Below, piece after piece: positions 1 through 64,000 of a DNA stretch of 64,000 nt. The position numbers and the translations under genes are program-made. Every line of letters begins with the position of its first letter. Positions within the stretch are counted from its first letter, which is position 1. The stretch is taken from the NCBI RefSeq assembly GCF_003473485.1, contig NC_053044.1, positions 35,468,091 to 35,532,090 on the forward strand, in the 5' to 3' direction. The DNA is from Medicago truncatula (Eukaryota; Streptophyta; Magnoliopsida; Fabales; Fabaceae). A model generated the notes under the pieces. That model made no database searches. It was not told the origin of the DNA and saw only the letters and a list, made by a program, of their open reading frames with translations.

Positions 1-20
1 TTGATATATATATATAAGAT

Positions 21-783
21 AGGATCCGTTGACACCAAGTGTCAACGGATTCGTTGACACCAAATCTCAACCATCTATTTTTCTAATTTAAAGGTTTTAA
101 TTAATCTACATTTATATTTTTTGAGGATCCTTTCTATGAGTCACACGCTATTATTGTTTCCAATCATTGAAAAACTCAAATTGAAAAACATGGCTGCATC
201 ATGATACTCCTCATTTTCTTCTCGAAAATTTGTAGATTAATTATCCCACACACACCCTTTGATATTATTCTTGTATGTATCTCCTATCTTTCTTGGTTAA
301 TTCCTCGTATACATTAAAACAAAAACAGTTTATGCCAAATTTGTGATAAAGATCCCAATTGTAGATGACGGTAGTTAACATAGGCGTATTTTGGATTGGA
401 TGAATTTGATTCTATCGGTGGAATTTTGGGTGTTTAATCATGAATCCATGATTGAATAATTAATTAACATATCCCCATAGCAGTATCGTGAAAAATGGAT
501 TGGACATAAAAATTAATTTTATGGATTTGATAGAATAGAAAAACCCCATTTAAATTGGATTGCTGCCAATTTTCATCATAGATGGAAAAACAAAAATCAA
601 GAATTATGGTGTGATGGTTGGTATTGAGATCAGCAAGGAAGAAATACATATACTTTTATTCTTGCCGGAAAGCGGGTGGGAATTGGGTGAGAAAAGTTCA
701 GGCAATTTAATTTAACAAACAATTATGGATTTTTGGATTAAAAATATGGATGGTTGAGATTTGGTGTCAACGGATCCTAACTC
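21..783. mobile_element. Mutator-type MITE with 9-bp target duplication
   Basis: A 763 bp non-coding element whose ends are inverted copies of each other: the left end reads GGATCCGTTGACACC and the right end is its reverse complement, continuing into a shared TCTCAACCAT stretch. It is flanked by the direct repeat ATATAAGAT (12-20 and 784-792), the 9 bp size typical of Mutator-like elements. The left terminus carries an extra inverted copy of its own tip, forming a hairpin at 26-49. The right end has five extra bases. No coding capacity is seen. Confidence 0.6.
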
Positions 784-792
784 ATATAAGAT

Positions 793-1640
793 AGTATATA
801 TGATGTGGCAAAGACGATGCATCATAGTATATGCATGGCTAGAAAGAGAAATAGTGATCACGGACTATACCATAATTGATACATGTCCATCTCATTAATT
901 AATACAAATTAATAACCTGTACTGAATACTAATCTCTTTTCCTAAAAAAAGAAAATACCAATCAGCTAGGTCACATCATGGCAATTGGCAAGTCAAAAGT
1001 TTTAAAAGAAAATATAATTATATTATTTTTGGTTACAAGAAGATAGAATTGTAGCTCTAAAAAAAAAAAAAAAAGATAGAATTGTATAAATATAATTTGT
1101 AGGAATGGCAATGCGGTCCCCCTCTCACTCTGTTAAGACCCAACATCTTAAATTTGTGATGAATGGATAATTATTCTCTCGCAAAAATGTGATTTTTTTT
1201 TTAATTCAGAATATTTTGTCAAATAAAACAATAAGAAGAAAAGGAGTTGCAGGTCAAATCAATTATATTTATATTATATAATATAAATAGTAGATGATGA
1301 ATGATTTTGATTGATATCAATTCAACATAAATATTTTATCAATCTTTCGTTGATGAATAATGTAGTTGTCAAATATAACTAAAGAAATGAACCTTTTGAC
1401 AATCAAAATACATGTCGAATAAATGACAAATTTCAATGTCAAATAAGGGCTCTATGTGCAATGCTTTTATTCACACAGCCAAAAGTAAAATCTGATAGAA
1501 AAGTTAACGTTGAATGCAAAAGAATGTAACAATGTAAAAAGAGAAAATATGTAAATACTTGCTATTCAAGTTTACACAATTGATTCTTTCAAAACAGAAG
1601 TTATACAAATGATTTTTTCAAACACCAATAGAGACCAAAA
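793..1640. other. Non-coding AT-rich stretch, nothing recognised
   Basis: No credible reading frame, RNA gene or paired repeat was seen. There is a 15-base A run near 1060. Confidence 0.5.
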
Positions 1641-1644
1641 TAAA

Positions 1645-2056
1645 AAGTTTTATTTTTATTTTTATTTTATAACGATGAGAGTCTAAGCCCAAAAAGAAAG
1701 AGATTACAACGATATCACACGTGAGGCAGAAAGTAACATAAGACTAATATTACTACGACATACATCAAAAAAACATATCCCTGACTCCATCGAACAATTA
1801 TAATTAGCTAAAGCGTCGGCACATAGTTTGTTTAACGGTAAAAGTGATGAACAACAACTTCTCAATCAAGTGCAAGCAAAGTGATGAATCTTGTTAACCA
1901 GCAACCTCCTTCTCCAACTACCATGCTCATGTGAAGTGATTGCTTTCACAACAAGTAAGAAGTCAACATGTAACTCAATAAATCGAAATTACAACCTTCT
2001 GACATACATGAGCCCTTCCAACACTCCACATAATTCTGCCAGATAAACATCTCCTA
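1645..2056 (-). pseudogene. LINE 3' remnant with decayed RNase H domain
   Basis: Read on the minus strand, this shows the signature of the plant LINE/RVT_3 RNase H domain: a segment like GDVYLAELCGVLEGL with the conserved Glu block, then ELHVD for the DSxxxV block, then CADALANYNCSMES near the end. The frame is broken by stops and small shifts. An A-rich run at about 1645-1670 (minus-strand 3' side) looks like the old poly-A tail. It is a dead, 5'-truncated insertion. Confidence 0.65.
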
Positions 2057-2532
2057 TTCCAAAATAAAAAGGTTTTTTCTAGGATAATGGGGTTAATTAC
2101 CCTCATGACATACCAATCACATTAAAGCATATGGAGCCATCTTTGAAATTCACACAAGTTAGAAAACTGATTTACATTTTGGGTTTCAATTTCACTTTAA
2201 AAAAACTGATTTTCTTCATTTGTAGACCTTATAAAAAAAACGAAAAATGTTATTATAACTTTTTTTTTATGAAATGTTATTAGAACTTAGATGTGATAAA
2301 AATAAATTAGTTGATGTACTTTTGTCAAAAAAAACTATTGCACTTATCGTTGATACGAAATTAATTCATAATATTTTTACATTGACTTTTAACAACTATC
2401 CCTGGTCCCTTTTTAAACTACGGCCGCCTAAAGATTTTTTATACATATTAAAAATAATTATTATATGAGATAATAATTTTATAAAATGATTTTGTCAAAA
2501 TAAATAATATAAAATGATCTTTATTTAAAAAA
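2057..2532. other. Non-coding AT-rich stretch, nothing recognised
   Basis: A short open frame at 2274-2468 has no recognisable content and no coding character. Confidence 0.4.
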
Positions 2533-2540
2533 ATATATAA

Positions 2541-2747
2541 TGGGTCTTGTTAACCGGTGCTCCCGGAGCATTAGTTAAAGAACTAATAGTAGAAAGAAAA
2601 GTCAAATTTTGCATTAAAAAAAACATTTTTTTTTAACTATTAAAAAGTAGAATACACAATTTCTAGGACAAAATTTCCTTTTATAATTCATTAACCAGTG
2701 CCCCCGGGACACTGGTTAGGCCCCTGGGGCACCGGTTAACATTTCCC
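2541..2747. mobile_element. Small MITE with 8-bp target duplication
   Basis: A 207 bp element. Both ends carry GTTAACCGGTGC in inverted orientation, with GC-rich subterminal blocks (CCCGGAGCA on the left, CCCCTGGGGCACC on the right). The flanks ATATATAA (2533-2540 and 2748-2755) match exactly; 8 bp would fit a hAT-type element, although the repeat is low-complexity. Confidence 0.5.
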
Positions 2748-2804
2748 ATATATAATTTATTGGAAGTCATCTATATAGTATCTTTTTAAATATTAATATT
2801 TATG

Positions 2805-2965
2805 TATGCAATTTGGTTTGCTTTAAGAAAAGAATCCAAAATCTAATCCAATCCGAGTGGTTGTTACAAAAGCACGTTCAAACGCATCCAATATATTTTG
2901 GTTTTGTGCGGTTTCTCTGTTATTTAATCGATTTGTGGTTTTATTCTAGGTTTGTTTGGAGAGAA
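2805..2965. repeat. Fragment of the GGGGTGTTC-terminal element family
   Basis: This stretch (CCAAAATCTAATCCAATCCG, then a block reading TTTTGTGCGGT and GTTTGTGGTTTTA) matches the right half of the element at 58998-59883 in the same order. It is a truncated second copy without its left end. Confidence 0.5.
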
Positions 2966-2994
2966 TTGTTGTTGACACATATGTATTGGCTGAG

Positions 2995-5374
2995 AAACAC
3001 GAGTAATTTACCCAAATGCTCATCGGCAGTTAACTGTCGAATTATGGAAGCGGTTGTAGTTAACTATCGAGGAAAACTTCGGTAGTAAACTACCGAGGAA
3101 AACTGAAAACTTCGGCAGTTAACTGCAAAGGAAACCTCAAACCTGTTTTTTTTTTTTTTTTTTTTGACAAAAACCATAAATTGTCATTAATAATATTTAT
3201 TGATTTTGAATGTTTCAATCATTATTTTGTATGTTTCAAACAATTGTAGTATTATACTTATGCGTATATTTATGTGAAACCTACACCTTTTGTTTAAGAG
3301 GTACACCCTCCATGACCATACAAGAATATTTATGCAAAACTTTTTTTAAGCTTAAATCCAATTTTGGTTCCTCTATTTTTAATTGTTCAATTTTGGTCCT
3401 CCATTTTACAAATTTTTACAACTCCATGATTTTGACCATCCGATTGACGACATAGCAATATATTAGATGACATGACATGAAGGTGAATGTTCTAATTCTT
3501 GAAAGTCTTCAAAACTAGCATATTAAATTAAGAAGATCAATTGAAATGATGCAAATGAATGATAGTGAACAATTTATTGTCACGTCATCAAATTGAATGA
3601 TAATTGTATATTTATCCATTTTTTAAACTAAGTCTAAAATTACGAAATTAAAATTTGAGAATCCATATCGCATATAAGTTCTTTTTATCAATCAAAGTAG
3701 TTTAACACTATGATAAAAAAAGAGGAAATATTACCATGCAATATTATTGTTTAAAGAATAAAGATAAAATATATATTTCAATATTAAACACGTCAAAAAT
3801 GTTTGCAACAAAGAAAAACCTCAAAAGTGTTTGTTTTGTTAATTCAATTAAAAAACATATTGTGATCTTCACACTCACCAAATATTATAAGAATAGATAC
3901 GAGCAATTCCTTTTATATGAGTGTCTTATCTAAGAAAAAATAAACTTTTTTTTATTTTTTATTTTTCTATAAAGGTAAAGCAATGGATTTTTCTTGATTC
4001 AATTAGACATTGCCCTACTTTCGGTTTACAGTCAATGTACACATATGCCCAAGTCAAATGCTTTTTCTTATTTCTAATCTCAACTTTAAATCAGAATATT
4101 CTTTTCAAAGCAAATAGCCAAATAGACATATCTAGGCTCTAGCAGAACAAATGAACTATCAAGTTGGTTCACGGAACTATCACGTGGTACAGGGACCCAT
4201 ATTCTTGTCCATAATCAATCAATTATTCAATTTAGATCTCCATTGTCACCCATATTAGGCCAAATTTCCGTAATGAATGCAACTGGTTCCATTCCATATC
4301 TAAGTAACAAGAAACCAAGTTGACAGGTTCAATTTCCATCGCCATGCTCAATTGTTTTCCAACATAAATTGGTGCAAGATAAGAAGGAATAAGCTTTAAT
4401 GAATTTTGGTAATTGACATGACTCAAAAAATTATTCCAATAGATGCATACAAGTTCAAATTCAAAATTATTACTAGTTGAATTGTGATATATGGAATAAT
4501 GTAATGTAGTGTAACTCCACATCATTATTATACCAAAAGAATTAGAGAGGGAGCTGATTGGACAAAATATGCCACAAAACTTCACATTTCTCAGTCACAA
4601 CAAAGTAAACAAGCTACCTAAAAGCATTACCTATGTCGATTCATCTTTTTAGGGACCCAATTTCAATTAAAAAATCTTCTCATTTCAACCTATGTAACAC
4701 ATAAGAAGGTGGACCACGGATCCAAATAGTAGACTAAATCACAGCTGACTCAGAAGTCCAACATTTTTCATGACTTTATTAAACAAGTGGTCCTTTTTGT
4801 TAATTTTTTATGTATTTTTCATTTAGCCCCATATTGCTACAGTCCAACGTGGGGAACATACCAGAATTAAACTAACAATGGGCAACTACACTGTTTTTTT
4901 TATCACCTAATTTCATGTGCAATTGTTTAATTAATGTTGGAAGCAATCACAAAAAAATGTAATCGGATTCGTCGGAATAAAATGACGTATAACAATTAAC
5001 GTACTAACATTTTTTATTAAAAAAGAAAACAATGTGACTGCATTGTGGACATTTTGACTGAAATTAGACGGTCAAGATTTAATACTACAAAATACTAAAG
5101 AACTACCGCTTAAAATTGGATGACTGAGATTCACCTGCATTCGCTCAATATTTGACCGGAGGGAATCCATTCCATAATGAAAAAAAATTGGTATAGCATT
5201 AGCAATTTACTACAATACATTCTTTTTACAGGGATATACAAGAATTAGAAGAAAAAAAAGTGGTATAACATTAGCAATCATTGTATATATAAAGATTAGG
5301 GTAAAATTAAGAAAAGCCATAATTTTTATTAATATTTGTAAAATGAGATTAAGATCCATGAATGAGATTAAGAG
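2995..5374. other. Non-coding stretch with GTTAAC palindromes
   Basis: Between 3010 and 3135 there are several copies of a palindromic core like GCAGTTAACTGC. A T-run lies near 3150-3170. The remainder is AT-rich. A 117-residue minus-strand frame at 4232-4585 begins with GTG, not ATG, and resembles nothing I know. Confidence 0.4.
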
Positions 5375-5896
5375 CTAGAATTGAATATCAATTCTAATGG
5401 GTGGTTCTTGAATCAAAATCTTAGGAAAAGAAGGTTCAACTTTGAGAGAACCTCTACAAAGTGGACAACTAGATTGATGAGTTAACCACTTATCAACACA
5501 ATCACAATGAAAATAATGTTCACACCCTGGTAAAACCTTCAGTTTCTCACCGTCTCTAAATTCTCCAAGACAAATACAACACTCAGTCTCTTCCCACGCG
5601 CCGTTCTCGGGGTCCGTCGGAGCTTGATGAAGAATAATGGGCAGTTTCTTGATTGCAGCAGGGTCTAATCCTTGAGGTGGTTGAGCTGGCGGCGCGTGGA
5701 TGGAGGCGGAGTATGTCGTGGTGATGTGAGTATGGTAGCGGCAGACCCAACGTGTGTAGAAGAAGAGAACGATAACAAGAAGGAAAATTGAGAAGAGTAC
5801 AATAACGAAGAAAAGTGTTCTGCCTTTGATTTCTAGGTCTCTATCATCAAGCTCAGTGTAGTGCCAGTTCAATGATCTGGAATTAGGGCTTGACAT
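5375..5896 (-). CDS. ATL66: RING-H2 finger E3 ubiquitin ligase, ATL family (ATL66-like)
   Basis: A 173-residue single-exon protein with the full ATL layout. A hydrophobic segment at residues 28-47 is the membrane anchor. A basic patch follows (TRWVCRYH). The GLD motif family signature starts at residue 76 (GLDPAAIKKLP). The RING-H2 domain has ligands C106, C109, C125, H127, H130, C133, C144 and C147, spaced C-x2-C-x15-C-x-H-x2-H-x2-C-x10-C-x2-C. The Trp before the last Cys pair (DKWL), needed for E2 contact, is present. Such proteins are membrane-anchored E3 ligases that transfer ubiquitin to substrates; the substrate is unknown here. The length and the N-terminal LNWHYTELDDRD block resemble the ATL66/ATL67 group. 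The start is the first in-frame ATG. Family call is firm; the exact orthologue is from memory. Confidence 0.9.
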   Translation of the reverse strand: MSSPNSRSLNWHYTELDDRDLEIKGRTLFFVIVLFSIFLLVIVLFFYTRWVCRYHTHITTTYSASIHAPPAQPPQGLDPAAIKKLPIILHQAPTDPENGAWEETECCICLGEFRDGEKLKVLPGCEHYFHCDCVDKWLTHQSSCPLCRGSLKVEPSFPKILIQEPPIRIDIQF

Positions 5897-6089
5897 GATG
5901 ATGTTGAAGGTATGAAAAAGAGGTGGTTACTTATGACGGTGGTTAACGGCGGAGCAAAGCTACAACGATGGTGTAGCATTAGAATTAGAATAAATAAATA
6001 GTGTTATGAACTTATATGAGACTACGTTTTTTCTTGATGATATTTTAACTGAAATTGTGAAGTGGGAACTAGAAACGAATGGATAACGT

Positions 6090-6097
6090 TATTTATA
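6090..6097 (-). promoter_or_regulatory. TATA box of the ATL gene
   Basis: On the minus strand the sequence reads TATAAATA, about 195 bases upstream of the ATL start codon. It is the best TATA match in the upstream region and implies a 5' leader of roughly 165 bases. Confidence 0.45.
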
Positions 6098-6126
6098 GTA
6101 AGTTTGGTTCATTGTGCACTCGCAAT

Positions 6127-6134
6127 TTTGGCGC
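6127..6134 (+). promoter_or_regulatory. E2F-like site TTTGGCGC upstream of ATL
   Basis: TTTGGCGC fits the plant E2F consensus TTTSSCGC and lies about 30 bases upstream of the candidate TATA box. A single short match only. Confidence 0.25.
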
Positions 6135-7320
6135 GTGGGTAATACTAATATAACTTTTTTTATGCATAGGACTATATGAGTTTTGAATATATCAAATTTA
6201 GAATAAAGTAGAGAAAATAATTTAGTTTAGAAGTGTTATAGGAGAGTGGTAAACATCAACGGTATTGCATATGCAGCGGGTTCTCCGACAAGTCCTTTTA
6301 CCTTGGAGACATTATGGGCAAAGTGGATTGGATAGGACAATATGGGGTTCAATGTATGTATATTTAATGGGACTCAAATTGCTTGTTATGTGGAGTTACA
6401 ACTCCAGACACTTCGTACTCTCTCACTCTGTTTAAAGAAAAATAAAGAGAGAAGATTTTCATGCTAAATCCGTGCTCATTTTATAGGTTGCTCTTTACAA
6501 TGTATCAAAAACATATAAAAAGCATAATAACTACACAATGTTTTATGTAAAAATTATTAATTTTAAATGTTTAAACAATATATGTTCTAAATATATTTGT
6601 TAACATTTTTCATATGATAGTGGTAAAAAGTATATGCTCCTATCAATTTTGTTAAATGAAGGTCTCGAATAGGTTATGTCGATCGACAATTCTACGTTCT
6701 AATCAAAAGTAAAATTTAGGTGTGACGTTTTTTTTAATGTTAAGGGTTTGAGTTTATATTTTAAAATATAATTTGATATTTTCAAAAAAAAAAATACAAA
6801 ACAATGTAATAAATTAGCATATAATATTTCAATTATTTTTAATTAATTTTAGAAAAACATTTTTAGTGTATGTAATTTAAAAGAGAAAAGTAAGTCATCC
6901 TTTCTTTTCGAAAACTCTCCATCCAAATTGGAGGTGCCTCACTGACAACGTTTGCAATAAGTACAAAAAATGTCATGTACGTAAGTCACTCTTAACTTGT
7001 TTCACCGGAGACACCAATTTTTTCGAAGATTTTCGGTTAATTAAAACTATACCAAATTTGATCATAAATTAATGTTTAACTGATACAACCACAGAGTCTG
7101 ACAAGTTATATGGTAATCTCATTAGTATGTGTGTTCTTTGACATATGGAAGTTTTAATAGAATATGAAAATTAAAGACGATACGAAGGAAATGTAGAAAC
7201 CATCCGCCGTTATTTGACGATTATCATGCTTTATGCCTAACTTGGAGCCAATCGCATATGCAATAAGAGTGTGGACAGTTGTGGAGGACCATACCACATA
7301 GACTTTACTATACTCTGACT
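6135..7320. other. Upstream intergenic stretch, nothing recognised
   Basis: AT-rich sequence with no credible coding frame, paired repeat or RNA gene. Confidence 0.4.
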
Positions 7321-7324
7321 ATTC

Positions 7325-7535
7325 AACAAGTCCATCTCAGTTTGATCGTCCAGGTCACATGAGCTCAACTTACAACATATATGTCTAACTCAACTTGATC
7401 ATTCATGTCACATGAGATCGGCCTTCAACATGATTAGCTCAACTCGATTGTTCAGGTTTACATAAGCTCGACCTTCAACATGCCTAGCTCAACTTGATCG
7501 TTAAGGACACATGAGCTCCACCTTCAGCGTCACTT
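7325..7535. repeat. Minisatellite, about four 50-55 bp units
   Basis: The block CTCAACTTGATCGTTCAGG, followed by TCACATGAGCTCGACCTTCAACATG, recurs about four times head to tail with base changes. The following 400 bases contain two related GCGTCNTG(C/T)AC(A/G)GACAA segments and a TATA-like ACTTATAAAG at about 7789, so this may be part of an old LTR; I could not find its partner. Confidence 0.55.
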
Positions 7536-7539
7536 ACTC

Positions 7540-8090
7540 TTTCTCAAGCTATTGTCCAAGTAATATTGTGGTCCTTCTCTTGGAAGTATCTCATAATGTG
7601 TCGTGCGTCCTGCACAGACAATTGATGTGAGATGCATGCTCTAAACTCCACGCGTCTTGTACGGACAAGCAGTGCAAAGGAAAAGTGATCAGCTCCACAA
7701 GTTATTTGGATCTCAGTGGGTAAATTGGCCTGGACATAAAAAAAAGAGGCCCATTAGATCAAAGAAGTGATGCCTGTAAAAAGAGACACTTATAAAGCTG
7801 GAGGGGGAAAATTCATTATATTGAACAATATATTCTTATCTAAGTCTTTTTTTAAAATACTTTTAGAATTTCTCTCAAGACATTTCACTAAACAGCTCAT
7901 TTGTTAATTGTTATAACCATCTTGTATTTACATATGTGCACAGAGTGTGTAAGCTAATTTTAATATATAAATGCAGGAACTTAAAGGAAAACAAGTAACA
8001 TGAACACGTAAAGAACCGGAATTTAAATCAAAGCTTTTGAAGAACAAATGAACAACAAAAGGAAGGACAAATTATAAACATAAAGAAGAT
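7540..8090. other. Intergenic stretch, possible LTR remnant
   Basis: No coding capacity. See the preceding minisatellite for the reason an old LTR is suspected. Confidence 0.25.
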
Positions 8091-8096
8091 ACTTTT

Positions 8097-8216
8097 TTTA
8101 TCAAGTAGTTTAGTGGTTACATTCACCCACATTAAGTGTGGAGAATTTGGGGTTCGAACCCCGACCCCTGTACATAATGTTTTTGATAACTAACAATTGA
8201 GCTACATTTATGGGAC
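8097..8216 (-). mobile_element. tRNA-derived SINE, family A
   Basis: On the minus strand it reads GTAGCTCAATTGTTAG (Pol III A-box-like), then GGGGTTCGAACCCC (B-box), then CCACTAAACTACTTGAT followed by a short A run. The same order occurs at 48778-48917. Flanking AAGAAGATACTTT and AAGAATATACTTT look like a 13 bp target duplication with one change. It is a retroposon, not a functional tRNA gene: the acceptor and anticodon arms do not fold. Confidence 0.6.
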
Positions 8217-10116
8217 AAGAATATACTTTGTATGGTGAAAAGTGAAAGGAAAAACATGTAACTAGAAAGAAAATAAAAGAAAGCGTTGACAGAGAAAGAA
8301 TTTCGTGAAATGTAAATAGGACACTTAAAATAAAATTGTAAAGAAATTAAGGACAAGATACACATTTTGACACCGGGGAAAGAAATTAAACTTGGTGGAC
8401 GTCATTCTCTCCATGATTCTTTTTTGAAGTTTGATTAACACTACACTAAATGCTTGCTATGTCGACCAAATATTAGAATCTCCTCTAATCTTTTTATTTT
8501 TTTTCACAGAACAATTTATGCAACTCTTTTCCACCATTTGTTTTTAGCCTCATAAAAAAAGATAACGTAGACAGAACCTGCTTGTGAATAATAGCTTAAA
8601 CTACAAAACGACATAATAATTTATTGTCCTATGTTTCTGTCTTATACACCAAATCAAAATGTCTATGCTTAGATGCAAACATATGAAACAAAATATCAAA
8701 GCGTGATTAGGGCATGAGTCTGATATTTCGGGACTCTAAAATGACATGAAAGCTAGTGACTAGTGACTGGGTCTGACCCAGACAAGGAAACTATGTTTTC
8801 TTTTCATTTTTGTTCTACTAAACATCAAATTTCATCCTTTACCCCTAAAATAATATTTAAATTAATCTATTACATTTTTATAAATAACATCAAATTTTTA
8901 AATTAATCTATGAGATAAATTAATCTTTGTTGTAATGAAACAAAATTAACAGACGACTGATTTGTCCTTTTGTATGAAAATGTAGTGACAAAATTGTGAG
9001 AGATTAAATTGAATATTTATAAAAAAAAAAAAATCTTTTTTCTTGTTTTACGATAGGAATAACGTCGAAAACTCCTATTTTCTTTTTTTCTTTTTAATTT
9101 GTTCTTTTTCTCCTTTCATTCTATTTCTTTTTTGAAATTTTCCTTTTTTTTCTTTGGAGCCTTAAGGGAGACCATGACTGTGTAAGACTAACTTTCCAAC
9201 ACATATATGGGCCCATAGGAAGCCCAAGTTCAACGAAAGTTAGGTTTACTTAACTATCCCCCAAAAATTGAAAATGATACTCTAACTTCATGTTTCAAAA
9301 AGCATTCATACAACTTATTTGTGAGAGACGTTGCTATAAGTTGCACATATGGCAATGACTCAAAAAACAACTAACAAGTCTAACCTCTGACCCCAAAAAC
9401 AAAAACTATACCAAATATGTTAAGGGCCACAATATCCACTATCGATTTTTTGCACGGTTCCTTCTTTCATGACTCATAATATCACTAAACAAGCTTTTTC
9501 TTTATTCAGAGAGTGATCTTACAAGGGAGCCAATCCGGATTAAACGTCTGAAACTTCTAGCTTTTTTAATGCTTAAATTATATTTTTTTCGTTAGAGAAA
9601 TTAAACAGATTTTTAATATAATTTTGAAAAGCATAATTTCCTTGATATTAAAACAACTTTTACAAATTATGTTGTCATTAAATCCCATCAATTATCTCCA
9701 CATGAAAAAGACTTCGAATGAAATTTTTTTTGAAAATTACTGTTTACACTTCAAACAAGGTTGAAATATACCAGAAAAAACATAAATGTCCATCAGCAGT
9801 TAACTGCCGCCGGTTAAAATTCATCGGCGGTTAACTGCCTATGATGTTATATTTGTAAATTATGGTGTTTCCTAGCATTGAGTGAAGTTTGAACAATATA
9901 GAAAAAAAATCAACTTGTCCTGTTTTATGAGTTGAGCCCAATGGGCCCTGCACATATAGTTGTTTGTTGTTTTGTCACAATGGTCTCCTTTTCTGCTACA
10001 GAGGGGTGTATTCGTAAAAAATTAAAAGAAATCAACTGCTGGGACACTTTTGGTGGGTTTGTGTACAATTAATAAGAGAGAGATCTATTTATTTTAAGAG
10101 AAATGCTATTTTTTTT
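8217..10116. other. Intergenic stretch, little recognised
   Basis: AT-rich. The only notable item is a pair of GTTAACTGCC palindromic cores at about 9790-9840 like those at 3010-3135. Confidence 0.4.
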
Positions 10117-10825
10117 AAGTAGGATTTATACAAGAAAGAACATGATGGATAAAAATAGGAAATATAATCAATCAAATTCTGGTAGATCATACATGAGAGC
10201 GATTGATTATTATTTGAAAGAATTACATGCTATACATAGCATTCTTGTGTTTCTTATCAACTTTCCTCTCAATAAGTCTGGTAAATGAGAGATGCGAATC
10301 ATGATATCCAAAGAGAAAAGGTGTTAAATAAAATAATGGAGTTGACTTTGGTGAAAGAGGATAGACTCTCGCAATATGATGAACCAAAGTTTAATTTACA
10401 ACAGTCAAAATACACATATCTAATGTCCGACATAAAATAGAATTACTTAACATCGAAGGAACTTATGAAATCTTTCTCTTAATTTTTGTGTTATTATCTC
10501 TAAACATACTTAAACGACCTCTATTTAAATTTCGTTAAACATACTTAAATGACCTTAGTTTAAATTTCGCTTTAGACCAAAAAATACATTCGATCAGCCT
10601 TGTACCAACCTCCAGCTTCAACACCAATAGAACATTGCTCCAATTTAACCTGCCTTCTCAGTCTAATCCAAATTAATCTTTAAATTAAATTATTTTACAT
10701 TCAATTTACTTTTAATCAAATTAATTCTATCTATAGAATTAATTTGTTAAAATTAATTTTTATTTTTAAAAAGTTTATTAAAATTAAGGGTTAGATACTT
10801 CTTCAAAAAAAATTAAGGGTTAAAT
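10117..10825. repeat. First copy of a 709-bp tandem duplication
   Basis: From AAGTAGGATTTATACAAG to the start of a MITE end (GGGTTAAATA), this unit is repeated directly after itself at 10826-15170, where it is split by the hAT element. The copies differ at only a few positions (for example GCGAATC against GCCAATC), plus a small internal duplication in copy 2. Short open frames in it are unrecognised and broken differently in the two copies. Confidence 0.85.
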
Positions 10826-11113
10826 AAGTAGGATTTATACAAGAAAGAACATGATGGATAAAAATAGGAAATATAATCAATCAAATTCTGGTAGATCATA
10901 CATGAGAGCGATTGATTATTATTTGAAAGAATTACATTCTATACATAGCATTCTTGTGTTTCTTATCAACTTTCCTCTCAATAAGTCTGGTAAATGAGAG
11001 ATGCCAATCATGATATCCAAAGAGAAAAGGTGTTAAATAAAATAATGGAGTTGACTTTGGTGAAAGAGGATAGACTTTCGCAATATGATGAACCAAAGTT
11101 TAATACTTTAATT
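10826..11113. repeat. Second duplication copy, left part
   Basis: It matches 10117-10404 up to the hAT insertion point. The right part resumes after 14720. The hAT target duplication CTTTAATT is at 11106-11113. Confidence 0.85.
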
Positions 11114-14100
11114 CAGTGGCGACTACACCCCCCAGCTAGCCTGGGCTGGTGCCCGGGCTCTGCTTCTACTTTGTTTGGTAAAAGCCCAACCCAATAGCCC
11201 AATTCCTATTAAAAAAAAAAAAAAAAGGGCAGACTTGTGTTATTGTTCAGGCGCGCGTAGTAAAATTAAACTCTTCTCCTTTCATAGTAACTCGACTCTC
11301 CCTCTCTTCTCAGTCTTTTTTTTCACTTTCTTCTCCTTCAGTTCAGAATAGTAGCACCTCTCCATGCTCTCAACTCTCAGTCTCAGACTCTCAGTGATTT
11401 TCATTCCTTATCCTCTTTCTCCTCTCTAGTCTCCACTCTCGTCCACCAGGTCAGGTTTGTTCTATGTTTTTTTTTATTTGTTCTATTTTATTGCTGCTTA
11501 TTTGTTATTTGTTAATGGATGAATCAATGAGTTGATTATTCAAATTTCAAACCACAATTTAGAATTGTTGATTATCCCCAATTTTGATTTTCCAAACCCT
11601 AATTTAGAATTGTGCATTTTGTATGATTGAGTGGAGAGTTTATGAAAGCATACTTAGTTTAGTTACTTACGGTTGTGATTGTGAACTTGTGATCAATTGA
11701 TTATTTGATTATAAGGTTCAAGGTTGTGATTATCACAACTTCAAAAAAAAATTATATGAAGAATTATATAATTTCAGAGATGCAGCTTACGGTTTAGTTA
11801 CTTAGGTTGTTAACATTCATTTTCTTACACAATTATATAAAACAATTGATTATTTGATTACTTACGGTTTAGTTACTTACGGTTCTTAACATTCATTTTC
11901 TTCTTGTTTGTTCTACTTTGTTTTTTATCAGATCAGTAAAAAATTATATGAAATGATGAGAATTAAAATTGTGAATTGTGATGTTTTCAAACTCTTATAT
12001 GTGATATATTATCTTCTGTATAAAATTTCAGAGATGAGGAGATTTTTGGTTGATAGAACAAGTAATGTGAATGTTGTGCAACCGGAAGCCGAAATAGAAG
12101 AACCACCACCTAATGTGGCCAATGAGTTTAATCCAAATGAGATTGTACGTGATCCAGGTCGTAGGAAACAAATTCATACATATGCTCCGGATATTCAAGA
12201 CCAAGTGAGGAGGGCATATATCTTGAAGGGTCCGATGCAACCAAATTTGTCAAGTTTTCCACGTACTCTATTTGGGAGTCAAAGAAGAGCATTTTGTAGC
12301 TCATGGTATAAGAAGTATACATGGATTGAATACAGTGAGTTCAAGGATGCAGCTTATTGTTTCTATTGCTTTCTATTTAAGCAACCCGGGAGGGCCGAGT
12401 ACTTTGGTTTCGATGTCTTCACCAAAGACGGATTTAAAGATTGGAAGCATGCATCTAAAGGCTTGAAAGATCATATTGGTAGTCATAATAGTATGCACAA
12501 CTCATGTATCAAGCATTATGATGATTATAATAATCAAAGACAAAGCATAGAAAGTAAGTTAGCTAAAGCAACTAAGGAATCCGAAGAATTGTATAAGATC
12601 CGTTTGACTTGTTCTCTTGATTGTACTAGATATCTCATAGCACAAGGCATTGCTTTCCGTGGCCATGATGAAAAAACTACTTCTCTAAACAAGGGTAATT
12701 TTAGAGAGATGGTAGATTGGGTAAAATCTAATAATGAACAAGTGAGATATGCTTTTGACCGTGGTGGAAAAAATTGCATAATGACTTCCAGTGACATTCA
12801 AAAGGAACTTGCAGAGTGTTGTGCACATGAAGTTATGAATGTGATTATGGAAGAGCTTGGTGATAAACAATTCTCTGTGCTTATTGATGAGTCACGTGAT
12901 ATATCCGTCAAAGAGCAAATGGCGGTGATGTTGAGGTTAGTAGTTATATTTTCCAATTTATATTATCCGTCAAAGAGCATCTGTGATTTTCTTAGGCATA
13001 TTTATTCTATGTTAATAATGCCTCATTTACTATTTCATTATGCTACAATTAAACTCCTTTGGCATATTATATTTCTAGGTTTGTGAACAACAAAGGGGAA
13101 GTTGTGGAACGATTTATTGCTCTACATCATGTCAAAGATACTACTTCTGAGGCACTAAAGAATGCTCTTTATTGTATTCTTGATCGTTACAAGTTATCTA
13201 TTTTAAGGATACGAGGGCAAGGATATGATGGAGCTTCAAATATGAGAGGTGAATTTAATGGTTTGCAAAGAAAGATTCTAGATGAAAATCCTTATGCTTT
13301 CTATGTCCATTGTTATGCTCACCGCTTGCAATTGGTGATTGTGTCCGTTGCTAGTAGTTGCTCATCTATTAATGATTTCTTTGAGTACATCTCCTTGATT
13401 GTAACAACATCAAGTGCATCTTGCAAGAGAAGGGATGCTTTGATGGAGACACAACACAAAGATATTTTGAAAAAACTTGAGAGTGGTGAGATATCTACAG
13501 GAAGGGGCTTGAACCAATCATCTACTCTTGCTAGACCCGGGGATACTAGATGGGGTTCACATCATACTACGTTGCTTCGTTTGGATCAGATGTGGTCCTC
13601 CGTGTTAGTGGTGCTTAGTATGGTTCATGAAGATGGACGTGGACCATCTCAAGCGGCGGGTTTGATAGAAAAAATGGAAAGCTTTAAATTTGCTTTCATT
13701 TTGAAGTTAATGTTAAAGTTGTTTGGTATCACAAACGAGCTTTCAAAAATCTTGCAAATAAAAGATCTTAATATTGTTAGTGCCATGGAATTAATTAATG
13801 TCGTCAAAGCTCGGTTGGCCACATTGAGAGATAGTGGTTGGGATAATTTATTTGTTGATGTACAAGAATTTTGTGTTGCTAAAGGTATTCCGGTGCCAAA
13901 TATGGATGAAGAAATACCGGTTCGGGGTCGTTCAAGACTAGAAGGGAGGACCATCACTAATCTTCACCATTACCGTGCCGAGATTTTTTATGTTGCTATT
14001 GACAAAATATGTGTGGAGATGGATCATCGCTTTAGTGAAGGAAGTAACATTGTACTTGATTGCTTCTCATGTCTTGATCCCAAAAACTCTTTCTCCAAGT

Positions 14101-14712
14101 TTGATGTTGATAAGCTTGCTCGTCTTGCTGATATTTATCATGTAGACTTTTCTGATGATGATCGTGGAACAATAAGGGAGCAACTTGACACTTATGTACT
14201 TCAAATGAAAAGGCATGCTTCCTTTTCTTCTTGTGAAGATGTTCAAAGTTTGGCTATGAAGATGGTTCAAACTGAGAAACATTTGGTATTTCCATTGGTC
14301 TACAAACTCATTGAGTTGGCTTTGATATTGCCGGTGTCGACAGCTTCCGTTGAAAGAGCTTTTTCAGCAATGAAGATTATTAAGACTAAATTGCGCAACA
14401 AGATCAACAATGTGTGGTTGAATGACTTGATGATATGTTACACCGAGCGGGAGATATTCAAGTCACTTGATGATGTTGATATTATTCGAACATTCACTCG
14501 AAAGAGGTCGCGGAAAGGGCATTTACCTCCTAATTTTATTTAGCACGCCATTAACAGGTTATATTTCATCTTTCTTATTTTAAGTTGTACTTTTGTTGAA
14601 AAAGTGACGAACCTCTTTTATTTCGATTTATGATTATTTATATATATTATGTCACATGAAGTTGCGATAAATTTTTTGCCCAGGCTCTATGAAATTTCTG
14701 GCTTCGCCACTG
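11114..14712 (+). mobile_element. hAT DNA transposon, complete, probably autonomous
   Basis: A 3599 bp element with terminal inverted repeats beginning CAGTGGCGA on both ends and an exact 8 bp target duplication CTTTAATT at 11106-11113 and 14713-14720, the canonical hAT size. Subterminal AGCCTGGGC boxes occur near both ends. It carries one transposase gene. The empty site is given by the first duplication copy, which lacks the element, so insertion followed the tandem duplication or the first copy lost it. The intact ends, exact target duplication and open spliced gene suggest a recent insertion. Confidence 0.9.
12034..14543 (+). CDS. hAT transposase, TTF-type zinc finger / DUF4371 type, two coding exons
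   Basis: Coding exons are inferred as 12034-12935 and 13079-14543; the 143 bp intron has GT-AG ends (TTGAG|GTTAGT ... TTTCTAG|GTTT) and removing it joins MAVMLR to FVNNKGEVVERF, the usual continuous family motif. The product is about 788 residues, normal for this group. Order of domains: a TTF zinc finger at about residues 60-170 (EYSEFKDAAYCFYCFLF), a DUF4371/RNase H-like core with Asp in VLIDESRD (about 282) and GYDGASN (about 348), a HCYAHRLQ motif (about 377), and a C-terminal hAT dimerisation domain with the catalytic-type Glu in SVERAFSAMK (about 725). A further 5' UTR intron ending at TTTCAG 12031 is plausible. The protein cuts and pastes the element. Confidence 0.85.
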
Positions 14713-14720
14713 CTTTAATT

Positions 14721-15170
14721 TACAACAGTCAGAATACACATATCTAATGTCCGATATAAAATAGAATTACTTAGCATCGAAGGAACTTATGAAATCTTTC
14801 TCTTAATTTTTGTGTTATTATCTCTAAACATACTTAAACTACCTCTATTTAAAATTTCGTTAAACATACTTATCTATTTAAATTTCGTTCAACATACTTA
14901 AATGACCTTAGTTTAAATTTCGCTTTAGACCAAAAAATACATTCGATCAGCCTTGTACCAACCTCCAGCTTCAACACCAATAGAACATTGCTCCAATTTA
15001 ACCTGCCTTCTCGGTCTAATCCAAATTAATCTTTAAATTAAATTATTTTACATTCAATTTACTTTTAATCAAATTAATTCTATCTATAGAATTAATTTGT
15101 TAAAATTAATTTTTATTTTTAAAAAGTTTATTAAAATTAAGGGTTAGATACTTTTTCAAAAAAAATTAAG
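14721..15170. repeat. Second duplication copy, right part
   Basis: Resumes the unit interrupted by the hAT element and matches 10397-10825, with an added short tandem duplication around AAATTTCGTT(A/C)AACATACTT. Confidence 0.8.
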
Positions 15171-15600
15171 GGTTAAATAAGTTTTTCGTCCATATAAATA
15201 TATCAAATTTTCATTTTAGTCCCTAAAAAATTAAATTGAACGTTTTCATCCTCACAAAAAAACATTTTGTTTTTGGTCCTTAATAGTCACTTTATATTCA
15301 TGTGAATATCGAAGATTATAGCTCTTTTATGTTCAAATTATATCAATGTTGTGTTCTTTTATTATGTTCAACATTTATACATTCAACATATTATGTTCCA
15401 CTTATGTGTGTGAGTTTATAATGACTTTGTCATTTTCGTTTATCTACAAAAACAAAAAATCAAAAACATGTCAAAATTATATCCATTAGGGACCAAAAAT
15501 AAAACAAAAAATTTTGTAAGGAGGAAAATATCTCATTTTGTTTCTTAGGGACTAAAATTAAAATTTGATATATTTATAGGGACGAAATTAATATTTATCA
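15166..15600. mobile_element. MITE, family with copy at 18970-19325
   Basis: Long imperfect inverted arms: TTTTTCGTCCATATAAATATA near the left end pairs with TATATTTATAGGGACGAAA near the right, and TTTTAGTCCCTA with TAGGGACTAAAA. Exact ends and target duplication are unclear because the left end coincides with the boundary of the tandem duplication. Confidence 0.6.
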
Positions 15601-16106
15601 ACGCATAATCAAAGTATCAAACATACAATCCTTGCTTAAAAACCAGCCTCATGTAAACATAAATAAATTCCAGTGAAAAAGGACTAATAAGATACGATTA
15701 AATAGCCATTGTTAGCAAATATAATATTAAAGTGCACTTGTATCGATTATAATTTTGATCACGGGAGATATAGTCTCATATCTGTAGATTTGGGGAATCA
15801 AGAGCAAAGACAAAATAATAAACGGTTCCTTTATATTGCCTGCACACTAGTAGTGTACTAGATATATAGATAGATATGCTTTATTAGGATTAGCATCAGC
15901 CATTAAAAGACACATCCTTTGCAACCTATCACAAAATTTTGGACACTAGATAGACTAGGATACCAGTTTCTTTATATTTATCTGCCACAAATCCGGGCGA
16001 CAAAATATTCCTCATAAACCGGCAACAGTATCACTCACTCTACTAAAACCCTCAAGAAAATATCACTATTAAAAACTAGTAAAGTTAGTCTATAGTCCTT
16101 TAGTTT
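15601..16106. other. Intergenic stretch, nothing recognised
   Basis: No coding frame or repeat pair seen. Confidence 0.4.
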
Positions 16107-16115
16107 AATTTTAAA

Positions 16116-17632
16116 GGATTAATTATGTTTCAGGTCCCTACAAATAAGCAAGTTTTTAATATTGGTCTCTATTTAAATTTTAATAAATTTTTTATCACCA
16201 ACGTTTTTTTTTGTTTGTAAGTTTGGTTCTTGCCGTCAAACTGTGGTGACTAGGCTAGCAGAATGCTGACTCAAACATGCCACATGAACATTTCAAGTGA
16301 CATGGATGTGGTAAATGACATCATATGTTTTTGGTCCCTATAAAATTGAGACCTTTTAAGTTTAATCTTTACTTAATTTTAATAGTGATTTTGGTCCATA
16401 TAAAAAAATTATGCACTCTGTTTCAGTCCCTAATAAATCTAAATTTGTTTAATTATGTTTAAACTTTTAAGATTTTGAACAATTTTTTGCACAAGTGTTA
16501 AAAACATTACGAAAAGTTTATTTGCAAAAACTTATCTCAAAATTTTATTTCTGCGTCCAAATTTTTGTTACTTTTATTTTGAACTTTTGTCTTTTAAAAA
16601 AATTCTTATTTAATTTATTTCATGTTAAAAAATTCTAAATTTTAGTAAACAAACCTTTTGTAATGTTCTAAACTTTTGTCAAAAAAATCATTGAAAAATT
16701 TAAGAGTTTTTAGAATAGCGTCGTCGCCGTGAACGAGGTGGTGAAAAATCCAAACTCTCTCCTCCTACTTTTTTCACCACCTGGTTCACGTCGGCGACAC
16801 TTTTCTAACCTTCGCTTGCAAATTCATCTAAGACATCAATTTCAACAACTTAATCACACATCAACTTCAACACACATCAACTTCAACACACAAAAACTCA
16901 ATAATCTTAACCATTGAAAAATCTAGCAACAACCTTTTCAAGAGAGAAGCGGAACCAGTCGATTTTCAAGGTTCGGATCGGGAAACAAAGAGTGGGAACG
17001 AAGAAGATTGAAGAGAGCGAAGTAGTAACAAAGAGAAACAATAACACATATTTGTTTTTTTTCTCGGCAAATTCAGGAAATGACCGGAAATATTTGTAGG
17101 GTGAAATATTTTATGGATCTGGAAGAATAATAAGGAATGAAGGAGAGTGATAGGCTTTGACAAAAATTATGGGAAAATTTGTAACTATCCTTAAACTCTT
17201 AAATTTTTCAACAATTTTTTTATACAAGTTTAGACCATTACAAAAGGATCGTTTACTAAAATTTAGAATTTTCTTAACACTTGTGCAAAATATTGTTCAA
17301 AATCTTAAAAGTTTAAGCATAATTAAACAAATTTAGATTTGGTAGGGACTTAAAAGCACGATTAAAATTAAGTAAGGACTAAACTTAAAAGATCCCAATT
17401 TTATAGGAATAAAAAACATATGATGTCATTTACCACATGGCAGCCATGTCACTTGAAATGTCCATGTGTCATGTCTGGGTCAGCACTCTGTTAGCCTAGT
17501 CAGCACAATTTGACAGCAAGGACCAAACTTACAAACGGATAAAAATGTTGGGATGAAAAATTTAATAAAATTTAAATAGGAATCAATGTTGAAAGCTCGC
17601 TTATTTGTAGGGACCATAAACATAATTAACCC
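16116..17632. mobile_element. Foldback element, Mutator-type, exact 9-bp target duplication
   Basis: A 1517 bp element whose two arms, each about 500 bp, are inverted copies (for example CATATGATGTCATTTACCACAT on the right against ATGTGGTAAATGACATCATATG on the left). Ends read GGATTAATTATGTTT and its near reverse complement. The target duplication AATTTTAAA lies at 16107-16115 and 17633-17641. The central 450 bp includes a shorter internal inverted repeat (GTGAACGAGGTGGTGAAAAA with TTTTTTCACCACCTGGTTCAC). No recognisable captured gene. Confidence 0.8.
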
Positions 17633-17641
17633 AATTTTAAA

Positions 17642-18130
17642 TAATAATTTGGTTGAAATTTTTCTATGTTATTTTGGTTTTTTTTTTACTCTATTTGTAT
17701 ATTCAAACTTCAAATTTTTTATTTTATTTTTGTGAGCTCTAAATCTTCAGATTTATGATCTTTTACTCATATTTATATGAAACTTATATTTGAAACTTGA
17801 AAGTTTATATAGAATTAGATTATCAAAAGGTTCAAAATAACATGAAAAAAGATAAATAATTAAATGATTATTTGAAATTAAGTTGAGAAATCATAAATGT
17901 AATTTTGCCTATTTTTTTTAAAACAATTCAGTTCCCGAAGAAACTGGCCAAATACCTAAAATTTATTAAAATAAGGAAGATCTTGATATGTCATGAATGG
18001 AATACGATGAAATGAAATGATTTCAATGTTAATATTATACTTGCATGTAATATAACATTATATGTGATAAATGATAATATAACGATATATGTCAATGTTG
18101 ACAATATTCTTGCAATGAATCATGAAATTC
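17642..18130. other. Intergenic stretch, nothing recognised
   Basis: AT-rich; no coding frame, RNA gene or paired repeat. Confidence 0.4.
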
Positions 18131-18149
18131 TCTTTAGTCTTCTCAAGGT

Positions 18150-18680
18150 TTTGCTATATGTGTTAGAACAATGTAGCAATGAGGTTTTGTGAAAATATGA
18201 ATGAGAACTGAACAAGAAATTTGGGAGAAAAGTACTTTCTATTGAATGTCGAAAATGATTTACAATTTAGGATTTGCATGCACACAATGACATAGGAATC
18301 AATTATACAAGTACATATTCTTCACTTGATTACTTGACAAGGGAGCAATCCAACTAACACCTTCTAACTAACTTTTAAAACTGCCTAGCTAACTCAAACT
18401 ATGAATTAACTAACCCTAAAACTCTTCCTTAACTCATATTGCTCCTCAACCTTTCAAAGGTTTCAATCTTCTAAGACTTGGTCATAACATTTGCACCTAT
18501 GTGCTACAATGTTGTAGAATCTACTTTTCTTTTGGCTAGATGGATAGTTAACTTGTTAATGATCATCATGTATCTTCTTCTTTGATCCTTAGTTCCAAAG
18601 TTAGTGAATCAAATCAAGCAGTTTGACATGCACTCATTGGTCTAATTCTTTTGGCCACATCATTTTGATTAGGTTAAATC
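18150..18680 (-). pseudogene. Probable copia retrotransposon remnant (end of pol plus LTR)
   Basis: On the minus strand a decayed frame reads GANVMTKS then KIETFERLRSNM, resembling the C-terminus of Ty1/copia polyprotein (VADIMTKPL followed by ETFERLR). Just after this comes an LTR-like stretch with CTAGGCAG and TTGCTCCCTTGTCAAGTAA ending near GTTCTAACACA. The frame has stops. Identified by motif memory only. Confidence 0.45.
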
Positions 18681-18969
18681 TAAGCATTTATATTTTATAC
18701 TATCATTTAAATGGAATTTAGTTAGTTACATTCCATTTATTTTGCAACCGAAAATAATTAAGGAGGCACCACCAAAAAAAAAATATTAAAAAAAGTTCAA
18801 TATCTGCCTGAACCTTTGGTGTGACTAACATCACGAAAAAAAAAACCCCTTAAAAAAAAACGAGAAAAACTCCAATAGTCTAATTTCTTCCTCTTTCTTC
18901 TTTAATTTTGTTTTGCAATTTCATGGAAGAAATGGTACCTTTAATTTAATTTTATTTTCAATATTCATA

Positions 18970-19325
18970 ATGAGATTAAATAAAAAAATTCGTCCATAAA
19001 AATATAGCGAATTTTGATTGTAGTCTCTTAAAAATAAAACAAGATGGTTTCATCTTTTCAAAAAAATTCGTTCAATTTTGGGTCCCTAATGGATACTTTT
19101 TGTTCATATCATTGTTGATGTTATGACCCTTTTAAGATGTGTTCAAATTATGATTAATATTTGTATGTTTATATTATGTTCAAAAAATATCAAGAACATA
19201 TCAAAACTATGTTCATTAGGACCATAAACAATTTTTTTTTTTTTTTAGGATGAAAATATCTCGTTTTATTTTCTATGGAATAAAATTAAAATTCGCTATA
19301 ATTTTATGGATCAAAAACTTATCTA
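18970..19325. mobile_element. MITE, second copy of the 15.2-kb family
   Basis: The arms ATTCGTCCATAAAAATATAGC and GCTATAATTTTATGGATCAAA are inverted, and the interior shares GGTCCCTAATGGATAC and TTATGTTCA motifs with 15166-15600. Confidence 0.55.
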
Positions 19326-19890
19326 TCCATTTCCTGGAAAAATAGTGTCATAGTAATATAGAATTTGAGCGGAAATCAAGTAAAACCATATAAAAATATT
19401 ATTCCCGTAAAAAATCAAGCTCAGTTTCTTTCAGACAATTTGTCATATCATTGATTAAATTTACGAAATAAAAATATTTAAAAAAAAATAATATTTGTAC
19501 AATTATTTTATAAAAACTTTTTGACATGGATCTCTCGTGCTCGATTATGTTCTTATTGACCAAAAAAAATAAAAAAAAATAAATTATCATGTAAAAGTTG
19601 TCTCAAATAATTATTGTAAATATCAATCCTCATGTCTCATGTTTGAAAGATGTCGTTAACAGTAATTTATTTCAAACTTTGTATATACATCTACGTAGAG
19701 TCTCTACCTACTCACAAAATTTAGTTGCATGAGAATCGTACTAGGTATAGAAACATGAAAACGAAATAGACTGACAAAAATCAGAGAAATGAAAGAACCA
19801 ACCACCCAAATCGATTAACTTGTCACAAACAGAACAGAAAAAGGAATTTGGGTACGTGTTAATCTAATTTCGACCTGCCATCAGGTAGTG
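19326..19890. other. Intergenic stretch upstream of the BAHD gene
   Basis: No recognised element. The BAHD leader region (19890-20217) has no clear TATA box; TACAAATA near 20085 is a weak candidate. Confidence 0.35.
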
Positions 19891-20217
19891 ATAGAGAAAT
19901 GAGTAGCCAATTGCCAATGCCATCGGTTCACCCAACAGACAGAAAGCAAATCAATCTAGCACATGCACACATGAGCTGTGTTTTACTATTTTTGTTTTGT
20001 TATTCATTTTCTTGCGTAAAGTTATACCTAGAGAATCTTTCAACAAATCTTTCACAGTTATACACACAACGGGGTCCCCCTCCTACAAATACATACATAT
20101 CTACTCTCTTTCTTCACCTTAAAAGCTCCAGAGGCCTAACAATTTTCTCCACCATCCTTTGTCTTTTTATTAAAACTTTCTTTCAAAATTTACATATCAT
20201 AGTTTCAAACTAATCAC

Positions 20218-21522
20218 ATGGGAAGTTCAGTGCGTGTTAAAGAAGCTGTGGTAGTGACACCTTCAGAGCCCACACCAAATTGTGTCCTCTCACTTTCAGC
20301 CCTAGACTCTCAACTTTTTCTCCGCTTCACCGTTGAGTATCTTCTAGTTTATAGGCCCGGGCCAGGCCTGGACAAAGTTGCTACCACTTCTCGTTTAAAA
20401 GCTGCATTAGCAAGAGCTCTTGTTCCTTATTACCCGTTAGCAGGGAGAGTGAGGCCCAGCTCAGATAACCTGGGCCTCGAGGTGGTGTGTAAAGCTCAAG
20501 GAGCGGTTTTCATTGAAGCCGTTAGTGATCGTTACACAGTCAACGACTTCGAGAAAGCTCCAAAGACAGTTGCACAATGGAGGAGACTCTTGTCTTTTAG
20601 CGTGCCAGACGTTCTCAATGGATCACCGCCGTTGATTCTTCAGCTAACATGGCTATCAGACGGCGGCGCAGCTTTAGGAGTTGGAATCAGCCACTGTCTC
20701 ACTGATGGCATCGGTGGTAGCGAGTTTCTCAATTATGTAGCTGAAATGGCTTCAGGAAAACATAGTGGTCCTAAACCAAAACTGGTCTGGGATCGCCATG
20801 TTTTCAATGTTAAGCCAATGACTCGGGATGACTATCTTAATCAGAGTCACCCCGAGTTCAACCGTGTACCGGATCTAAGCGGAGGGTTTATGAACCGGGT
20901 CACTAATCATCTAAGACCAACTTGCATTGTGTTTGATAAACGAAAATTAACCTATCTCAAAACCATGGCTTACCGCACTTGTCAAATTTCTGACTCATCC
21001 TCATTTACATCTTTTGAGGTTCTTGCAGCACACGTGTGGAGAAGCTGGGCGAGAGCAATAGGGTTTCCACCGAACCAGACACTGAAACTATTACTCAGCG
21101 TAAACATAAGAAACCGGGTCAAACCGGGTTTACCGGACGGATACTACGGGAACGCGTTCGTTCTAGCTTGTGCACAAACCAGTGCAAAGGAATTAACGGA
21201 GAAAGGAATCGGGTACGGGTCGGGTTTAGTGAAGAAAGCGAAAGAGAGAGTGGACAGTGAGTATGTGAGGAAAGTGACAGAGATAGTGTCCGAGTCAAGG
21301 GCATGTCCTGACTCGGTGGGTGTGTTGATACTGACACAGTGGTCGAGGATGGGTCTTGAACGGGTTGAGTTTGGAATGGAGAACCCGGTATTTATGGGGC
21401 CCATTTGCAGTGATAGGTACTGTGTGTTTTTGCCGGTGAAGGGTGAAAGAGAGAGTGTCAAGGTCATGGTGGCTGTTCCCGCCGCCGCGTTTGATAACTA
21501 CCACCGGTTTCTCCGGGAATAG
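20218..21522 (+). CDS. BAHD-family acyl-CoA-dependent acyltransferase
   Basis: A 434-residue intronless protein, normal length for the family. The catalytic HxxxD motif is HCLTD at residues 159-163, followed by GIGGSEF. The N-terminal VVVTPSEPTP and YYPLAGR (about 71-77) blocks are typical. The structural DFGWG motif near the C-terminus is altered to EFGMENP (about 384). BAHD enzymes move an acyl group from acyl-CoA to an alcohol or amine in the cytosol; the sequence style is closest to alcohol or hydroxy-fatty-acid (hydroxycinnamoyl) transferases, but the substrate cannot be read from sequence. GC content is visibly higher than in flanking DNA. Start chosen: the ATG directly before GSSVRVKEA, where family homology begins. 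Confidence 0.9.
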   Translation: MGSSVRVKEAVVVTPSEPTPNCVLSLSALDSQLFLRFTVEYLLVYRPGPGLDKVATTSRLKAALARALVPYYPLAGRVRPSSDNLGLEVVCKAQGAVFIEAVSDRYTVNDFEKAPKTVAQWRRLLSFSVPDVLNGSPPLILQLTWLSDGGAALGVGISHCLTDGIGGSEFLNYVAEMASGKHSGPKPKLVWDRHVFNVKPMTRDDYLNQSHPEFNRVPDLSGGFMNRVTNHLRPTCIVFDKRKLTYLKTMAYRTCQISDSSSFTSFEVLAAHVWRSWARAIGFPPNQTLKLLLSVNIRNRVKPGLPDGYYGNAFVLACAQTSAKELTEKGIGYGSGLVKKAKERVDSEYVRKVTEIVSESRACPDSVGVLILTQWSRMGLERVEFGMENPVFMGPICSDRYCVFLPVKGERESVKVMVAVPAAAFDNYHRFLRE

Positions 21523-21599
21523 TTAACCTCTGTTTTGTTTTTTTCATTCTTAGCTAGATTTGACTTGTACAATTTAATAATAATATTTACTTTTTTTAT

Positions 21600-21665
21600 T
21601 TGAGAAACAAGGAGATAATATATCCAAGATCTGCGGTTTGAATCCCGATACCACCAAAAAAAGAT
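21600..21665 (+). mobile_element. Possible decayed SINE end
   Basis: A B-box-like GCGGTTTGAATCCCGATACC is followed by CACCAAAAAAA. Too short to assign to a family. Confidence 0.3.
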
Positions 21666-21822
21666 AAATAGATATCCACTTTTTTTTTAGTGGATAGACA
21701 TCCATTTTTTATACATTCTTTTTTTTTTAGAACATTTTTTATACATTCTTATTGATATTTGATTAATCACCAACAATATATATTTTTTAATAGAATTTTT
21801 AATAATGTATATTAATCCATTA

Positions 21823-22067
21823 TGGAGCTTTCGAAAAAAGTTAAGTTCCACTCTTATTGGTGGTTAAAGGCGAATAATGCCTCTTTTGTGTACGGTTGCG
21901 AGCAGTGGTGGTCGAACCCTTTCTGTTGTTTGGATATCAGCCATTGTTAGTTCTTGTATATATTTGTCAGACACATTGTTTTTTGAGCGTCCTCTTTAGT
22001 ACACCTTGTGCTTAAGAGGCGCCTCAGTTGTTATTAATATATTCCATTTTAGTTTCTTAAAAAAAAT
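21823..22067 (+). pseudogene. 5'-truncated LINE end (SYWWLKAN type)
   Basis: The last 42 codons of a plant LINE ORF2 are open: VKFHSYWWLKANNASFVYG, then EQWWSNPFCCLDIS, stop at 21948-21950. A 3' UTR with CACCTTGTGCTT and ATATATTCCATTTTAG and a short A tail follow. The same tail is seen at 28424-29637 and, on the minus strand, at 29812-30140. Confidence 0.65.
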
Positions 22068-23170
22068 AAAATTAAAGGACTAACAAATATGTTGTTATAA
22101 TTTAGTTTAAATCATGGTTACTACAATTTAAAATCAAAATTGTGGTCGATTCAACTAGTCAAGATTTTCTCCATTTATTAGTGTCTCCATTTCTTCTATT
22201 TGGAGAGATAAAAGTACAAAGAAGTTTGAAAATAATTAATAGTAATCCACTTAGTGGTAGGACATACTACATACTCCTAAATGTATATACTTTTTTATAT
22301 TTATCTTTCATCAAATGACATTATCTATTTACTTTTAGCAAATGAAGAGGATTTTAACCCTAATTCAACGTGGATTAACCACAATTTTTAATGTAAAATA
22401 AATTTATCGTTTCAGTTTTCCATCTTTACTTTTGGTCACTCCTTTTAAGTCAACTCACATGTAGAATTCATATTTTTGAATAAAATTTTGCAAAATTTTC
22501 TATAATATTATAAGAATCACTTTCAAAAGAAATTAGATTTTTTTTAACAAAACATGAGTTAAATATAATTTTTTATATTTTTTACGGTTAAAAAATCATA
22601 TTTAATTCATATTTTGTTAAAAAAAAAAAAAAAACTTGAAGGGATTTTTATAATATGTTCTACACATATATGCGTAATTTTATTAAAGAATACAAAGATT
22701 ATATATAAATTGATTTAAAAATAAAGACTCAAAGTGGAGATTGTAAATTTTATGGAAACTAAATGTCAAATTATTTTTTTGTGAGAAATTAAAACAAAAA
22801 ATTAATATATTAATAAAGATCAAAAATATATTTAACTCTAATTTTGTAACTAATTAAATGAAAATGATTAAGGTTAATCGGGACTGAAAACATACTAATG
22901 GTTCGTTTTCAAATCCAATCAATCAATCAAACTTTTTCTACTGATTGTTACTGTTTTCCAATTCAGGGGGCAAAGTCACTGTGGAATTGTGGGATTAATG
23001 GGTGATCTATCCCCACGTTGAAATTAATCTTATGCCATTCCCACTCACTTAACTTTTTTTCCCAAACTGATCCCGAAATTTTCTTATCATGGTATGGTTT
23101 GATTCTCAAACGTAGTTACAAGATCCTTCCTTAAAGCACCTAAGAATCTTGCTAGCTTTATATGAATGAA
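22068..23170. other. Intergenic stretch, nothing recognised
   Basis: Very AT-rich; no coding frame or repeat pair beyond A and T runs. Confidence 0.4.
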
Positions 23171-23179
23171 TTTCAACAG

Positions 23180-23352
23180 GAAAAATGATATTTGTACAAC
23201 CACTTTGTGACAACTTTCTTTTTCATACTCACATTATTTTCTTATTCTCCCTCTTCCTTTTTCCGTCTTCTTTGTTTTTAACTAATAAAAAGAGAGAGAA
23301 AAGAAGTTGTCATCAAAAGTTGTCTCAAATGGTTGTTCAAATATCACTACTC
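23180..23352. mobile_element. MITE, Mutator-type, copy of the 33.4-kb family
   Basis: A 173 bp element with ends AAATGATATTTGTACAACC and (inverted) ATATCACTACTC, flanked by TTTCAACAG / TTTCAACAA (8 of 9 match). It shares the interior CAACTTTCTTT, CATACTCACATTAT and AGTTGTCAT blocks with the element at 33397-33580. Confidence 0.65.
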
Positions 23353-23361
23353 TTTCAACAA

Positions 23362-24477
23362 ACATGGACACTTGTGTAAAAAAAAAAAATACAAATATAT
23401 GATTGAAATCTATCTGTATACTAGATGTATACATCAAGGTTTGCAAGGTGTTTACCTCAATTTTTTTTTTTTTTTTTGCAAGGGGTTGACTTTTATATTA
23501 ACGTATGTAATATAGCATACAAATAAATTGAAATTTGTTATACAATTTAATATGAGAAAAGAGAGTATGAACTAGTTACTAGTTTTGCACTAATGTTAAA
23601 AAAGAATTGATAATTTAGTAGTTATTTTTAAAAAGTGGTTAAAATATGTTTTTACTATTTTTGCCATTGATACATCTCAATTAAACTCTCTTTTAAGAAT
23701 AGAAAATAAAAATAGACTGATATGGATTGATAGAGTAGATTATGTCGTTCGAGCATATCAAAAGTGATTGTTGAAATGTAAATAGCTCAGTCCAATATTT
23801 ATGCTATTGATTAATTCCTCCTTATTAAACACTATGATAGATTATTATGCATTAGAAATTGATCATCGATTTTTATGAAATGTTGATGATATCGTTCGAG
23901 CTTTAACGATTTCGTGAAATATTCAAAATCATGAAAACAAGAAAACGATATGAATTAATGTCCATGTACCATGTTTTTAATAGTTTTAGTTTGAAAACCT
24001 TATCTAAATGGCCAATTGGGATTCCAAGCAGACACTAGATTGAGTTTTAATGATTATTATCTACCCATGACAATTGTTAAGTATCAAATTACGAAAAAAG
24101 GTAATATCATTTTTGTGATTAGAGACTTTGATTTAGTACTACTTGACGTTAGAATCGTTAATTAAAATGATGGTTGATGTTAGTGAATTAACATAGAAGT
24201 GACTATCAATGTGAAAAATTATGTGTATTAATGATAAGGAAAGTATTGCTTTTGCAATGAAAATGTTAAATGTGAGGTAGAAAGCTACTCTCGTAAAATA
24301 GATACATTGTAGTAGTAATTAAATGGGGAACCACGTCACTTACTACTTTTAAGCATGCCACACCGATAGACGATTTCTAACAGGTACATTCTCACTTGGA
24401 GGGATTTATTGACACGGTATAACAATGAAATTTCAGTCAATGTATTGAAACAAAATAATGTTGGATTTTGAATTTTC
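23362..24477. other. Intergenic stretch, nothing recognised
   Basis: No coding frame or repeat pair; a T run at 23461-23477. Confidence 0.4.
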
Positions 24478-25193
24478 TAATAACATTTCCATTTTTATAG
24501 TTCTATTGTATTCATTTTGAACTCAGGTCTTTACTAGTGGCTTTTCTTGAGTATTTTATGGTTATGTAAAAAAAATACTCATCAAGATGCAATCTCATAG
24601 TTCAGTTTTGTATTTTCAGATAAACAGATGAATAAAGGTAAAGATAAAGTTGTGAAATTGAACTGATTGTGAATATTGTTGCTAATATGATTTGATAAAG
24701 TTTATATCAAATCTTCTTTTGTAAAATTCAAATGAGAAGTTATCATTATATAATCTTTTAAAATCTTGTATACAAGTACCTAAACTTGTATGATTATGGT
24801 AAGATCTTTTGTACTTACTGTATCCGTGTTTGATATCTTGTATTAGTCAATAAACCAGGGTGTTAAAATAGATCACATGTAATATATACAATAATGGTAC
24901 GTATAGATAGAAACTATCACAATTGTGTTAATTTACAAACGAAGTTCAAGTCCTCTTTCAAACAATATCAACGAAAGCTTAGAGAATTAGAGAGATAGAG
25001 AAAATGGTTCTTATGCATTTATTTTGAGTGTGATATTATAATATAAATGGATCTTAAAATGAACAAACTCAACATATAAGCATGCATATAAACAATCACA
25101 CCATATTTTCATTTATAACTTTTAAGTATATATAATAATAACATTATTTAAAATTTGTATCCGATCATGATGATTTATTGGTTTTTTCTACAT

Positions 25194-26647
25194 TACCGTC
25201 TCTTGTTTAGATGATATTTACCCCTTCAAGATATCAACCAATCAAAATGTAATTAATATACAAAATGTAACATTAAATATCAAATAAATGAGACAATTTA
25301 TTTTAGGCAAAATTACACTAAATGTCATTTATCTTATTAATTTGTAACACATTAATTCTTTATCTTTTTTTTGTCCCATTTAGATCCTTTATCTATTAAA
25401 ATGTGCACAAGTTAATTTTTCTATTAAAAAAACATGAAAATTTTAATTTTATTAATAACTTTGTTTTATAAAATACTTTTTAATAAATAAATTCATAAAT
25501 CCTATAAACATTTCATCCTCATATTCATCATCTTCATCTTCTTCCTTAAATCAAAAAAATTGTCCATCCAAATAAACCTTCAAATTCCTTAAATATTTTC
25601 ACTTCCATCTTCTTCTAAACACAAAATTCAAAATCCCCAAATTTCATAAACCCTAATTTTACCAAACCCATAAATTTCGATTTTGGATTTAAAGAAAAAA
25701 TCTCACAATTTGGATAGTGAACCTCTCATGTTTGAGGGCTCAAGCATAGTTTTAGTTAAGATCATCATCATAGCCTAGATCTTGTAATTTTCTCATCGAA
25801 TACAATCATCACTTTTCCCATAGCTTTCCTATCTCTGATGGTAGTGAAGGAGAGGTTCCTGCAACAATAAGAAATTGTTTATACCATCGTATAGCACTAG
25901 TCCAAAATTTAAAAAGGTTAAAAATCTAAAAAGCTAAACAACTAGCTCATATGCACAATCCTCGTCAAGTTCACATCAAACACCATTATAATCAAATTTC
26001 ATAGAAAACAAGAAACCCGATACTTTGAATTCTCGATTTCTTTCTTTATATCCAAAATTCAGATTTATGGGTTTGGAAAATTTAGGGTTTATAAAATTTG
26101 AGTATTTTGAATTTTGTGTTTAAAAGAAGATGGAAGTGGAAATATTTAAGGAATTTGAAGGTTTATTTGGATGGACAATTTTTTTGATTTAAGGAAGAAG
26201 ATGAAGATGGTGATTATGAGGATGAAATGTTCATAGGGTTTATGAATCTTTTTATTTTTATTAAAAAATATTTTATAAAACAAAGTTATTAATAAAATTA
26301 ATATTTTCATGTTTTTTTAATAGAAAAATGAAGAAAAGGATTAACTTGTGCACATTTTAATAGATAAAGGACCTAAATGGAACAAAAAAAAGATAAAGGA
26401 CTAATGTGTTATATGATGGGTTGAATTTGATGTGAAATTTTAATTGTTGCAAGACATATAGTGTAAATTAATTAAGATTGAATACCTAAATATATAATTA
26501 AATTAAATGTTACCTTAGGATTAAAATTGATTTTTTTATAGAAAAAGTTGAATCATTTATTTGACATTTAATGTTAAATTTGTATATTACATTTTGATTG
26601 GTTGATATTTTGAAAGGGTAAATACCCCCTAAATAAGAGAGGGTAAT
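25194..26647. mobile_element. Nested foldback element in unit 1
   Basis: Outer inverted arms (TTTACCCCTTCAAGATATC, continuing AACCAATCAAAATGTAATTA, against their complement near 26600) enclose a second inverted pair from about 25320 to 26425 whose arms are around 380 bp and nearly perfect (TTGTCCATCCAAATAAACC against GGTTTATTTGGATGGACAA). The centre, about 25740-26000, has no recognised gene. Ends and target duplication are not clear. Confidence 0.65.
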
Positions 26648-26781
26648 CTAGGCCTCTCTTAAGTTTCGTAATAATATCATTCTTTACAAAAATATAAATA
26701 TATTTCATTTTAAATCACATGTCATTAGTATGATAAAATATTAATTTACATAATCATATTGACTTTAGCTAAACAAGTTTT

Positions 26782-26920
26782 TTTTTTTGTCTTATATGAA
26801 GTGGTAAATCACTGAAAATAAACTCACACACAACTGTGAGATCTCGAGTTCGAACCTGGTTCAAGATGTTCGGCCTTACAATTTCGGCATTTACCAGTTG
26901 AGGTAGGACTTCTAGACTAT
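26782..26920 (-). mobile_element. tRNA-derived SINE, family B, with 9-bp flanking repeat
   Basis: Minus strand: CCTCAACTGGTAAATGCCGA (A-box region), AGGTTCGAACTCGAGA (B-box), then GTGTGTGAGTTTATT and a terminal A tail. The flanks are ACAAGTTTT at 26773-26781 and 26921-26929. A decayed second copy lies at 48950-49068. Confidence 0.65.
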
Positions 26921-27572
26921 ACAAGTTTTATTTTAAAATGGCAAAATATATTAATCACAAATTAATGTGTCATAAAAAAACAAAAAAAAACTGAGCATGG
27001 TTTGTAAAATCATAAGTAAATTTAATAAATTGAAGGCAACACATCAAAATCAACAATTAATTTAAGACCTACTAATTATTGTAGTAGATTGTTATAACTT
27101 TGTAATTTGTAACAGCGTTCTAGTTTTTGATATTTTTAAAAGTTAAAAAAAGCATTGAAGGTTGTTAAAATATTCAAATATATGTGAAATATAAATTGAA
27201 GTGTGAGAAAAATCACAAGTGTAACAACATTATTACTTAAATATAAAACTATAGCCTTTAAAGTAAAATAAAAACTATTTTCCATCTCAACAATCAAAGC
27301 TATTCTGATAGGCGGTAGAGTTAATAAAAATGTGTGATATGTTTTAATTGAAGGCGACGACACAAATATCTTTAAAACTAAGAGTGAATAAGCGATCTAT
27401 ATAATATTTTTTGATGTCTTGTTTCATTTTATTACAATCAAAGTATAGCACAAACCCATAACTACAATGTTCTTGAAATTATCGGGTGTTAACACAATAA
27501 TTAAATGACAACTCGTGAAATATTCTGGCACAACTTTTATGTAATCTCTTTGGTCTAACATTAAATTCATAT

Positions 27573-27885
27573 TCATGTGGACACAAAATCTATTGGGTTC
27601 AAGATTGTAATGCATTTACATTGGCGCGTTATACATCTCACCACAAGTCCAGATGGACACAACCATGATTTGTTGATACAATGATAATCATTATAACAAC
27701 TGTCATCTGTTGTAATGAAAAGAGAGAATAAAATAATGTAACTATAATGGGATGAAATATTATTTACAAAGTTAAGAAGGAAATTTAAAAAGGATAAAAA
27801 GTGGTTTACCGTCATTGTTTGTTGCAACAAGAAATAACTTAAAAAAGATAATCATAGCATAAACAAACTTGACAATTTCAGTCAT
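27573..27885 (-). CDS. NCR peptide gene 1 (nodule-specific cysteine-rich), two exons
   Basis: Minus-strand exons are 27885-27810 and 27706-27573, split by a 103 bp intron with GT-AG ends. Exon 1 encodes a signal peptide (MTEIVKFVYAMIIFFKLFLV plus ATNND), the usual NCR leader. Exon 2 encodes a mature peptide with six cysteines spaced C-x5-C-x6-C-x7-C-x4-C-x1-C, the classic NCR pattern. The total is 69 residues. NCR peptides are made in infected nodule cells, routed through the secretory path to symbiosomes, and steer bacteroid differentiation. The predicted mature form is about neutral to slightly acidic, so a strongly cationic antimicrobial role is less likely. The intron splits the gene after the leader, as in most of the family. 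The close paralogue is at 33617-33929. Confidence 0.88.
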
Positions 27886-27934
27886 ATTCCTCCACCCTCC
27901 CTTTGCATATAACAAATTGTTTTACCACTTTACA

Positions 27935-27941
27935 ATTTATA
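27935..27941 (-). promoter_or_regulatory. TATA box of NCR gene 1
   Basis: Minus strand reads CTCTATAAATTG, about 50 bases upstream of the ATG. The same element sits at the same distance in copy 2, within roughly 530 bp of conserved upstream sequence. Confidence 0.55.
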
Positions 27942-28423
27942 GAGTTAATCCTCTTGTTACATCAATTAAATAACTTTTAGCGCTTTCGAAGTTGTAGAAA
28001 AACATTTATAAAATCATAATTGTCATTAAATATCTCTAGAGTACGTCAGTGTGTTGTGTTTGTCTGTTTCGCACACTTGGTAAAGAAGTCACTTAAAAAA
28101 AATCTATTCATTAGAATTCATTCCTTTATAAACTAAATTTCCATTATTATATAACCTATCACGATAAAAAAGGGACAATCATAATTATTTTTTTTGTAAA
28201 AATTAAAATTCAAAGCCATTACATTGCATATATGGGATCCCAACTAAGATAAAACGCCAAGACTACTACTATATTTGAAACGATGTTTTCATGTGAAAGT
28301 TTAAATTGCAACATTTAATTGTACATGTGGGTTGCTCGTAGCGATCTAATGTAGAGTGTCTTGGTAAATGAATAACAATTAGAGTAATTAGAATTAGGAA
28401 GTTTAACTTATTATATAATTACA

Positions 28424-29637
28424 GGAGGGTGGCACCCTTTGGTATCGTGTCCTTTATGCCCGTTACGGAGAGGAGAGAGGGCGGCTTTGCTGCTCTCGTA
28501 GAGGTGGTGGATCAGTGTGGTGGCAGACTATTTTAGATGTTAGGGATGGTGTGGGTCAGATTGATTCAGGTTGGATGTTGGACAATATTACTCGTCGTGT
28601 AGGGAATGGTTTGTCCACTTTGTTTTGGGTCGACCCTTGGCTGGAGGAGAAACCTTTGTGTATTACTTTTTCGCGTCTGTATGAGTTAGCGGAGAACAAG
28701 TAAGTCACGGTGGCTGAGTTGTTTGCGAGAGGGTGGGGGGTTAACGGGGAAGCGTGGAAGTGGCGTAGGAGACTTTTCGCGTGGGAGGAGGAGTTGTTGG
28801 GGGATTGTATTAGTCGTCTATCTAATTTCTCTTTTCAGGATGACCGCGCAGATAGTTGGATTTGGACATTACATGATTCTAATTGTTACATTGTTAGTTC
28901 TGCTTATTATTATTTAACAGACAGGGAGGTTGATGAGCATCATCAGCATATTAATAATTACAGGTTTTTATGGCTGAAAGCGGTGCCTCTTAAAGTAGTA
29001 ATTTTTGCTTGGCGCCTGTTCCTCAACCGGATTCCTACTAGAGACAAACTTTTTCAACGAAAGGTTTTGCTTGCATCTAATCAGGGGTGTATTGCTAATT
29101 GTGGTTTTAATGAAGACAGAGATCATTTACTTCTCACGTGCGGTTTTTTCGGCGGGGTGTGGCATATCATTGCGGCTTGGCTTGGTTACTCAACAGCTTT
29201 CCATTGTCACTTTTTTGAACATTTTCATCATTTTAGTGGTCTGCGTGGCTTCTCTAAGAAATCGATTGAGTCCATGCAGATTATTTGGCTTTCGGTAACT
29301 TGGACAATTTGGAAAGAACGGAATAACAGAATTTTTAAAGGAAAGGAGGATAACTTGCTAACGCTAGGTGAAAGGGCAAAGCTTCAATCTTTTTGGTGGT
29401 TGAAATCGAAATACACTAATTTTGATTTTGACTATCAAGAATGGCGGCGGAGTCCTCTAACTTGCTTAAACTTTATTTTCTAGCTAATTGTTTCTTTGTT
29501 TCACTGTTTCTGCGCCTTATTGGCTTTGTACAGGATTGTTTTGTGTACCATTTGTGCCTAGGCGTTTTGGCACGCCTTGTGCTTTAGCGTCTAGGTTTGT
29601 TTAATATATATTTCATTTTGGCTTTTTCAAAAAAAAA
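28424..29637 (+). mobile_element. 5'-truncated LINE with zinc-binding RT C-terminus
   Basis: One reading frame from about 28425 to 29483 encodes the C-terminal part of a plant LINE ORF2: the WVDPWLEEKPL region, the zf-RVT segment (FLWLKAVPLKVVIFAWRL, then LLLTCGFFGGVW), WTIWKERNNRIFKGK and the ending SFWWLKSK, RRSPLTCLNFIF. There is one stop at 28701-28703. No RNase H domain follows. A 3' UTR and a 9-10 A tail follow. Unit 2 has no insert here but holds about 95 bp (34428-34522) that is missing on this side, so the insertion apparently deleted target DNA and made no obvious target duplication. It lies about 540 bp upstream of NCR gene 1. Confidence 0.8.
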
Positions 29638-29811
29638 ATGATTGGATCAAGAAGAAGATATTTAGTCTTATAAACATGAAAATCATTTTTTTTACAGCAT
29701 AAACATAAAAATCTTTAAAAATTGTATAAACCTTAAATAAAGAGTTGATTAAGTAATACTTTAAAAATTGTATAAACATTAAATAAAGAGTTGATTAAGT
29801 GATACTTTTTT

Positions 29812-30140
29812 TTAAAAAGCCAAAATAAAATTATATAACAATGCAGTCCCTAGAGCACAACGTGTGCCATAGAGACTACAACAGGAACCAAGAGTTACAA
29901 CAAAACAACCAACCCAACAGAGCTACATCAGCCTATACCCAAACATACAAGAGGGCATGACCACCACTGCTGAGTACCAAACACAAAAGTAGTTCTTTTA
30001 GCTTTCAACCAAGCTAAGGACAACATCTTGACCTTGTCTAACAAACGGGGAATGAGAGTTATTGCATTATTAAACAGACGATTATTTCGCTCTATCCACA
30101 CAATCCAAACAAAGAGAAGGCAAATAAGTTGCATAAAAAG
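29812..30140 (-). mobile_element. 5'-truncated LINE end, minus strand
   Basis: The minus-strand frame reads LLFVWIVWIERNNRLFNNA, then LAWLKAKRTTFVFGTQQWWS and CPLVCLGIG-stop, followed by a 3' UTR with GTTATATAATTTTATTTTGG and an A tail. It is flanked by AAGTGATAC / AAGTAATAC and is absent from unit 2. Confidence 0.7.
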
Positions 30141-30997
30141 TAATACCGCAAAGGAATTGAAGATTTTGAGGCTATTAAGAAAATTGTATAAACCTTAAAT
30201 AAAGAGTTGATTAGGTAATACTACTATGGAATTAAGGATATTGAGGCTATTAAGCAAATCAAAGAAAAGTTTATCTTGTTCTAGCAGCCAATTATTTATG
30301 GCATTTATCACATTCTAAGGTCGAATTTTAGATTTTCTACAATAATCATATGAAAATTTAAAAATGGTTGGATTCATGATTAAATAGTGATAACATATAC
30401 CAAAAAATAGGATTTGGATCATCTCATTTCTCTCAATCTCTCCGCGTCTCTCCTTCACTAAGTTCTATCTATCTCTCTGTCTCTTTAAATATTAGAGAGA
30501 AGATCAAGAGAAAGAGAAAATAAAAAATAAGATCAAGAGAGAAGAATATCAATAGAAAGATAGACACAAATTCGAGAAGTATAAAAAATGAGAGAATGAG
30601 GGGAAGGAGAAGATCCAAATACCAAAAAATTATTTCCTTACATCATACAATAAACTTTCCTAATTCAGTCAAATCAATTTCTAATTAAGGAGATTTCCCA
30701 TTCCATAACTTCACCACTAACAAGATAAATCACAAAAAAAAAAAACTATCACAATGGAGCTACTTTCCAATATAAAGCTCAAGATCTCTCTCTCTCTCTC
30801 AAAGAATACCAATGAAAAGGTATAGAACTTTGATAACATTCCCATTATTATAGTTGTACGGTATTCATTTTGAATTTAGGTCTTTACTAGTGCCTTTTCT
30901 TTAGTACTTTATGGTTATAGAAAGAAAAAAATGCTCATTGAGATGTAATCTCATATTTCAGTTTTGTGTTTTTATACGAGCAGGTGAATAAAGGTGA

Positions 30998-32867
30998 GGC
31001 TTAAATGCATTTTTTTATCCCTTATATTTTAAAATGTTGCGATTTTGGCCCCCTTAAAAAAAATAGATATTTGGACCCCCAACTTTAGCCCCTTTTACAA
31101 ATAGATGATTTTGACCAAGTCAAAGTCTATATAGCATGTTACTTAAGTGATTTGGCAGACAACTGTGTAATTATGATTTAAAAAATAAAAAGAAAAGCAA
31201 CGTATGTATTTCAATAATTTAAAAAATAAAAAAAATAAAAGAATACAAGAAAAATGCACGTGAGCTTCTAATTTTTTTCTCCTTCTTCATCTTCATAATC
31301 CTTCAACATACAACCCAAAAAAACAAAAAAAAACCCAACAAAGGGTTGTAAAAACAAAAAACACTCTCCTCTCCTCTCTTATGATTCCGAAAATACTCTT
31401 TCTCCTCTCCATGCTTCAAAAACTAGCACAAAAAACAACCCCAACAACACCAATTATTCAATTGATTTCTGCAATATTTTCAATTAATTCAATTGAATAA
31501 TATGAAAATTTTAAATTCAGAATAAAAATTTTAAAAATTCAACTTGAACAAGCGATATCGAACAAGATCGGAATAAGAGAGAGGAGAGCAAAATCGGAAA
31601 AAATCTCCATTCAATATCATTGACGGCGGGATGGCGAGAACACCGCCGAAGAACTCAATCATTTTATGATACTGCAACTGTTTCGCACGACAAATACAAC
31701 AAGGGCGATGGCCAAGACCGAAAGCCTGATTGAAAGTGAATCTGGACAAGAAATGGGATGCCATGGAGCTTATCACTGAACGAGAAAGTGAATCTCGACG
31801 AAATTAAAACTGAAGCTTCTCCGATTAAAATGCAGCTTCTTTCCTTTGAAGAAGAAGCAGCAAAAGAAAAAAAAATGAAGGTTGTTATGCTAGAGGGAGA
31901 GCAGAGAGGGAGTTTTTTTTCTTTCCTTTGAAAAGAAGCTCATGTGTTTCTCTTTTTTTTTTTTTTATATTTTTAATTCAACAAATACACGTGTGTCATA
32001 TTAAATTAATTTAAAATAAAAATTGTATAGTTGACATGCCAAATCACTTAAGTGACATGCCACATAGGCTTTGACTTGGTCAAAATCATCCATTCACAAA
32101 AGAATAATGCTTAAGTGTGCGAAATTTAATTTCGCACAATCCACGCGAATGTGCTGGAGCATTAATGACCATCCGATATCTCTTTCTCAATCACTGTTTT
32201 AGCCATAATGACAAACTTAATCCTTGAAATAAGGAACTATGAAATCATCTTTTCCACCGCCCCACTATTCACTACCAAATTTTTAATCTCCCCTAATTGG
32301 AAACAATGTTGCAGAGTCAGACAAAAACAAACATAGTAGAGGTGTTGATAGTCTCTGCACTGCGGTGGTTGTAGTGGTAGTAAAGTAACCATGGTGACTG
32401 ATTGCCGCAATTTACAAATGGAAAGTTGTTGCAATGGCCATAAGACACTTTGGTTTAAGCAATGACTGCTATTAACGGCGGCGACGGTGATCGACGCCAT
32501 CGCCGACGACGGTGATCGACGCCATCGCCGACGGTGACCGACATTGTCGCCGAGCAAACAACCAGCTTGCAGAAAACAGCCAAGGCGGTTACCGAAAAAA
32601 TGAGTTTTACCATAAGGCAATCCCATAATGGGAAATATTATATTTTGATCAGTTTTATTTACTTTTTTTTAAACAAAATGTAGCCTTAATTAATGAGTTT
32701 GTACGCAAGCTTCTTGTTCGTGTGTTATGTGCGAAAAAATACTTCGCACCATTTAGCACTACTGTTCGCAAAAGGGGCTAAAGCTAGGAGGTTCAAATAT
32801 CCATTTTTTTATGGGAGTCAAAATCGTAATATTTTAAAATATAAGAGGTAAAAAGTCAATTTAAGCT
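30998..32867. mobile_element. Mutator-type foldback element with a nested insertion
   Basis: Inverted arms start GCTTAAAT(G/T)..TTTTTA at both ends and continue for 150-200 bp (TTGACCAAGTCAAAG against CTTTGACTTGGTCAA). Flanks are TAAAGGTGA (30989-30997) and TAAAGGTAA (32868-32876), a 9 bp duplication with one change. The uninterrupted target is present in unit 1 at about 24630. The middle (about 31260-31930) contains an unrecognised 81-residue minus-strand frame. Confidence 0.75.
32103..32765. mobile_element. Second Mutator-type element nested in the foldback arm
   Basis: Ends carry inverted GTGCGAA..TTTCGCAC blocks, and it is flanked by TCACAAAAG (32094-32102) and TCGCAAAAG (32766-32774). 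The host arm continues across it. The interior has a GC-rich repeat, about 2.7 copies of a 28 bp unit (GACGGTGATCGACGCCATCG) at 32482-32555, in a minus-strand frame of 129 residues that matches nothing I know. Confidence 0.65.
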
Positions 32868-33396
32868 TAAAGGTAAAGATAAAATTACGTGAAGTTTAAT
32901 TGACCATGGATATTGTTGCTAATATAATTTGATAAAGTTTATATCATATCTTCTTTTGTATACTGTAAATGAGAAGTTATCATTATGTAATCTTTTTGAA
33001 ACTTGTATTTTGATACAAGTACTTAAACTTGTATGTTTATGGTAAGATCTTTTGTACTTAATGTATTCGTGTTTGATATATTGTATTATGTACTAGTCAA
33101 TAAACCGGGGTGTCACAATAGATCACATGTAAATACATACATAAAATAATAGTATATATATAGAAACTATCTCAGTTGTGCTAATTTACAAAACAAAGCT
33201 CAAGTCCTCTTTCAAACAATAGCAATGCAAGCTTAGAGAATTAGAGAGATGAAGAAAATGGTTCTTACACATTTATTTTGAGTGTGATATTATAATATAA
33301 ATGGATTTAAAATGAACAATGTTCTTGAAATTATTGGGTGTCAACACAATAACTAAATGACAACTCTTGAAATATTCTAACATGACTTTTATGTAA

Positions 33397-33580
33397 GAGA
33401 AATGATATTTGCACAACCAATTTCTAACAACTTTTTGACAACTTTCTCTCTCATACTCGCATTATATTCTTATTCTCTCTCTACCTTTTTTTCTTTCTAT
33501 TGATTTTGACCAATTAAAATAGAGAAAAACAAAGTTGTCATGGAAGTTGTTTAGAAAAATATGTACAAATATCACTACTC
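33397..33580. mobile_element. MITE with exact 9-bp target duplication and known empty site
   Basis: A 184 bp element flanked by TTTATGTAA at 33388-33396 and 33581-33589. Unit 1 has the single uninterrupted TTTTATGTAATCTCTTTGG at about 27537-27555, so the insertion followed the duplication. It lies just beyond the 3' end of NCR gene 2. Confidence 0.85.
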
Positions 33581-33616
33581 TTTATGTAATCTCTTTGGTC
33601 TAACAATCAATCATAT

Positions 33617-33929
33617 TCACGTGGAGAAAAAATTTATTGGGTTCAAGATTTTAATGCATTTACAATGGTGCGTTATACATCTCACCACAAGACCAAATGG
33701 GCACAACCATGATTTGTAGATACAATGATAATCATAATTACAACTGTCATCTGTTGTAATGAAAAAAGATAATAAGATAATGTAACTATAGTGGGATGAA
33801 ATATTATTTACAAAGTAAAGAAGTGAAATTGAAAAGGATAAAAAGTGGCTTACCGTCATTATTTGTTGCAACAAGAAATAGCTTAAGAAAGATAACCATA
33901 GCAAAAATAAACTTGGCAATTTCAGTCAT
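33617..33929 (-). CDS. NCR peptide gene 2 (nodule-specific cysteine-rich), two exons
   Basis: Minus-strand exons are 33929-33854 and 33750-33617, with a 103 bp GT-AG intron, the same structure and lengths as copy 1. The 69-residue product has a leader (MTEIAKFIFAMVIFLKLFLV plus ATNND) and a mature peptide with all six cysteines in the same spacing. Against copy 1 I count 15 base changes that alter residues and 5 silent ones; no cysteine is touched. Exchanges include S to F, T to K, D to N and V to F. The promoter-proximal region including a TATAAAT at 33979-33985 is conserved. Both genes look intact, so both could be expressed; expression itself cannot be seen here. Confidence 0.88.
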
Positions 33930-33978
33930 ATTTCTCCGCCCTCCTTTTACTTATAACAAATTATTTTACCACTTTACA

Positions 33979-33985
33979 ATTTATA
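33979..33985 (-). promoter_or_regulatory. TATA box of NCR gene 2
   Basis: Minus strand CTATAAATTG about 50 bases upstream of the ATG, conserved with copy 1. Confidence 0.55.
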
Positions 33986-35374
33986 GAGTTAATCCTCTTG
34001 TTACATCGATTAAATAGCTTCTAGCGCTTTTAAAGTTGTAGAAAAACATTTATAAAATTATAATTGTCATTAAATGTCCCTTAGGACGTCAGTGTGTTGT
34101 ATTTAAAAATCCATTCATTAGAATTCATTCCTTTATAAACTAAATTTTCATTATTATATAACCTATCATGATAAGAAAGGGACAATCATAAAATATATAT
34201 TTTTTGTTGTAAAAATTAAAAATCAAAGACATTACATTGTAGATATGGCAGCCCAACTAAGATAGAACACCAAGACTACTATATTTAACACAATGTTTTC
34301 ATGTGAAAGTTTACATTGCAACATTTAAGAGTACATGTGAGTTGCCAGTAGCCATCCAATGTAGAGTATCTTAGTAACTGAATAACAATTAGAGTAATTA
34401 GAATTAGGAAGTTTAACTTATTATAAAATTGTTCTATGTATTTATTTTGATTCTTACTGTATTGAAATACTCTGAATGTCTTGAGGTTCTTGAAGTTTAA
34501 TAAAATTCATAAATTCAAATTTTAAAATGATTGGATCAAGAAGAAGATATTTAGTCTTATAAACATAAAAATCATTTTTTTTACGGCATAAACATAAAAA
34601 TCTTTAAACCTTAAATAAAGAGTTGATTAAGTAATACTACTAAAGTTAGTAAAAAAAAGAGTAATACTGCTAAGGAATTGAAGATTTTGAGGCTATTAAG
34701 AAAATTGTATAAACCTTAAATAAAGAGTTGATTAGGTAATACTACTAAGGAATTAAGGATTTTGAGACTATTAAGAAAATCAAAGAAAAATTTATCTTGT
34801 TCTAGCAGCCAATTACTTATGGCATCCATCACATTTTAATCATGATTTTCTACTATAATCATATGAAAATTTAAAAATGGATGTTTCATGATTAAATAGT
34901 GATAACGTATACCAAAAAATAGGATTTGGTTCCTCTCATTCTTTTCAATCTCTCCGTCTCTCTCCTTCACTAAGTTCTATCCATCTCTCTATCTCTCTAA
35001 ATATTAGAGAGAAGATTAAGAGAGAGAGAAAATAAAAAATAAGGTCAAGAGAGAAGAAGAAGATCAAGAGAAAGATAGATACAAATTGGAGAAGGATGGA
35101 GAATGAGAGAATGAAGGGAAAGAGAGGATTCAAATACCAAAAAATTATTTCCTTGCATAATACGGAAAACTTTCCTTATTCAATCAAAATGATGTCTAAG
35201 GAGATTTCCTACTCCATAACTTCACCACTAACAAGATAGATCACATCTATATACAAATATATATAATAAAAAAAAAACAGTACATTTCAACTATCACAAT
35301 GGGGCTAATTTACAGCATAAAGCTCAAGATATCTCTCTCAAAGAATACCAATGAAAGCATATAGAATTCAAGAA

Positions 35375-35616
35375 GTCGTTTTTTCAGAGGTCGTTTTCGT
35401 GAAGGAGTCTGTTTTAGGTGGTGATGTTTATTTTGGGTGGGTATTGAAGGTAGGGTTTGATCGGGTGTTGTTTGTAGGGTTGTCTTTTAAGGTGTTTATT
35501 TTCAGGTATTCCGCCTATATACGACGCTTTTAGGTTGTATTCTCTGAATCACCGATCTCTGTTCGTCTTGAGTAGGGATCTGGTTGTTAAATAAAATTTG
35601 TTGTTTCAAAAAAAAA
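35375..35616 (+). mobile_element. Short retroposon insertion with 24-bp target duplication
   Basis: A 242 bp insert ending in about ten A residues, flanked by identical 24 bp copies at 35351-35374 and 35617-35640 (beginning ATGAAAGCATATAG). The insert is likely the 3' end of a LINE; no domain is identifiable. A 60-residue open frame starting at 35351 is a fusion of target duplication and insert, not a gene. Confidence 0.8.
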
Positions 35617-35729
35617 ATGAAAGCATATAGAATTCAAGAAATGTAGAAACGATTCTTATGTAGTTATTTGGAGTTTGATCTTGTAACTCAAATGAATCTT
35701 AAAATTACAAACTCAACATATAAATATGC

Positions 35730-36195
35730 AGGGGGAGGCAGAAATTTAGTTCAAGGGGACCGAATTGAAAATATAATTTTGTGAATTGTAGGAGGATGCA
35801 ATCGCGACAAGAGAATCTTTACTAGTGGCTGAGAATGCAAAAACAAAATCGCATGCTGTGATTTGATATTTCGAAGCGAAATTTTAACGATGAATCTTAT
35901 ATTAGAATGTTAGTTAAGGATTAATATTCTTCTATAAATTGTATAAAAACACTACTTTCTTTTTCGGTGTTAAAAATTTCGGTTAAGGTTTAGTGCAATT
36001 AACTCTAGAAACTTAGGTATTTAAGGCCCAATATATTAAGTCAAAAGAAGGTTAATATACAATATTGCATAAAGTTCACAAAAAAATAAATATTTGAGAC
36101 TGAAAAATATAATAACATTGTATAATTTTCTTTTATAAATAAAATAAAATTGGGGGGACCATAACCTCAGTTGCTCCTCCTTCTAACCTTGTCCC
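35730..36195. mobile_element. MITE-like insertion in unit 3
   Basis: Flanked by TATAAATATGC at 35719-35729 and 36196-36206. The ends are weakly inverted (AGGGGGAGGCAG against TTGCTCCTCCTT and CTTGTCCC). Unit 1 has the empty site. Confidence 0.6.
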
Positions 36196-36509
36196 TATAA
36201 ATATGCATAAAACAATTACTCCCTTTTTTCGTTTATAACTTTTAAGTATAATTTAACAGCAACATTACTTAAAATTGGTACGCAATCAAGGAGTATTAGC
36301 TCTTTATCGAAATTGATCTCTCTTTCAGATTTTTGAACTTAAAAATGATTATATATTATATTTAAATTAAAAAATTTAATTAGTTAGTTTTTTGATAATT
36401 TCATCGTTGTTTATAATCTCACATCATCATGTCACATGCCACTTCAATTAAAATATCATTTTTTTAGTCTAATAATATGAGACAAAGACCAAAACTAAGT
36501 GATTTTAAG

Positions 36510-37745
36510 GCTCTATTTAGTTTGACGAAAGGGAAAGGACGGGAGGGTAAGAGAAATATTTTAGTTAAATATATGTTTGGTTCAAAAGAAAGAAGGAAAA
36601 AGAAATATTTTAATCAAAAACATGTTTGGTTCACAAGGGAATGAATTTTAAAATTTACCTTTTCACTCTTAAAATTTAAGTAAGAATAATTTTGAGTTTT
36701 AATTAATAATATAAAATTAAGGATAGTGGACCAATATGATTTCATATAGACCCAAAATAAAATAAAATAAATGATTGCCGCCTAATCATTGAGAACCACC
36801 CCTCTCATCCCTATCTTCAAGCATAATGTTTTCAGAAAGGTAAGCCCCACGTGCCCCCAATGATAGGGAACCAACCATATAACCATTGAAAGGTTGTCAC
36901 GAAAAGAAGGACAAGTAGAGCTATAAATACCACCTGAAAGATCATTTCAGTGTATGACCAAATATATAAACCTAAAACTTCATCGCATAGCCCTTCCTTG
37001 AGCAGCGTAATCATATTGTGCTTATTTCGTAAAATATTAATTGCACACCTTCCATCCGTAAAAAAAAAAACTAGAATTTGGAAGGGAATCAATAAATGAG
37101 AATCTATAAGGCTCTGTTTGATTCAATGGAGGGGAGGAGAGAGATTTTAACGGATGGCAGGGGAAAGAAGAGGAGGGGAAGGGAGATATTTTGAGTTAAT
37201 GGTGCTTTACTCCTCTGTAATATATGTCATTTTCGATTTTACATCCTGTAAAATATAAAATATTTTTTTTTTATTTACCCTATGTAAAATATTTTTGTTT
37301 TGATTTACTCCCTAATAGGTCATTCAAAAACCAGATTTTCTGAAGAAAAAAAAATAAAAAATTGATTTTTGAATGACCTATTATGGGGGTAAATCAAAAC
37401 AAAAATATTTTATAGGAGGTAAATAAAATAAAAAATTAGAGGGTGTAAAACCAAAAATGACCTTTATTACAGGGGGATAAAACACTATTAACCCATATAT
37501 TTTAGTTAAATATATGTTTGGTTCAGAAGAAGGAAGGGAAGGGGAATATGGATATTTTAATTAAAAACATGTTTGGTTCACAAAGAAAGTGGAGGAATTT
37601 TAAAATTAGTATACATTTTTACCCTTAAAATTTAATTAAGAATAATTTTGAGTTTTAATATAAAATTGAACCAAACATATTAAATTAAAAATACTCCCTT
37701 CCCTCCCATCCCCTCCAAAAACCTCAACCAAAAAGACCCTAAAAT
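36510..37745. mobile_element. Composite MITE region (GGCTCTATTTAGTT ends)
   Basis: Left AAGGCTCTATTTAGTTTGACG and right inverted CAACCAAAAAGACCCTA, with repeated GTTTGGTTCA(A/C)A motifs inside; a second GGCTCTGTTTGATTC start at 37112 suggests two related elements side by side or nested. Absent from unit 1. Confidence 0.5.
37193..37491. mobile_element. Foldback MITE nested at 37.2 kb
   Basis: Nearly perfect arms: GTTTTGATTTACTCCC and TAGGTCATTCAAAAA pair with their complements. The flanks AGATATTTT / ATATATTTT resemble a 9 bp duplication, and the related sequence at 36565 lacks the insert. Confidence 0.7.
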
Positions 37746-38250
37746 GGAATGACCAATTCTATGAGTAAGTAAAAATATGGAGAACGAAACTGTAATTGAG
37801 CTAAAATACCGATAGATGTTCATTTCAAATCATGTCATTATTGTGATAAATGATTACTTCACACAATTATATTGAGCTTTTTTTGTTACAACAATCATAT
37901 TGAGTTTAATTATAGAATTTTTATTTTAAAATGGCAAAATATAATAATCACACATTAGTGTATAGCATTAAAATAAATTGAGTTTGGTTCATAGAATCAT
38001 CATAAAACAATGCTAATTTGAAGAGAACACACCAAAATAAAAAACTAATGTAAGACTTGCACAATTATTTTAGTAAATTATTATAATTTGTTGTGGCATT
38101 CTAGTTTTCCGCAATTTTTAAAAGAAAACAAAGCACTCAAGCTGTTAAAAAAAATTAAAATATAAGATAAATATAAATTGAAGTGTGAGAAAAAATATAA
38201 AATATTATGACATAAAGATAAGGCTATAGTTTTAGAAGTAAAATAAAAAC

Positions 38251-38397
38251 TTCATGGCTTCCCATATTTACAGAGAGGCAATGCTTGTGCAGATGCTTTA
38301 TGTATTATTATACTATCTTTTTGCAAACTAGGAGTGATTATGTTAAAAATAGGGTTGGTTGGCGTAATTTTAGGTTTAATCACTCTTGGAAAAAAAA
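38251..38397 (+). mobile_element. 5'-truncated LINE end with 15-bp target duplication
   Basis: A 147 bp insert ending in A residues, flanked by AAGTAAAATAAAAAC at 38236-38250 and 38398-38412. One frame contains RGNACADALC, the end of a LINE RNase H domain. Confidence 0.7.
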
Positions 38398-38429
38398 AAG
38401 TAAAATAAAAACCATTTTTCAACTAAATT

Positions 38430-38527
38430 GAATAATTTGGGAGTTTGAGTTTCAAACCCCAATCTCTACATGTATTATGAAATATTCATATCAACTGAGT
38501 TAAATTTTAACGACAATTTTTTTTTTT
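38430..38527 (-). mobile_element. SINE family A fragment
   Basis: Minus strand reads TTAACTCAGTTGATATG (A-box) and GGGGTTTGAAACTCAAACTC (B-box), then breaks off. Same order as 8097-8216. Confidence 0.5.
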
Positions 38528-38545
38528 TGTCTACTATTCATATCA

Positions 38546-39085
38546 TAAACGTGAAAAGTTGTTTAATAAATATGTCACAAAAATGTAGGATGTGTCTGTT
38601 TTGTTTTTCAACAAGATATGCATGACGTATAGTTGGAATTTTAAATATTTTACTTGCATTCTTTAAAAAAATATATTTTACTTGCATATTCGTATCCTTT
38701 TTACAGAACTTCATGCAGCCCCATTAGTGCTCCCATTCAGAAGCATGGTATACCCACTAGAGTGCTTGTGTTTTGAGTGACTACACAGTGAGTGGTAGTT
38801 GCTTGATTAATTAATAAGGGTCATATTAATCGGTGTCTTGTTAAGGAAGTTAAAATAGTAAATTTTAAATTGAAATATTATTTTTTAAATTTTTGATGCA
38901 TTTACCAATGTCCAAGACTCGTTAACATTTTCCAATTAATCTTCTTTGTAAGTGGCGACATTAGACTTCACTAAGCTACATTTAAGGCAATGGATATTGT
39001 ATGTTACTATCATGTCTAGTTAAATTGACTGTGTACTTAAACAAGGACAATAATTTATGATTTGTTACAATTAATTAGTCTAATA
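38546..39085. other. Intergenic stretch, nothing recognised
   Basis: No coding frame, RNA gene or repeat pair seen. Confidence 0.4.
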
Positions 39086-41165
39086 CTAGTACTATTACCC
39101 GTGCTACCGCCCGGGACATTAAAAATGGGGAAGCTAAAAAATATCCAATATTATTTATTACATAAATAATAAAATAAATAAACATAAATAGTATACAGCT
39201 GCCCATGTGAGAAGACCACAGAGGAAACTACCGTAGATTAAAGAGATATAAACTACCGTAGATGTTATTTGAGAAAACATCACAAATAAGTTATTTTGAG
39301 TTCGACAAAAGTACACTCACTCGGCCACGGTATTGGATACACAATTCTTAATTAAGGTACCTTCATAAAATACATTAACTAAAAAACGGCACATAATAAT
39401 GCTAAACATCGGCCTTTCATAATGAATATATAGCCTCTGAATGAAGACATCGGCATATATATGGTAACTTAGCTTTTCAATTACCTGTTTCCAAATAAAT
39501 AAAAAGAATAAACAGTTTGTGAGGCAAGAACATTTATATTATCAGCCATAATTAAATAGGAAAAGGCTTCACCTTAAAATATGTCAATCAGACTTGAACT
39601 TATCAATTAACATTATGCCTTTCAAGTCATCGAACATATTAGCAGCAAAAGAACATCATCAGTGCGTCTAGTGTCACTTGGTTACATCTGCACAAAGCGT
39701 ACATGGCTTATAACATCACCTGTAGATTGAATTTACCTGAAAAAAGACGGGAACAACCAATAGGAATCAGTCAGGACACAATAAGATCATGTCATACACA
39801 ATTTGAGTAAGCATATTTTGTCACTCACTTACTCGACCTGCTAAAAAGCTTCAAGTAGAGCTTGGTTGACATTCTTATTATGCGTTTGGTTCAAAAACTG
39901 CCTCCTCCATCATCCATGACTTTCTGCATTAATTGTAGACAAACAAAGTGGATCAGTTGGTACTCACTTACTCGACCTGCTAAAAAGCTTAATTTTTTCC
40001 ATAACATAAATTAATATGAACTCATAGCGTAGTATGAAGCAATGATCCAATTTACAACAAAGTAGTATGAAGCAACATGTCATAAGCATTCTTCCTTACA
40101 ACTCATAATATTAAAACAAAATTGAAGCTTGTTAGCAAGTAGAGAGGAAGGCAAAACAAAATGAAACTATGAAGCTTATATGAATAGCAGAAAAGATGAG
40201 ATGCGCTTAGAAAAAATTGAAATGAAGTGTTAGTTCGAAAAATATAGCAAAACTAATCCTTACTCACAAAATTAATCCTTACAACTCTATAATTGTTTCA
40301 TAAAAAATTCAATAAAATCAAATAAAAAACTAAAATTGAGAAGTGGTGTTGGTTTCTGATATACTATTAAGGTTATAACCATTTTTTTCTCAGCTTCTCC
40401 CTACACCGCCAAAATTAAAATTCAATGGCCCAATACAAAAAAATACCCTAAAAATTAGAAATGGTTAAAGGAAGAACAAAACAAACCTATCACAATTACC
40501 AATAGGCATTCGATTTTGCAACGGATAAGAGATAGTGGGAAGGGTGCGGTTGATGTTTGATTCACAACCGGAGATGCAAACTCGACTGAGAAAGAAATGA
40601 AGAGATGTCGAACCCTAAAAGTCAATAAGGGAGAGACAGCAACGAGGTTGACAGCGGCGGAAGAAAGGTTGATAGTGGCGGGAGGTTGAAACGTTTTGGG
40701 AGAAGAAGGTGAAGGGAATACGTGAACAATTTTGGGAAAAGAGAAATTGAAACATCTCAAGAGTTAGAGAGGGAGAGAAACTGAGAATCAATGAAGAATA
40801 AATCGATTCCAAAAGAAGAATATTGAATTAGTGAAAAGGGTTATAGAGTTTGAGAGTGAAATTGAGAACTGAGGCAGTTGGATGGGTGCTTGGTAAAATA
40901 CACGCTAGAAAGGAAGATAAGTCTATATTGAGCAGTGTGCATAGTAATTGTCATTGTTTTGCAATCATGGAATGGGGGAAGCCACAACCAAAAGTGTTAA
41001 ACGTAATTAGCATGGGGAATCTGGAAGTGCCAAGTCAAATGAGATCAAAGGATGAGATGAATGTTTAGCTAGCTCATTTGATCAAACGGCTCTCCTTAAT
41101 TGGCGCCCAAAATGCCTAGATTTAGGGTTTTGCAAGATAATTAGTATTGTTAACAAAGATTAGAT
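39086..41165 (-). mobile_element. Probable non-autonomous Helitron
   Basis: Read on the minus strand, the right-hand terminus is CCCGGGCGGTAGCACGGG, a short GC hairpin, then TAATAGTA and CTAG followed by T, which fits the Helitron rule (hairpin, about ten bases, CTRR, insertion before T). The other end should be TC after an A; A|TCTAATCTTTG near 41165 is a candidate only. No Rep/helicase is present. The right part (40440-41000) contains a CT-rich leader-like stretch and short frames on the minus strand that I cannot identify. Confidence 0.5.
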
Positions 41166-41169
41166 ATAA

Positions 41170-41938
41170 GTATGATAAGTATGATAATAGCCAAATGGAT
41201 ACGAAAAGGAATGCATTATATGTTTCGATAATTATTCTGTCCCTCTTATTTTAATTTCTTATGTTCATTTTTTTCTCTACAATTTTGTTTGATGATCACT
41301 AGATGATCCTTTAGGTGCTTTAAGATAAGGTTTGAAGGATTCTCAATATTAAGATAATAGTAAACTAACATAAATGTCAACCAACATAACAAATGGATTT
41401 TTTGTCCTTATATGCATTCTTGGCATTTTTCTAAGTCTTAATTTTAAAATGACAATGATTAGTATACCTAATGTTTGGTATTATTTTGTTAGGAATATCA
41501 ATTGAAAATCTCTCCATTATACCACTTCACACGTAAATATCTCAGTTTACTACAAACTACCACTAGTTTTTTTTAATGTAAATTCATTTGTGAGTATTTT
41601 TAAATTTTAAGGTATTCTCTACCTTAAACTTTGCATCATCTTCTCATCTTAGATTTTTCTATATAAAATAACATTATAAGCCATGTTGTTTATGCATTTT
41701 CATAACACAACTATTATGTGATATACCTCCATATGACAATGTCAAATTAATCGAGTCAGTGTATAAGCTGAACGCAAATAACAAAAATGGAAGTATTCAA
41801 TTAAAAACTGATGTTTATGCCAAAAATATATTGGAAATGTAACCTCCACTAACAAGTTTGAATCTTCATATGTTAACTTAAGGAAACTGAGAATGCTATC
41901 TAGAGATAAGACATAAAATATAGACGATATTGTGCTCT
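41170..41938. other. Intergenic stretch, nothing recognised
   Basis: AT-rich, no coding frame. Confidence 0.4.
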
Positions 41939-42091
41939 AAAGGTACAAGTTTAGAGAACTGAAAATTTACAATGAGAGAGAAGAGAGCGGCGATCAGTTT
42001 ACTATTCACCATCATCTTCATCTAGCCTTTCCTTCATCGCAGGTAACCTCTTAACCTCAAACCAACCCCAGTTTTTCTTCTTAGTTTCACA

Positions 42092-43741
42092 ATGCAAACT
42101 TATATTCATTCTTGGAAATGCCTTGCAAACATAGATCCACCGATTGATTCATCCAAAACCCTTGATAAATCTGACCCATTTGTTCAAATCCCTAGACCTG
42201 AAACTCAAATTAACAACCATGAGTCAGTGACTCTCAACCGTAGCCTACATGTGAACCAAAACAAAACTACCCCATCAAACAAGCCGACCCAAACATTTGT
42301 CCAACCCAAAACTTTTGCCCAGGCTCTGTCAAACAATCATCTTTGTGATATTCCCTCATCACAACTACCTCAGCCTGTCATCAAAGGAGACAATCTATCC
42401 ATTTCAATCCCAGAAGAAGAATATGAAGCAGGTATGGCATCTTGCAAACTCAACCTTCATGCCAGGGTCATATGGCCCAAAGGGGCAACCCCTCTTACTG
42501 TTTTTGCTTTGAGAAATTGTCTGTTGTCTGTTTGGAAGAATTTAGGTAAGTGGGGGGTTTCCTCAATAGGAAGAGGATACTATGAATTTGTTTTTTCCAG
42601 CTTGGAGGATGTAAAGAGAGTTAGATCAGTTCCTTCTTGAAATCTTAATCCAGGTGTCTTAAAGCTTTTTGCTTGGTCTCAAGATTTTAAACCTAATTTA
42701 CAAAACAATTCCACTGCACAAGTATGGGTTAGGTTACACGGCCTTCCACAGGAATATTGGAGACCAAGGATTTTCTTTGCTATTGCAAATAGTGTTGGAA
42801 CACCTATTTGCACAGACTCAGCCTCAACCAAGCCAATGATAGACAGAACATTTGGCCAATATGCTAGAGTTTTGGTTGATATGGATATTACAAAGGATCT
42901 AAGATACAATGTTTTGGTAGAAAGAAAGGGTTATGCTTTCTTTGTGGAATTAGAATACGAAAATTTACCTGATTATTGTGTTCACTGCAAGAAAATAGGA
43001 CATGATGTGGAAATTTGCAGATTTGCTATTAAAACTGTACAGGCCAGGACAGCTTCAAAGCTAATTAACAATGAACAAAAAAAGGTTCATGTTATAGCTA
43101 GAGATGGGAGAAAAAATCAGGGCAAGAATGTTGAGAATCCCATAATTGTTGAAGAAGCAGCTTTGAAAGAGGTAGAGGTAATCAACAAAAACAAGGACAA
43201 ACAAAAGGATCCTGCTGCCGAAGAGGGAACTAGTGGAGTAAAAAACATGGGTATACTGCTGCAAAAGAATCAATTTCAAATTCTACAAGTTAACGAAGAT
43301 CCAATCAGTCCAAGAGCCGTAATGAGAAGTCAAGATCAGAATTTAGAAAAAGAGATCAATGATGAATTGGAGGAAAGAGTAGTTAATGAATCAGTGCAAG
43401 ACTCAAGCTCTCAAGGCTCTGAGTTTGTTGATGCTACATAATTTCAAATTCTCAACAATGATGTCAATGATCAAGAAGATGTTGAAACTAAACTTCCAAC
43501 TCCTGAAAGAGTTCAAAATGACATGGAATTTCTCAAACAGTCATGGGCCAATATAGTGGATGATACAGCCGCTGAAGACAGACTCTCAGAGGAACTAGAG
43601 CAGCGACAAGCTGCAGTTGAAGAGGAGCAACAACATATTTTTGCTGAGGACTTTCAGCTAGTTACAACAAGAAGTCAGAAAAAAAACAGCCAAAAAGAAG
43701 CAGAATCTGAAGACTGTTCAGCATCAAGCCAGAGCCAATAA
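42092..43741 (+). pseudogene. LINE ORF1 (DUF4283 / zinc-knuckle), two in-frame stops
   Basis: One continuous frame of 550 codons is broken only by TGA at 42638-42640 and TAA at 43439-43441; no frameshift. The first stop lies where related proteins have Trp (SWNLNPG context), so one G to A change explains it. A DUF4283 RNA-binding-like domain spans about residues 105-205 (LHARVIWPKGATPLTVFALR); the zinc knuckle CVHCKKIGHDVEIC (C-x2-C-x4-H-x4-C) is at about 295-310. The tail is acidic and Lys/Glu-rich. The protein normally binds the element's RNA; here it would be cut to about 182 residues, before the knuckle. Confidence 0.85.
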
Positions 43742-43760
43742 GGTTTTTTATCAAAAACCT
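43741..43760 (+). other. Stem-loop between LINE ORF1 and ORF2
   Basis: AGGTTTTT, loop TATC, AAAAACCT: a perfect 8 bp stem that starts at the last base of the ORF1 stop codon and ends 5 bases before the ORF2 ATG. It may affect re-initiation; this is inference. Confidence 0.4.
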
Positions 43761-43765
43761 TTCAA

Positions 43766-46700
43766 ATGAAGTGTTTGTTCTGGAATGTTAGGGGTATAGC
43801 TAATCACCCCTCAAGATTAGCCTTAAAAAGACTAATTATTTTGCATAAGCCTGACATTGTAATTATTTCTGAACCCTGGATGTGCTTCAATACTTTCCCT
43901 AATAGATGGCATTCTAACCTTAACCTAAAACTTTTTGCCATGAATTCTAGACCTAATCATCTCCCTAATCTCTGGTGCTTTTGTAAATCCAACCTTGACC
44001 CTATCCTTCTTGCTACTGATGATCAACAGGTTACCTTCTCTTTAACTATAGATTCCAAAGTAGTGGCCTTTACAGCTATCTATGCATCAACCAGTTACAT
44101 CAAAAGAAGACAATTATGGTCCTCTTTGAATTCCCTTCAATCACAACATTCTATTCCCTGGTGTTTTATTGGGGACTTTAATGTTGTTATTGGATCCCAT
44201 GAATATAGAGGTTCTTATCCTCCTGCCAGACTTCCAATGGAGGAGTTTCTTGGATGGTCAGAAGCTAATAATCTCTATCACATTCCCACTAGAGGTTCAG
44301 AGTTTACTTGGTCAAATGGGAGGAGAGGAAATAGAAGCACTGAAAAAAAATTGGACAGATCTATCTGCAATCAACAATGGTTAGATTTGTGTTGTTCCCT
44401 TTCTTGTTCAACTTTAACAAAACAAAAATCAGATCACCATCCCCTTTTACTTGAGTTCCAAGTGACCCCAGTCAGTTTTGCTTCCCAATTCAAATTCCAA
44501 CAAATGTGGGCCCTTCACCCCGATTGTAAAGACATTATCACCTGTAGTTGGAATTCAAACATTATAGGCTCCCCTATGTACATTCTTAATTCCAAGCTGA
44601 AGAACCTCAAAACCATTTTGAAAGTGTGGAATAAGGAAGTCTTTGGAGATGTGCACGCTGCTGTGCAAACTGCAGAAGATAATTTGAATCAAATTCAGAA
44701 TGATATCAACTTGCAAGGTTCCTTTGACACCCTTCTAGATGCTGAGAAATTAGCCCAAACCAACCTCGAACTTTGCTTGAAACAACAAGAAACCTTTTGG
44801 AAAGAGAAAGCTAAAATCAATTGGCACTTAGAGGGTGACAGAAACACAAAATATTTCCACAAAATAGCCAAAATCAAATCAACCAGTAAACTGATCACCA
44901 CTCTGCAAGATGGAGAGAATACACTTACAGATACTCAACAAATTGCAAATCATATTGTTAATTATTATAAGTCTTTATTTTGTACTAACTTTGTTTTGCA
45001 GGACCAGTTACTTGTAGACGAAGTAATCCCTAAACTAATCGCAGATGACATAAATGCAGTTCTCACCACTCTCCCTTCATCATTGGAGATCAAGGCAGCA
45101 GTTTTTGGTCTAAACAAGGATAGCGCTCCTGGTCCTGATGGGTTCGGTGCTTTCTTCTTTCAAAATTATTGGCAGATTGTCAACAAGGAGGTTGAAAATG
45201 CAGTATTGGAGTTCTTCACAAAAGGATGGATTCTTCCAGGTTTCAATTCTAATATCATTGCTCTGCTTCCAAAAAATCCAAATGCCACTTCAGTAGATCA
45301 TTATAGACCAATAGCTATGGCAAATTTTAAATTCAAAATCATTTCTAAGATTTTAGCAGATAGATTAGCTCAGCTTATGCCAAAGATCATCTCTAAAGAG
45401 CAAAAAGGTTTTATTCAAAATAGAGACATTAGAGACTGCCTGTGCATTGCCTCAGAAGCTGCTAATTTATTACATAACAAATCTTATGGGGGTAACATTA
45501 TGCTAAAGATAGACATATCCAAAGCTTTTGACACTTTAGAATGGCCCTTCTTAATTCATGTTCTGAGAGCTTTTGGTTTTAATGAAACCTTCTGCAACTG
45601 GATTGAAGTTATTTTAAAGTCTGCATATCTTTCAATTTCTGTCAATGGAAAAGCACAAGGTTATTTCAACTGTACTAGAGGGGTGAGACAGGGAGACCCT
45701 TTATCCCCTCTTTTATTCTGCCTGGCTGAAGATGTTTTGAGTAGAGCGATTTCTAAATTAGTTGTTGATGGAAAGCTTGAACTCATTAAAGGAACTAGAC
45801 ATGTTAATGTTCCTTCCCACACTTTTTATGCTGATGATTTGATGATATTTTGTAAAGCCAAAAATGCAGGTATCTCAAATCTTAGAGATTTATTTATCAA
45901 ATATGCATTGGAATCTGGTCAAGTGGTGAATTGTGCAAAATCAACAATGTATCCTGGCTCCATTGCAGTTTCTAGGATTCAACAACTCTCCACAATGTTA
46001 AACTTCAATATAGGATCTTTACCTTTCAATTATTTGGGGGTGCCTATTTTCAGAGGGAAACCAAAAGTTTCTCATCTTCAACCAGTAGCTGACAAAATCA
46101 AAGCAAAACTATCTGCTTGGAAGGCCTCCCTTCTCTCTATGGCTGGTAGAATTCAACTCGTTAGATCAGTAATTCAAAGTATGTTGATGTATAGTATTTC
46201 AATATACTCTTGGCCCATGTCTCTGATCAAGGATGTTGAAAAATGGTCAAGGAATTTCATTTGGAGTGGAGATGTGGATAAGAGAAAGCTTGTTACAGTT
46301 GCCTGGAAGAAAGTCTGCTTGCCTTTCTCTCAGGGTGGTTTAAGTCTGAGGTCCATTAAAACTCTCAACACATCAACAAACCTTAATCTTCTCTGGAAGA
46401 TGTTGCATTCAACAGATGATTGGGCAATCTTGTTGAGATCTAGAGTTTTGAGGTGCAGAAAACCAATTCAATACCACATTTACTCCTCATTATGGAATAG
46501 CATCAAAGAGGAATTCAGTGATATCAACAATAACTCTATTTGGCTCCTTGGTAATGGTCAAAATATCAGTTTCTGGAATGATAGCTGGTGTGGAGCACCC
46601 CTTTCTCAAGCCTTAAGCATTCCTGATGCAATATCAGTTCATTTATCTTCAACTGTTAGTGATTACATTGTTAATGGTGAATGGAGTATTCCTGAAACTC

Positions 46701-47899
46701 TTTGTCAAATGTTTCCTCTTCTCAGTCAACTTGTGCAACAAGCTACTATCCCACTGGAAGATAAAGATGATCAATTAATTTGGAAGCATTCAGCTAATGG
46801 TTTCTTGGACCTCAAGCAAGCTTATGTTTTCAAGAGAAATAATAATGAAGATCTGAAGTGGCCAAAGTTAATTTGGAATAAGGATATTCCTCCCTCAAAG
46901 TCTCTTATGGTCTGGAGGCTGATGCAAGGGAAGATTCCTACTGATGATAGATTGATGGATAGAGGCTGCCAGCTGGTTTCCATGTGTAACCTCTGTTGTA
47001 AGAATTCTGACTCTTTTATGCATCTCTTCTTTTTCTGCCCTTTTGCTTTAAAATTGTGGTCCTGGTTATCTGCATCTTTAAGTATGAATATGCAATTTAG
47101 AGACATGGATGACATTTGGAACTTTTGTGAAGGAGCTTGGTCCCCACAATGTAAAATTGTTATCATAGCTGCTCTGATCAATTTACTTAACACAATTTGG
47201 TTTGTGAGGAATGAAGCTAGATTCAACAACAAGTTAATTCACTGGAAGTCAGCCATTTCAATCATTATTGCTAACACATCTCTCTCTGGTAACTTCACTA
47301 GCAAGGCATCTAACAATTCTATCAGAGACTTCATAATTTTAAAAACTTTCAATGTCACAATTCGTCATCCAAACGCTCCTACAATCACAGAAGTAATCTG
47401 GAAGCCTCCTTTGTTTCATTGGGTTAAGTGCAATACAGATGGAGCATCATTGGGAAATCCTGGTTTAGCCTCTTGTGGTGGTGTTTTCAGAGATTTTGAA
47501 GGTACCTGTATGGGTTGTTTTGCTGAAAGTTTAGGTATTCTCACTTCTTATCAGGCTGAATTATGTGGGGCCATGAGAGCTATAGAAGTGGCGTATCAGA
47601 AACATTGGAACTTTCTTTGGTTAGAGACAGATTCTATGTTGGTGGTTCAAGCTTTTAAGAATTCCACTCTAGTGCCTTGGCAAGTCAGAAACAGATGGAA
47701 CAATGTTCAACTTAAATTAACTAATATGAATTGTATAGTTACTCACATTTTCAGGGAAGGAAACCAAGTAGCTGATTCCCTCGCAAACTTTGGGCTGTCT
47801 CTGGATCACTTTGATTTTTTGGATCATATACCTTTGTTTGCTAGGGAATCCTACGTTAGGAACAAAATTGGTTTACCTGAATTTAGGTTTTCTTCCTGA
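43766..47899 (+). CDS. LINE ORF2: endonuclease, reverse transcriptase, RNase H
   Basis: An open frame of 1377 residues with all expected parts in order. Residues 1-235: EEP (APE-type) endonuclease with WNVRG, ISEPW, GDFN and SDHHP. About 440-770: reverse transcriptase with APGPDGF, HYRPIAMANFKFKIISKILA and the catalytic FYADD (about 685-690). About 1015-1105: zf-RVT (IPPSKSLMVWRLMQGKIPT, CNLCC). About 1218-1350: RNase H with the D-E-D-D set in NTDGAS, YQAELCGA, ETDS and VADSLAN. It nicks DNA and copies element RNA into the site (target-primed reverse transcription). It starts 24 bases after the ORF1 stop, in the same frame. No damage is visible, so the protein could still act if translated, perhaps with ORF1 supplied from another copy. 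Confidence 0.93.
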   Translation: MKCLFWNVRGIANHPSRLALKRLIILHKPDIVIISEPWMCFNTFPNRWHSNLNLKLFAMNSRPNHLPNLWCFCKSNLDPILLATDDQQVTFSLTIDSKVVAFTAIYASTSYIKRRQLWSSLNSLQSQHSIPWCFIGDFNVVIGSHEYRGSYPPARLPMEEFLGWSEANNLYHIPTRGSEFTWSNGRRGNRSTEKKLDRSICNQQWLDLCCSLSCSTLTKQKSDHHPLLLEFQVTPVSFASQFKFQQMWALHPDCKDIITCSWNSNIIGSPMYILNSKLKNLKTILKVWNKEVFGDVHAAVQTAEDNLNQIQNDINLQGSFDTLLDAEKLAQTNLELCLKQQETFWKEKAKINWHLEGDRNTKYFHKIAKIKSTSKLITTLQDGENTLTDTQQIANHIVNYYKSLFCTNFVLQDQLLVDEVIPKLIADDINAVLTTLPSSLEIKAAVFGLNKDSAPGPDGFGAFFFQNYWQIVNKEVENAVLEFFTKGWILPGFNSNIIALLPKNPNATSVDHYRPIAMANFKFKIISKILADRLAQLMPKIISKEQKGFIQNRDIRDCLCIASEAANLLHNKSYGGNIMLKIDISKAFDTLEWPFLIHVLRAFGFNETFCNWIEVILKSAYLSISVNGKAQGYFNCTRGVRQGDPLSPLLFCLAEDVLSRAISKLVVDGKLELIKGTRHVNVPSHTFYADDLMIFCKAKNAGISNLRDLFIKYALESGQVVNCAKSTMYPGSIAVSRIQQLSTMLNFNIGSLPFNYLGVPIFRGKPKVSHLQPVADKIKAKLSAWKASLLSMAGRIQLVRSVIQSMLMYSISIYSWPMSLIKDVEKWSRNFIWSGDVDKRKLVTVAWKKVCLPFSQGGLSLRSIKTLNTSTNLNLLWKMLHSTDDWAILLRSRVLRCRKPIQYHIYSSLWNSIKEEFSDINNNSIWLLGNGQNISFWNDSWCGAPLSQALSIPDAISVHLSSTVSDYIVNGEWSIPETLCQMFPLLSQLVQQATIPLEDKDDQLIWKHSANGFLDLKQAYVFKRNNNEDLKWPKLIWNKDIPPSKSLMVWRLMQGKIPTDDRLMDRGCQLVSMCNLCCKNSDSFMHLFFFCPFALKLWSWLSASLSMNMQFRDMDDIWNFCEGAWSPQCKIVIIAALINLLNTIWFVRNEARFNNKLIHWKSAISIIIANTSLSGNFTSKASNNSIRDFIILKTFNVTIRHPNAPTITEVIWKPPLFHWVKCNTDGASLGNPGLASCGGVFRDFEGTCMGCFAESLGILTSYQAELCGAMRAIEVAYQKHWNFLWLETDSMLVVQAFKNSTLVPWQVRNRWNNVQLKLTNMNCIVTHIFREGNQVADSLANFGLSLDHFDFLDHIPLFARESYVRNKIGLPEFRFSS

Positions 47900-48380
47900 G
47901 GGAGTTTTTTGGTTTGGTCCCCTCCCTCTTCTTTGTTTCCTTTTCTCTTTTAATCTATCCTTTGTGGGTTGCTAAAAAAAAAAAAAAGGTACAAGTTTAG
48001 AAGATAAATGTGAAACTTAATTTTGAAAATTATCCATTTAGAGACCGTTTGATTTAGTTTTTAAAAACTGTTTTTTAATTTTTAAAAATTAAAAACTAGA
48101 AAACTTGTCTGGATGTATGATTTTGTAAAATTGTTTTTAAAAACTTTTTTCCATTTTGCAGTTTTTAAAAATCAAAAATCAAAACAGCAAATATGGGTTT
48201 TGCTTTTCTCTTTCAACAAAGATTGAAAACAGAAAACACGGAGAAAATGTACAATTTTTATTAATGGCAGTTTGGTAATTAAGTGGAAGTTCTATTACTA
48301 TTTTTTTTACCTATTCTTATGTTCACACTGAGGGAACCTATTCTTATATTAATTGAATTGAATTTTTGTCTATTCTTATA

Positions 48381-48673
48381 CTTCTTCCGTCCCAGATTTA
48401 ATCGAGCCAAAAGTTTATTTTACACATATTAAGGAAAATGTATAAATGAAGGAGATAGAAAAATAAGTTTTAAGTACTTTTGTTAAGTATTGGTGCATTC
48501 TCCACTATTATAAATGCAAAGTTGAATATATTGAATTGAGAGTGATGAAAGTAATATTAATTAGAGTTATAAAGGGAAAAAAATAATTAATATTGTATTG
48601 GAAAGTGAAATGACTCAGTTATTTTAGGACTTTTTTTTTTGCAATTGACTCAGTTATTATGGGACGAAGGGAG
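48381..48673. mobile_element. Stowaway MITE
   Basis: Terminal inverted repeats CTTCTTCCGTCCCA and (inverted) TGGGACGAAGGGAG with TA duplications at 48379-48380 and 48674-48675, the Stowaway/mariner hallmark. 293 bp. Confidence 0.8.
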
Positions 48674-48777
48674 TATTAATTTAATTTAATTGAATTTTGT
48701 TCATTATTTTTTTCCATTATTTATTGAATGACAGTTTATTATTTAATTATATTCAATAAATAAATAATCATTAAGTC

Positions 48778-48917
48778 TCCGTAAGCTTAGATCAATTGAT
48801 AGGAACATTGCATAATATATGCAGGGCTAGAGTTTGAACCCCATACACCTCATTTCTTCACATTTAAAATGTGTGAGTTTCAGCCACTAGACTACTTGAC
48901 CAAAAAAATAAATAATA
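48778..48917 (+). mobile_element. tRNA-derived SINE, family A
   Basis: GCTTAGATCAATTGATAGG (A-box region), GAGTTTGAACCCC (B-box), then ATTTAAAATGTGTGAGTTTC and CCACTAGACTACTTGACC with an A-rich tail: the best preserved copy of the family. Confidence 0.65.
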
Positions 48918-48949
48918 ACCATTAATTTAATCGATCATGTGTAATCCTT

Positions 48950-49068
48950 TTTTTCTTCTTGTTTGATAAAGTGACAAGTACTATCGATACTCACATACAA
49001 CTATGAGGTCTCGGATTTAAACTCGGGTGGAACTGTCTAACCTAATATTATCGGCATTATCAACATAA
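48950..49068 (-). mobile_element. tRNA-derived SINE, family B, decayed
   Basis: Minus strand GATAATGCCGATAATATTAGG, a degenerate B-box CGAGTTTAAATCCGAGACC and TATGTGAGTATCGATAG align in order with 26782-26920. Confidence 0.5.
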
Positions 49069-49650
49069 GTACATTATATGAACAATTCAGTTAATTTTGG
49101 ATGACTAATCAAAAATTAGGTTGTTTCTATCCAATTGAATAAGATCTAATTTTGATCGATTTTTAGACATCTAAATTATAAATCATAATTTCTTTTACTA
49201 ATATTGTAATATATGGCGGTTTCCTTTTATAATTGGCCTACAAAATACTTACATCTACATCAACAAGATATCCTATTTAATGTAAAAATACATATATTAT
49301 CTTTATATGAAAAAAATTGATGGAGTTTTAATCAAATAATTAATTGAATTGATTAACATTTTTTTCTTAAGCATTATTTCAAGATAGTGTTCTTAAGCAT
49401 TCGCTTGAAATTCAATTCCCATTAAAATATGTATCAATCAAACACATTTTCAATTTTTTAATTTTTAAAATATATTCATCAAACAAGTTTTTTTTATTTT
49501 TCATCTCTAAAACTGTTTTCAAAAACAGGATTACCAAACAAGATTTTTGTTCTTTTTCTTCTTAAAAAGACTTCTTAAAAATAGATTTACAAAAGAGTAT
49601 TTAAAAACTAAAAACTAAAACACAATCAAACAGGCCCATATCTTGAAAGT

Positions 49651-50240
49651 TTTAAAACTTACTTTTTTTAAAACAAAACTTATGTTTTAATTCTGTTTTT
49701 TAATCCTTAACTTGTGTTTTTAGGACACAAGTTAGCATGACCTCGCTAATGTATTAATTCATTTATCATATTCTTTGTAACTTTTCTCTCTCAATAAAAT
49801 CTTCACTTTCTTTTTGAAAAATAGATAGGATTCCCACCTTTTTTTTTTTTTGCTACAATGATGATTCCAACCCTTATTAACAATATACTTTGATGAAAAT
49901 CTTTAAAATTCTGCTGTAAACTAATTTTTAATGCTTCATAATATCAAAAGTATGATTTTTCAAATTAACAAGAAAATATAACCAATATAAATACCTTTTT
50001 AGTATTACATATTTTTAAGTAGATTTTATTCCTTCATCATTAAAATGCGTAATAATAACTAATAATAATCTTGTCAAAAAAATAAATTAATAATAATTTA
50101 CCAATGCTAAACTCCTATACATTTGTTCGTATATATACTCTATGGGAATTAGAAACCACAAGTCATATCATGTCTTTTTTAATAATTAATGACCATTACT
50201 TTTTCTATCTATTTATTTCTCGTACGCTCTACTTTTTTCG
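49651..50240. other. Intergenic stretch, nothing recognised
   Basis: AT-rich, no coding frame. Confidence 0.4.
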
Positions 50241-50245
50241 AAAAT

Positions 50246-50700
50246 GTCTTTGAGATTTTCGGATTTTAAAATTCGAACTGATGTTTTCCTTTATTATAGG
50301 GTGAACAAAAAGAGTTTTTCACCAATTCGGATTTTGTAATCCGAAAAAATCCGAAAATCTCAAAAAATAGGGCGCACTATATGATTTTTTCGGATTATAG
50401 AATCTGAACACCCCCTAAACACCATTTTTTTCATGGTCCTGATGCAGTTCGGATTACGTAATTCGGACAACACCAGCACCAATTCTGAACATGTTTGTAA
50501 TATAAATAGTCGTTTTAAGGACAATATTAATCTTCATAGCTTGTTTTTATGATCAAGACTCCCTTAGAAGGGATTCTTATGGGACTCCACCCTCAAAATC
50601 CCAAATTCCATCGTTTAAATTTTTTATGGTGCTAATGCAGTTTTCATAGCCCGGATTATGAAATCCGAACTCATCCGGATTATGAAATCTGAACTGCAAA
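50246..50700. repeat. Cluster of TTCGGATT..AATCCGAA palindromes
   Basis: At least five imperfect palindromes with core CGGATT(N4-6)AATCCG at about 50255, 50322, 50389, 50446, 50652 and 50675 in otherwise unrelated sequence. Confidence 0.55.
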
Positions 50701-50839
50701 GGGGAATTTTTGAAAATTTTTACAGGATACGTGAGGTGGGAAAAGTAATAGTCATATAATTAATATCATGTGGATGCGTAACTTATTTTGTTGGGGTCAA
50801 ACAAAATGTGTTGAAACGATAGCCCATTTAAATTTGAAG

Positions 50840-52190
50840 ATTTCTTTTTAGACCCTAAATATCTCTTTAGGCCTTCAAAATTTACATTTTTAACCTTAAT
50901 AACATGTCCGATATATAACTACCGGAGCATCGTGTACATAGGTTCTGTTTGGTAAAAATAGCGGATAGCTTATAAGCTAGCTGATAGCTTATAGCTTATA
51001 GCTGATGACTTATAGCTGATAAGCTAGTTGAAGTGTTTGGTAAAATTAGTGGTTCAACTAACTTATAAATGTAAAATGACATAAAAGGACATTATTATTT
51101 CATAGTAATATTTATATTAATTAATATTTAAGTGTTTATAATTTATTAATTTAATATATTTTTTATGCATTATCATTGGAAAAATATAAAAAGTATCTAC
51201 TCAGAAAAAAAATATAAAGAGTAAAAGATTTGGACAAAACAAAAAAAAGTATATTTCTTTAAAAAATAAAATAAGCATGTCAATAAAGTATAAAGAGTTT
51301 AGTGAATTTAAGCCTAGAAAAAGTATTAAAATATGATTATTTTAACTAGGGTTTTAAATGATTTAGACGTAAAAAAATGTAGACGTGAAATGATATATGA
51401 GAAATAGCTTAAGCCTAACACCCTTCATAAAAACAATTTAAGCCTAGCAAAAAGAATTTACACGTAACCAAAAAAAATTAAATGTGTCCTTTTTATGAAA
51501 AAAAAAAACTTAATTCATAAAAAAATATTTATTTAAACTGAAGGCAATGGTCATTTTATGTATGAAAAAAAAAATAAAAATTGCACTGGAGCTATATTGC
51601 AGTTGCACCGAGAATACAAGAGAATGCAATAGATCAAAACGAGTAATTATAAGGTAAGGCTATGGATGTTTATAAGGTAATTATATCTATTAGTTATATT
51701 ATAATAAATTATAAAGGGTAAAAGGGGATTTTAGATAAAATAGTAAGGGCAAAAGTGGAAGAAAAAACAATAAGCTATAAGTTATAAGCTCAAACGCTAC
51801 TTGGAATAGCATCTGAAAAATAGCTTATAAGCTTGTGAAATAAACTATAAGCTCGTGGTGAAAAACCATTATCAAACAGAGCTTTTTTTGTCGAACGAAC
51901 TTATAAGCTATAAGCTAACTGTGTGGCCTTACCAAACAGAGCCGTAATTATCGGATGTTTATTTTAAATTTTCATTTTTGCACCTCCGGTACATAACTAT
52001 AGGAAACGTATGAGAAAGAAAAAGGTTGAAACTTTTCAATTTAATTTTGATCATGAGGGACAAGGTTCCACACGTAGTGTAGAAAAATTAGAATTATCAT
52101 GATGAAGGCGTATATGTACTAATTTTCAAAACGAAGTTAATTGTCTAAACTAAACATTTGATATTAGCAGCCTCAAAGTCACGACAATGT
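50840..52190. repeat. Direct repeat partner of 57910-58385 (with a MITE inside)
   Basis: From GAAGATTTCTTTTT to the CGACAATGTTATAAAA point it matches 57910-58385 in the same orientation, except that it is interrupted by the element at 50938-51948. The two copies bracket the palindromic region. Confidence 0.7.
50938..51948. mobile_element. GGCTCTGTTTGGTA-ended MITE with AGCTTATA subterminal repeats
   Basis: Ends GGTTCTGTTTGGTAAAAAT and (inverted) CCAAACAGAGCC. Subterminal regions are dense in TAGCTTATAAGCT palindromes on both sides, as in hAT-like elements. The direct-repeat partner at about 58015 has the uninterrupted site. Confidence 0.65.
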
Positions 52191-52480
52191 TATAAAATAA
52201 ATCAAGTCATCAACCGTTTATTATTTTAACAATCCTTCTTGACACACTTCTTGTTTTTGTTTGCTTCTTATCAATAAATTTTATCATTCAATAAATTTTC
52301 TAATTACAAGAGCACAAATAAGAACATTAAAATATATCAATTAAGTTTCTATTTATTTGTACTTTTACATAAAAAAAAAAGACTTTTAAAATAAGGATAA
52401 AGACAAGAACCCTTTAGAATGAAAGTATAAATAAGGATAAAGACAAGTTAGAAATTTGATTTACCACATGAGGGTAAAAT

Positions 52481-54290
52481 TGAGTTTTAAACACAAAACA
52501 ATTTATATCAACTCATATCTCTAACCCTCACGAGATTCACAAGCTTACATACCCACAACCTTGTGCCTTTCACCCCACCAAAGTCACATGCTTTCAAACC
52601 TAGACAAAGAAGAGAAAACTAATCTAACAACTAATTACTAATATTTGTCATATAATAAAAAAAAAAACATACTTACACACCCATATATTTATTTTGGAAC
52701 AAAAGTCAATTCACCCCTACCCAATCATTCTTACACAATAAATAGAAGAAAGAATAAAAGGAGGTTCTTGTGGAGAAAAAAATATAAAATGACCGTTGAA
52801 AATAGAGTAGAAAGCAGAAAAAGATAAGGTTTTGTTATGGATTTCTCCATAAAATTGAGTTTTGCACACAAAACACTTTATGTAATCTCGTATTTCTCAC
52901 CCCATTAAATTCACACACTTAAACACCTATAACCTTTATACAGTATCTCTCATCCCCCACAAAGGTTACACACTTACTTACCCAATATACTAATTTTAAG
53001 AAGAAGAAAAATCATTTCACCCTACCCACACATTTCTCACACAATAAATAGAAGAAAAATAAAAGGGGATCTTGTGGAAAAAAATAGAATAAGTTTTAAA
53101 CATGAGAAGAAATAAGAAAGAACCACAATTTTATTATTGGGTTTCTCTATATTTATTATTTTTGGTGAATTAACTATTTTTTGATTTTTTGGGATCTAAA
53201 GAGTTCTGAAAAATTGAGGTTTTCCTAACATTGTCCATAATCCATGATTGGATGCTTCTTATGTATATTTGTTTATGGATGTATTATCATTAAAATCAAT
53301 TTGCTTGTTGATTTCAAAGGTTTATTAATTATGGGTTTGATAGAGAGATTTAGTATGGCTTGTCAGAGAAATTTATAAAATTACGATTTCGCTTGTATTA
53401 TTGACTTTAAATTACCAAACTTAATTCATAATTTGTATTGATCTGACATGAAACTAAATTGTGCTTATTGATTCAATTTGTAATGATATTCTTTAGAATT
53501 TCAAATAATTGAAGGGCGATACGTTAAATGTGACTTTTTGGGTTCTTAAAGTGTCTTACAATTGATTTTAAATAGATTTAATCTATTAGGAAAATAGTCT
53601 ATGTTGTTTTCTTCTATATGACGAGGGTGTTGTATAAGCCGAGCAAGACAAGACATCTCATGATGTTTAGTATTATTAGGCGAGGTTGTATATTATTAGG
53701 CGTATCATATATATATGAATATTAATTTTCTCTATGGGCATTTATATATTTTTAGATTTTAAGAGAATTTGTTGAGACTTTATATCTCTCATATGATGGA
53801 CAGATTGTAACATAAACTTATATGTGCAATTGGGCTACTTTTGTGTTAAATTTGATTATTATGCTTTGAAACATGTTTAATATGAGCTCAAGTTTATTCT
53901 ATAATGCGTATATCATTTTACCAAGTGTATAAGTGAATTTATGTCATTACTCGTGAGATATAAAGCCAAATGTAAAGTTTTAACTACACATATATGTTTA
54001 CATGTATTATATAAGATGGCCCTTGAACATGTGAATTAAAGTTTTAAATTTATTTTAAAATTATTTTTCCTTAATTGTTTAATTACCTATTCACGTTTGA
54101 ATGACATGTATAAGTGTTTCTTGTGTCATACATGTAAACTCAATACGTGATAAACGCCATGAATACTTCAAGTATGGAAAATTTCTCAGAAGCAACCAAA
54201 AAAACAATTTCAAAAATAAAACGCAAACCAAATTGCCCCATAATATAGAATTGGTCATGTTTCATGTTAATACTTCACCAAATTATGACA
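52481..54290. repeat. Left arm of a giant imperfect palindrome
   Basis: Inverted relative to 54490-56290. Begins with two tandem units of about 350 bp (52481-52850 and 52855-53150) that share CACAATAAATAGAAGAA and TAAAAGG(A/G)G(G/A)(T)TCTTGTGG. From 53150 it is a single-copy arm, pairing for example CTTCTATATGACGAGGG (53611) with CCCCTCGTCATATAGAAGG (55147). No gene found. Confidence 0.75.
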
Positions 54291-54489
54291 ACAAATATGG
54301 AGAAACCCAAAATAAAACCATGTCCCTTTATGCTTTCTTCTCCCGTTTCAACGGTTATTCTGTTATTTTCTCCACAAGATTCTCTTTTATTATTTCTTTT
54401 ATTTATTTATTGCGTAAGAAAAGTATGGGTAAGGTACAATAATTTTTGTCCCAAATTCAATATATGTGTTAAGTCCTCTTTTATTATAA
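54291..54489. repeat. Spacer of the palindrome
   Basis: About 200 bp. It carries a plus-strand copy of the repeated module also seen inverted at 52680-52860 and 52980-53150 and direct at 55885-56080 and 57742-57920. Confidence 0.6.
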
Positions 54490-56290
54490 TCTGGTGAAGT
54501 ATTAACATGAAATGTGACCAATTCTACATTATTGAAAAAAATTCATTTGCGTTTTAGTTTTGAAATTGTTCTTTTGGTTGCTTCTGCGAAATTTTCCCTA
54601 CTTAAAGTATTCATGGTGTTTATCTCGTATCAAATTTACTTGTATCACACAGACAAACACTTATACATATCTTTCAAATGTGAATAGGTAATGGAACAAT
54701 TAAGGACAAATCATTTTAAAATAAATTTAAAACTTTAATATCATAGGTTCAAGGGCCAACATAGGTAAGACATGTAAACATGTATATCTTTCAAGATAAA
54801 ACTTTACATATGGCTTCAAATCTCACATGTAACAAGATAAATGCACTTATACACATGGTAAGATGATACATGCATTATAGAATGAATATAAGCTCATAAT
54901 AAAACATGTTTCAAAGTACGCTGAGTAGATTTAACATGGACAAAGCCTAATTAATTACATAAGTTTATGTTTCAACATGTCCATCATATGAGATATATAA
55001 AGTGTTGGTGAATCCTCTTCAAATCCCAAACAATATAAATGCACATAAGAAAATGTAATATTCATATATATGATACACCTAATATATACAACCTCACCTA
55101 ATAATATTCAACTTCACGAGGTATATCTTCTTGCGCAGCCTATACAACCCCTCGTCATATAGAAGGAAACAATATAGAAATATTTTTCTTGTAGATTAAA
55201 TATTTTTAAAATTAATTGTAAGACACTTTAAGAACTCAAAAAGTCACATTTAAAGTATTGCCCTTCAATTAATTGAAATTCTAAAGAATCTCATTAAAAA
55301 TTGAATGAACAATCACATTTCAGCTTCATATCAAATCAATACAAATTATGAATTAAGATAAAGTTAATAATTCAAGAAAAATCATATTTTTGTAAGTTTT
55401 TCTGGAATCATAGAATTTACATAGAACCATAATAAAATTTATCATGTTACAACTTAAAATCATAATTCATGCAAAATCATACACTGACTTTAATAGTATT
55501 TAAAAAAAAAATATGAGAGCATGAAGATGTAAATTTACTAACTTATTTAATTGTATAATTCTCAACATTGAAATATCTTAAAATTCCAATCAATATTTTG
55601 TTTTAGCCAATCACTAATCAAGCAATTTAAGAATAGGTTAATACCATATAGATTCACCCTAAAGAGAAACATGCAGATAGAAACTAATAAGCCATACTAA
55701 ATCGTTCTATCAAACTCATAACTAATAAGCATTAGAAATCAACAAGAAAATTGAGTTTTAATGATAATAAATCAATAAAAAAAACGAAGCACCCAATCAT
55801 GGATTATTGACGATGTTAGAAAAACCTCAATTATTCATAAATCCTAAGAACCTTAAAAATCAGTCAAGTAGTTAACTCACCAAAAAATGGTAGCAAATAT
55901 GGAGTAACCTAGAACAAAATTGTAGCTCTTACTGCTTTCTTCTTCTGTTTCAATAGTTACTCTATTATTTTCTTCACAAGATCAACTTTTATTCTTGCTT
56001 CTTTTTATTGCATGATAAAGGTGTGGGTATGGTGAAATGATTTTTGTTTCAAAATCAATATGAGTTATGTAAGCATGTATCTTTGGTGGGGGTGAGAGAA
56101 ACAAGGTAACGGGTGTGTGAATTTCGCAAGGGTGTGTCAGTGTGTGAATTTCGCGAGGGTGTGTCAGTGTGTGAATTTCGTAATGGATTGTGTTGAAATT
56201 GACATGTTAAATGGAGTGGGAAAGAAGATGAAGACGACAAGAGTTAGAAAATATGAAGATGTACTAAGCCAACAACAAGTGAATGGTTAT
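54490..56290. repeat. Right arm of the giant palindrome
   Basis: The inverted partner of 52481-54290, with about 250 extra bases around 55400-55690. The outer end has a 27 bp minisatellite, about 2.7 units of GGGTGTGTCAGTGTGTGAAT at 56112-56184. Confidence 0.75.
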
Positions 56291-56516
56291 AATATGTAAG
56301 TGTGCGGCGCATACTTGAAAAAATAGGGTTACGATCTACACAGGAAAGTTTTGGGCCTAACTTGTACATGACCCGCTAGCCCATTATACTTTACTTGTAT
56401 TTTTTTCATAAAAAAAGTCTAGTCAAACAAGAGCTTTTTCAAAAGACTTTGGTGTGATTTTCCAAATTAAATATATGTTTTGTTTTAATTGTTTATTTTT
56501 TATCTGTTGTGTTAGC

Positions 56517-56598
<82 letters not shown>
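56517..56598. repeat. Compound microsatellite (CT)14(AT)27
   Basis: Uninterrupted CT dinucleotides at 56517-56544, then AT to 56598. Confidence 0.9.
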
Positions 56599-56599
<1 letters not shown>

Positions 56600-56600
<1 letters not shown>

Positions 56601-57325
56601 TTTTGCTAATACACACCCACTCATTTTTATGAAGGTGTGCATTAGCAAGGTGCACCTTTTTGAGTTGGACAAAAACACCGCTCTTTTTAAATTAAAAATA
56701 AATAAAAATTGGGGGTAAAAATGTAATTTCAAATTTTTGTTTCCTCTCACTTTCTCCAATGTCCGGTTTCGTCTTTCCCAGAGAAACGCCAAGCCTACAC
56801 AAATGAAGTAACAGAACTTGTTTTGTTCGTTTTCCCATGAGCAATCCTCGTTGTCCAAATCTTCTTGCAACCGGGTCATGATGCACAGACTCCTCTACGG
56901 CGACCTTGGACCCGGCGTCATCTGCGCTGGCGCCGTTTTAGAAACAGCTAACGTCGATTCCGTAGAAGTCATAAATCACACTAACTCGAATTTACGTTGT
57001 TAAAAAAAGATTTAGATTCTTCAACAAAATAAAAAAGGATTCAGATTTTTTAATTAATTCTTTAAAAAACAAAACAGATGTTTAAATTTAGTTGTTCGTT
57101 TTAAATTCATAATACAAATTGGGGGATCTTATTTTGTTTTGCTCGTGAGGTAATCCACTTGAGATGTTTCATGACCAAAACATTGTTTTTGTCTTCGTTA
57201 CCTAACATTGTTGTGTTAAGGAAGATGGAGAGGTAAGAGGTAACTAAAAAAAAGCAAAATTACATGTCTATCCCCGATCTTGTTTATTTTTAATTTAAAA
57301 AGTGTTTTTGTCCAACTCAAAAAGG

Positions 57326-57328
<3 letters not shown>
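56600..57328. mobile_element. Foldback MITE inserted in an AT microsatellite
   Basis: Arms at about 56649-56731 and 57258-57328 are inverted (CTTTTTGAGTTGGACAAAAAC with GTTTTTGTCCAACTCAAAAAG). The left tip adds a small hairpin TGCTAATACACACC / GGTGTGCATTAGCA. The interior is more GC-rich at 56870-56960 and may be a captured gene piece, unidentified. AT repeats flank both sides. Confidence 0.6.

Positions 57329-57368
<40 letters not shown>
57327..57368. repeat. (TA)n microsatellite
   Basis: About 21 TA units directly after the foldback element. Confidence 0.9.
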
Positions 57369-57372
<4 letters not shown>

Positions 57373-57741
57373 ATTTACCTCTCAAAATAAATAAATAAAA
57401 CTATTTTTGAATGATTATATATAAGTATGAATCATATTAATACTTTGTATAAAATAAAATAAAAGTGAAAGGTGCACTTTTAGAGCGATAAGAAAAATGA
57501 AATGTTAGAGGAGGTTGATTGTTCATTTCGTTCATATTAGCAATTGTTTGGATTAGAAATGGACTTGGGCTGATATAATTGGCCGAAATAAATCTACTAA
57601 AATTGTTATTTTTGGTGAAATAATACATAGTCTGTAATTTAATTGGACATATTTTTTATACCGTTAATTTAGCTGCACCAAAAAACTAATCTTGGATTTG
57701 TCCCTAGGGCGAATTATGAGGTTACGTAAAGTGTTTGCGTG
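57369..57741. other. Intergenic stretch, nothing recognised
   Basis: AT-rich, no coding frame. Confidence 0.4.
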
Positions 57742-58385
57742 CAAAACTCAATTTTATGGAAACACCTAGAACAAAACCGTAGCCCTTTCTATTTTCTTCT
57801 CCCTTTTGAACGATTTTATTCTATTCTTTTCTCCATAAGAACTCCGTTTTATTTTCCTCAATTTATTGTGTGAGAATGATGTGAGTAGAGGTGAACTGGT
57901 TTTTGTCCCAAGATAAATAGAAGATTTCTTTTTCGGCCCCCCAATATCTCTTTAATCCCTCTAAATTTACAGTTTTAACCTTAATAACACGTCTGTTATA
58001 TAACTACCAGTCATCCTGTATGTAACTACCAAATGTTTAGTTTAAATTTTCATTTTTGCATGTCCAATACATAACTACCAGATGCTCATTTTAAATTTAC
58101 ATTTTGTACCTTTGTAGTTATCTACCATATGTTCATTTTAAATTTACATTTTGTTATGTTTTCTTTGTTGGGCTTATATGTTTGGTGTGATAGGAAACAT
58201 ATGAGAAAGAAAATCTTTGAAACTTTCAAATTTGATTTTGATCATGAGGAACAAGGTTCTAGACGTAGTGTAAAAAAATAAGAATTATGGTGATAAAGGC
58301 GTATATGTACTAATTTTCAAACGAAACTCATTGTCTAAATTAAACATTTGATATTAACAACCTTATAAGCCACGATAATGTTATA
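57742..58385. repeat. Module copy plus direct repeat partner of 50840-52190
   Basis: 57742-57920 is the fifth copy of the module that also occurs inside the palindrome (CAAAACTCAATTTTATGGA start). 57910-58385 matches the broken copy at 50840-52190. Confidence 0.65.
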
Positions 58386-58490
58386 AAAAGATATTATCTT
58401 TAAACTTGTATAAAGTCCGGGTCAAATTCAAAACGTAGGCCCAGTTAAAATGCTATCAGATATCCATTCCAAAAGAAAATTGTTCTTCGA

Positions 58491-58940
58491 GCCAGGGATG
58501 GATCCAGAAAATTTCCTCAGTGGAGGCAAATATCACATTCTATAAAATGAATCTTCTTACTTGTTTTAGTATTTTGAAATTGTTGTATGATTATTTTAAT
58601 TTCTGACACTAAAATATATCTATCCTTAGGTATGTGATCAAACAATCATTCACATTTTATCTCTTATACAATTGGGAATTCGATTCTTCATAAAATTTAT
58701 TGAAGAGAAAATACTTTCAACTATTGTAGTTGTTACAAATCGATACTAACTTCATAAATAAACTCATTATTAGGCACACTTTATTTTTCCATTCCGACCA
58801 ATATTTTTATCATTAATTTAATGGGGGCAACACTTAATTTTTAATGTGAGCAAACACAAGATATTCAATCTTCACCAATCAAAAATATTAGGTCAGTGGA
58901 GGCAGCGCCCCCAATACCATATATATGCATCCGTCATCGC
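58491..58940. mobile_element. hAT-like MITE (CCAGGGATGGATCC ends)
   Basis: Left GCCAGGGATGGATCCAG and inverted right GCATCCGTCATCGC, with GTGGAGGCAA / GTGGAGGCAGCG(CCCCC) blocks near both ends. Flanks CTTCGAG / CTTCAAA are at best a decayed duplication. Confidence 0.5.
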
Positions 58941-58997
58941 TTCAAACTTTTGAAATTGTTATCACGTGTTCGAAATTACCTTCATTACATCCAATTA

Positions 58998-59883
58998 GGG
59001 GTGTTCGCGGTCCGATTTAGATCGGTAGAGGCAAAAACTCATTCGATCCAAAGATAAAATTATATGCAGTTCGGTTTTGGATGATTAATTTTAAAAATCC
59101 GATCCAATTTAATGCGGTTTAATTTGGATCGGTTTTTGGATATCCAAATTACAAATTGTAACTTTTTTTATTAATAATAATCTTATAAAAATATGATAAA
59201 ATAATAGGTTTGATACGGAATATAACATATGATTTATAAAACAATTAATATTACAAAATAAAAATGATTGATTATCTTTGAAACATATGAAATAGAAATA
59301 AAATTGATTAAATTAAACTCATATGTAATATTTTTGAAAGAATTAAAAAGAAAATAAATAATAGTTTAATATAATATATTATACTTAAACAAATGGAAAT
59401 ATATATTAAAATATATGTATGCGGTTCAATTTGGTTTGGTTTTATTGGGAAAAACTCATGTCCCACATCGAATAGATAAGACTCTTGATAAGAGTTTATA
59501 CAAAGGAGACAATCCTCACCTTATGAACCGGTTTTTAAGGATGAGTTAGACCTCCAATTTCATTATGGTATCAGAGCTTGTCGATTTCAAGGGCCACCTA
59601 CCGATTCACGCACCGAAGCCCAAAGAGTGCTGGGCGTGACGGGGGTGTATTAGGAAAAACCTATGTCCCACATCGGATAGATAAGACTCTTTTAAGGATG
59701 AGTTAGGCCTCCAATTTCATTAGGTTTGGTTTTGAAAATTCAATCCAAAATCTGATCCAATCCGAGCGGTTTTCATAAAATGTCATCTAAACACATCCAA
59801 TATTATTCAGTTTTGTGCGGTATTTGATTTTTTTTGGATCGGTTTGTGGTTTTAATTTGGATAGGTTTGGATTTGAACACCCC
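58998..59883. mobile_element. GGGGTGTTC-ended element, split by a TRIM
   Basis: The ends GGGGTGTTCGCGGTCCG and (inverted) GGATTTGAACACCCC face each other. Subterminal ATCCGATCCAATTT and GATCGGTTTTTGGAT blocks are present on both sides. Its right half recurs at 2805-2965. A TRIM retroposon (59443-59722) lies inside. Confidence 0.6.
59443..59722 (+). mobile_element. TRIM (miniature LTR retrotransposon)
   Basis: A 280 bp element: left LTR 59443-59565, primer binding site TGGTATCAGAGC at 59566-59577 directly after it (complementary to the 3' end of initiator Met-tRNA), a 70 bp interior, a G-rich tract GACGGGGGTG, and a right LTR 59648-59722. LTRs start TATT(A/G)GGAAAAAC and share GTCCCACATCG(A/G)ATAGAT. 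The right LTR lacks about 48 bp. The flanks GGTTT (59438-59442 and 59723-59727) form an exact 5 bp target duplication. No coding capacity. Confidence 0.85.
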
Positions 59884-59935
59884 TATCTCCAATGGAAGCA
59901 AATGGTAGTTAACCGTCGCTGGAGGTATTAAATTA

Positions 59936-61394
59936 ATTTTTGTGTGCGTGAGAGAAATTTTAAAAGCTTAACGAGCAATTTCCATTCCAAAATTGTTAAA
60001 TTAATCGGTGAAAGAAAAACATTAGCAACATTAGAGGATTTGGATTTAAGGCAATTGTGCTTTCTTTTTCTTGTTGTGGTCTTTGTTGTTGCATGTTGCA
60101 GATTTTAAATCAAAATGGAACAAACTCATATTTCACTAAGTGGTTAACTTATGGTTCACAAATGAAAACCGAGAAATGGACTCTTTACAAACAAAATTTA
60201 GTAGTGAGTTAAATAAAGTCGAGCATTCACTGTTCCATCCAGAATTCAGTATCCAAGAGGGATTTCTTATTATCTACTTAAATTTGATCGCATGATTTAA
60301 GCTGATTTGAATCAAAATATACAATCACAATGTAAATCATCCAATTTAGATCGAACGACTTGCAATCCACCGCTGCGAAAAATACAGGAATACATTACCG
60401 CCGCATGCGATCTTGATCCATGTGGCAAGATGAAAGATAATGCATGTAGTTTGAACGGTTGGCATATTCTTTTGGGTCACATTGTATATCATGTTACCAT
60501 ATGAAATGTACATGCCCCAAACAACCTAAATAACTTTCGGTGTCTTGGCGTTACTCTTTGGATTCCTATAGTAATAAATCTCAAGGGCCATTGGTGGGGT
60601 TTGTTATTTGAGGGGGAAATCATAATGGGTACTCCATGTTGCATTGAAACAGTACAATTAATGGACCCACTATTTTGTGCAGCAAGCAATCGTGCAAGAA
60701 TCAACTATAGTCGTGTTGCTTTCTTTGTGCTAAATGGTGTTTCACACTTATGGGTAGTGGCAATCAATACTCAACTCTCCATCACAAATCCCTCAAGAAG
60801 ACTAGAAGATGATCTAAATTCAATTCACACTTGGGAGTGGCAATCAATACTCCCCTCTCCATCAAGTGGTTAAAGACTAATTGTTAGGTAGAATACAAGT
60901 TCAAATTCTGATTAAAATAATATTTGGTCAGACTTAACTTATCTGTTATCTGAACTCCGGATCACCAGGACCTTAAATTTCTCGACAACGTAGAAAGTTT
61001 AGACCAAATAAAAAAACTGTGTCTTTCTATAACCAAACCAAACAAAAGTGGTCTAAGATAATCAGAATTTGAAGAAAATAAATTGGTCACAACATTCACT
61101 TTGTAGCATAATTTCATGGTCAGGATTCAAGAAGCACCAACAATGAAAAATCATATTGCTGTTACAAAATTGAAACATAATGACCAAAAAAACAATATTT
61201 TCCAGCAGTTCTTATCTCTTATAACAATTATAGGAACCATCTCTCAAAAAAAAAAAAAAAACAATTATAGGAACCATGGAAATTATGTATTAACACACAA
61301 TAATACATGTTTTTTTTTTTTCCATTGCTATCATGAAGTTCTTATTTATTAGCACATACATGACAAATTTAATTAAAAAGGGGGGACCATATGA
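59936..61394. other. Intergenic stretch with a short direct repeat
   Basis: GTGGCAATCAATACTC followed by (A/C)ACTCTCCATCA occurs at about 60758 and again at about 60838. Open frames of 65-90 codons (60307-60504, 60601-60873) match nothing I know, and the first starts with TTG. Confidence 0.4.
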
Positions 61395-61952
61395 TCAAAA
61401 TATATATGGAATTTGATTGAAATCATCCACTGTTTCATTTCGACCCAAAAATTGTGAAGAAGAGCCATGACAAAAGATATCATTGAGATCATCAGAAGTG
61501 GAAAACTCAGGAAATGGAGGCAAAGTAACATCCGAATGCAAACTATCAATCACAGAAGGAGCTGTTGTGGTGGTGATTGTAGCAGCTGCAGCAACTGCGC
61601 GACAACGAGCAAGACGTTCCTTAGCAATGGCCAAATCATGCTGAAGTTCCATCATCTTCCTTTGCAACATAGCTATGGAACCAATGCATCCGTAAACTGG
61701 GTCTCTAAGCCTTGCTTCAGCTTCATAAGCAAGAGAATTCACTGTGTCTTCTCTTTGTTTTTCTGGCACTTCAATGAGTATCTTGCTAACATTGCTTGCT
61801 CCAAATACTTTGTGAACTTTGGCGAATTTCTTGCACTCATTAGAATGGAAGTAAGGTGCAAATAAGCAATCTGGTGTGCATCTTCTTTTCAATAATTTGC
61901 AAGCTGCACAAGATGAGCTTGAACGTGGCTCATAACCCTTTATGCCTTTCAT
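61395..61952 (-). CDS. LBD21: LOB-domain (LBD, class I) transcription factor, LBD21-like
   Basis: A 185-residue single-exon protein. The LOB domain starts at once: zinc-finger-like C15-x2-C18-x6-C25-x3-C29 (CAACKLLKRRCTPDC), the GAS block around residues 43-60 (FAKVHKVFGASNVSKIL), the conserved DPVYG Pro at about 84-88, and the leucine-zipper-like coiled coil at about 90-113, which marks class I. The C-terminal tail is Ala/Thr-rich then acidic. Such proteins bind DNA as dimers in the nucleus and act in lateral-organ and auxin-related development. I chose the ATG at 61952; a GTG five codons upstream is in frame but not a credible eukaryotic start. The YEPRSSSSC beginning resembles Arabidopsis LBD21. 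Some LBD genes have an intron; none is needed here. Confidence 0.9.
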   Translation of the reverse strand: MKGIKGYEPRSSSSCAACKLLKRRCTPDCLFAPYFHSNECKKFAKVHKVFGASNVSKILIEVPEKQREDTVNSLAYEAEARLRDPVYGCIGSIAMLQRKMMELQHDLAIAKERLARCRAVAAAATITTTTAPSVIDSLHSDVTLPPFPEFSTSDDLNDIFCHGSSSQFLGRNETVDDFNQIPYIF

Positions 61953-62001
61953 TTCACTTGTGTGCACTTTTCTAGATAGGTTGCTCTATCCTTTGTGCCC
62001 A

Positions 62002-62009
62002 TAAATATA
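62002..62009 (-). promoter_or_regulatory. TATA box of the LBD gene
   Basis: Minus strand CTATATTTATGG, about 50 bases upstream of the ATG, implying a leader of about 25 bases. Confidence 0.45.
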
Positions 62010-62229
62010 GGGCTCTCATGTAGGCATTCTAGATAGCACCTTTTAGTAAACGTTTTCTTTTTCTTTCATAATTCATAAAAAAAAAAATAATAATAATTGA
62101 ATTATGATCTAGAAGTCTCGTTATTTCGGTATTCAGTTCGGTTTTTAAAAGAGTAAACAATTATTTTAGACCTAAATTTGTGAGGTATTGTCGTTATAGT
62201 TGATGAATGTATCGAAATTATAAAACTAC

Positions 62230-62360
62230 AAGTATGTCTCAAGTGTCTCTTTTGTTAGCATTGTTATGAATTAGATTGACTAATAGAGAATGCGTTTGAA
62301 GATTAAACTAACTACCAAAGGATACAATGATCAAACTAACTAACAAAAGAGACATTTATA
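62230..62360. promoter_or_regulatory. TGTCTC motifs and inverted repeat upstream of LBD
   Basis: TGTCTC at 62235-62240 and 62244-62249, and its complement GAGACA at about 62349-62354. The second and third belong to a 14 bp inverted repeat GTCTCTTTTGTTAG / CTAACAAAAGAGAC, so they may be MITE ends and not true auxin response elements. Confidence 0.3.
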
Positions 62361-62369
62361 TACATTTTA

Positions 62370-62452
62370 ATTTTTTTTTTGTAGTGGTCGGATTTGAACC
62401 CCGTACCCTGCATATTTTATGCATTGTCCATATGAGCTAAGTCACGAAGACT
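62370..62452 (-). mobile_element. SINE family A, truncated
   Basis: Minus strand TGACTTAGCTCATATGGAC (A-box), GGGGTTCAAATCCGACC (B-box), ACTAC and an A tail. Confidence 0.55.
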
Positions 62453-63840
62453 AACCATATGTTAATGATTAAAGCATCTGGTATTTATGTCAAATCATAT
62501 TATAATATTTCATAAATTTCAAATAAAACTAATATAATTGAATTTTACTCTATTTTAGATAAATGGCATTATTACATCAAAGTGATATCTTTAACCGTGG
62601 GCCCATTAGTAAGCAATTACGTGTCGTAGCCTATTATTATTCAGCTCTGCTAATCTGATCTTCGTGTGAATAACACAGAGGTAGCAGAAGATATGGGACC
62701 TGCATGGGCTAAATGCTGTCTTCTAAGTTCTAACCCTACTTGCATTCTTTATTTTGCTTTTACAAAATTTTAATTTTGATTGCAATTTCGGTTTTTATAT
62801 ATGGTCTTGATTTTATTTTTTTGAAATTACATATTTACATGTATCTTTCATTGAAATAAGAGTGTACAGTTAGGTCCAAATAATTGATTCATATGCGGAT
62901 AATGCGTGGGTCGTGCGTGGATAGTTTTCAAGTCGGACATGATAGTTTAAGAATAAAAATGAGATTTTGGTTGGAAAAGTGATAAGGTATAGTCACAACT
63001 CACAAGATGTAATTGATGAGATTTTATTAAAAACAAAAGAGTAATTGATGGAGATATATAATGAGTGATTTAACATGTAGTCGGCCATCTAAACAATAAT
63101 TTTAAAATCTGAAAAGTGGTACTAGTATCAAATTAGTTTTTTTAGCAGTTAAATATCAAATTAGTCTTTATTAAGTAATTAAACTAAAAAGAAACTATTT
63201 GAATAGTTTAGGATAAATTTTCCAATCCCTATAGATTACTATTTAAAAATTATTTGAAATATCAACATGATTGAGTTGTTCTTTACGAGTAAAAGTTTAC
63301 GTCTTTTTCATTCTCACGACTTCGATAATAACCTAATTGATGTTGATTTGACAAAAAAGATACATTTTGAAACACATTTAATTGTTTTCTCTTATAGTGA
63401 CACTACCAAACAAGATGATCATAAACTTCTACTAATATTAAGATGGTGCATGATAGAACTTGTCGTAGTTTAGTCTTTAACGTTAACTCACTCAGTTAAA
63501 TGACACTTAGGACACCATGTGCATGCCTTGTTGCATGAACAAAATCAAACTACACAGCGCTAAAAAAATCAATTAAAATTACTTTAAATGAAGAATAAAT
63601 TTGAAGGATCTATTGTAATTTGTATCTCTCTTGCTCCTCCCTTTCTTCTTTGCCCATTTTCATCTTTATTTCTTCGTCTCTCTCTCTCTCTCTATGTACT
63701 TCGTCTTCCCCTTTCTTATTCATTTATCTCTACTTCCTCTCTTCAAGAGGGAAACAACACTAAGAAGATGGATGAAAATGTTGTTATCATATTTTGGCAA
63801 ACAAAGGATCTCTATGTGCTTGTTATAAATGACAGCAGAA
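62453..63840. other. Intergenic stretch, nothing recognised
   Basis: AT-rich. A CT-rich leader-like tract at 63650-63740 precedes the U-box remnant; a frame at 63588-63866 crosses into it but is not in the ARM frame. Confidence 0.4.
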
Positions 63841-63843
63841 TTT

Positions 63844-64000
63844 CTGGTTGGGAAATTGGCAACTGACTCATCTTACACTCAGAGAAAAGCAGCTTATGAA
63901 CTTAGGTTACTTGCAAAATCTGCCCTGGATAATAGAAGAATTATAGTTTAGGCTGAGGAAATTTCCTTTCTAGTGACACTATCAGGCTCCCGTGATCAAA
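63844..64000 (+). pseudogene. ARM-repeat fragment of a plant U-box (PUB) E3 ligase, with stop
   Basis: From 63844 the frame reads LVGKLATDSSYTQRKAAYEL then RLLAKSALDNRRIIV, a TAG stop at 63949-63951, then AEEISFLVTLSGSRDQ to the window edge. This closely follows the first ARM repeats of plant U-box E3 ligases (the TQRKAAYELRLLAK...NRRIIAEAGAI...LV pattern). The stop replaces a Glu codon (GAG to TAG). The U-box expected upstream is not seen. The fragment continues beyond the window, so a relocated start downstream cannot be excluded, but a pseudogene is most likely. Confidence 0.7.

What the first reader, a model, noticed from the sequence alone, without database searches (positions are those of the whole stretch)
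27573..33929. Two spliced NCR peptide genes hidden in a segmental duplication
Minus-strand sequence at 27885-27573 and 33929-33617 encodes, after removal of a 103 bp GT-AG intron in each, 69-residue secreted peptides with six cysteines spaced C-x5-C-x6-C-x7-C-x4-C-x-C. That leader plus cysteine pattern is the NCR family of IRLC legumes (established knowledge). Because exon 1 is only 76 bases, a simple open-frame scan misses the start. These are the window's most likely symbiosis genes and may be unannotated.
Basis: partly seen in the sequence, partly recalled or inferred. Interest (0 to 1): 0.85.

Follow-up and report, generated by a model that had tools for sequence, protein, structure and literature searches.

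The report
Two tandem NCR nodule peptide genes
The window, which looks like legume DNA of the Medicago kind, carries two intact-looking two-exon genes of the well-known family of small secreted peptides that legumes use to control bacteria in root nodules; they are ordinary members, although one copy appears to have lost part of its promoter.

Summary
All five published NCR promoter motifs lie upstream of copy A in the order reported for NCR169 (2-1-4-5-3); copy B has four of five. The duplication is head-to-tail tandem, later interrupted by insertions.

Added here: B lacks 36 bases that hold the 5' half of motif 1, and lacks the circadian evening element that A has at -150 in motif 4. This predicts different expression of A and B, which I could not test.

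Limits: no RNA-seq, SignalP or plant annotation; whether the genes are unannotated is untested. Exons and intron have diverged equally (9-10%), so no strong purifying selection is visible. Verdict: real, ordinary members of a family of about 700 in Medicago truncatula.

The parts
27810..27885 (-). NCR gene A, exon 1: start codon and signal-peptide-like leader (25 codons + 1 base)
   Evidence: hydrophobic peak at residues 10-20
27707..27809 (-). NCR gene A, 103-base GT-AG intron, phase 1
27573..27706 (-). NCR gene A, exon 2: six-cysteine mature part and stop
33854..33929 (-). NCR gene B, exon 1
33751..33853 (-). NCR gene B, 103-base GT-AG intron, phase 1
33617..33750 (-). NCR gene B, exon 2: six-cysteine mature part and stop
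27903..27952 (-). promoter A, NCR motif 3 (45 of 50 positions)
   Evidence: motif from PMC3613412 Table 2
27956..27996 (-). promoter A, NCR motif 5 (37 of 41)
27999..28039 (-). promoter A, NCR motif 4 (36 of 41); holds an exact evening element AGATATTT at -150 (28028-28035)
28041..28081 (-). promoter A, NCR motif 1 (36 of 41)
28137..28177 (-). promoter A, NCR motif 2 (35 of 41)
33947..33996 (-). promoter B, NCR motif 3 (45 of 50)
34000..34040 (-). promoter B, NCR motif 5 (36 of 41)
34043..34083 (-). promoter B, NCR motif 4 (37 of 41); no evening element (GGACATTT at the aligned place)
34084..34104 (-). promoter B, remnant of the 3' half of motif 1 (18 of 21); the 5' half is missing through a 36-base gap against A
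34144..34184 (-). promoter B, NCR motif 2 (35 of 41)
24480..30827 (.). tandem unit A (approximate limits), interrupted by stretches without a counterpart in B
30833..35366 (.). tandem unit B (approximate limits), abuts unit A head to tail
33397..33580 (.). 184-base inverted-repeat element inserted 36 bases beyond the stop codon of B, flanked by a 9-base direct repeat (TTACATAAA); MULE-type MITE by structure (type is recalled knowledge)
30998..32868 (.). about 1.87 kb element with inverted terminal repeats of about 98 bases (83% alike) inside unit B, absent from the matching place in unit A

Best explanation
[quoted passage not shown] Shown: gene structure, reading frames, family profile match, NCR promoter motifs. 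Inferred: in infected nodule cells AHL-type and other factors switch the promoters on through the motif array, the transcript is spliced, the leader directs the peptide into the secretory pathway, the nodule signal peptidase complex cuts it, and the six-cysteine peptide of about 45-49 residues reaches the symbiosome, where it helps to steer bacteroid differentiation. The mature A peptide is anionic (pI about 5.4) and B near neutral (pI about 7), so direct membrane killing of the kind shown by cationic NCRs is unlikely; modulation of bacteroids or of cationic NCRs is more likely. B, with motif 1 cut and no evening element, is predicted to be expressed more weakly or at another time than A.
For: Exact gene models. 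PF07127 61.3 and 52.4 bits, cut-off 30.4, profile positions 1-54 of 54. Strict six-cysteine pattern in 0 of 60 resamplings. Motifs 2-1-4-5-3 before A and 2-4-5-3 before B, nine sites with scores 24.5-35.9, each above the highest score for its motif in 40 resamplings of the window; no other site in the window exceeds that null maximum. Nallu et al. state that the motifs were absent from the upstream 1,000 bp of 33,131 other annotated Medicago genes (PMC3613412, passage); the NCR169 promoter has the same order (PMC9946822, passage). TATA-like CTATAAAT at -57 in both. Hydrophobic leader, peak 2.64 and 2.70 at residues 10-20. No indel between A and B in the 313 bases of exons and intron.
Against: No expression data. 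As B is a duplicate of A, the two profile matches and the two motif arrays are not independent of each other. Divergence is alike in exon 1, intron and exon 2 (7 of 76, 10 of 103, 13 of 134 bases); dN 0.092, dS 0.152 (NG86), 0.096 and 0.135 (YN00): no clear purifying selection, so a copy could be drifting. B's motif 1 is cut and an element sits 36 bases beyond its stop codon. No signal-peptide predictor was run. Sequence searches of solved structures found no significant relative.
Confidence: 0.95

Rival explanations
1. A is a working NCR gene, but B is a decaying copy: promoter truncated in motif 1, element in the 3' region, coding frame intact only because the duplication is fairly young.
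For: 36-base loss in motif 1 and missing evening element; element with 9-base direct repeat after the stop; coding divergence equals intron divergence.
Against: B keeps start, splice sites, frame, all six cysteines and four of five motifs with high scores; 52.4 bits to PF07127.
Confidence: 0.3
2. The expressed product is not the spliced peptide but the unspliced ORF that starts at an ATG inside exon 1 in another frame and reads through the intron into the cysteine domain.
For: That frame is open in both copies.
Against: The Pfam match spans the spliced exon 1 product from profile position 1; two exons with the leader in exon 1 is the usual layout of NCR genes (PMC9515463, passages); GT-AG sites are kept in both.
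Confidence: 0.03
3. Chance ORFs with a cysteine pattern, no gene.
For: Short exons in A+T-rich DNA (composition).
Against: Profile scores, cysteine pattern and promoter motifs are far above cut-off or resampled sequence.
Confidence: 0.01

Closest known systems
[quoted passage not shown]
   Same: Leader, six cysteines ending C-x4-C-x-C, two exons with the leader in exon 1, promoter motifs
   Different: I saw nothing outside the described range of the family; both are non-cationic by calculation
NCR169 of Medicago truncatula
   Same: Same order of the five promoter motifs in A; the motif-4-like element is at -157 to -121 there, motif 4 at -154 to -114 in A
   Different: NCR169 has four cysteines (PMC8110993, start of abstract in listing), these have six; no claim of orthology
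Plant defensins
   Same: Secreted cysteine-rich peptides; the moderate-confidence model of the mature part has a helix followed by two strands
   Different: Defensins usually have eight cysteines and are not nodule-specific (PMC7230169, passage)

Membership tests
NCR / Nodulin_late | Profile match to PF07127 above the curated cut-off | tested here: met
   61.3 and 52.4 bits, cut-off 30.4
[quoted passage not shown]
   Six, C-x5-C-x6-C-x7-C-x4-C-x-C; mature part 45-49 residues if cut after residue 20-24 (assumed); definition from PMC7230169
NCR / Nodulin_late | Two exons, first coding the leader, second the mature peptide | tested here: met
   76 + 134 bases with a 103-base GT-AG intron; layout per PMC9515463
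NCR / Nodulin_late | N-terminal cleavable signal peptide | tested here: inconclusive
   Hydrophobic core at residues 10-20 and profile match from position 1; no signal-peptide predictor available
NCR / Nodulin_late | Conserved NCR promoter motifs clustered within about 400 bp upstream | tested here: met
   A: 5 of 5 in order 2-1-4-5-3; B: 4 of 5, motif 1 truncated
NCR / Nodulin_late | Nodule-specific expression | not testable with these tools
   No RNA data held
NCR / Nodulin_late | Host in the IRLC clade of legumes | tested here: inconclusive
   One MIR2629 match at 3016-3084; 5 papers hold that name with Medicago, 3 of the 5 titles naming Medicago (listing); promoter motifs defined in M. truncatula. 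Host not named; genome search unanswered
Plant defensin | Eight cysteines, four disulphides | tested here: not met
   Six cysteines
Cysteine-stabilised alpha-beta fold | Fold match to solved members | tested here: inconclusive

The most novel reading that the evidence does not exclude
The pair is a natural promoter experiment: after the tandem duplication A kept motif 1 and has an evening element in motif 4 and is clock-gated and fully induced, while B lost the 5' half of motif 1 and has no evening element and has moved to a different time or level of expression, so that regulatory divergence, not coding change, separates the two peptides' roles.
Probability: 0.25. Interest if true: 0.4.

Novelty: new member of a known kind. 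Interest (0 to 1): 0.25.

Why it matters
Small two-exon genes are often missed by general gene finders (PMC3924332, passages), and in the R108 genome the authors' general pipeline found 20 NCR genes against 616 by a dedicated search (PMC8862580, passages), so correct models are useful for annotation. The pair's promoter differences give a ready test of what motif 1 and the evening element contribute to NCR expression in planta. Beyond that, it is an ordinary pair in a family of several hundred.

Tried and rejected
Further NCR genes in the window: a strict and a loose six-cysteine pattern gave only A and B, and two four-cysteine patterns gave 0. No other place carries a promoter motif above its null maximum; the best stray is motif 5 at 2280-2320 (+), 33 of 41, score 13.6 against a null maximum of 17.7. 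A tblastn of both peptides against the window was run at a very lax cut-off; its printout was cut, and apart from A and B the rows that I saw were weak (best 0.016). The six-frame fragments of the window were not scanned with Pfam as a whole, so a strongly diverged or broken NCR elsewhere is not excluded.

A published copy: six peptide fragments searched as text in the paper library gave 0 papers. Supplementary tables, where I would expect NCR lists, could not be opened, so this says little about whether the peptides are published.

Selection: dN/dS from one pair of 69 codons is about 0.6 (NG86) or 0.7 (YN00) and has little power.

Own genome: five attempts at genome search did not complete, so copy number and source genome are unknown. 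PMC4168050 was looked at in passages and not used.

Full report
Observation. The minus-strand stretches 27885-27573 (A) and 33929-33617 (B) were rebuilt by script: exon 1 of 76 bases, a 103-base intron beginning GTAAAC (A) or GTAAGC (B) and ending TACAACAG, and exon 2 of 134 bases, giving 69-residue peptides in both copies, with six cysteines spaced C-x5-C-x6-C-x7-C-x4-C-x-C. In six frames of the whole window the strict six-cysteine pattern occurs 2 times, at A and B; it occurs in 0 of 60 first-order Markov resamplings. A loose form occurs 2 times in the window, at the same places, and in 2 of 60 resamplings.

Family. Both peptides match Pfam PF07127 (Nodulin_late) over the full model, 61.3 bits for A and 52.4 for B, cut-off 30.4. 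For NCR genes the published layout is mostly two exons, the signal peptide in the first and the mature peptide in the second, with four or six cysteines (PMC9515463, passages seen; PMC7230169, passages seen). Both fit. The leader has its hydrophobic peak at residues 10-20 (Kyte-Doolittle 2.64 and 2.70 over 11 residues). I had no signal-peptide predictor.

Promoters. Nallu et al. 2013 give five 41-50 base motifs of NCR promoters (Table 2 of PMC3613412, seen among passages) and state that they were absent from the upstream 1,000 bp of 33,131 other annotated Medicago genes (passage). I turned the consensus strings into simple weight matrices and scanned both strands of the window against 40 first-order Markov resamplings. 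A has motif 2 at 28137-28177 (35 of 41 positions), 1 at 28041-28081 (36 of 41), 4 at 27999-28039 (36 of 41), 5 at 27956-27996 (37 of 41) and 3 at 27903-27952 (45 of 50). B has 2 at 34144-34184 (35 of 41), 4 at 34043-34083 (37 of 41), 5 at 34000-34040 (36 of 41) and 3 at 33947-33996 (45 of 50). All nine score above the highest value for their motif in the resamplings, and no other place in the window does. The order 2-1-4-5-3 is that reported for NCR169 (PMC9946822, passage seen), and motif 4 of A (-114 to -154) lies where the AHL-bound 37-base element of NCR169 lies (-121 to -157). This evidence does not rest on the coding sequence. Since B is a duplicate of A, the two arrays count as one piece of evidence, not two.

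Difference between the copies. The alignment of the two upstream regions shows 36 bases missing from B between 34104 and 34105 (the same break). What remains is the 3' half of motif 1 (18 of 21 positions); the 5' half has no good match nearby (best 13 of 20, elsewhere in the 160 bases searched). As motif 1 was found in 146 of the 209 promoters that Nallu et al. examined, a loss in B is more likely than a gain in A. A also has an exact evening element, AGATATTT, at -150 within motif 4, and B has GGACATTT there. Achom et al. report that this element lies in the same conserved stretch and is enriched in rhythmic NCR promoters, with a variant AGACATTT (PMC8982390, passages seen); they also report 86 NCR promoters with the element that did not oscillate, so its presence in A does not prove rhythm. 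The element alone is not rare: 12 in the window on both strands, 0.094 per 500 bases; it is the position in motif 4 that makes it worth noting. Which state of that site is ancestral is not known, and the effect on expression is inferred.

Duplication. Self-comparison (blastn rows printed in full) and the junction sequences show a head-to-tail tandem duplication: unit A from about 24480 to 30827 abuts unit B from about 30833 to 35366. Unit B contains an element of about 1.87 kb with inverted terminal repeats at about 30998-32868, missing from the matching place in A, and a 184-base inverted-repeat element at 33397-33580 flanked by TTACATAAA on both sides, 36 bases beyond the stop codon of B. 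Unit A contains a stretch without a counterpart in B that holds a reverse-transcriptase zinc-binding fragment (28704-29480) and a fold-back at 25188-26651. Local duplication with transposons nearby is the suggested mode of NCR expansion in M. truncatula (PMC7230169 and PMC8862580, passages).

Selection. A and B differ at 48 of 495 aligned upstream bases (40 more in gaps), 7 of 76 in exon 1, 10 of 103 in the intron and 13 of 134 in exon 2; there is no indel inside the gene models. dN is 0.092 and dS 0.152 (NG86), or 0.096 and 0.135 (YN00). So exons are no better conserved than the intron. This neither shows constraint nor excludes it, and it is the main reason for doubting that both copies matter.

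Function. With cleavage assumed after residues 20-24 the mature A peptide has pI about 5.4 and B 6.7-7.0. Antimicrobial action is described for certain cationic NCRs, and a role of anionic or neutral ones as antagonists of cationic ones is a published hypothesis (PMC7230169, passages). I therefore expect modulation in the symbiosome, not killing. This is inference. A model of the mature part from two sequences has pLDDT 77.8 and pTM 0.48, with helix 7-12 and strands 21-26 and 29-34; fold searches gave only weak rows, scorpion toxins at the top and unrelated proteins below. I rest nothing on it.

Host. One MIR2629 match (61.6 bits, gathering 60) and promoter motifs defined in M. truncatula suggest Medicago; that MIR2629 is a Medicago family is recalled, and supported only by a listing in which 3 of 5 titles name Medicago. 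Five requests to search the window's own genome did not complete.

Verdict. These are ordinary, intact-looking NCR genes. Their one unusual feature is the paired promoter difference, which makes a direct test possible.

Noticed in passing
window 3016-3084 (-): Rfam MIR2629 precursor match, 61.6 bits against gathering 60.
   Followed up: partly
window 5378-5926 (-): RING-H2 finger protein ORF (zf-RING_2, 53.8 bits) with an N-terminal hydrophobic stretch, ATL-like by recall.
   Followed up: no
window 11890-14540 (+): hAT-type transposase in two overlapping frames (DUF4371 split across both, Dimer_Tnp_hAT in the second), so probably broken.
   Followed up: no
window 20203-21519 (+): Near full-length acyltransferase of the Transferase family (PF02458, 231.1 bits; BAHD type by recall) in one open frame.
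   Followed up: no
window 42641-47896 (+): LINE-type element: an ORF with DUF4283 (50.2 bits) and a sub-threshold zinc knuckle, followed by a 1385-residue open frame with endonuclease, reverse transcriptase and RNase H-like domains.
   Followed up: no
window 61398-61985 (-): LOB-domain protein ORF (PF03195, 130.7 bits).
   Followed up: no
window 23180-23352 (+): Relative of the inverted-repeat element found behind gene B (80% alike), flanked by TTTCAACAG and TTTCAACAA, 8 of 9 bases alike.
   Followed up: partly
window 27573-27900 and 33617-33940 (-): The exon 2 frame is open backwards through the intron to an ATG inside exon 1 in both copies, so an unspliced ORF with a hydrophobic N-terminus exists.
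   Followed up: partly
window 53420-55357: Large inverted repeat of about 870 bases, 83% alike (53420-54286 against 55357-54486).
   Followed up: no
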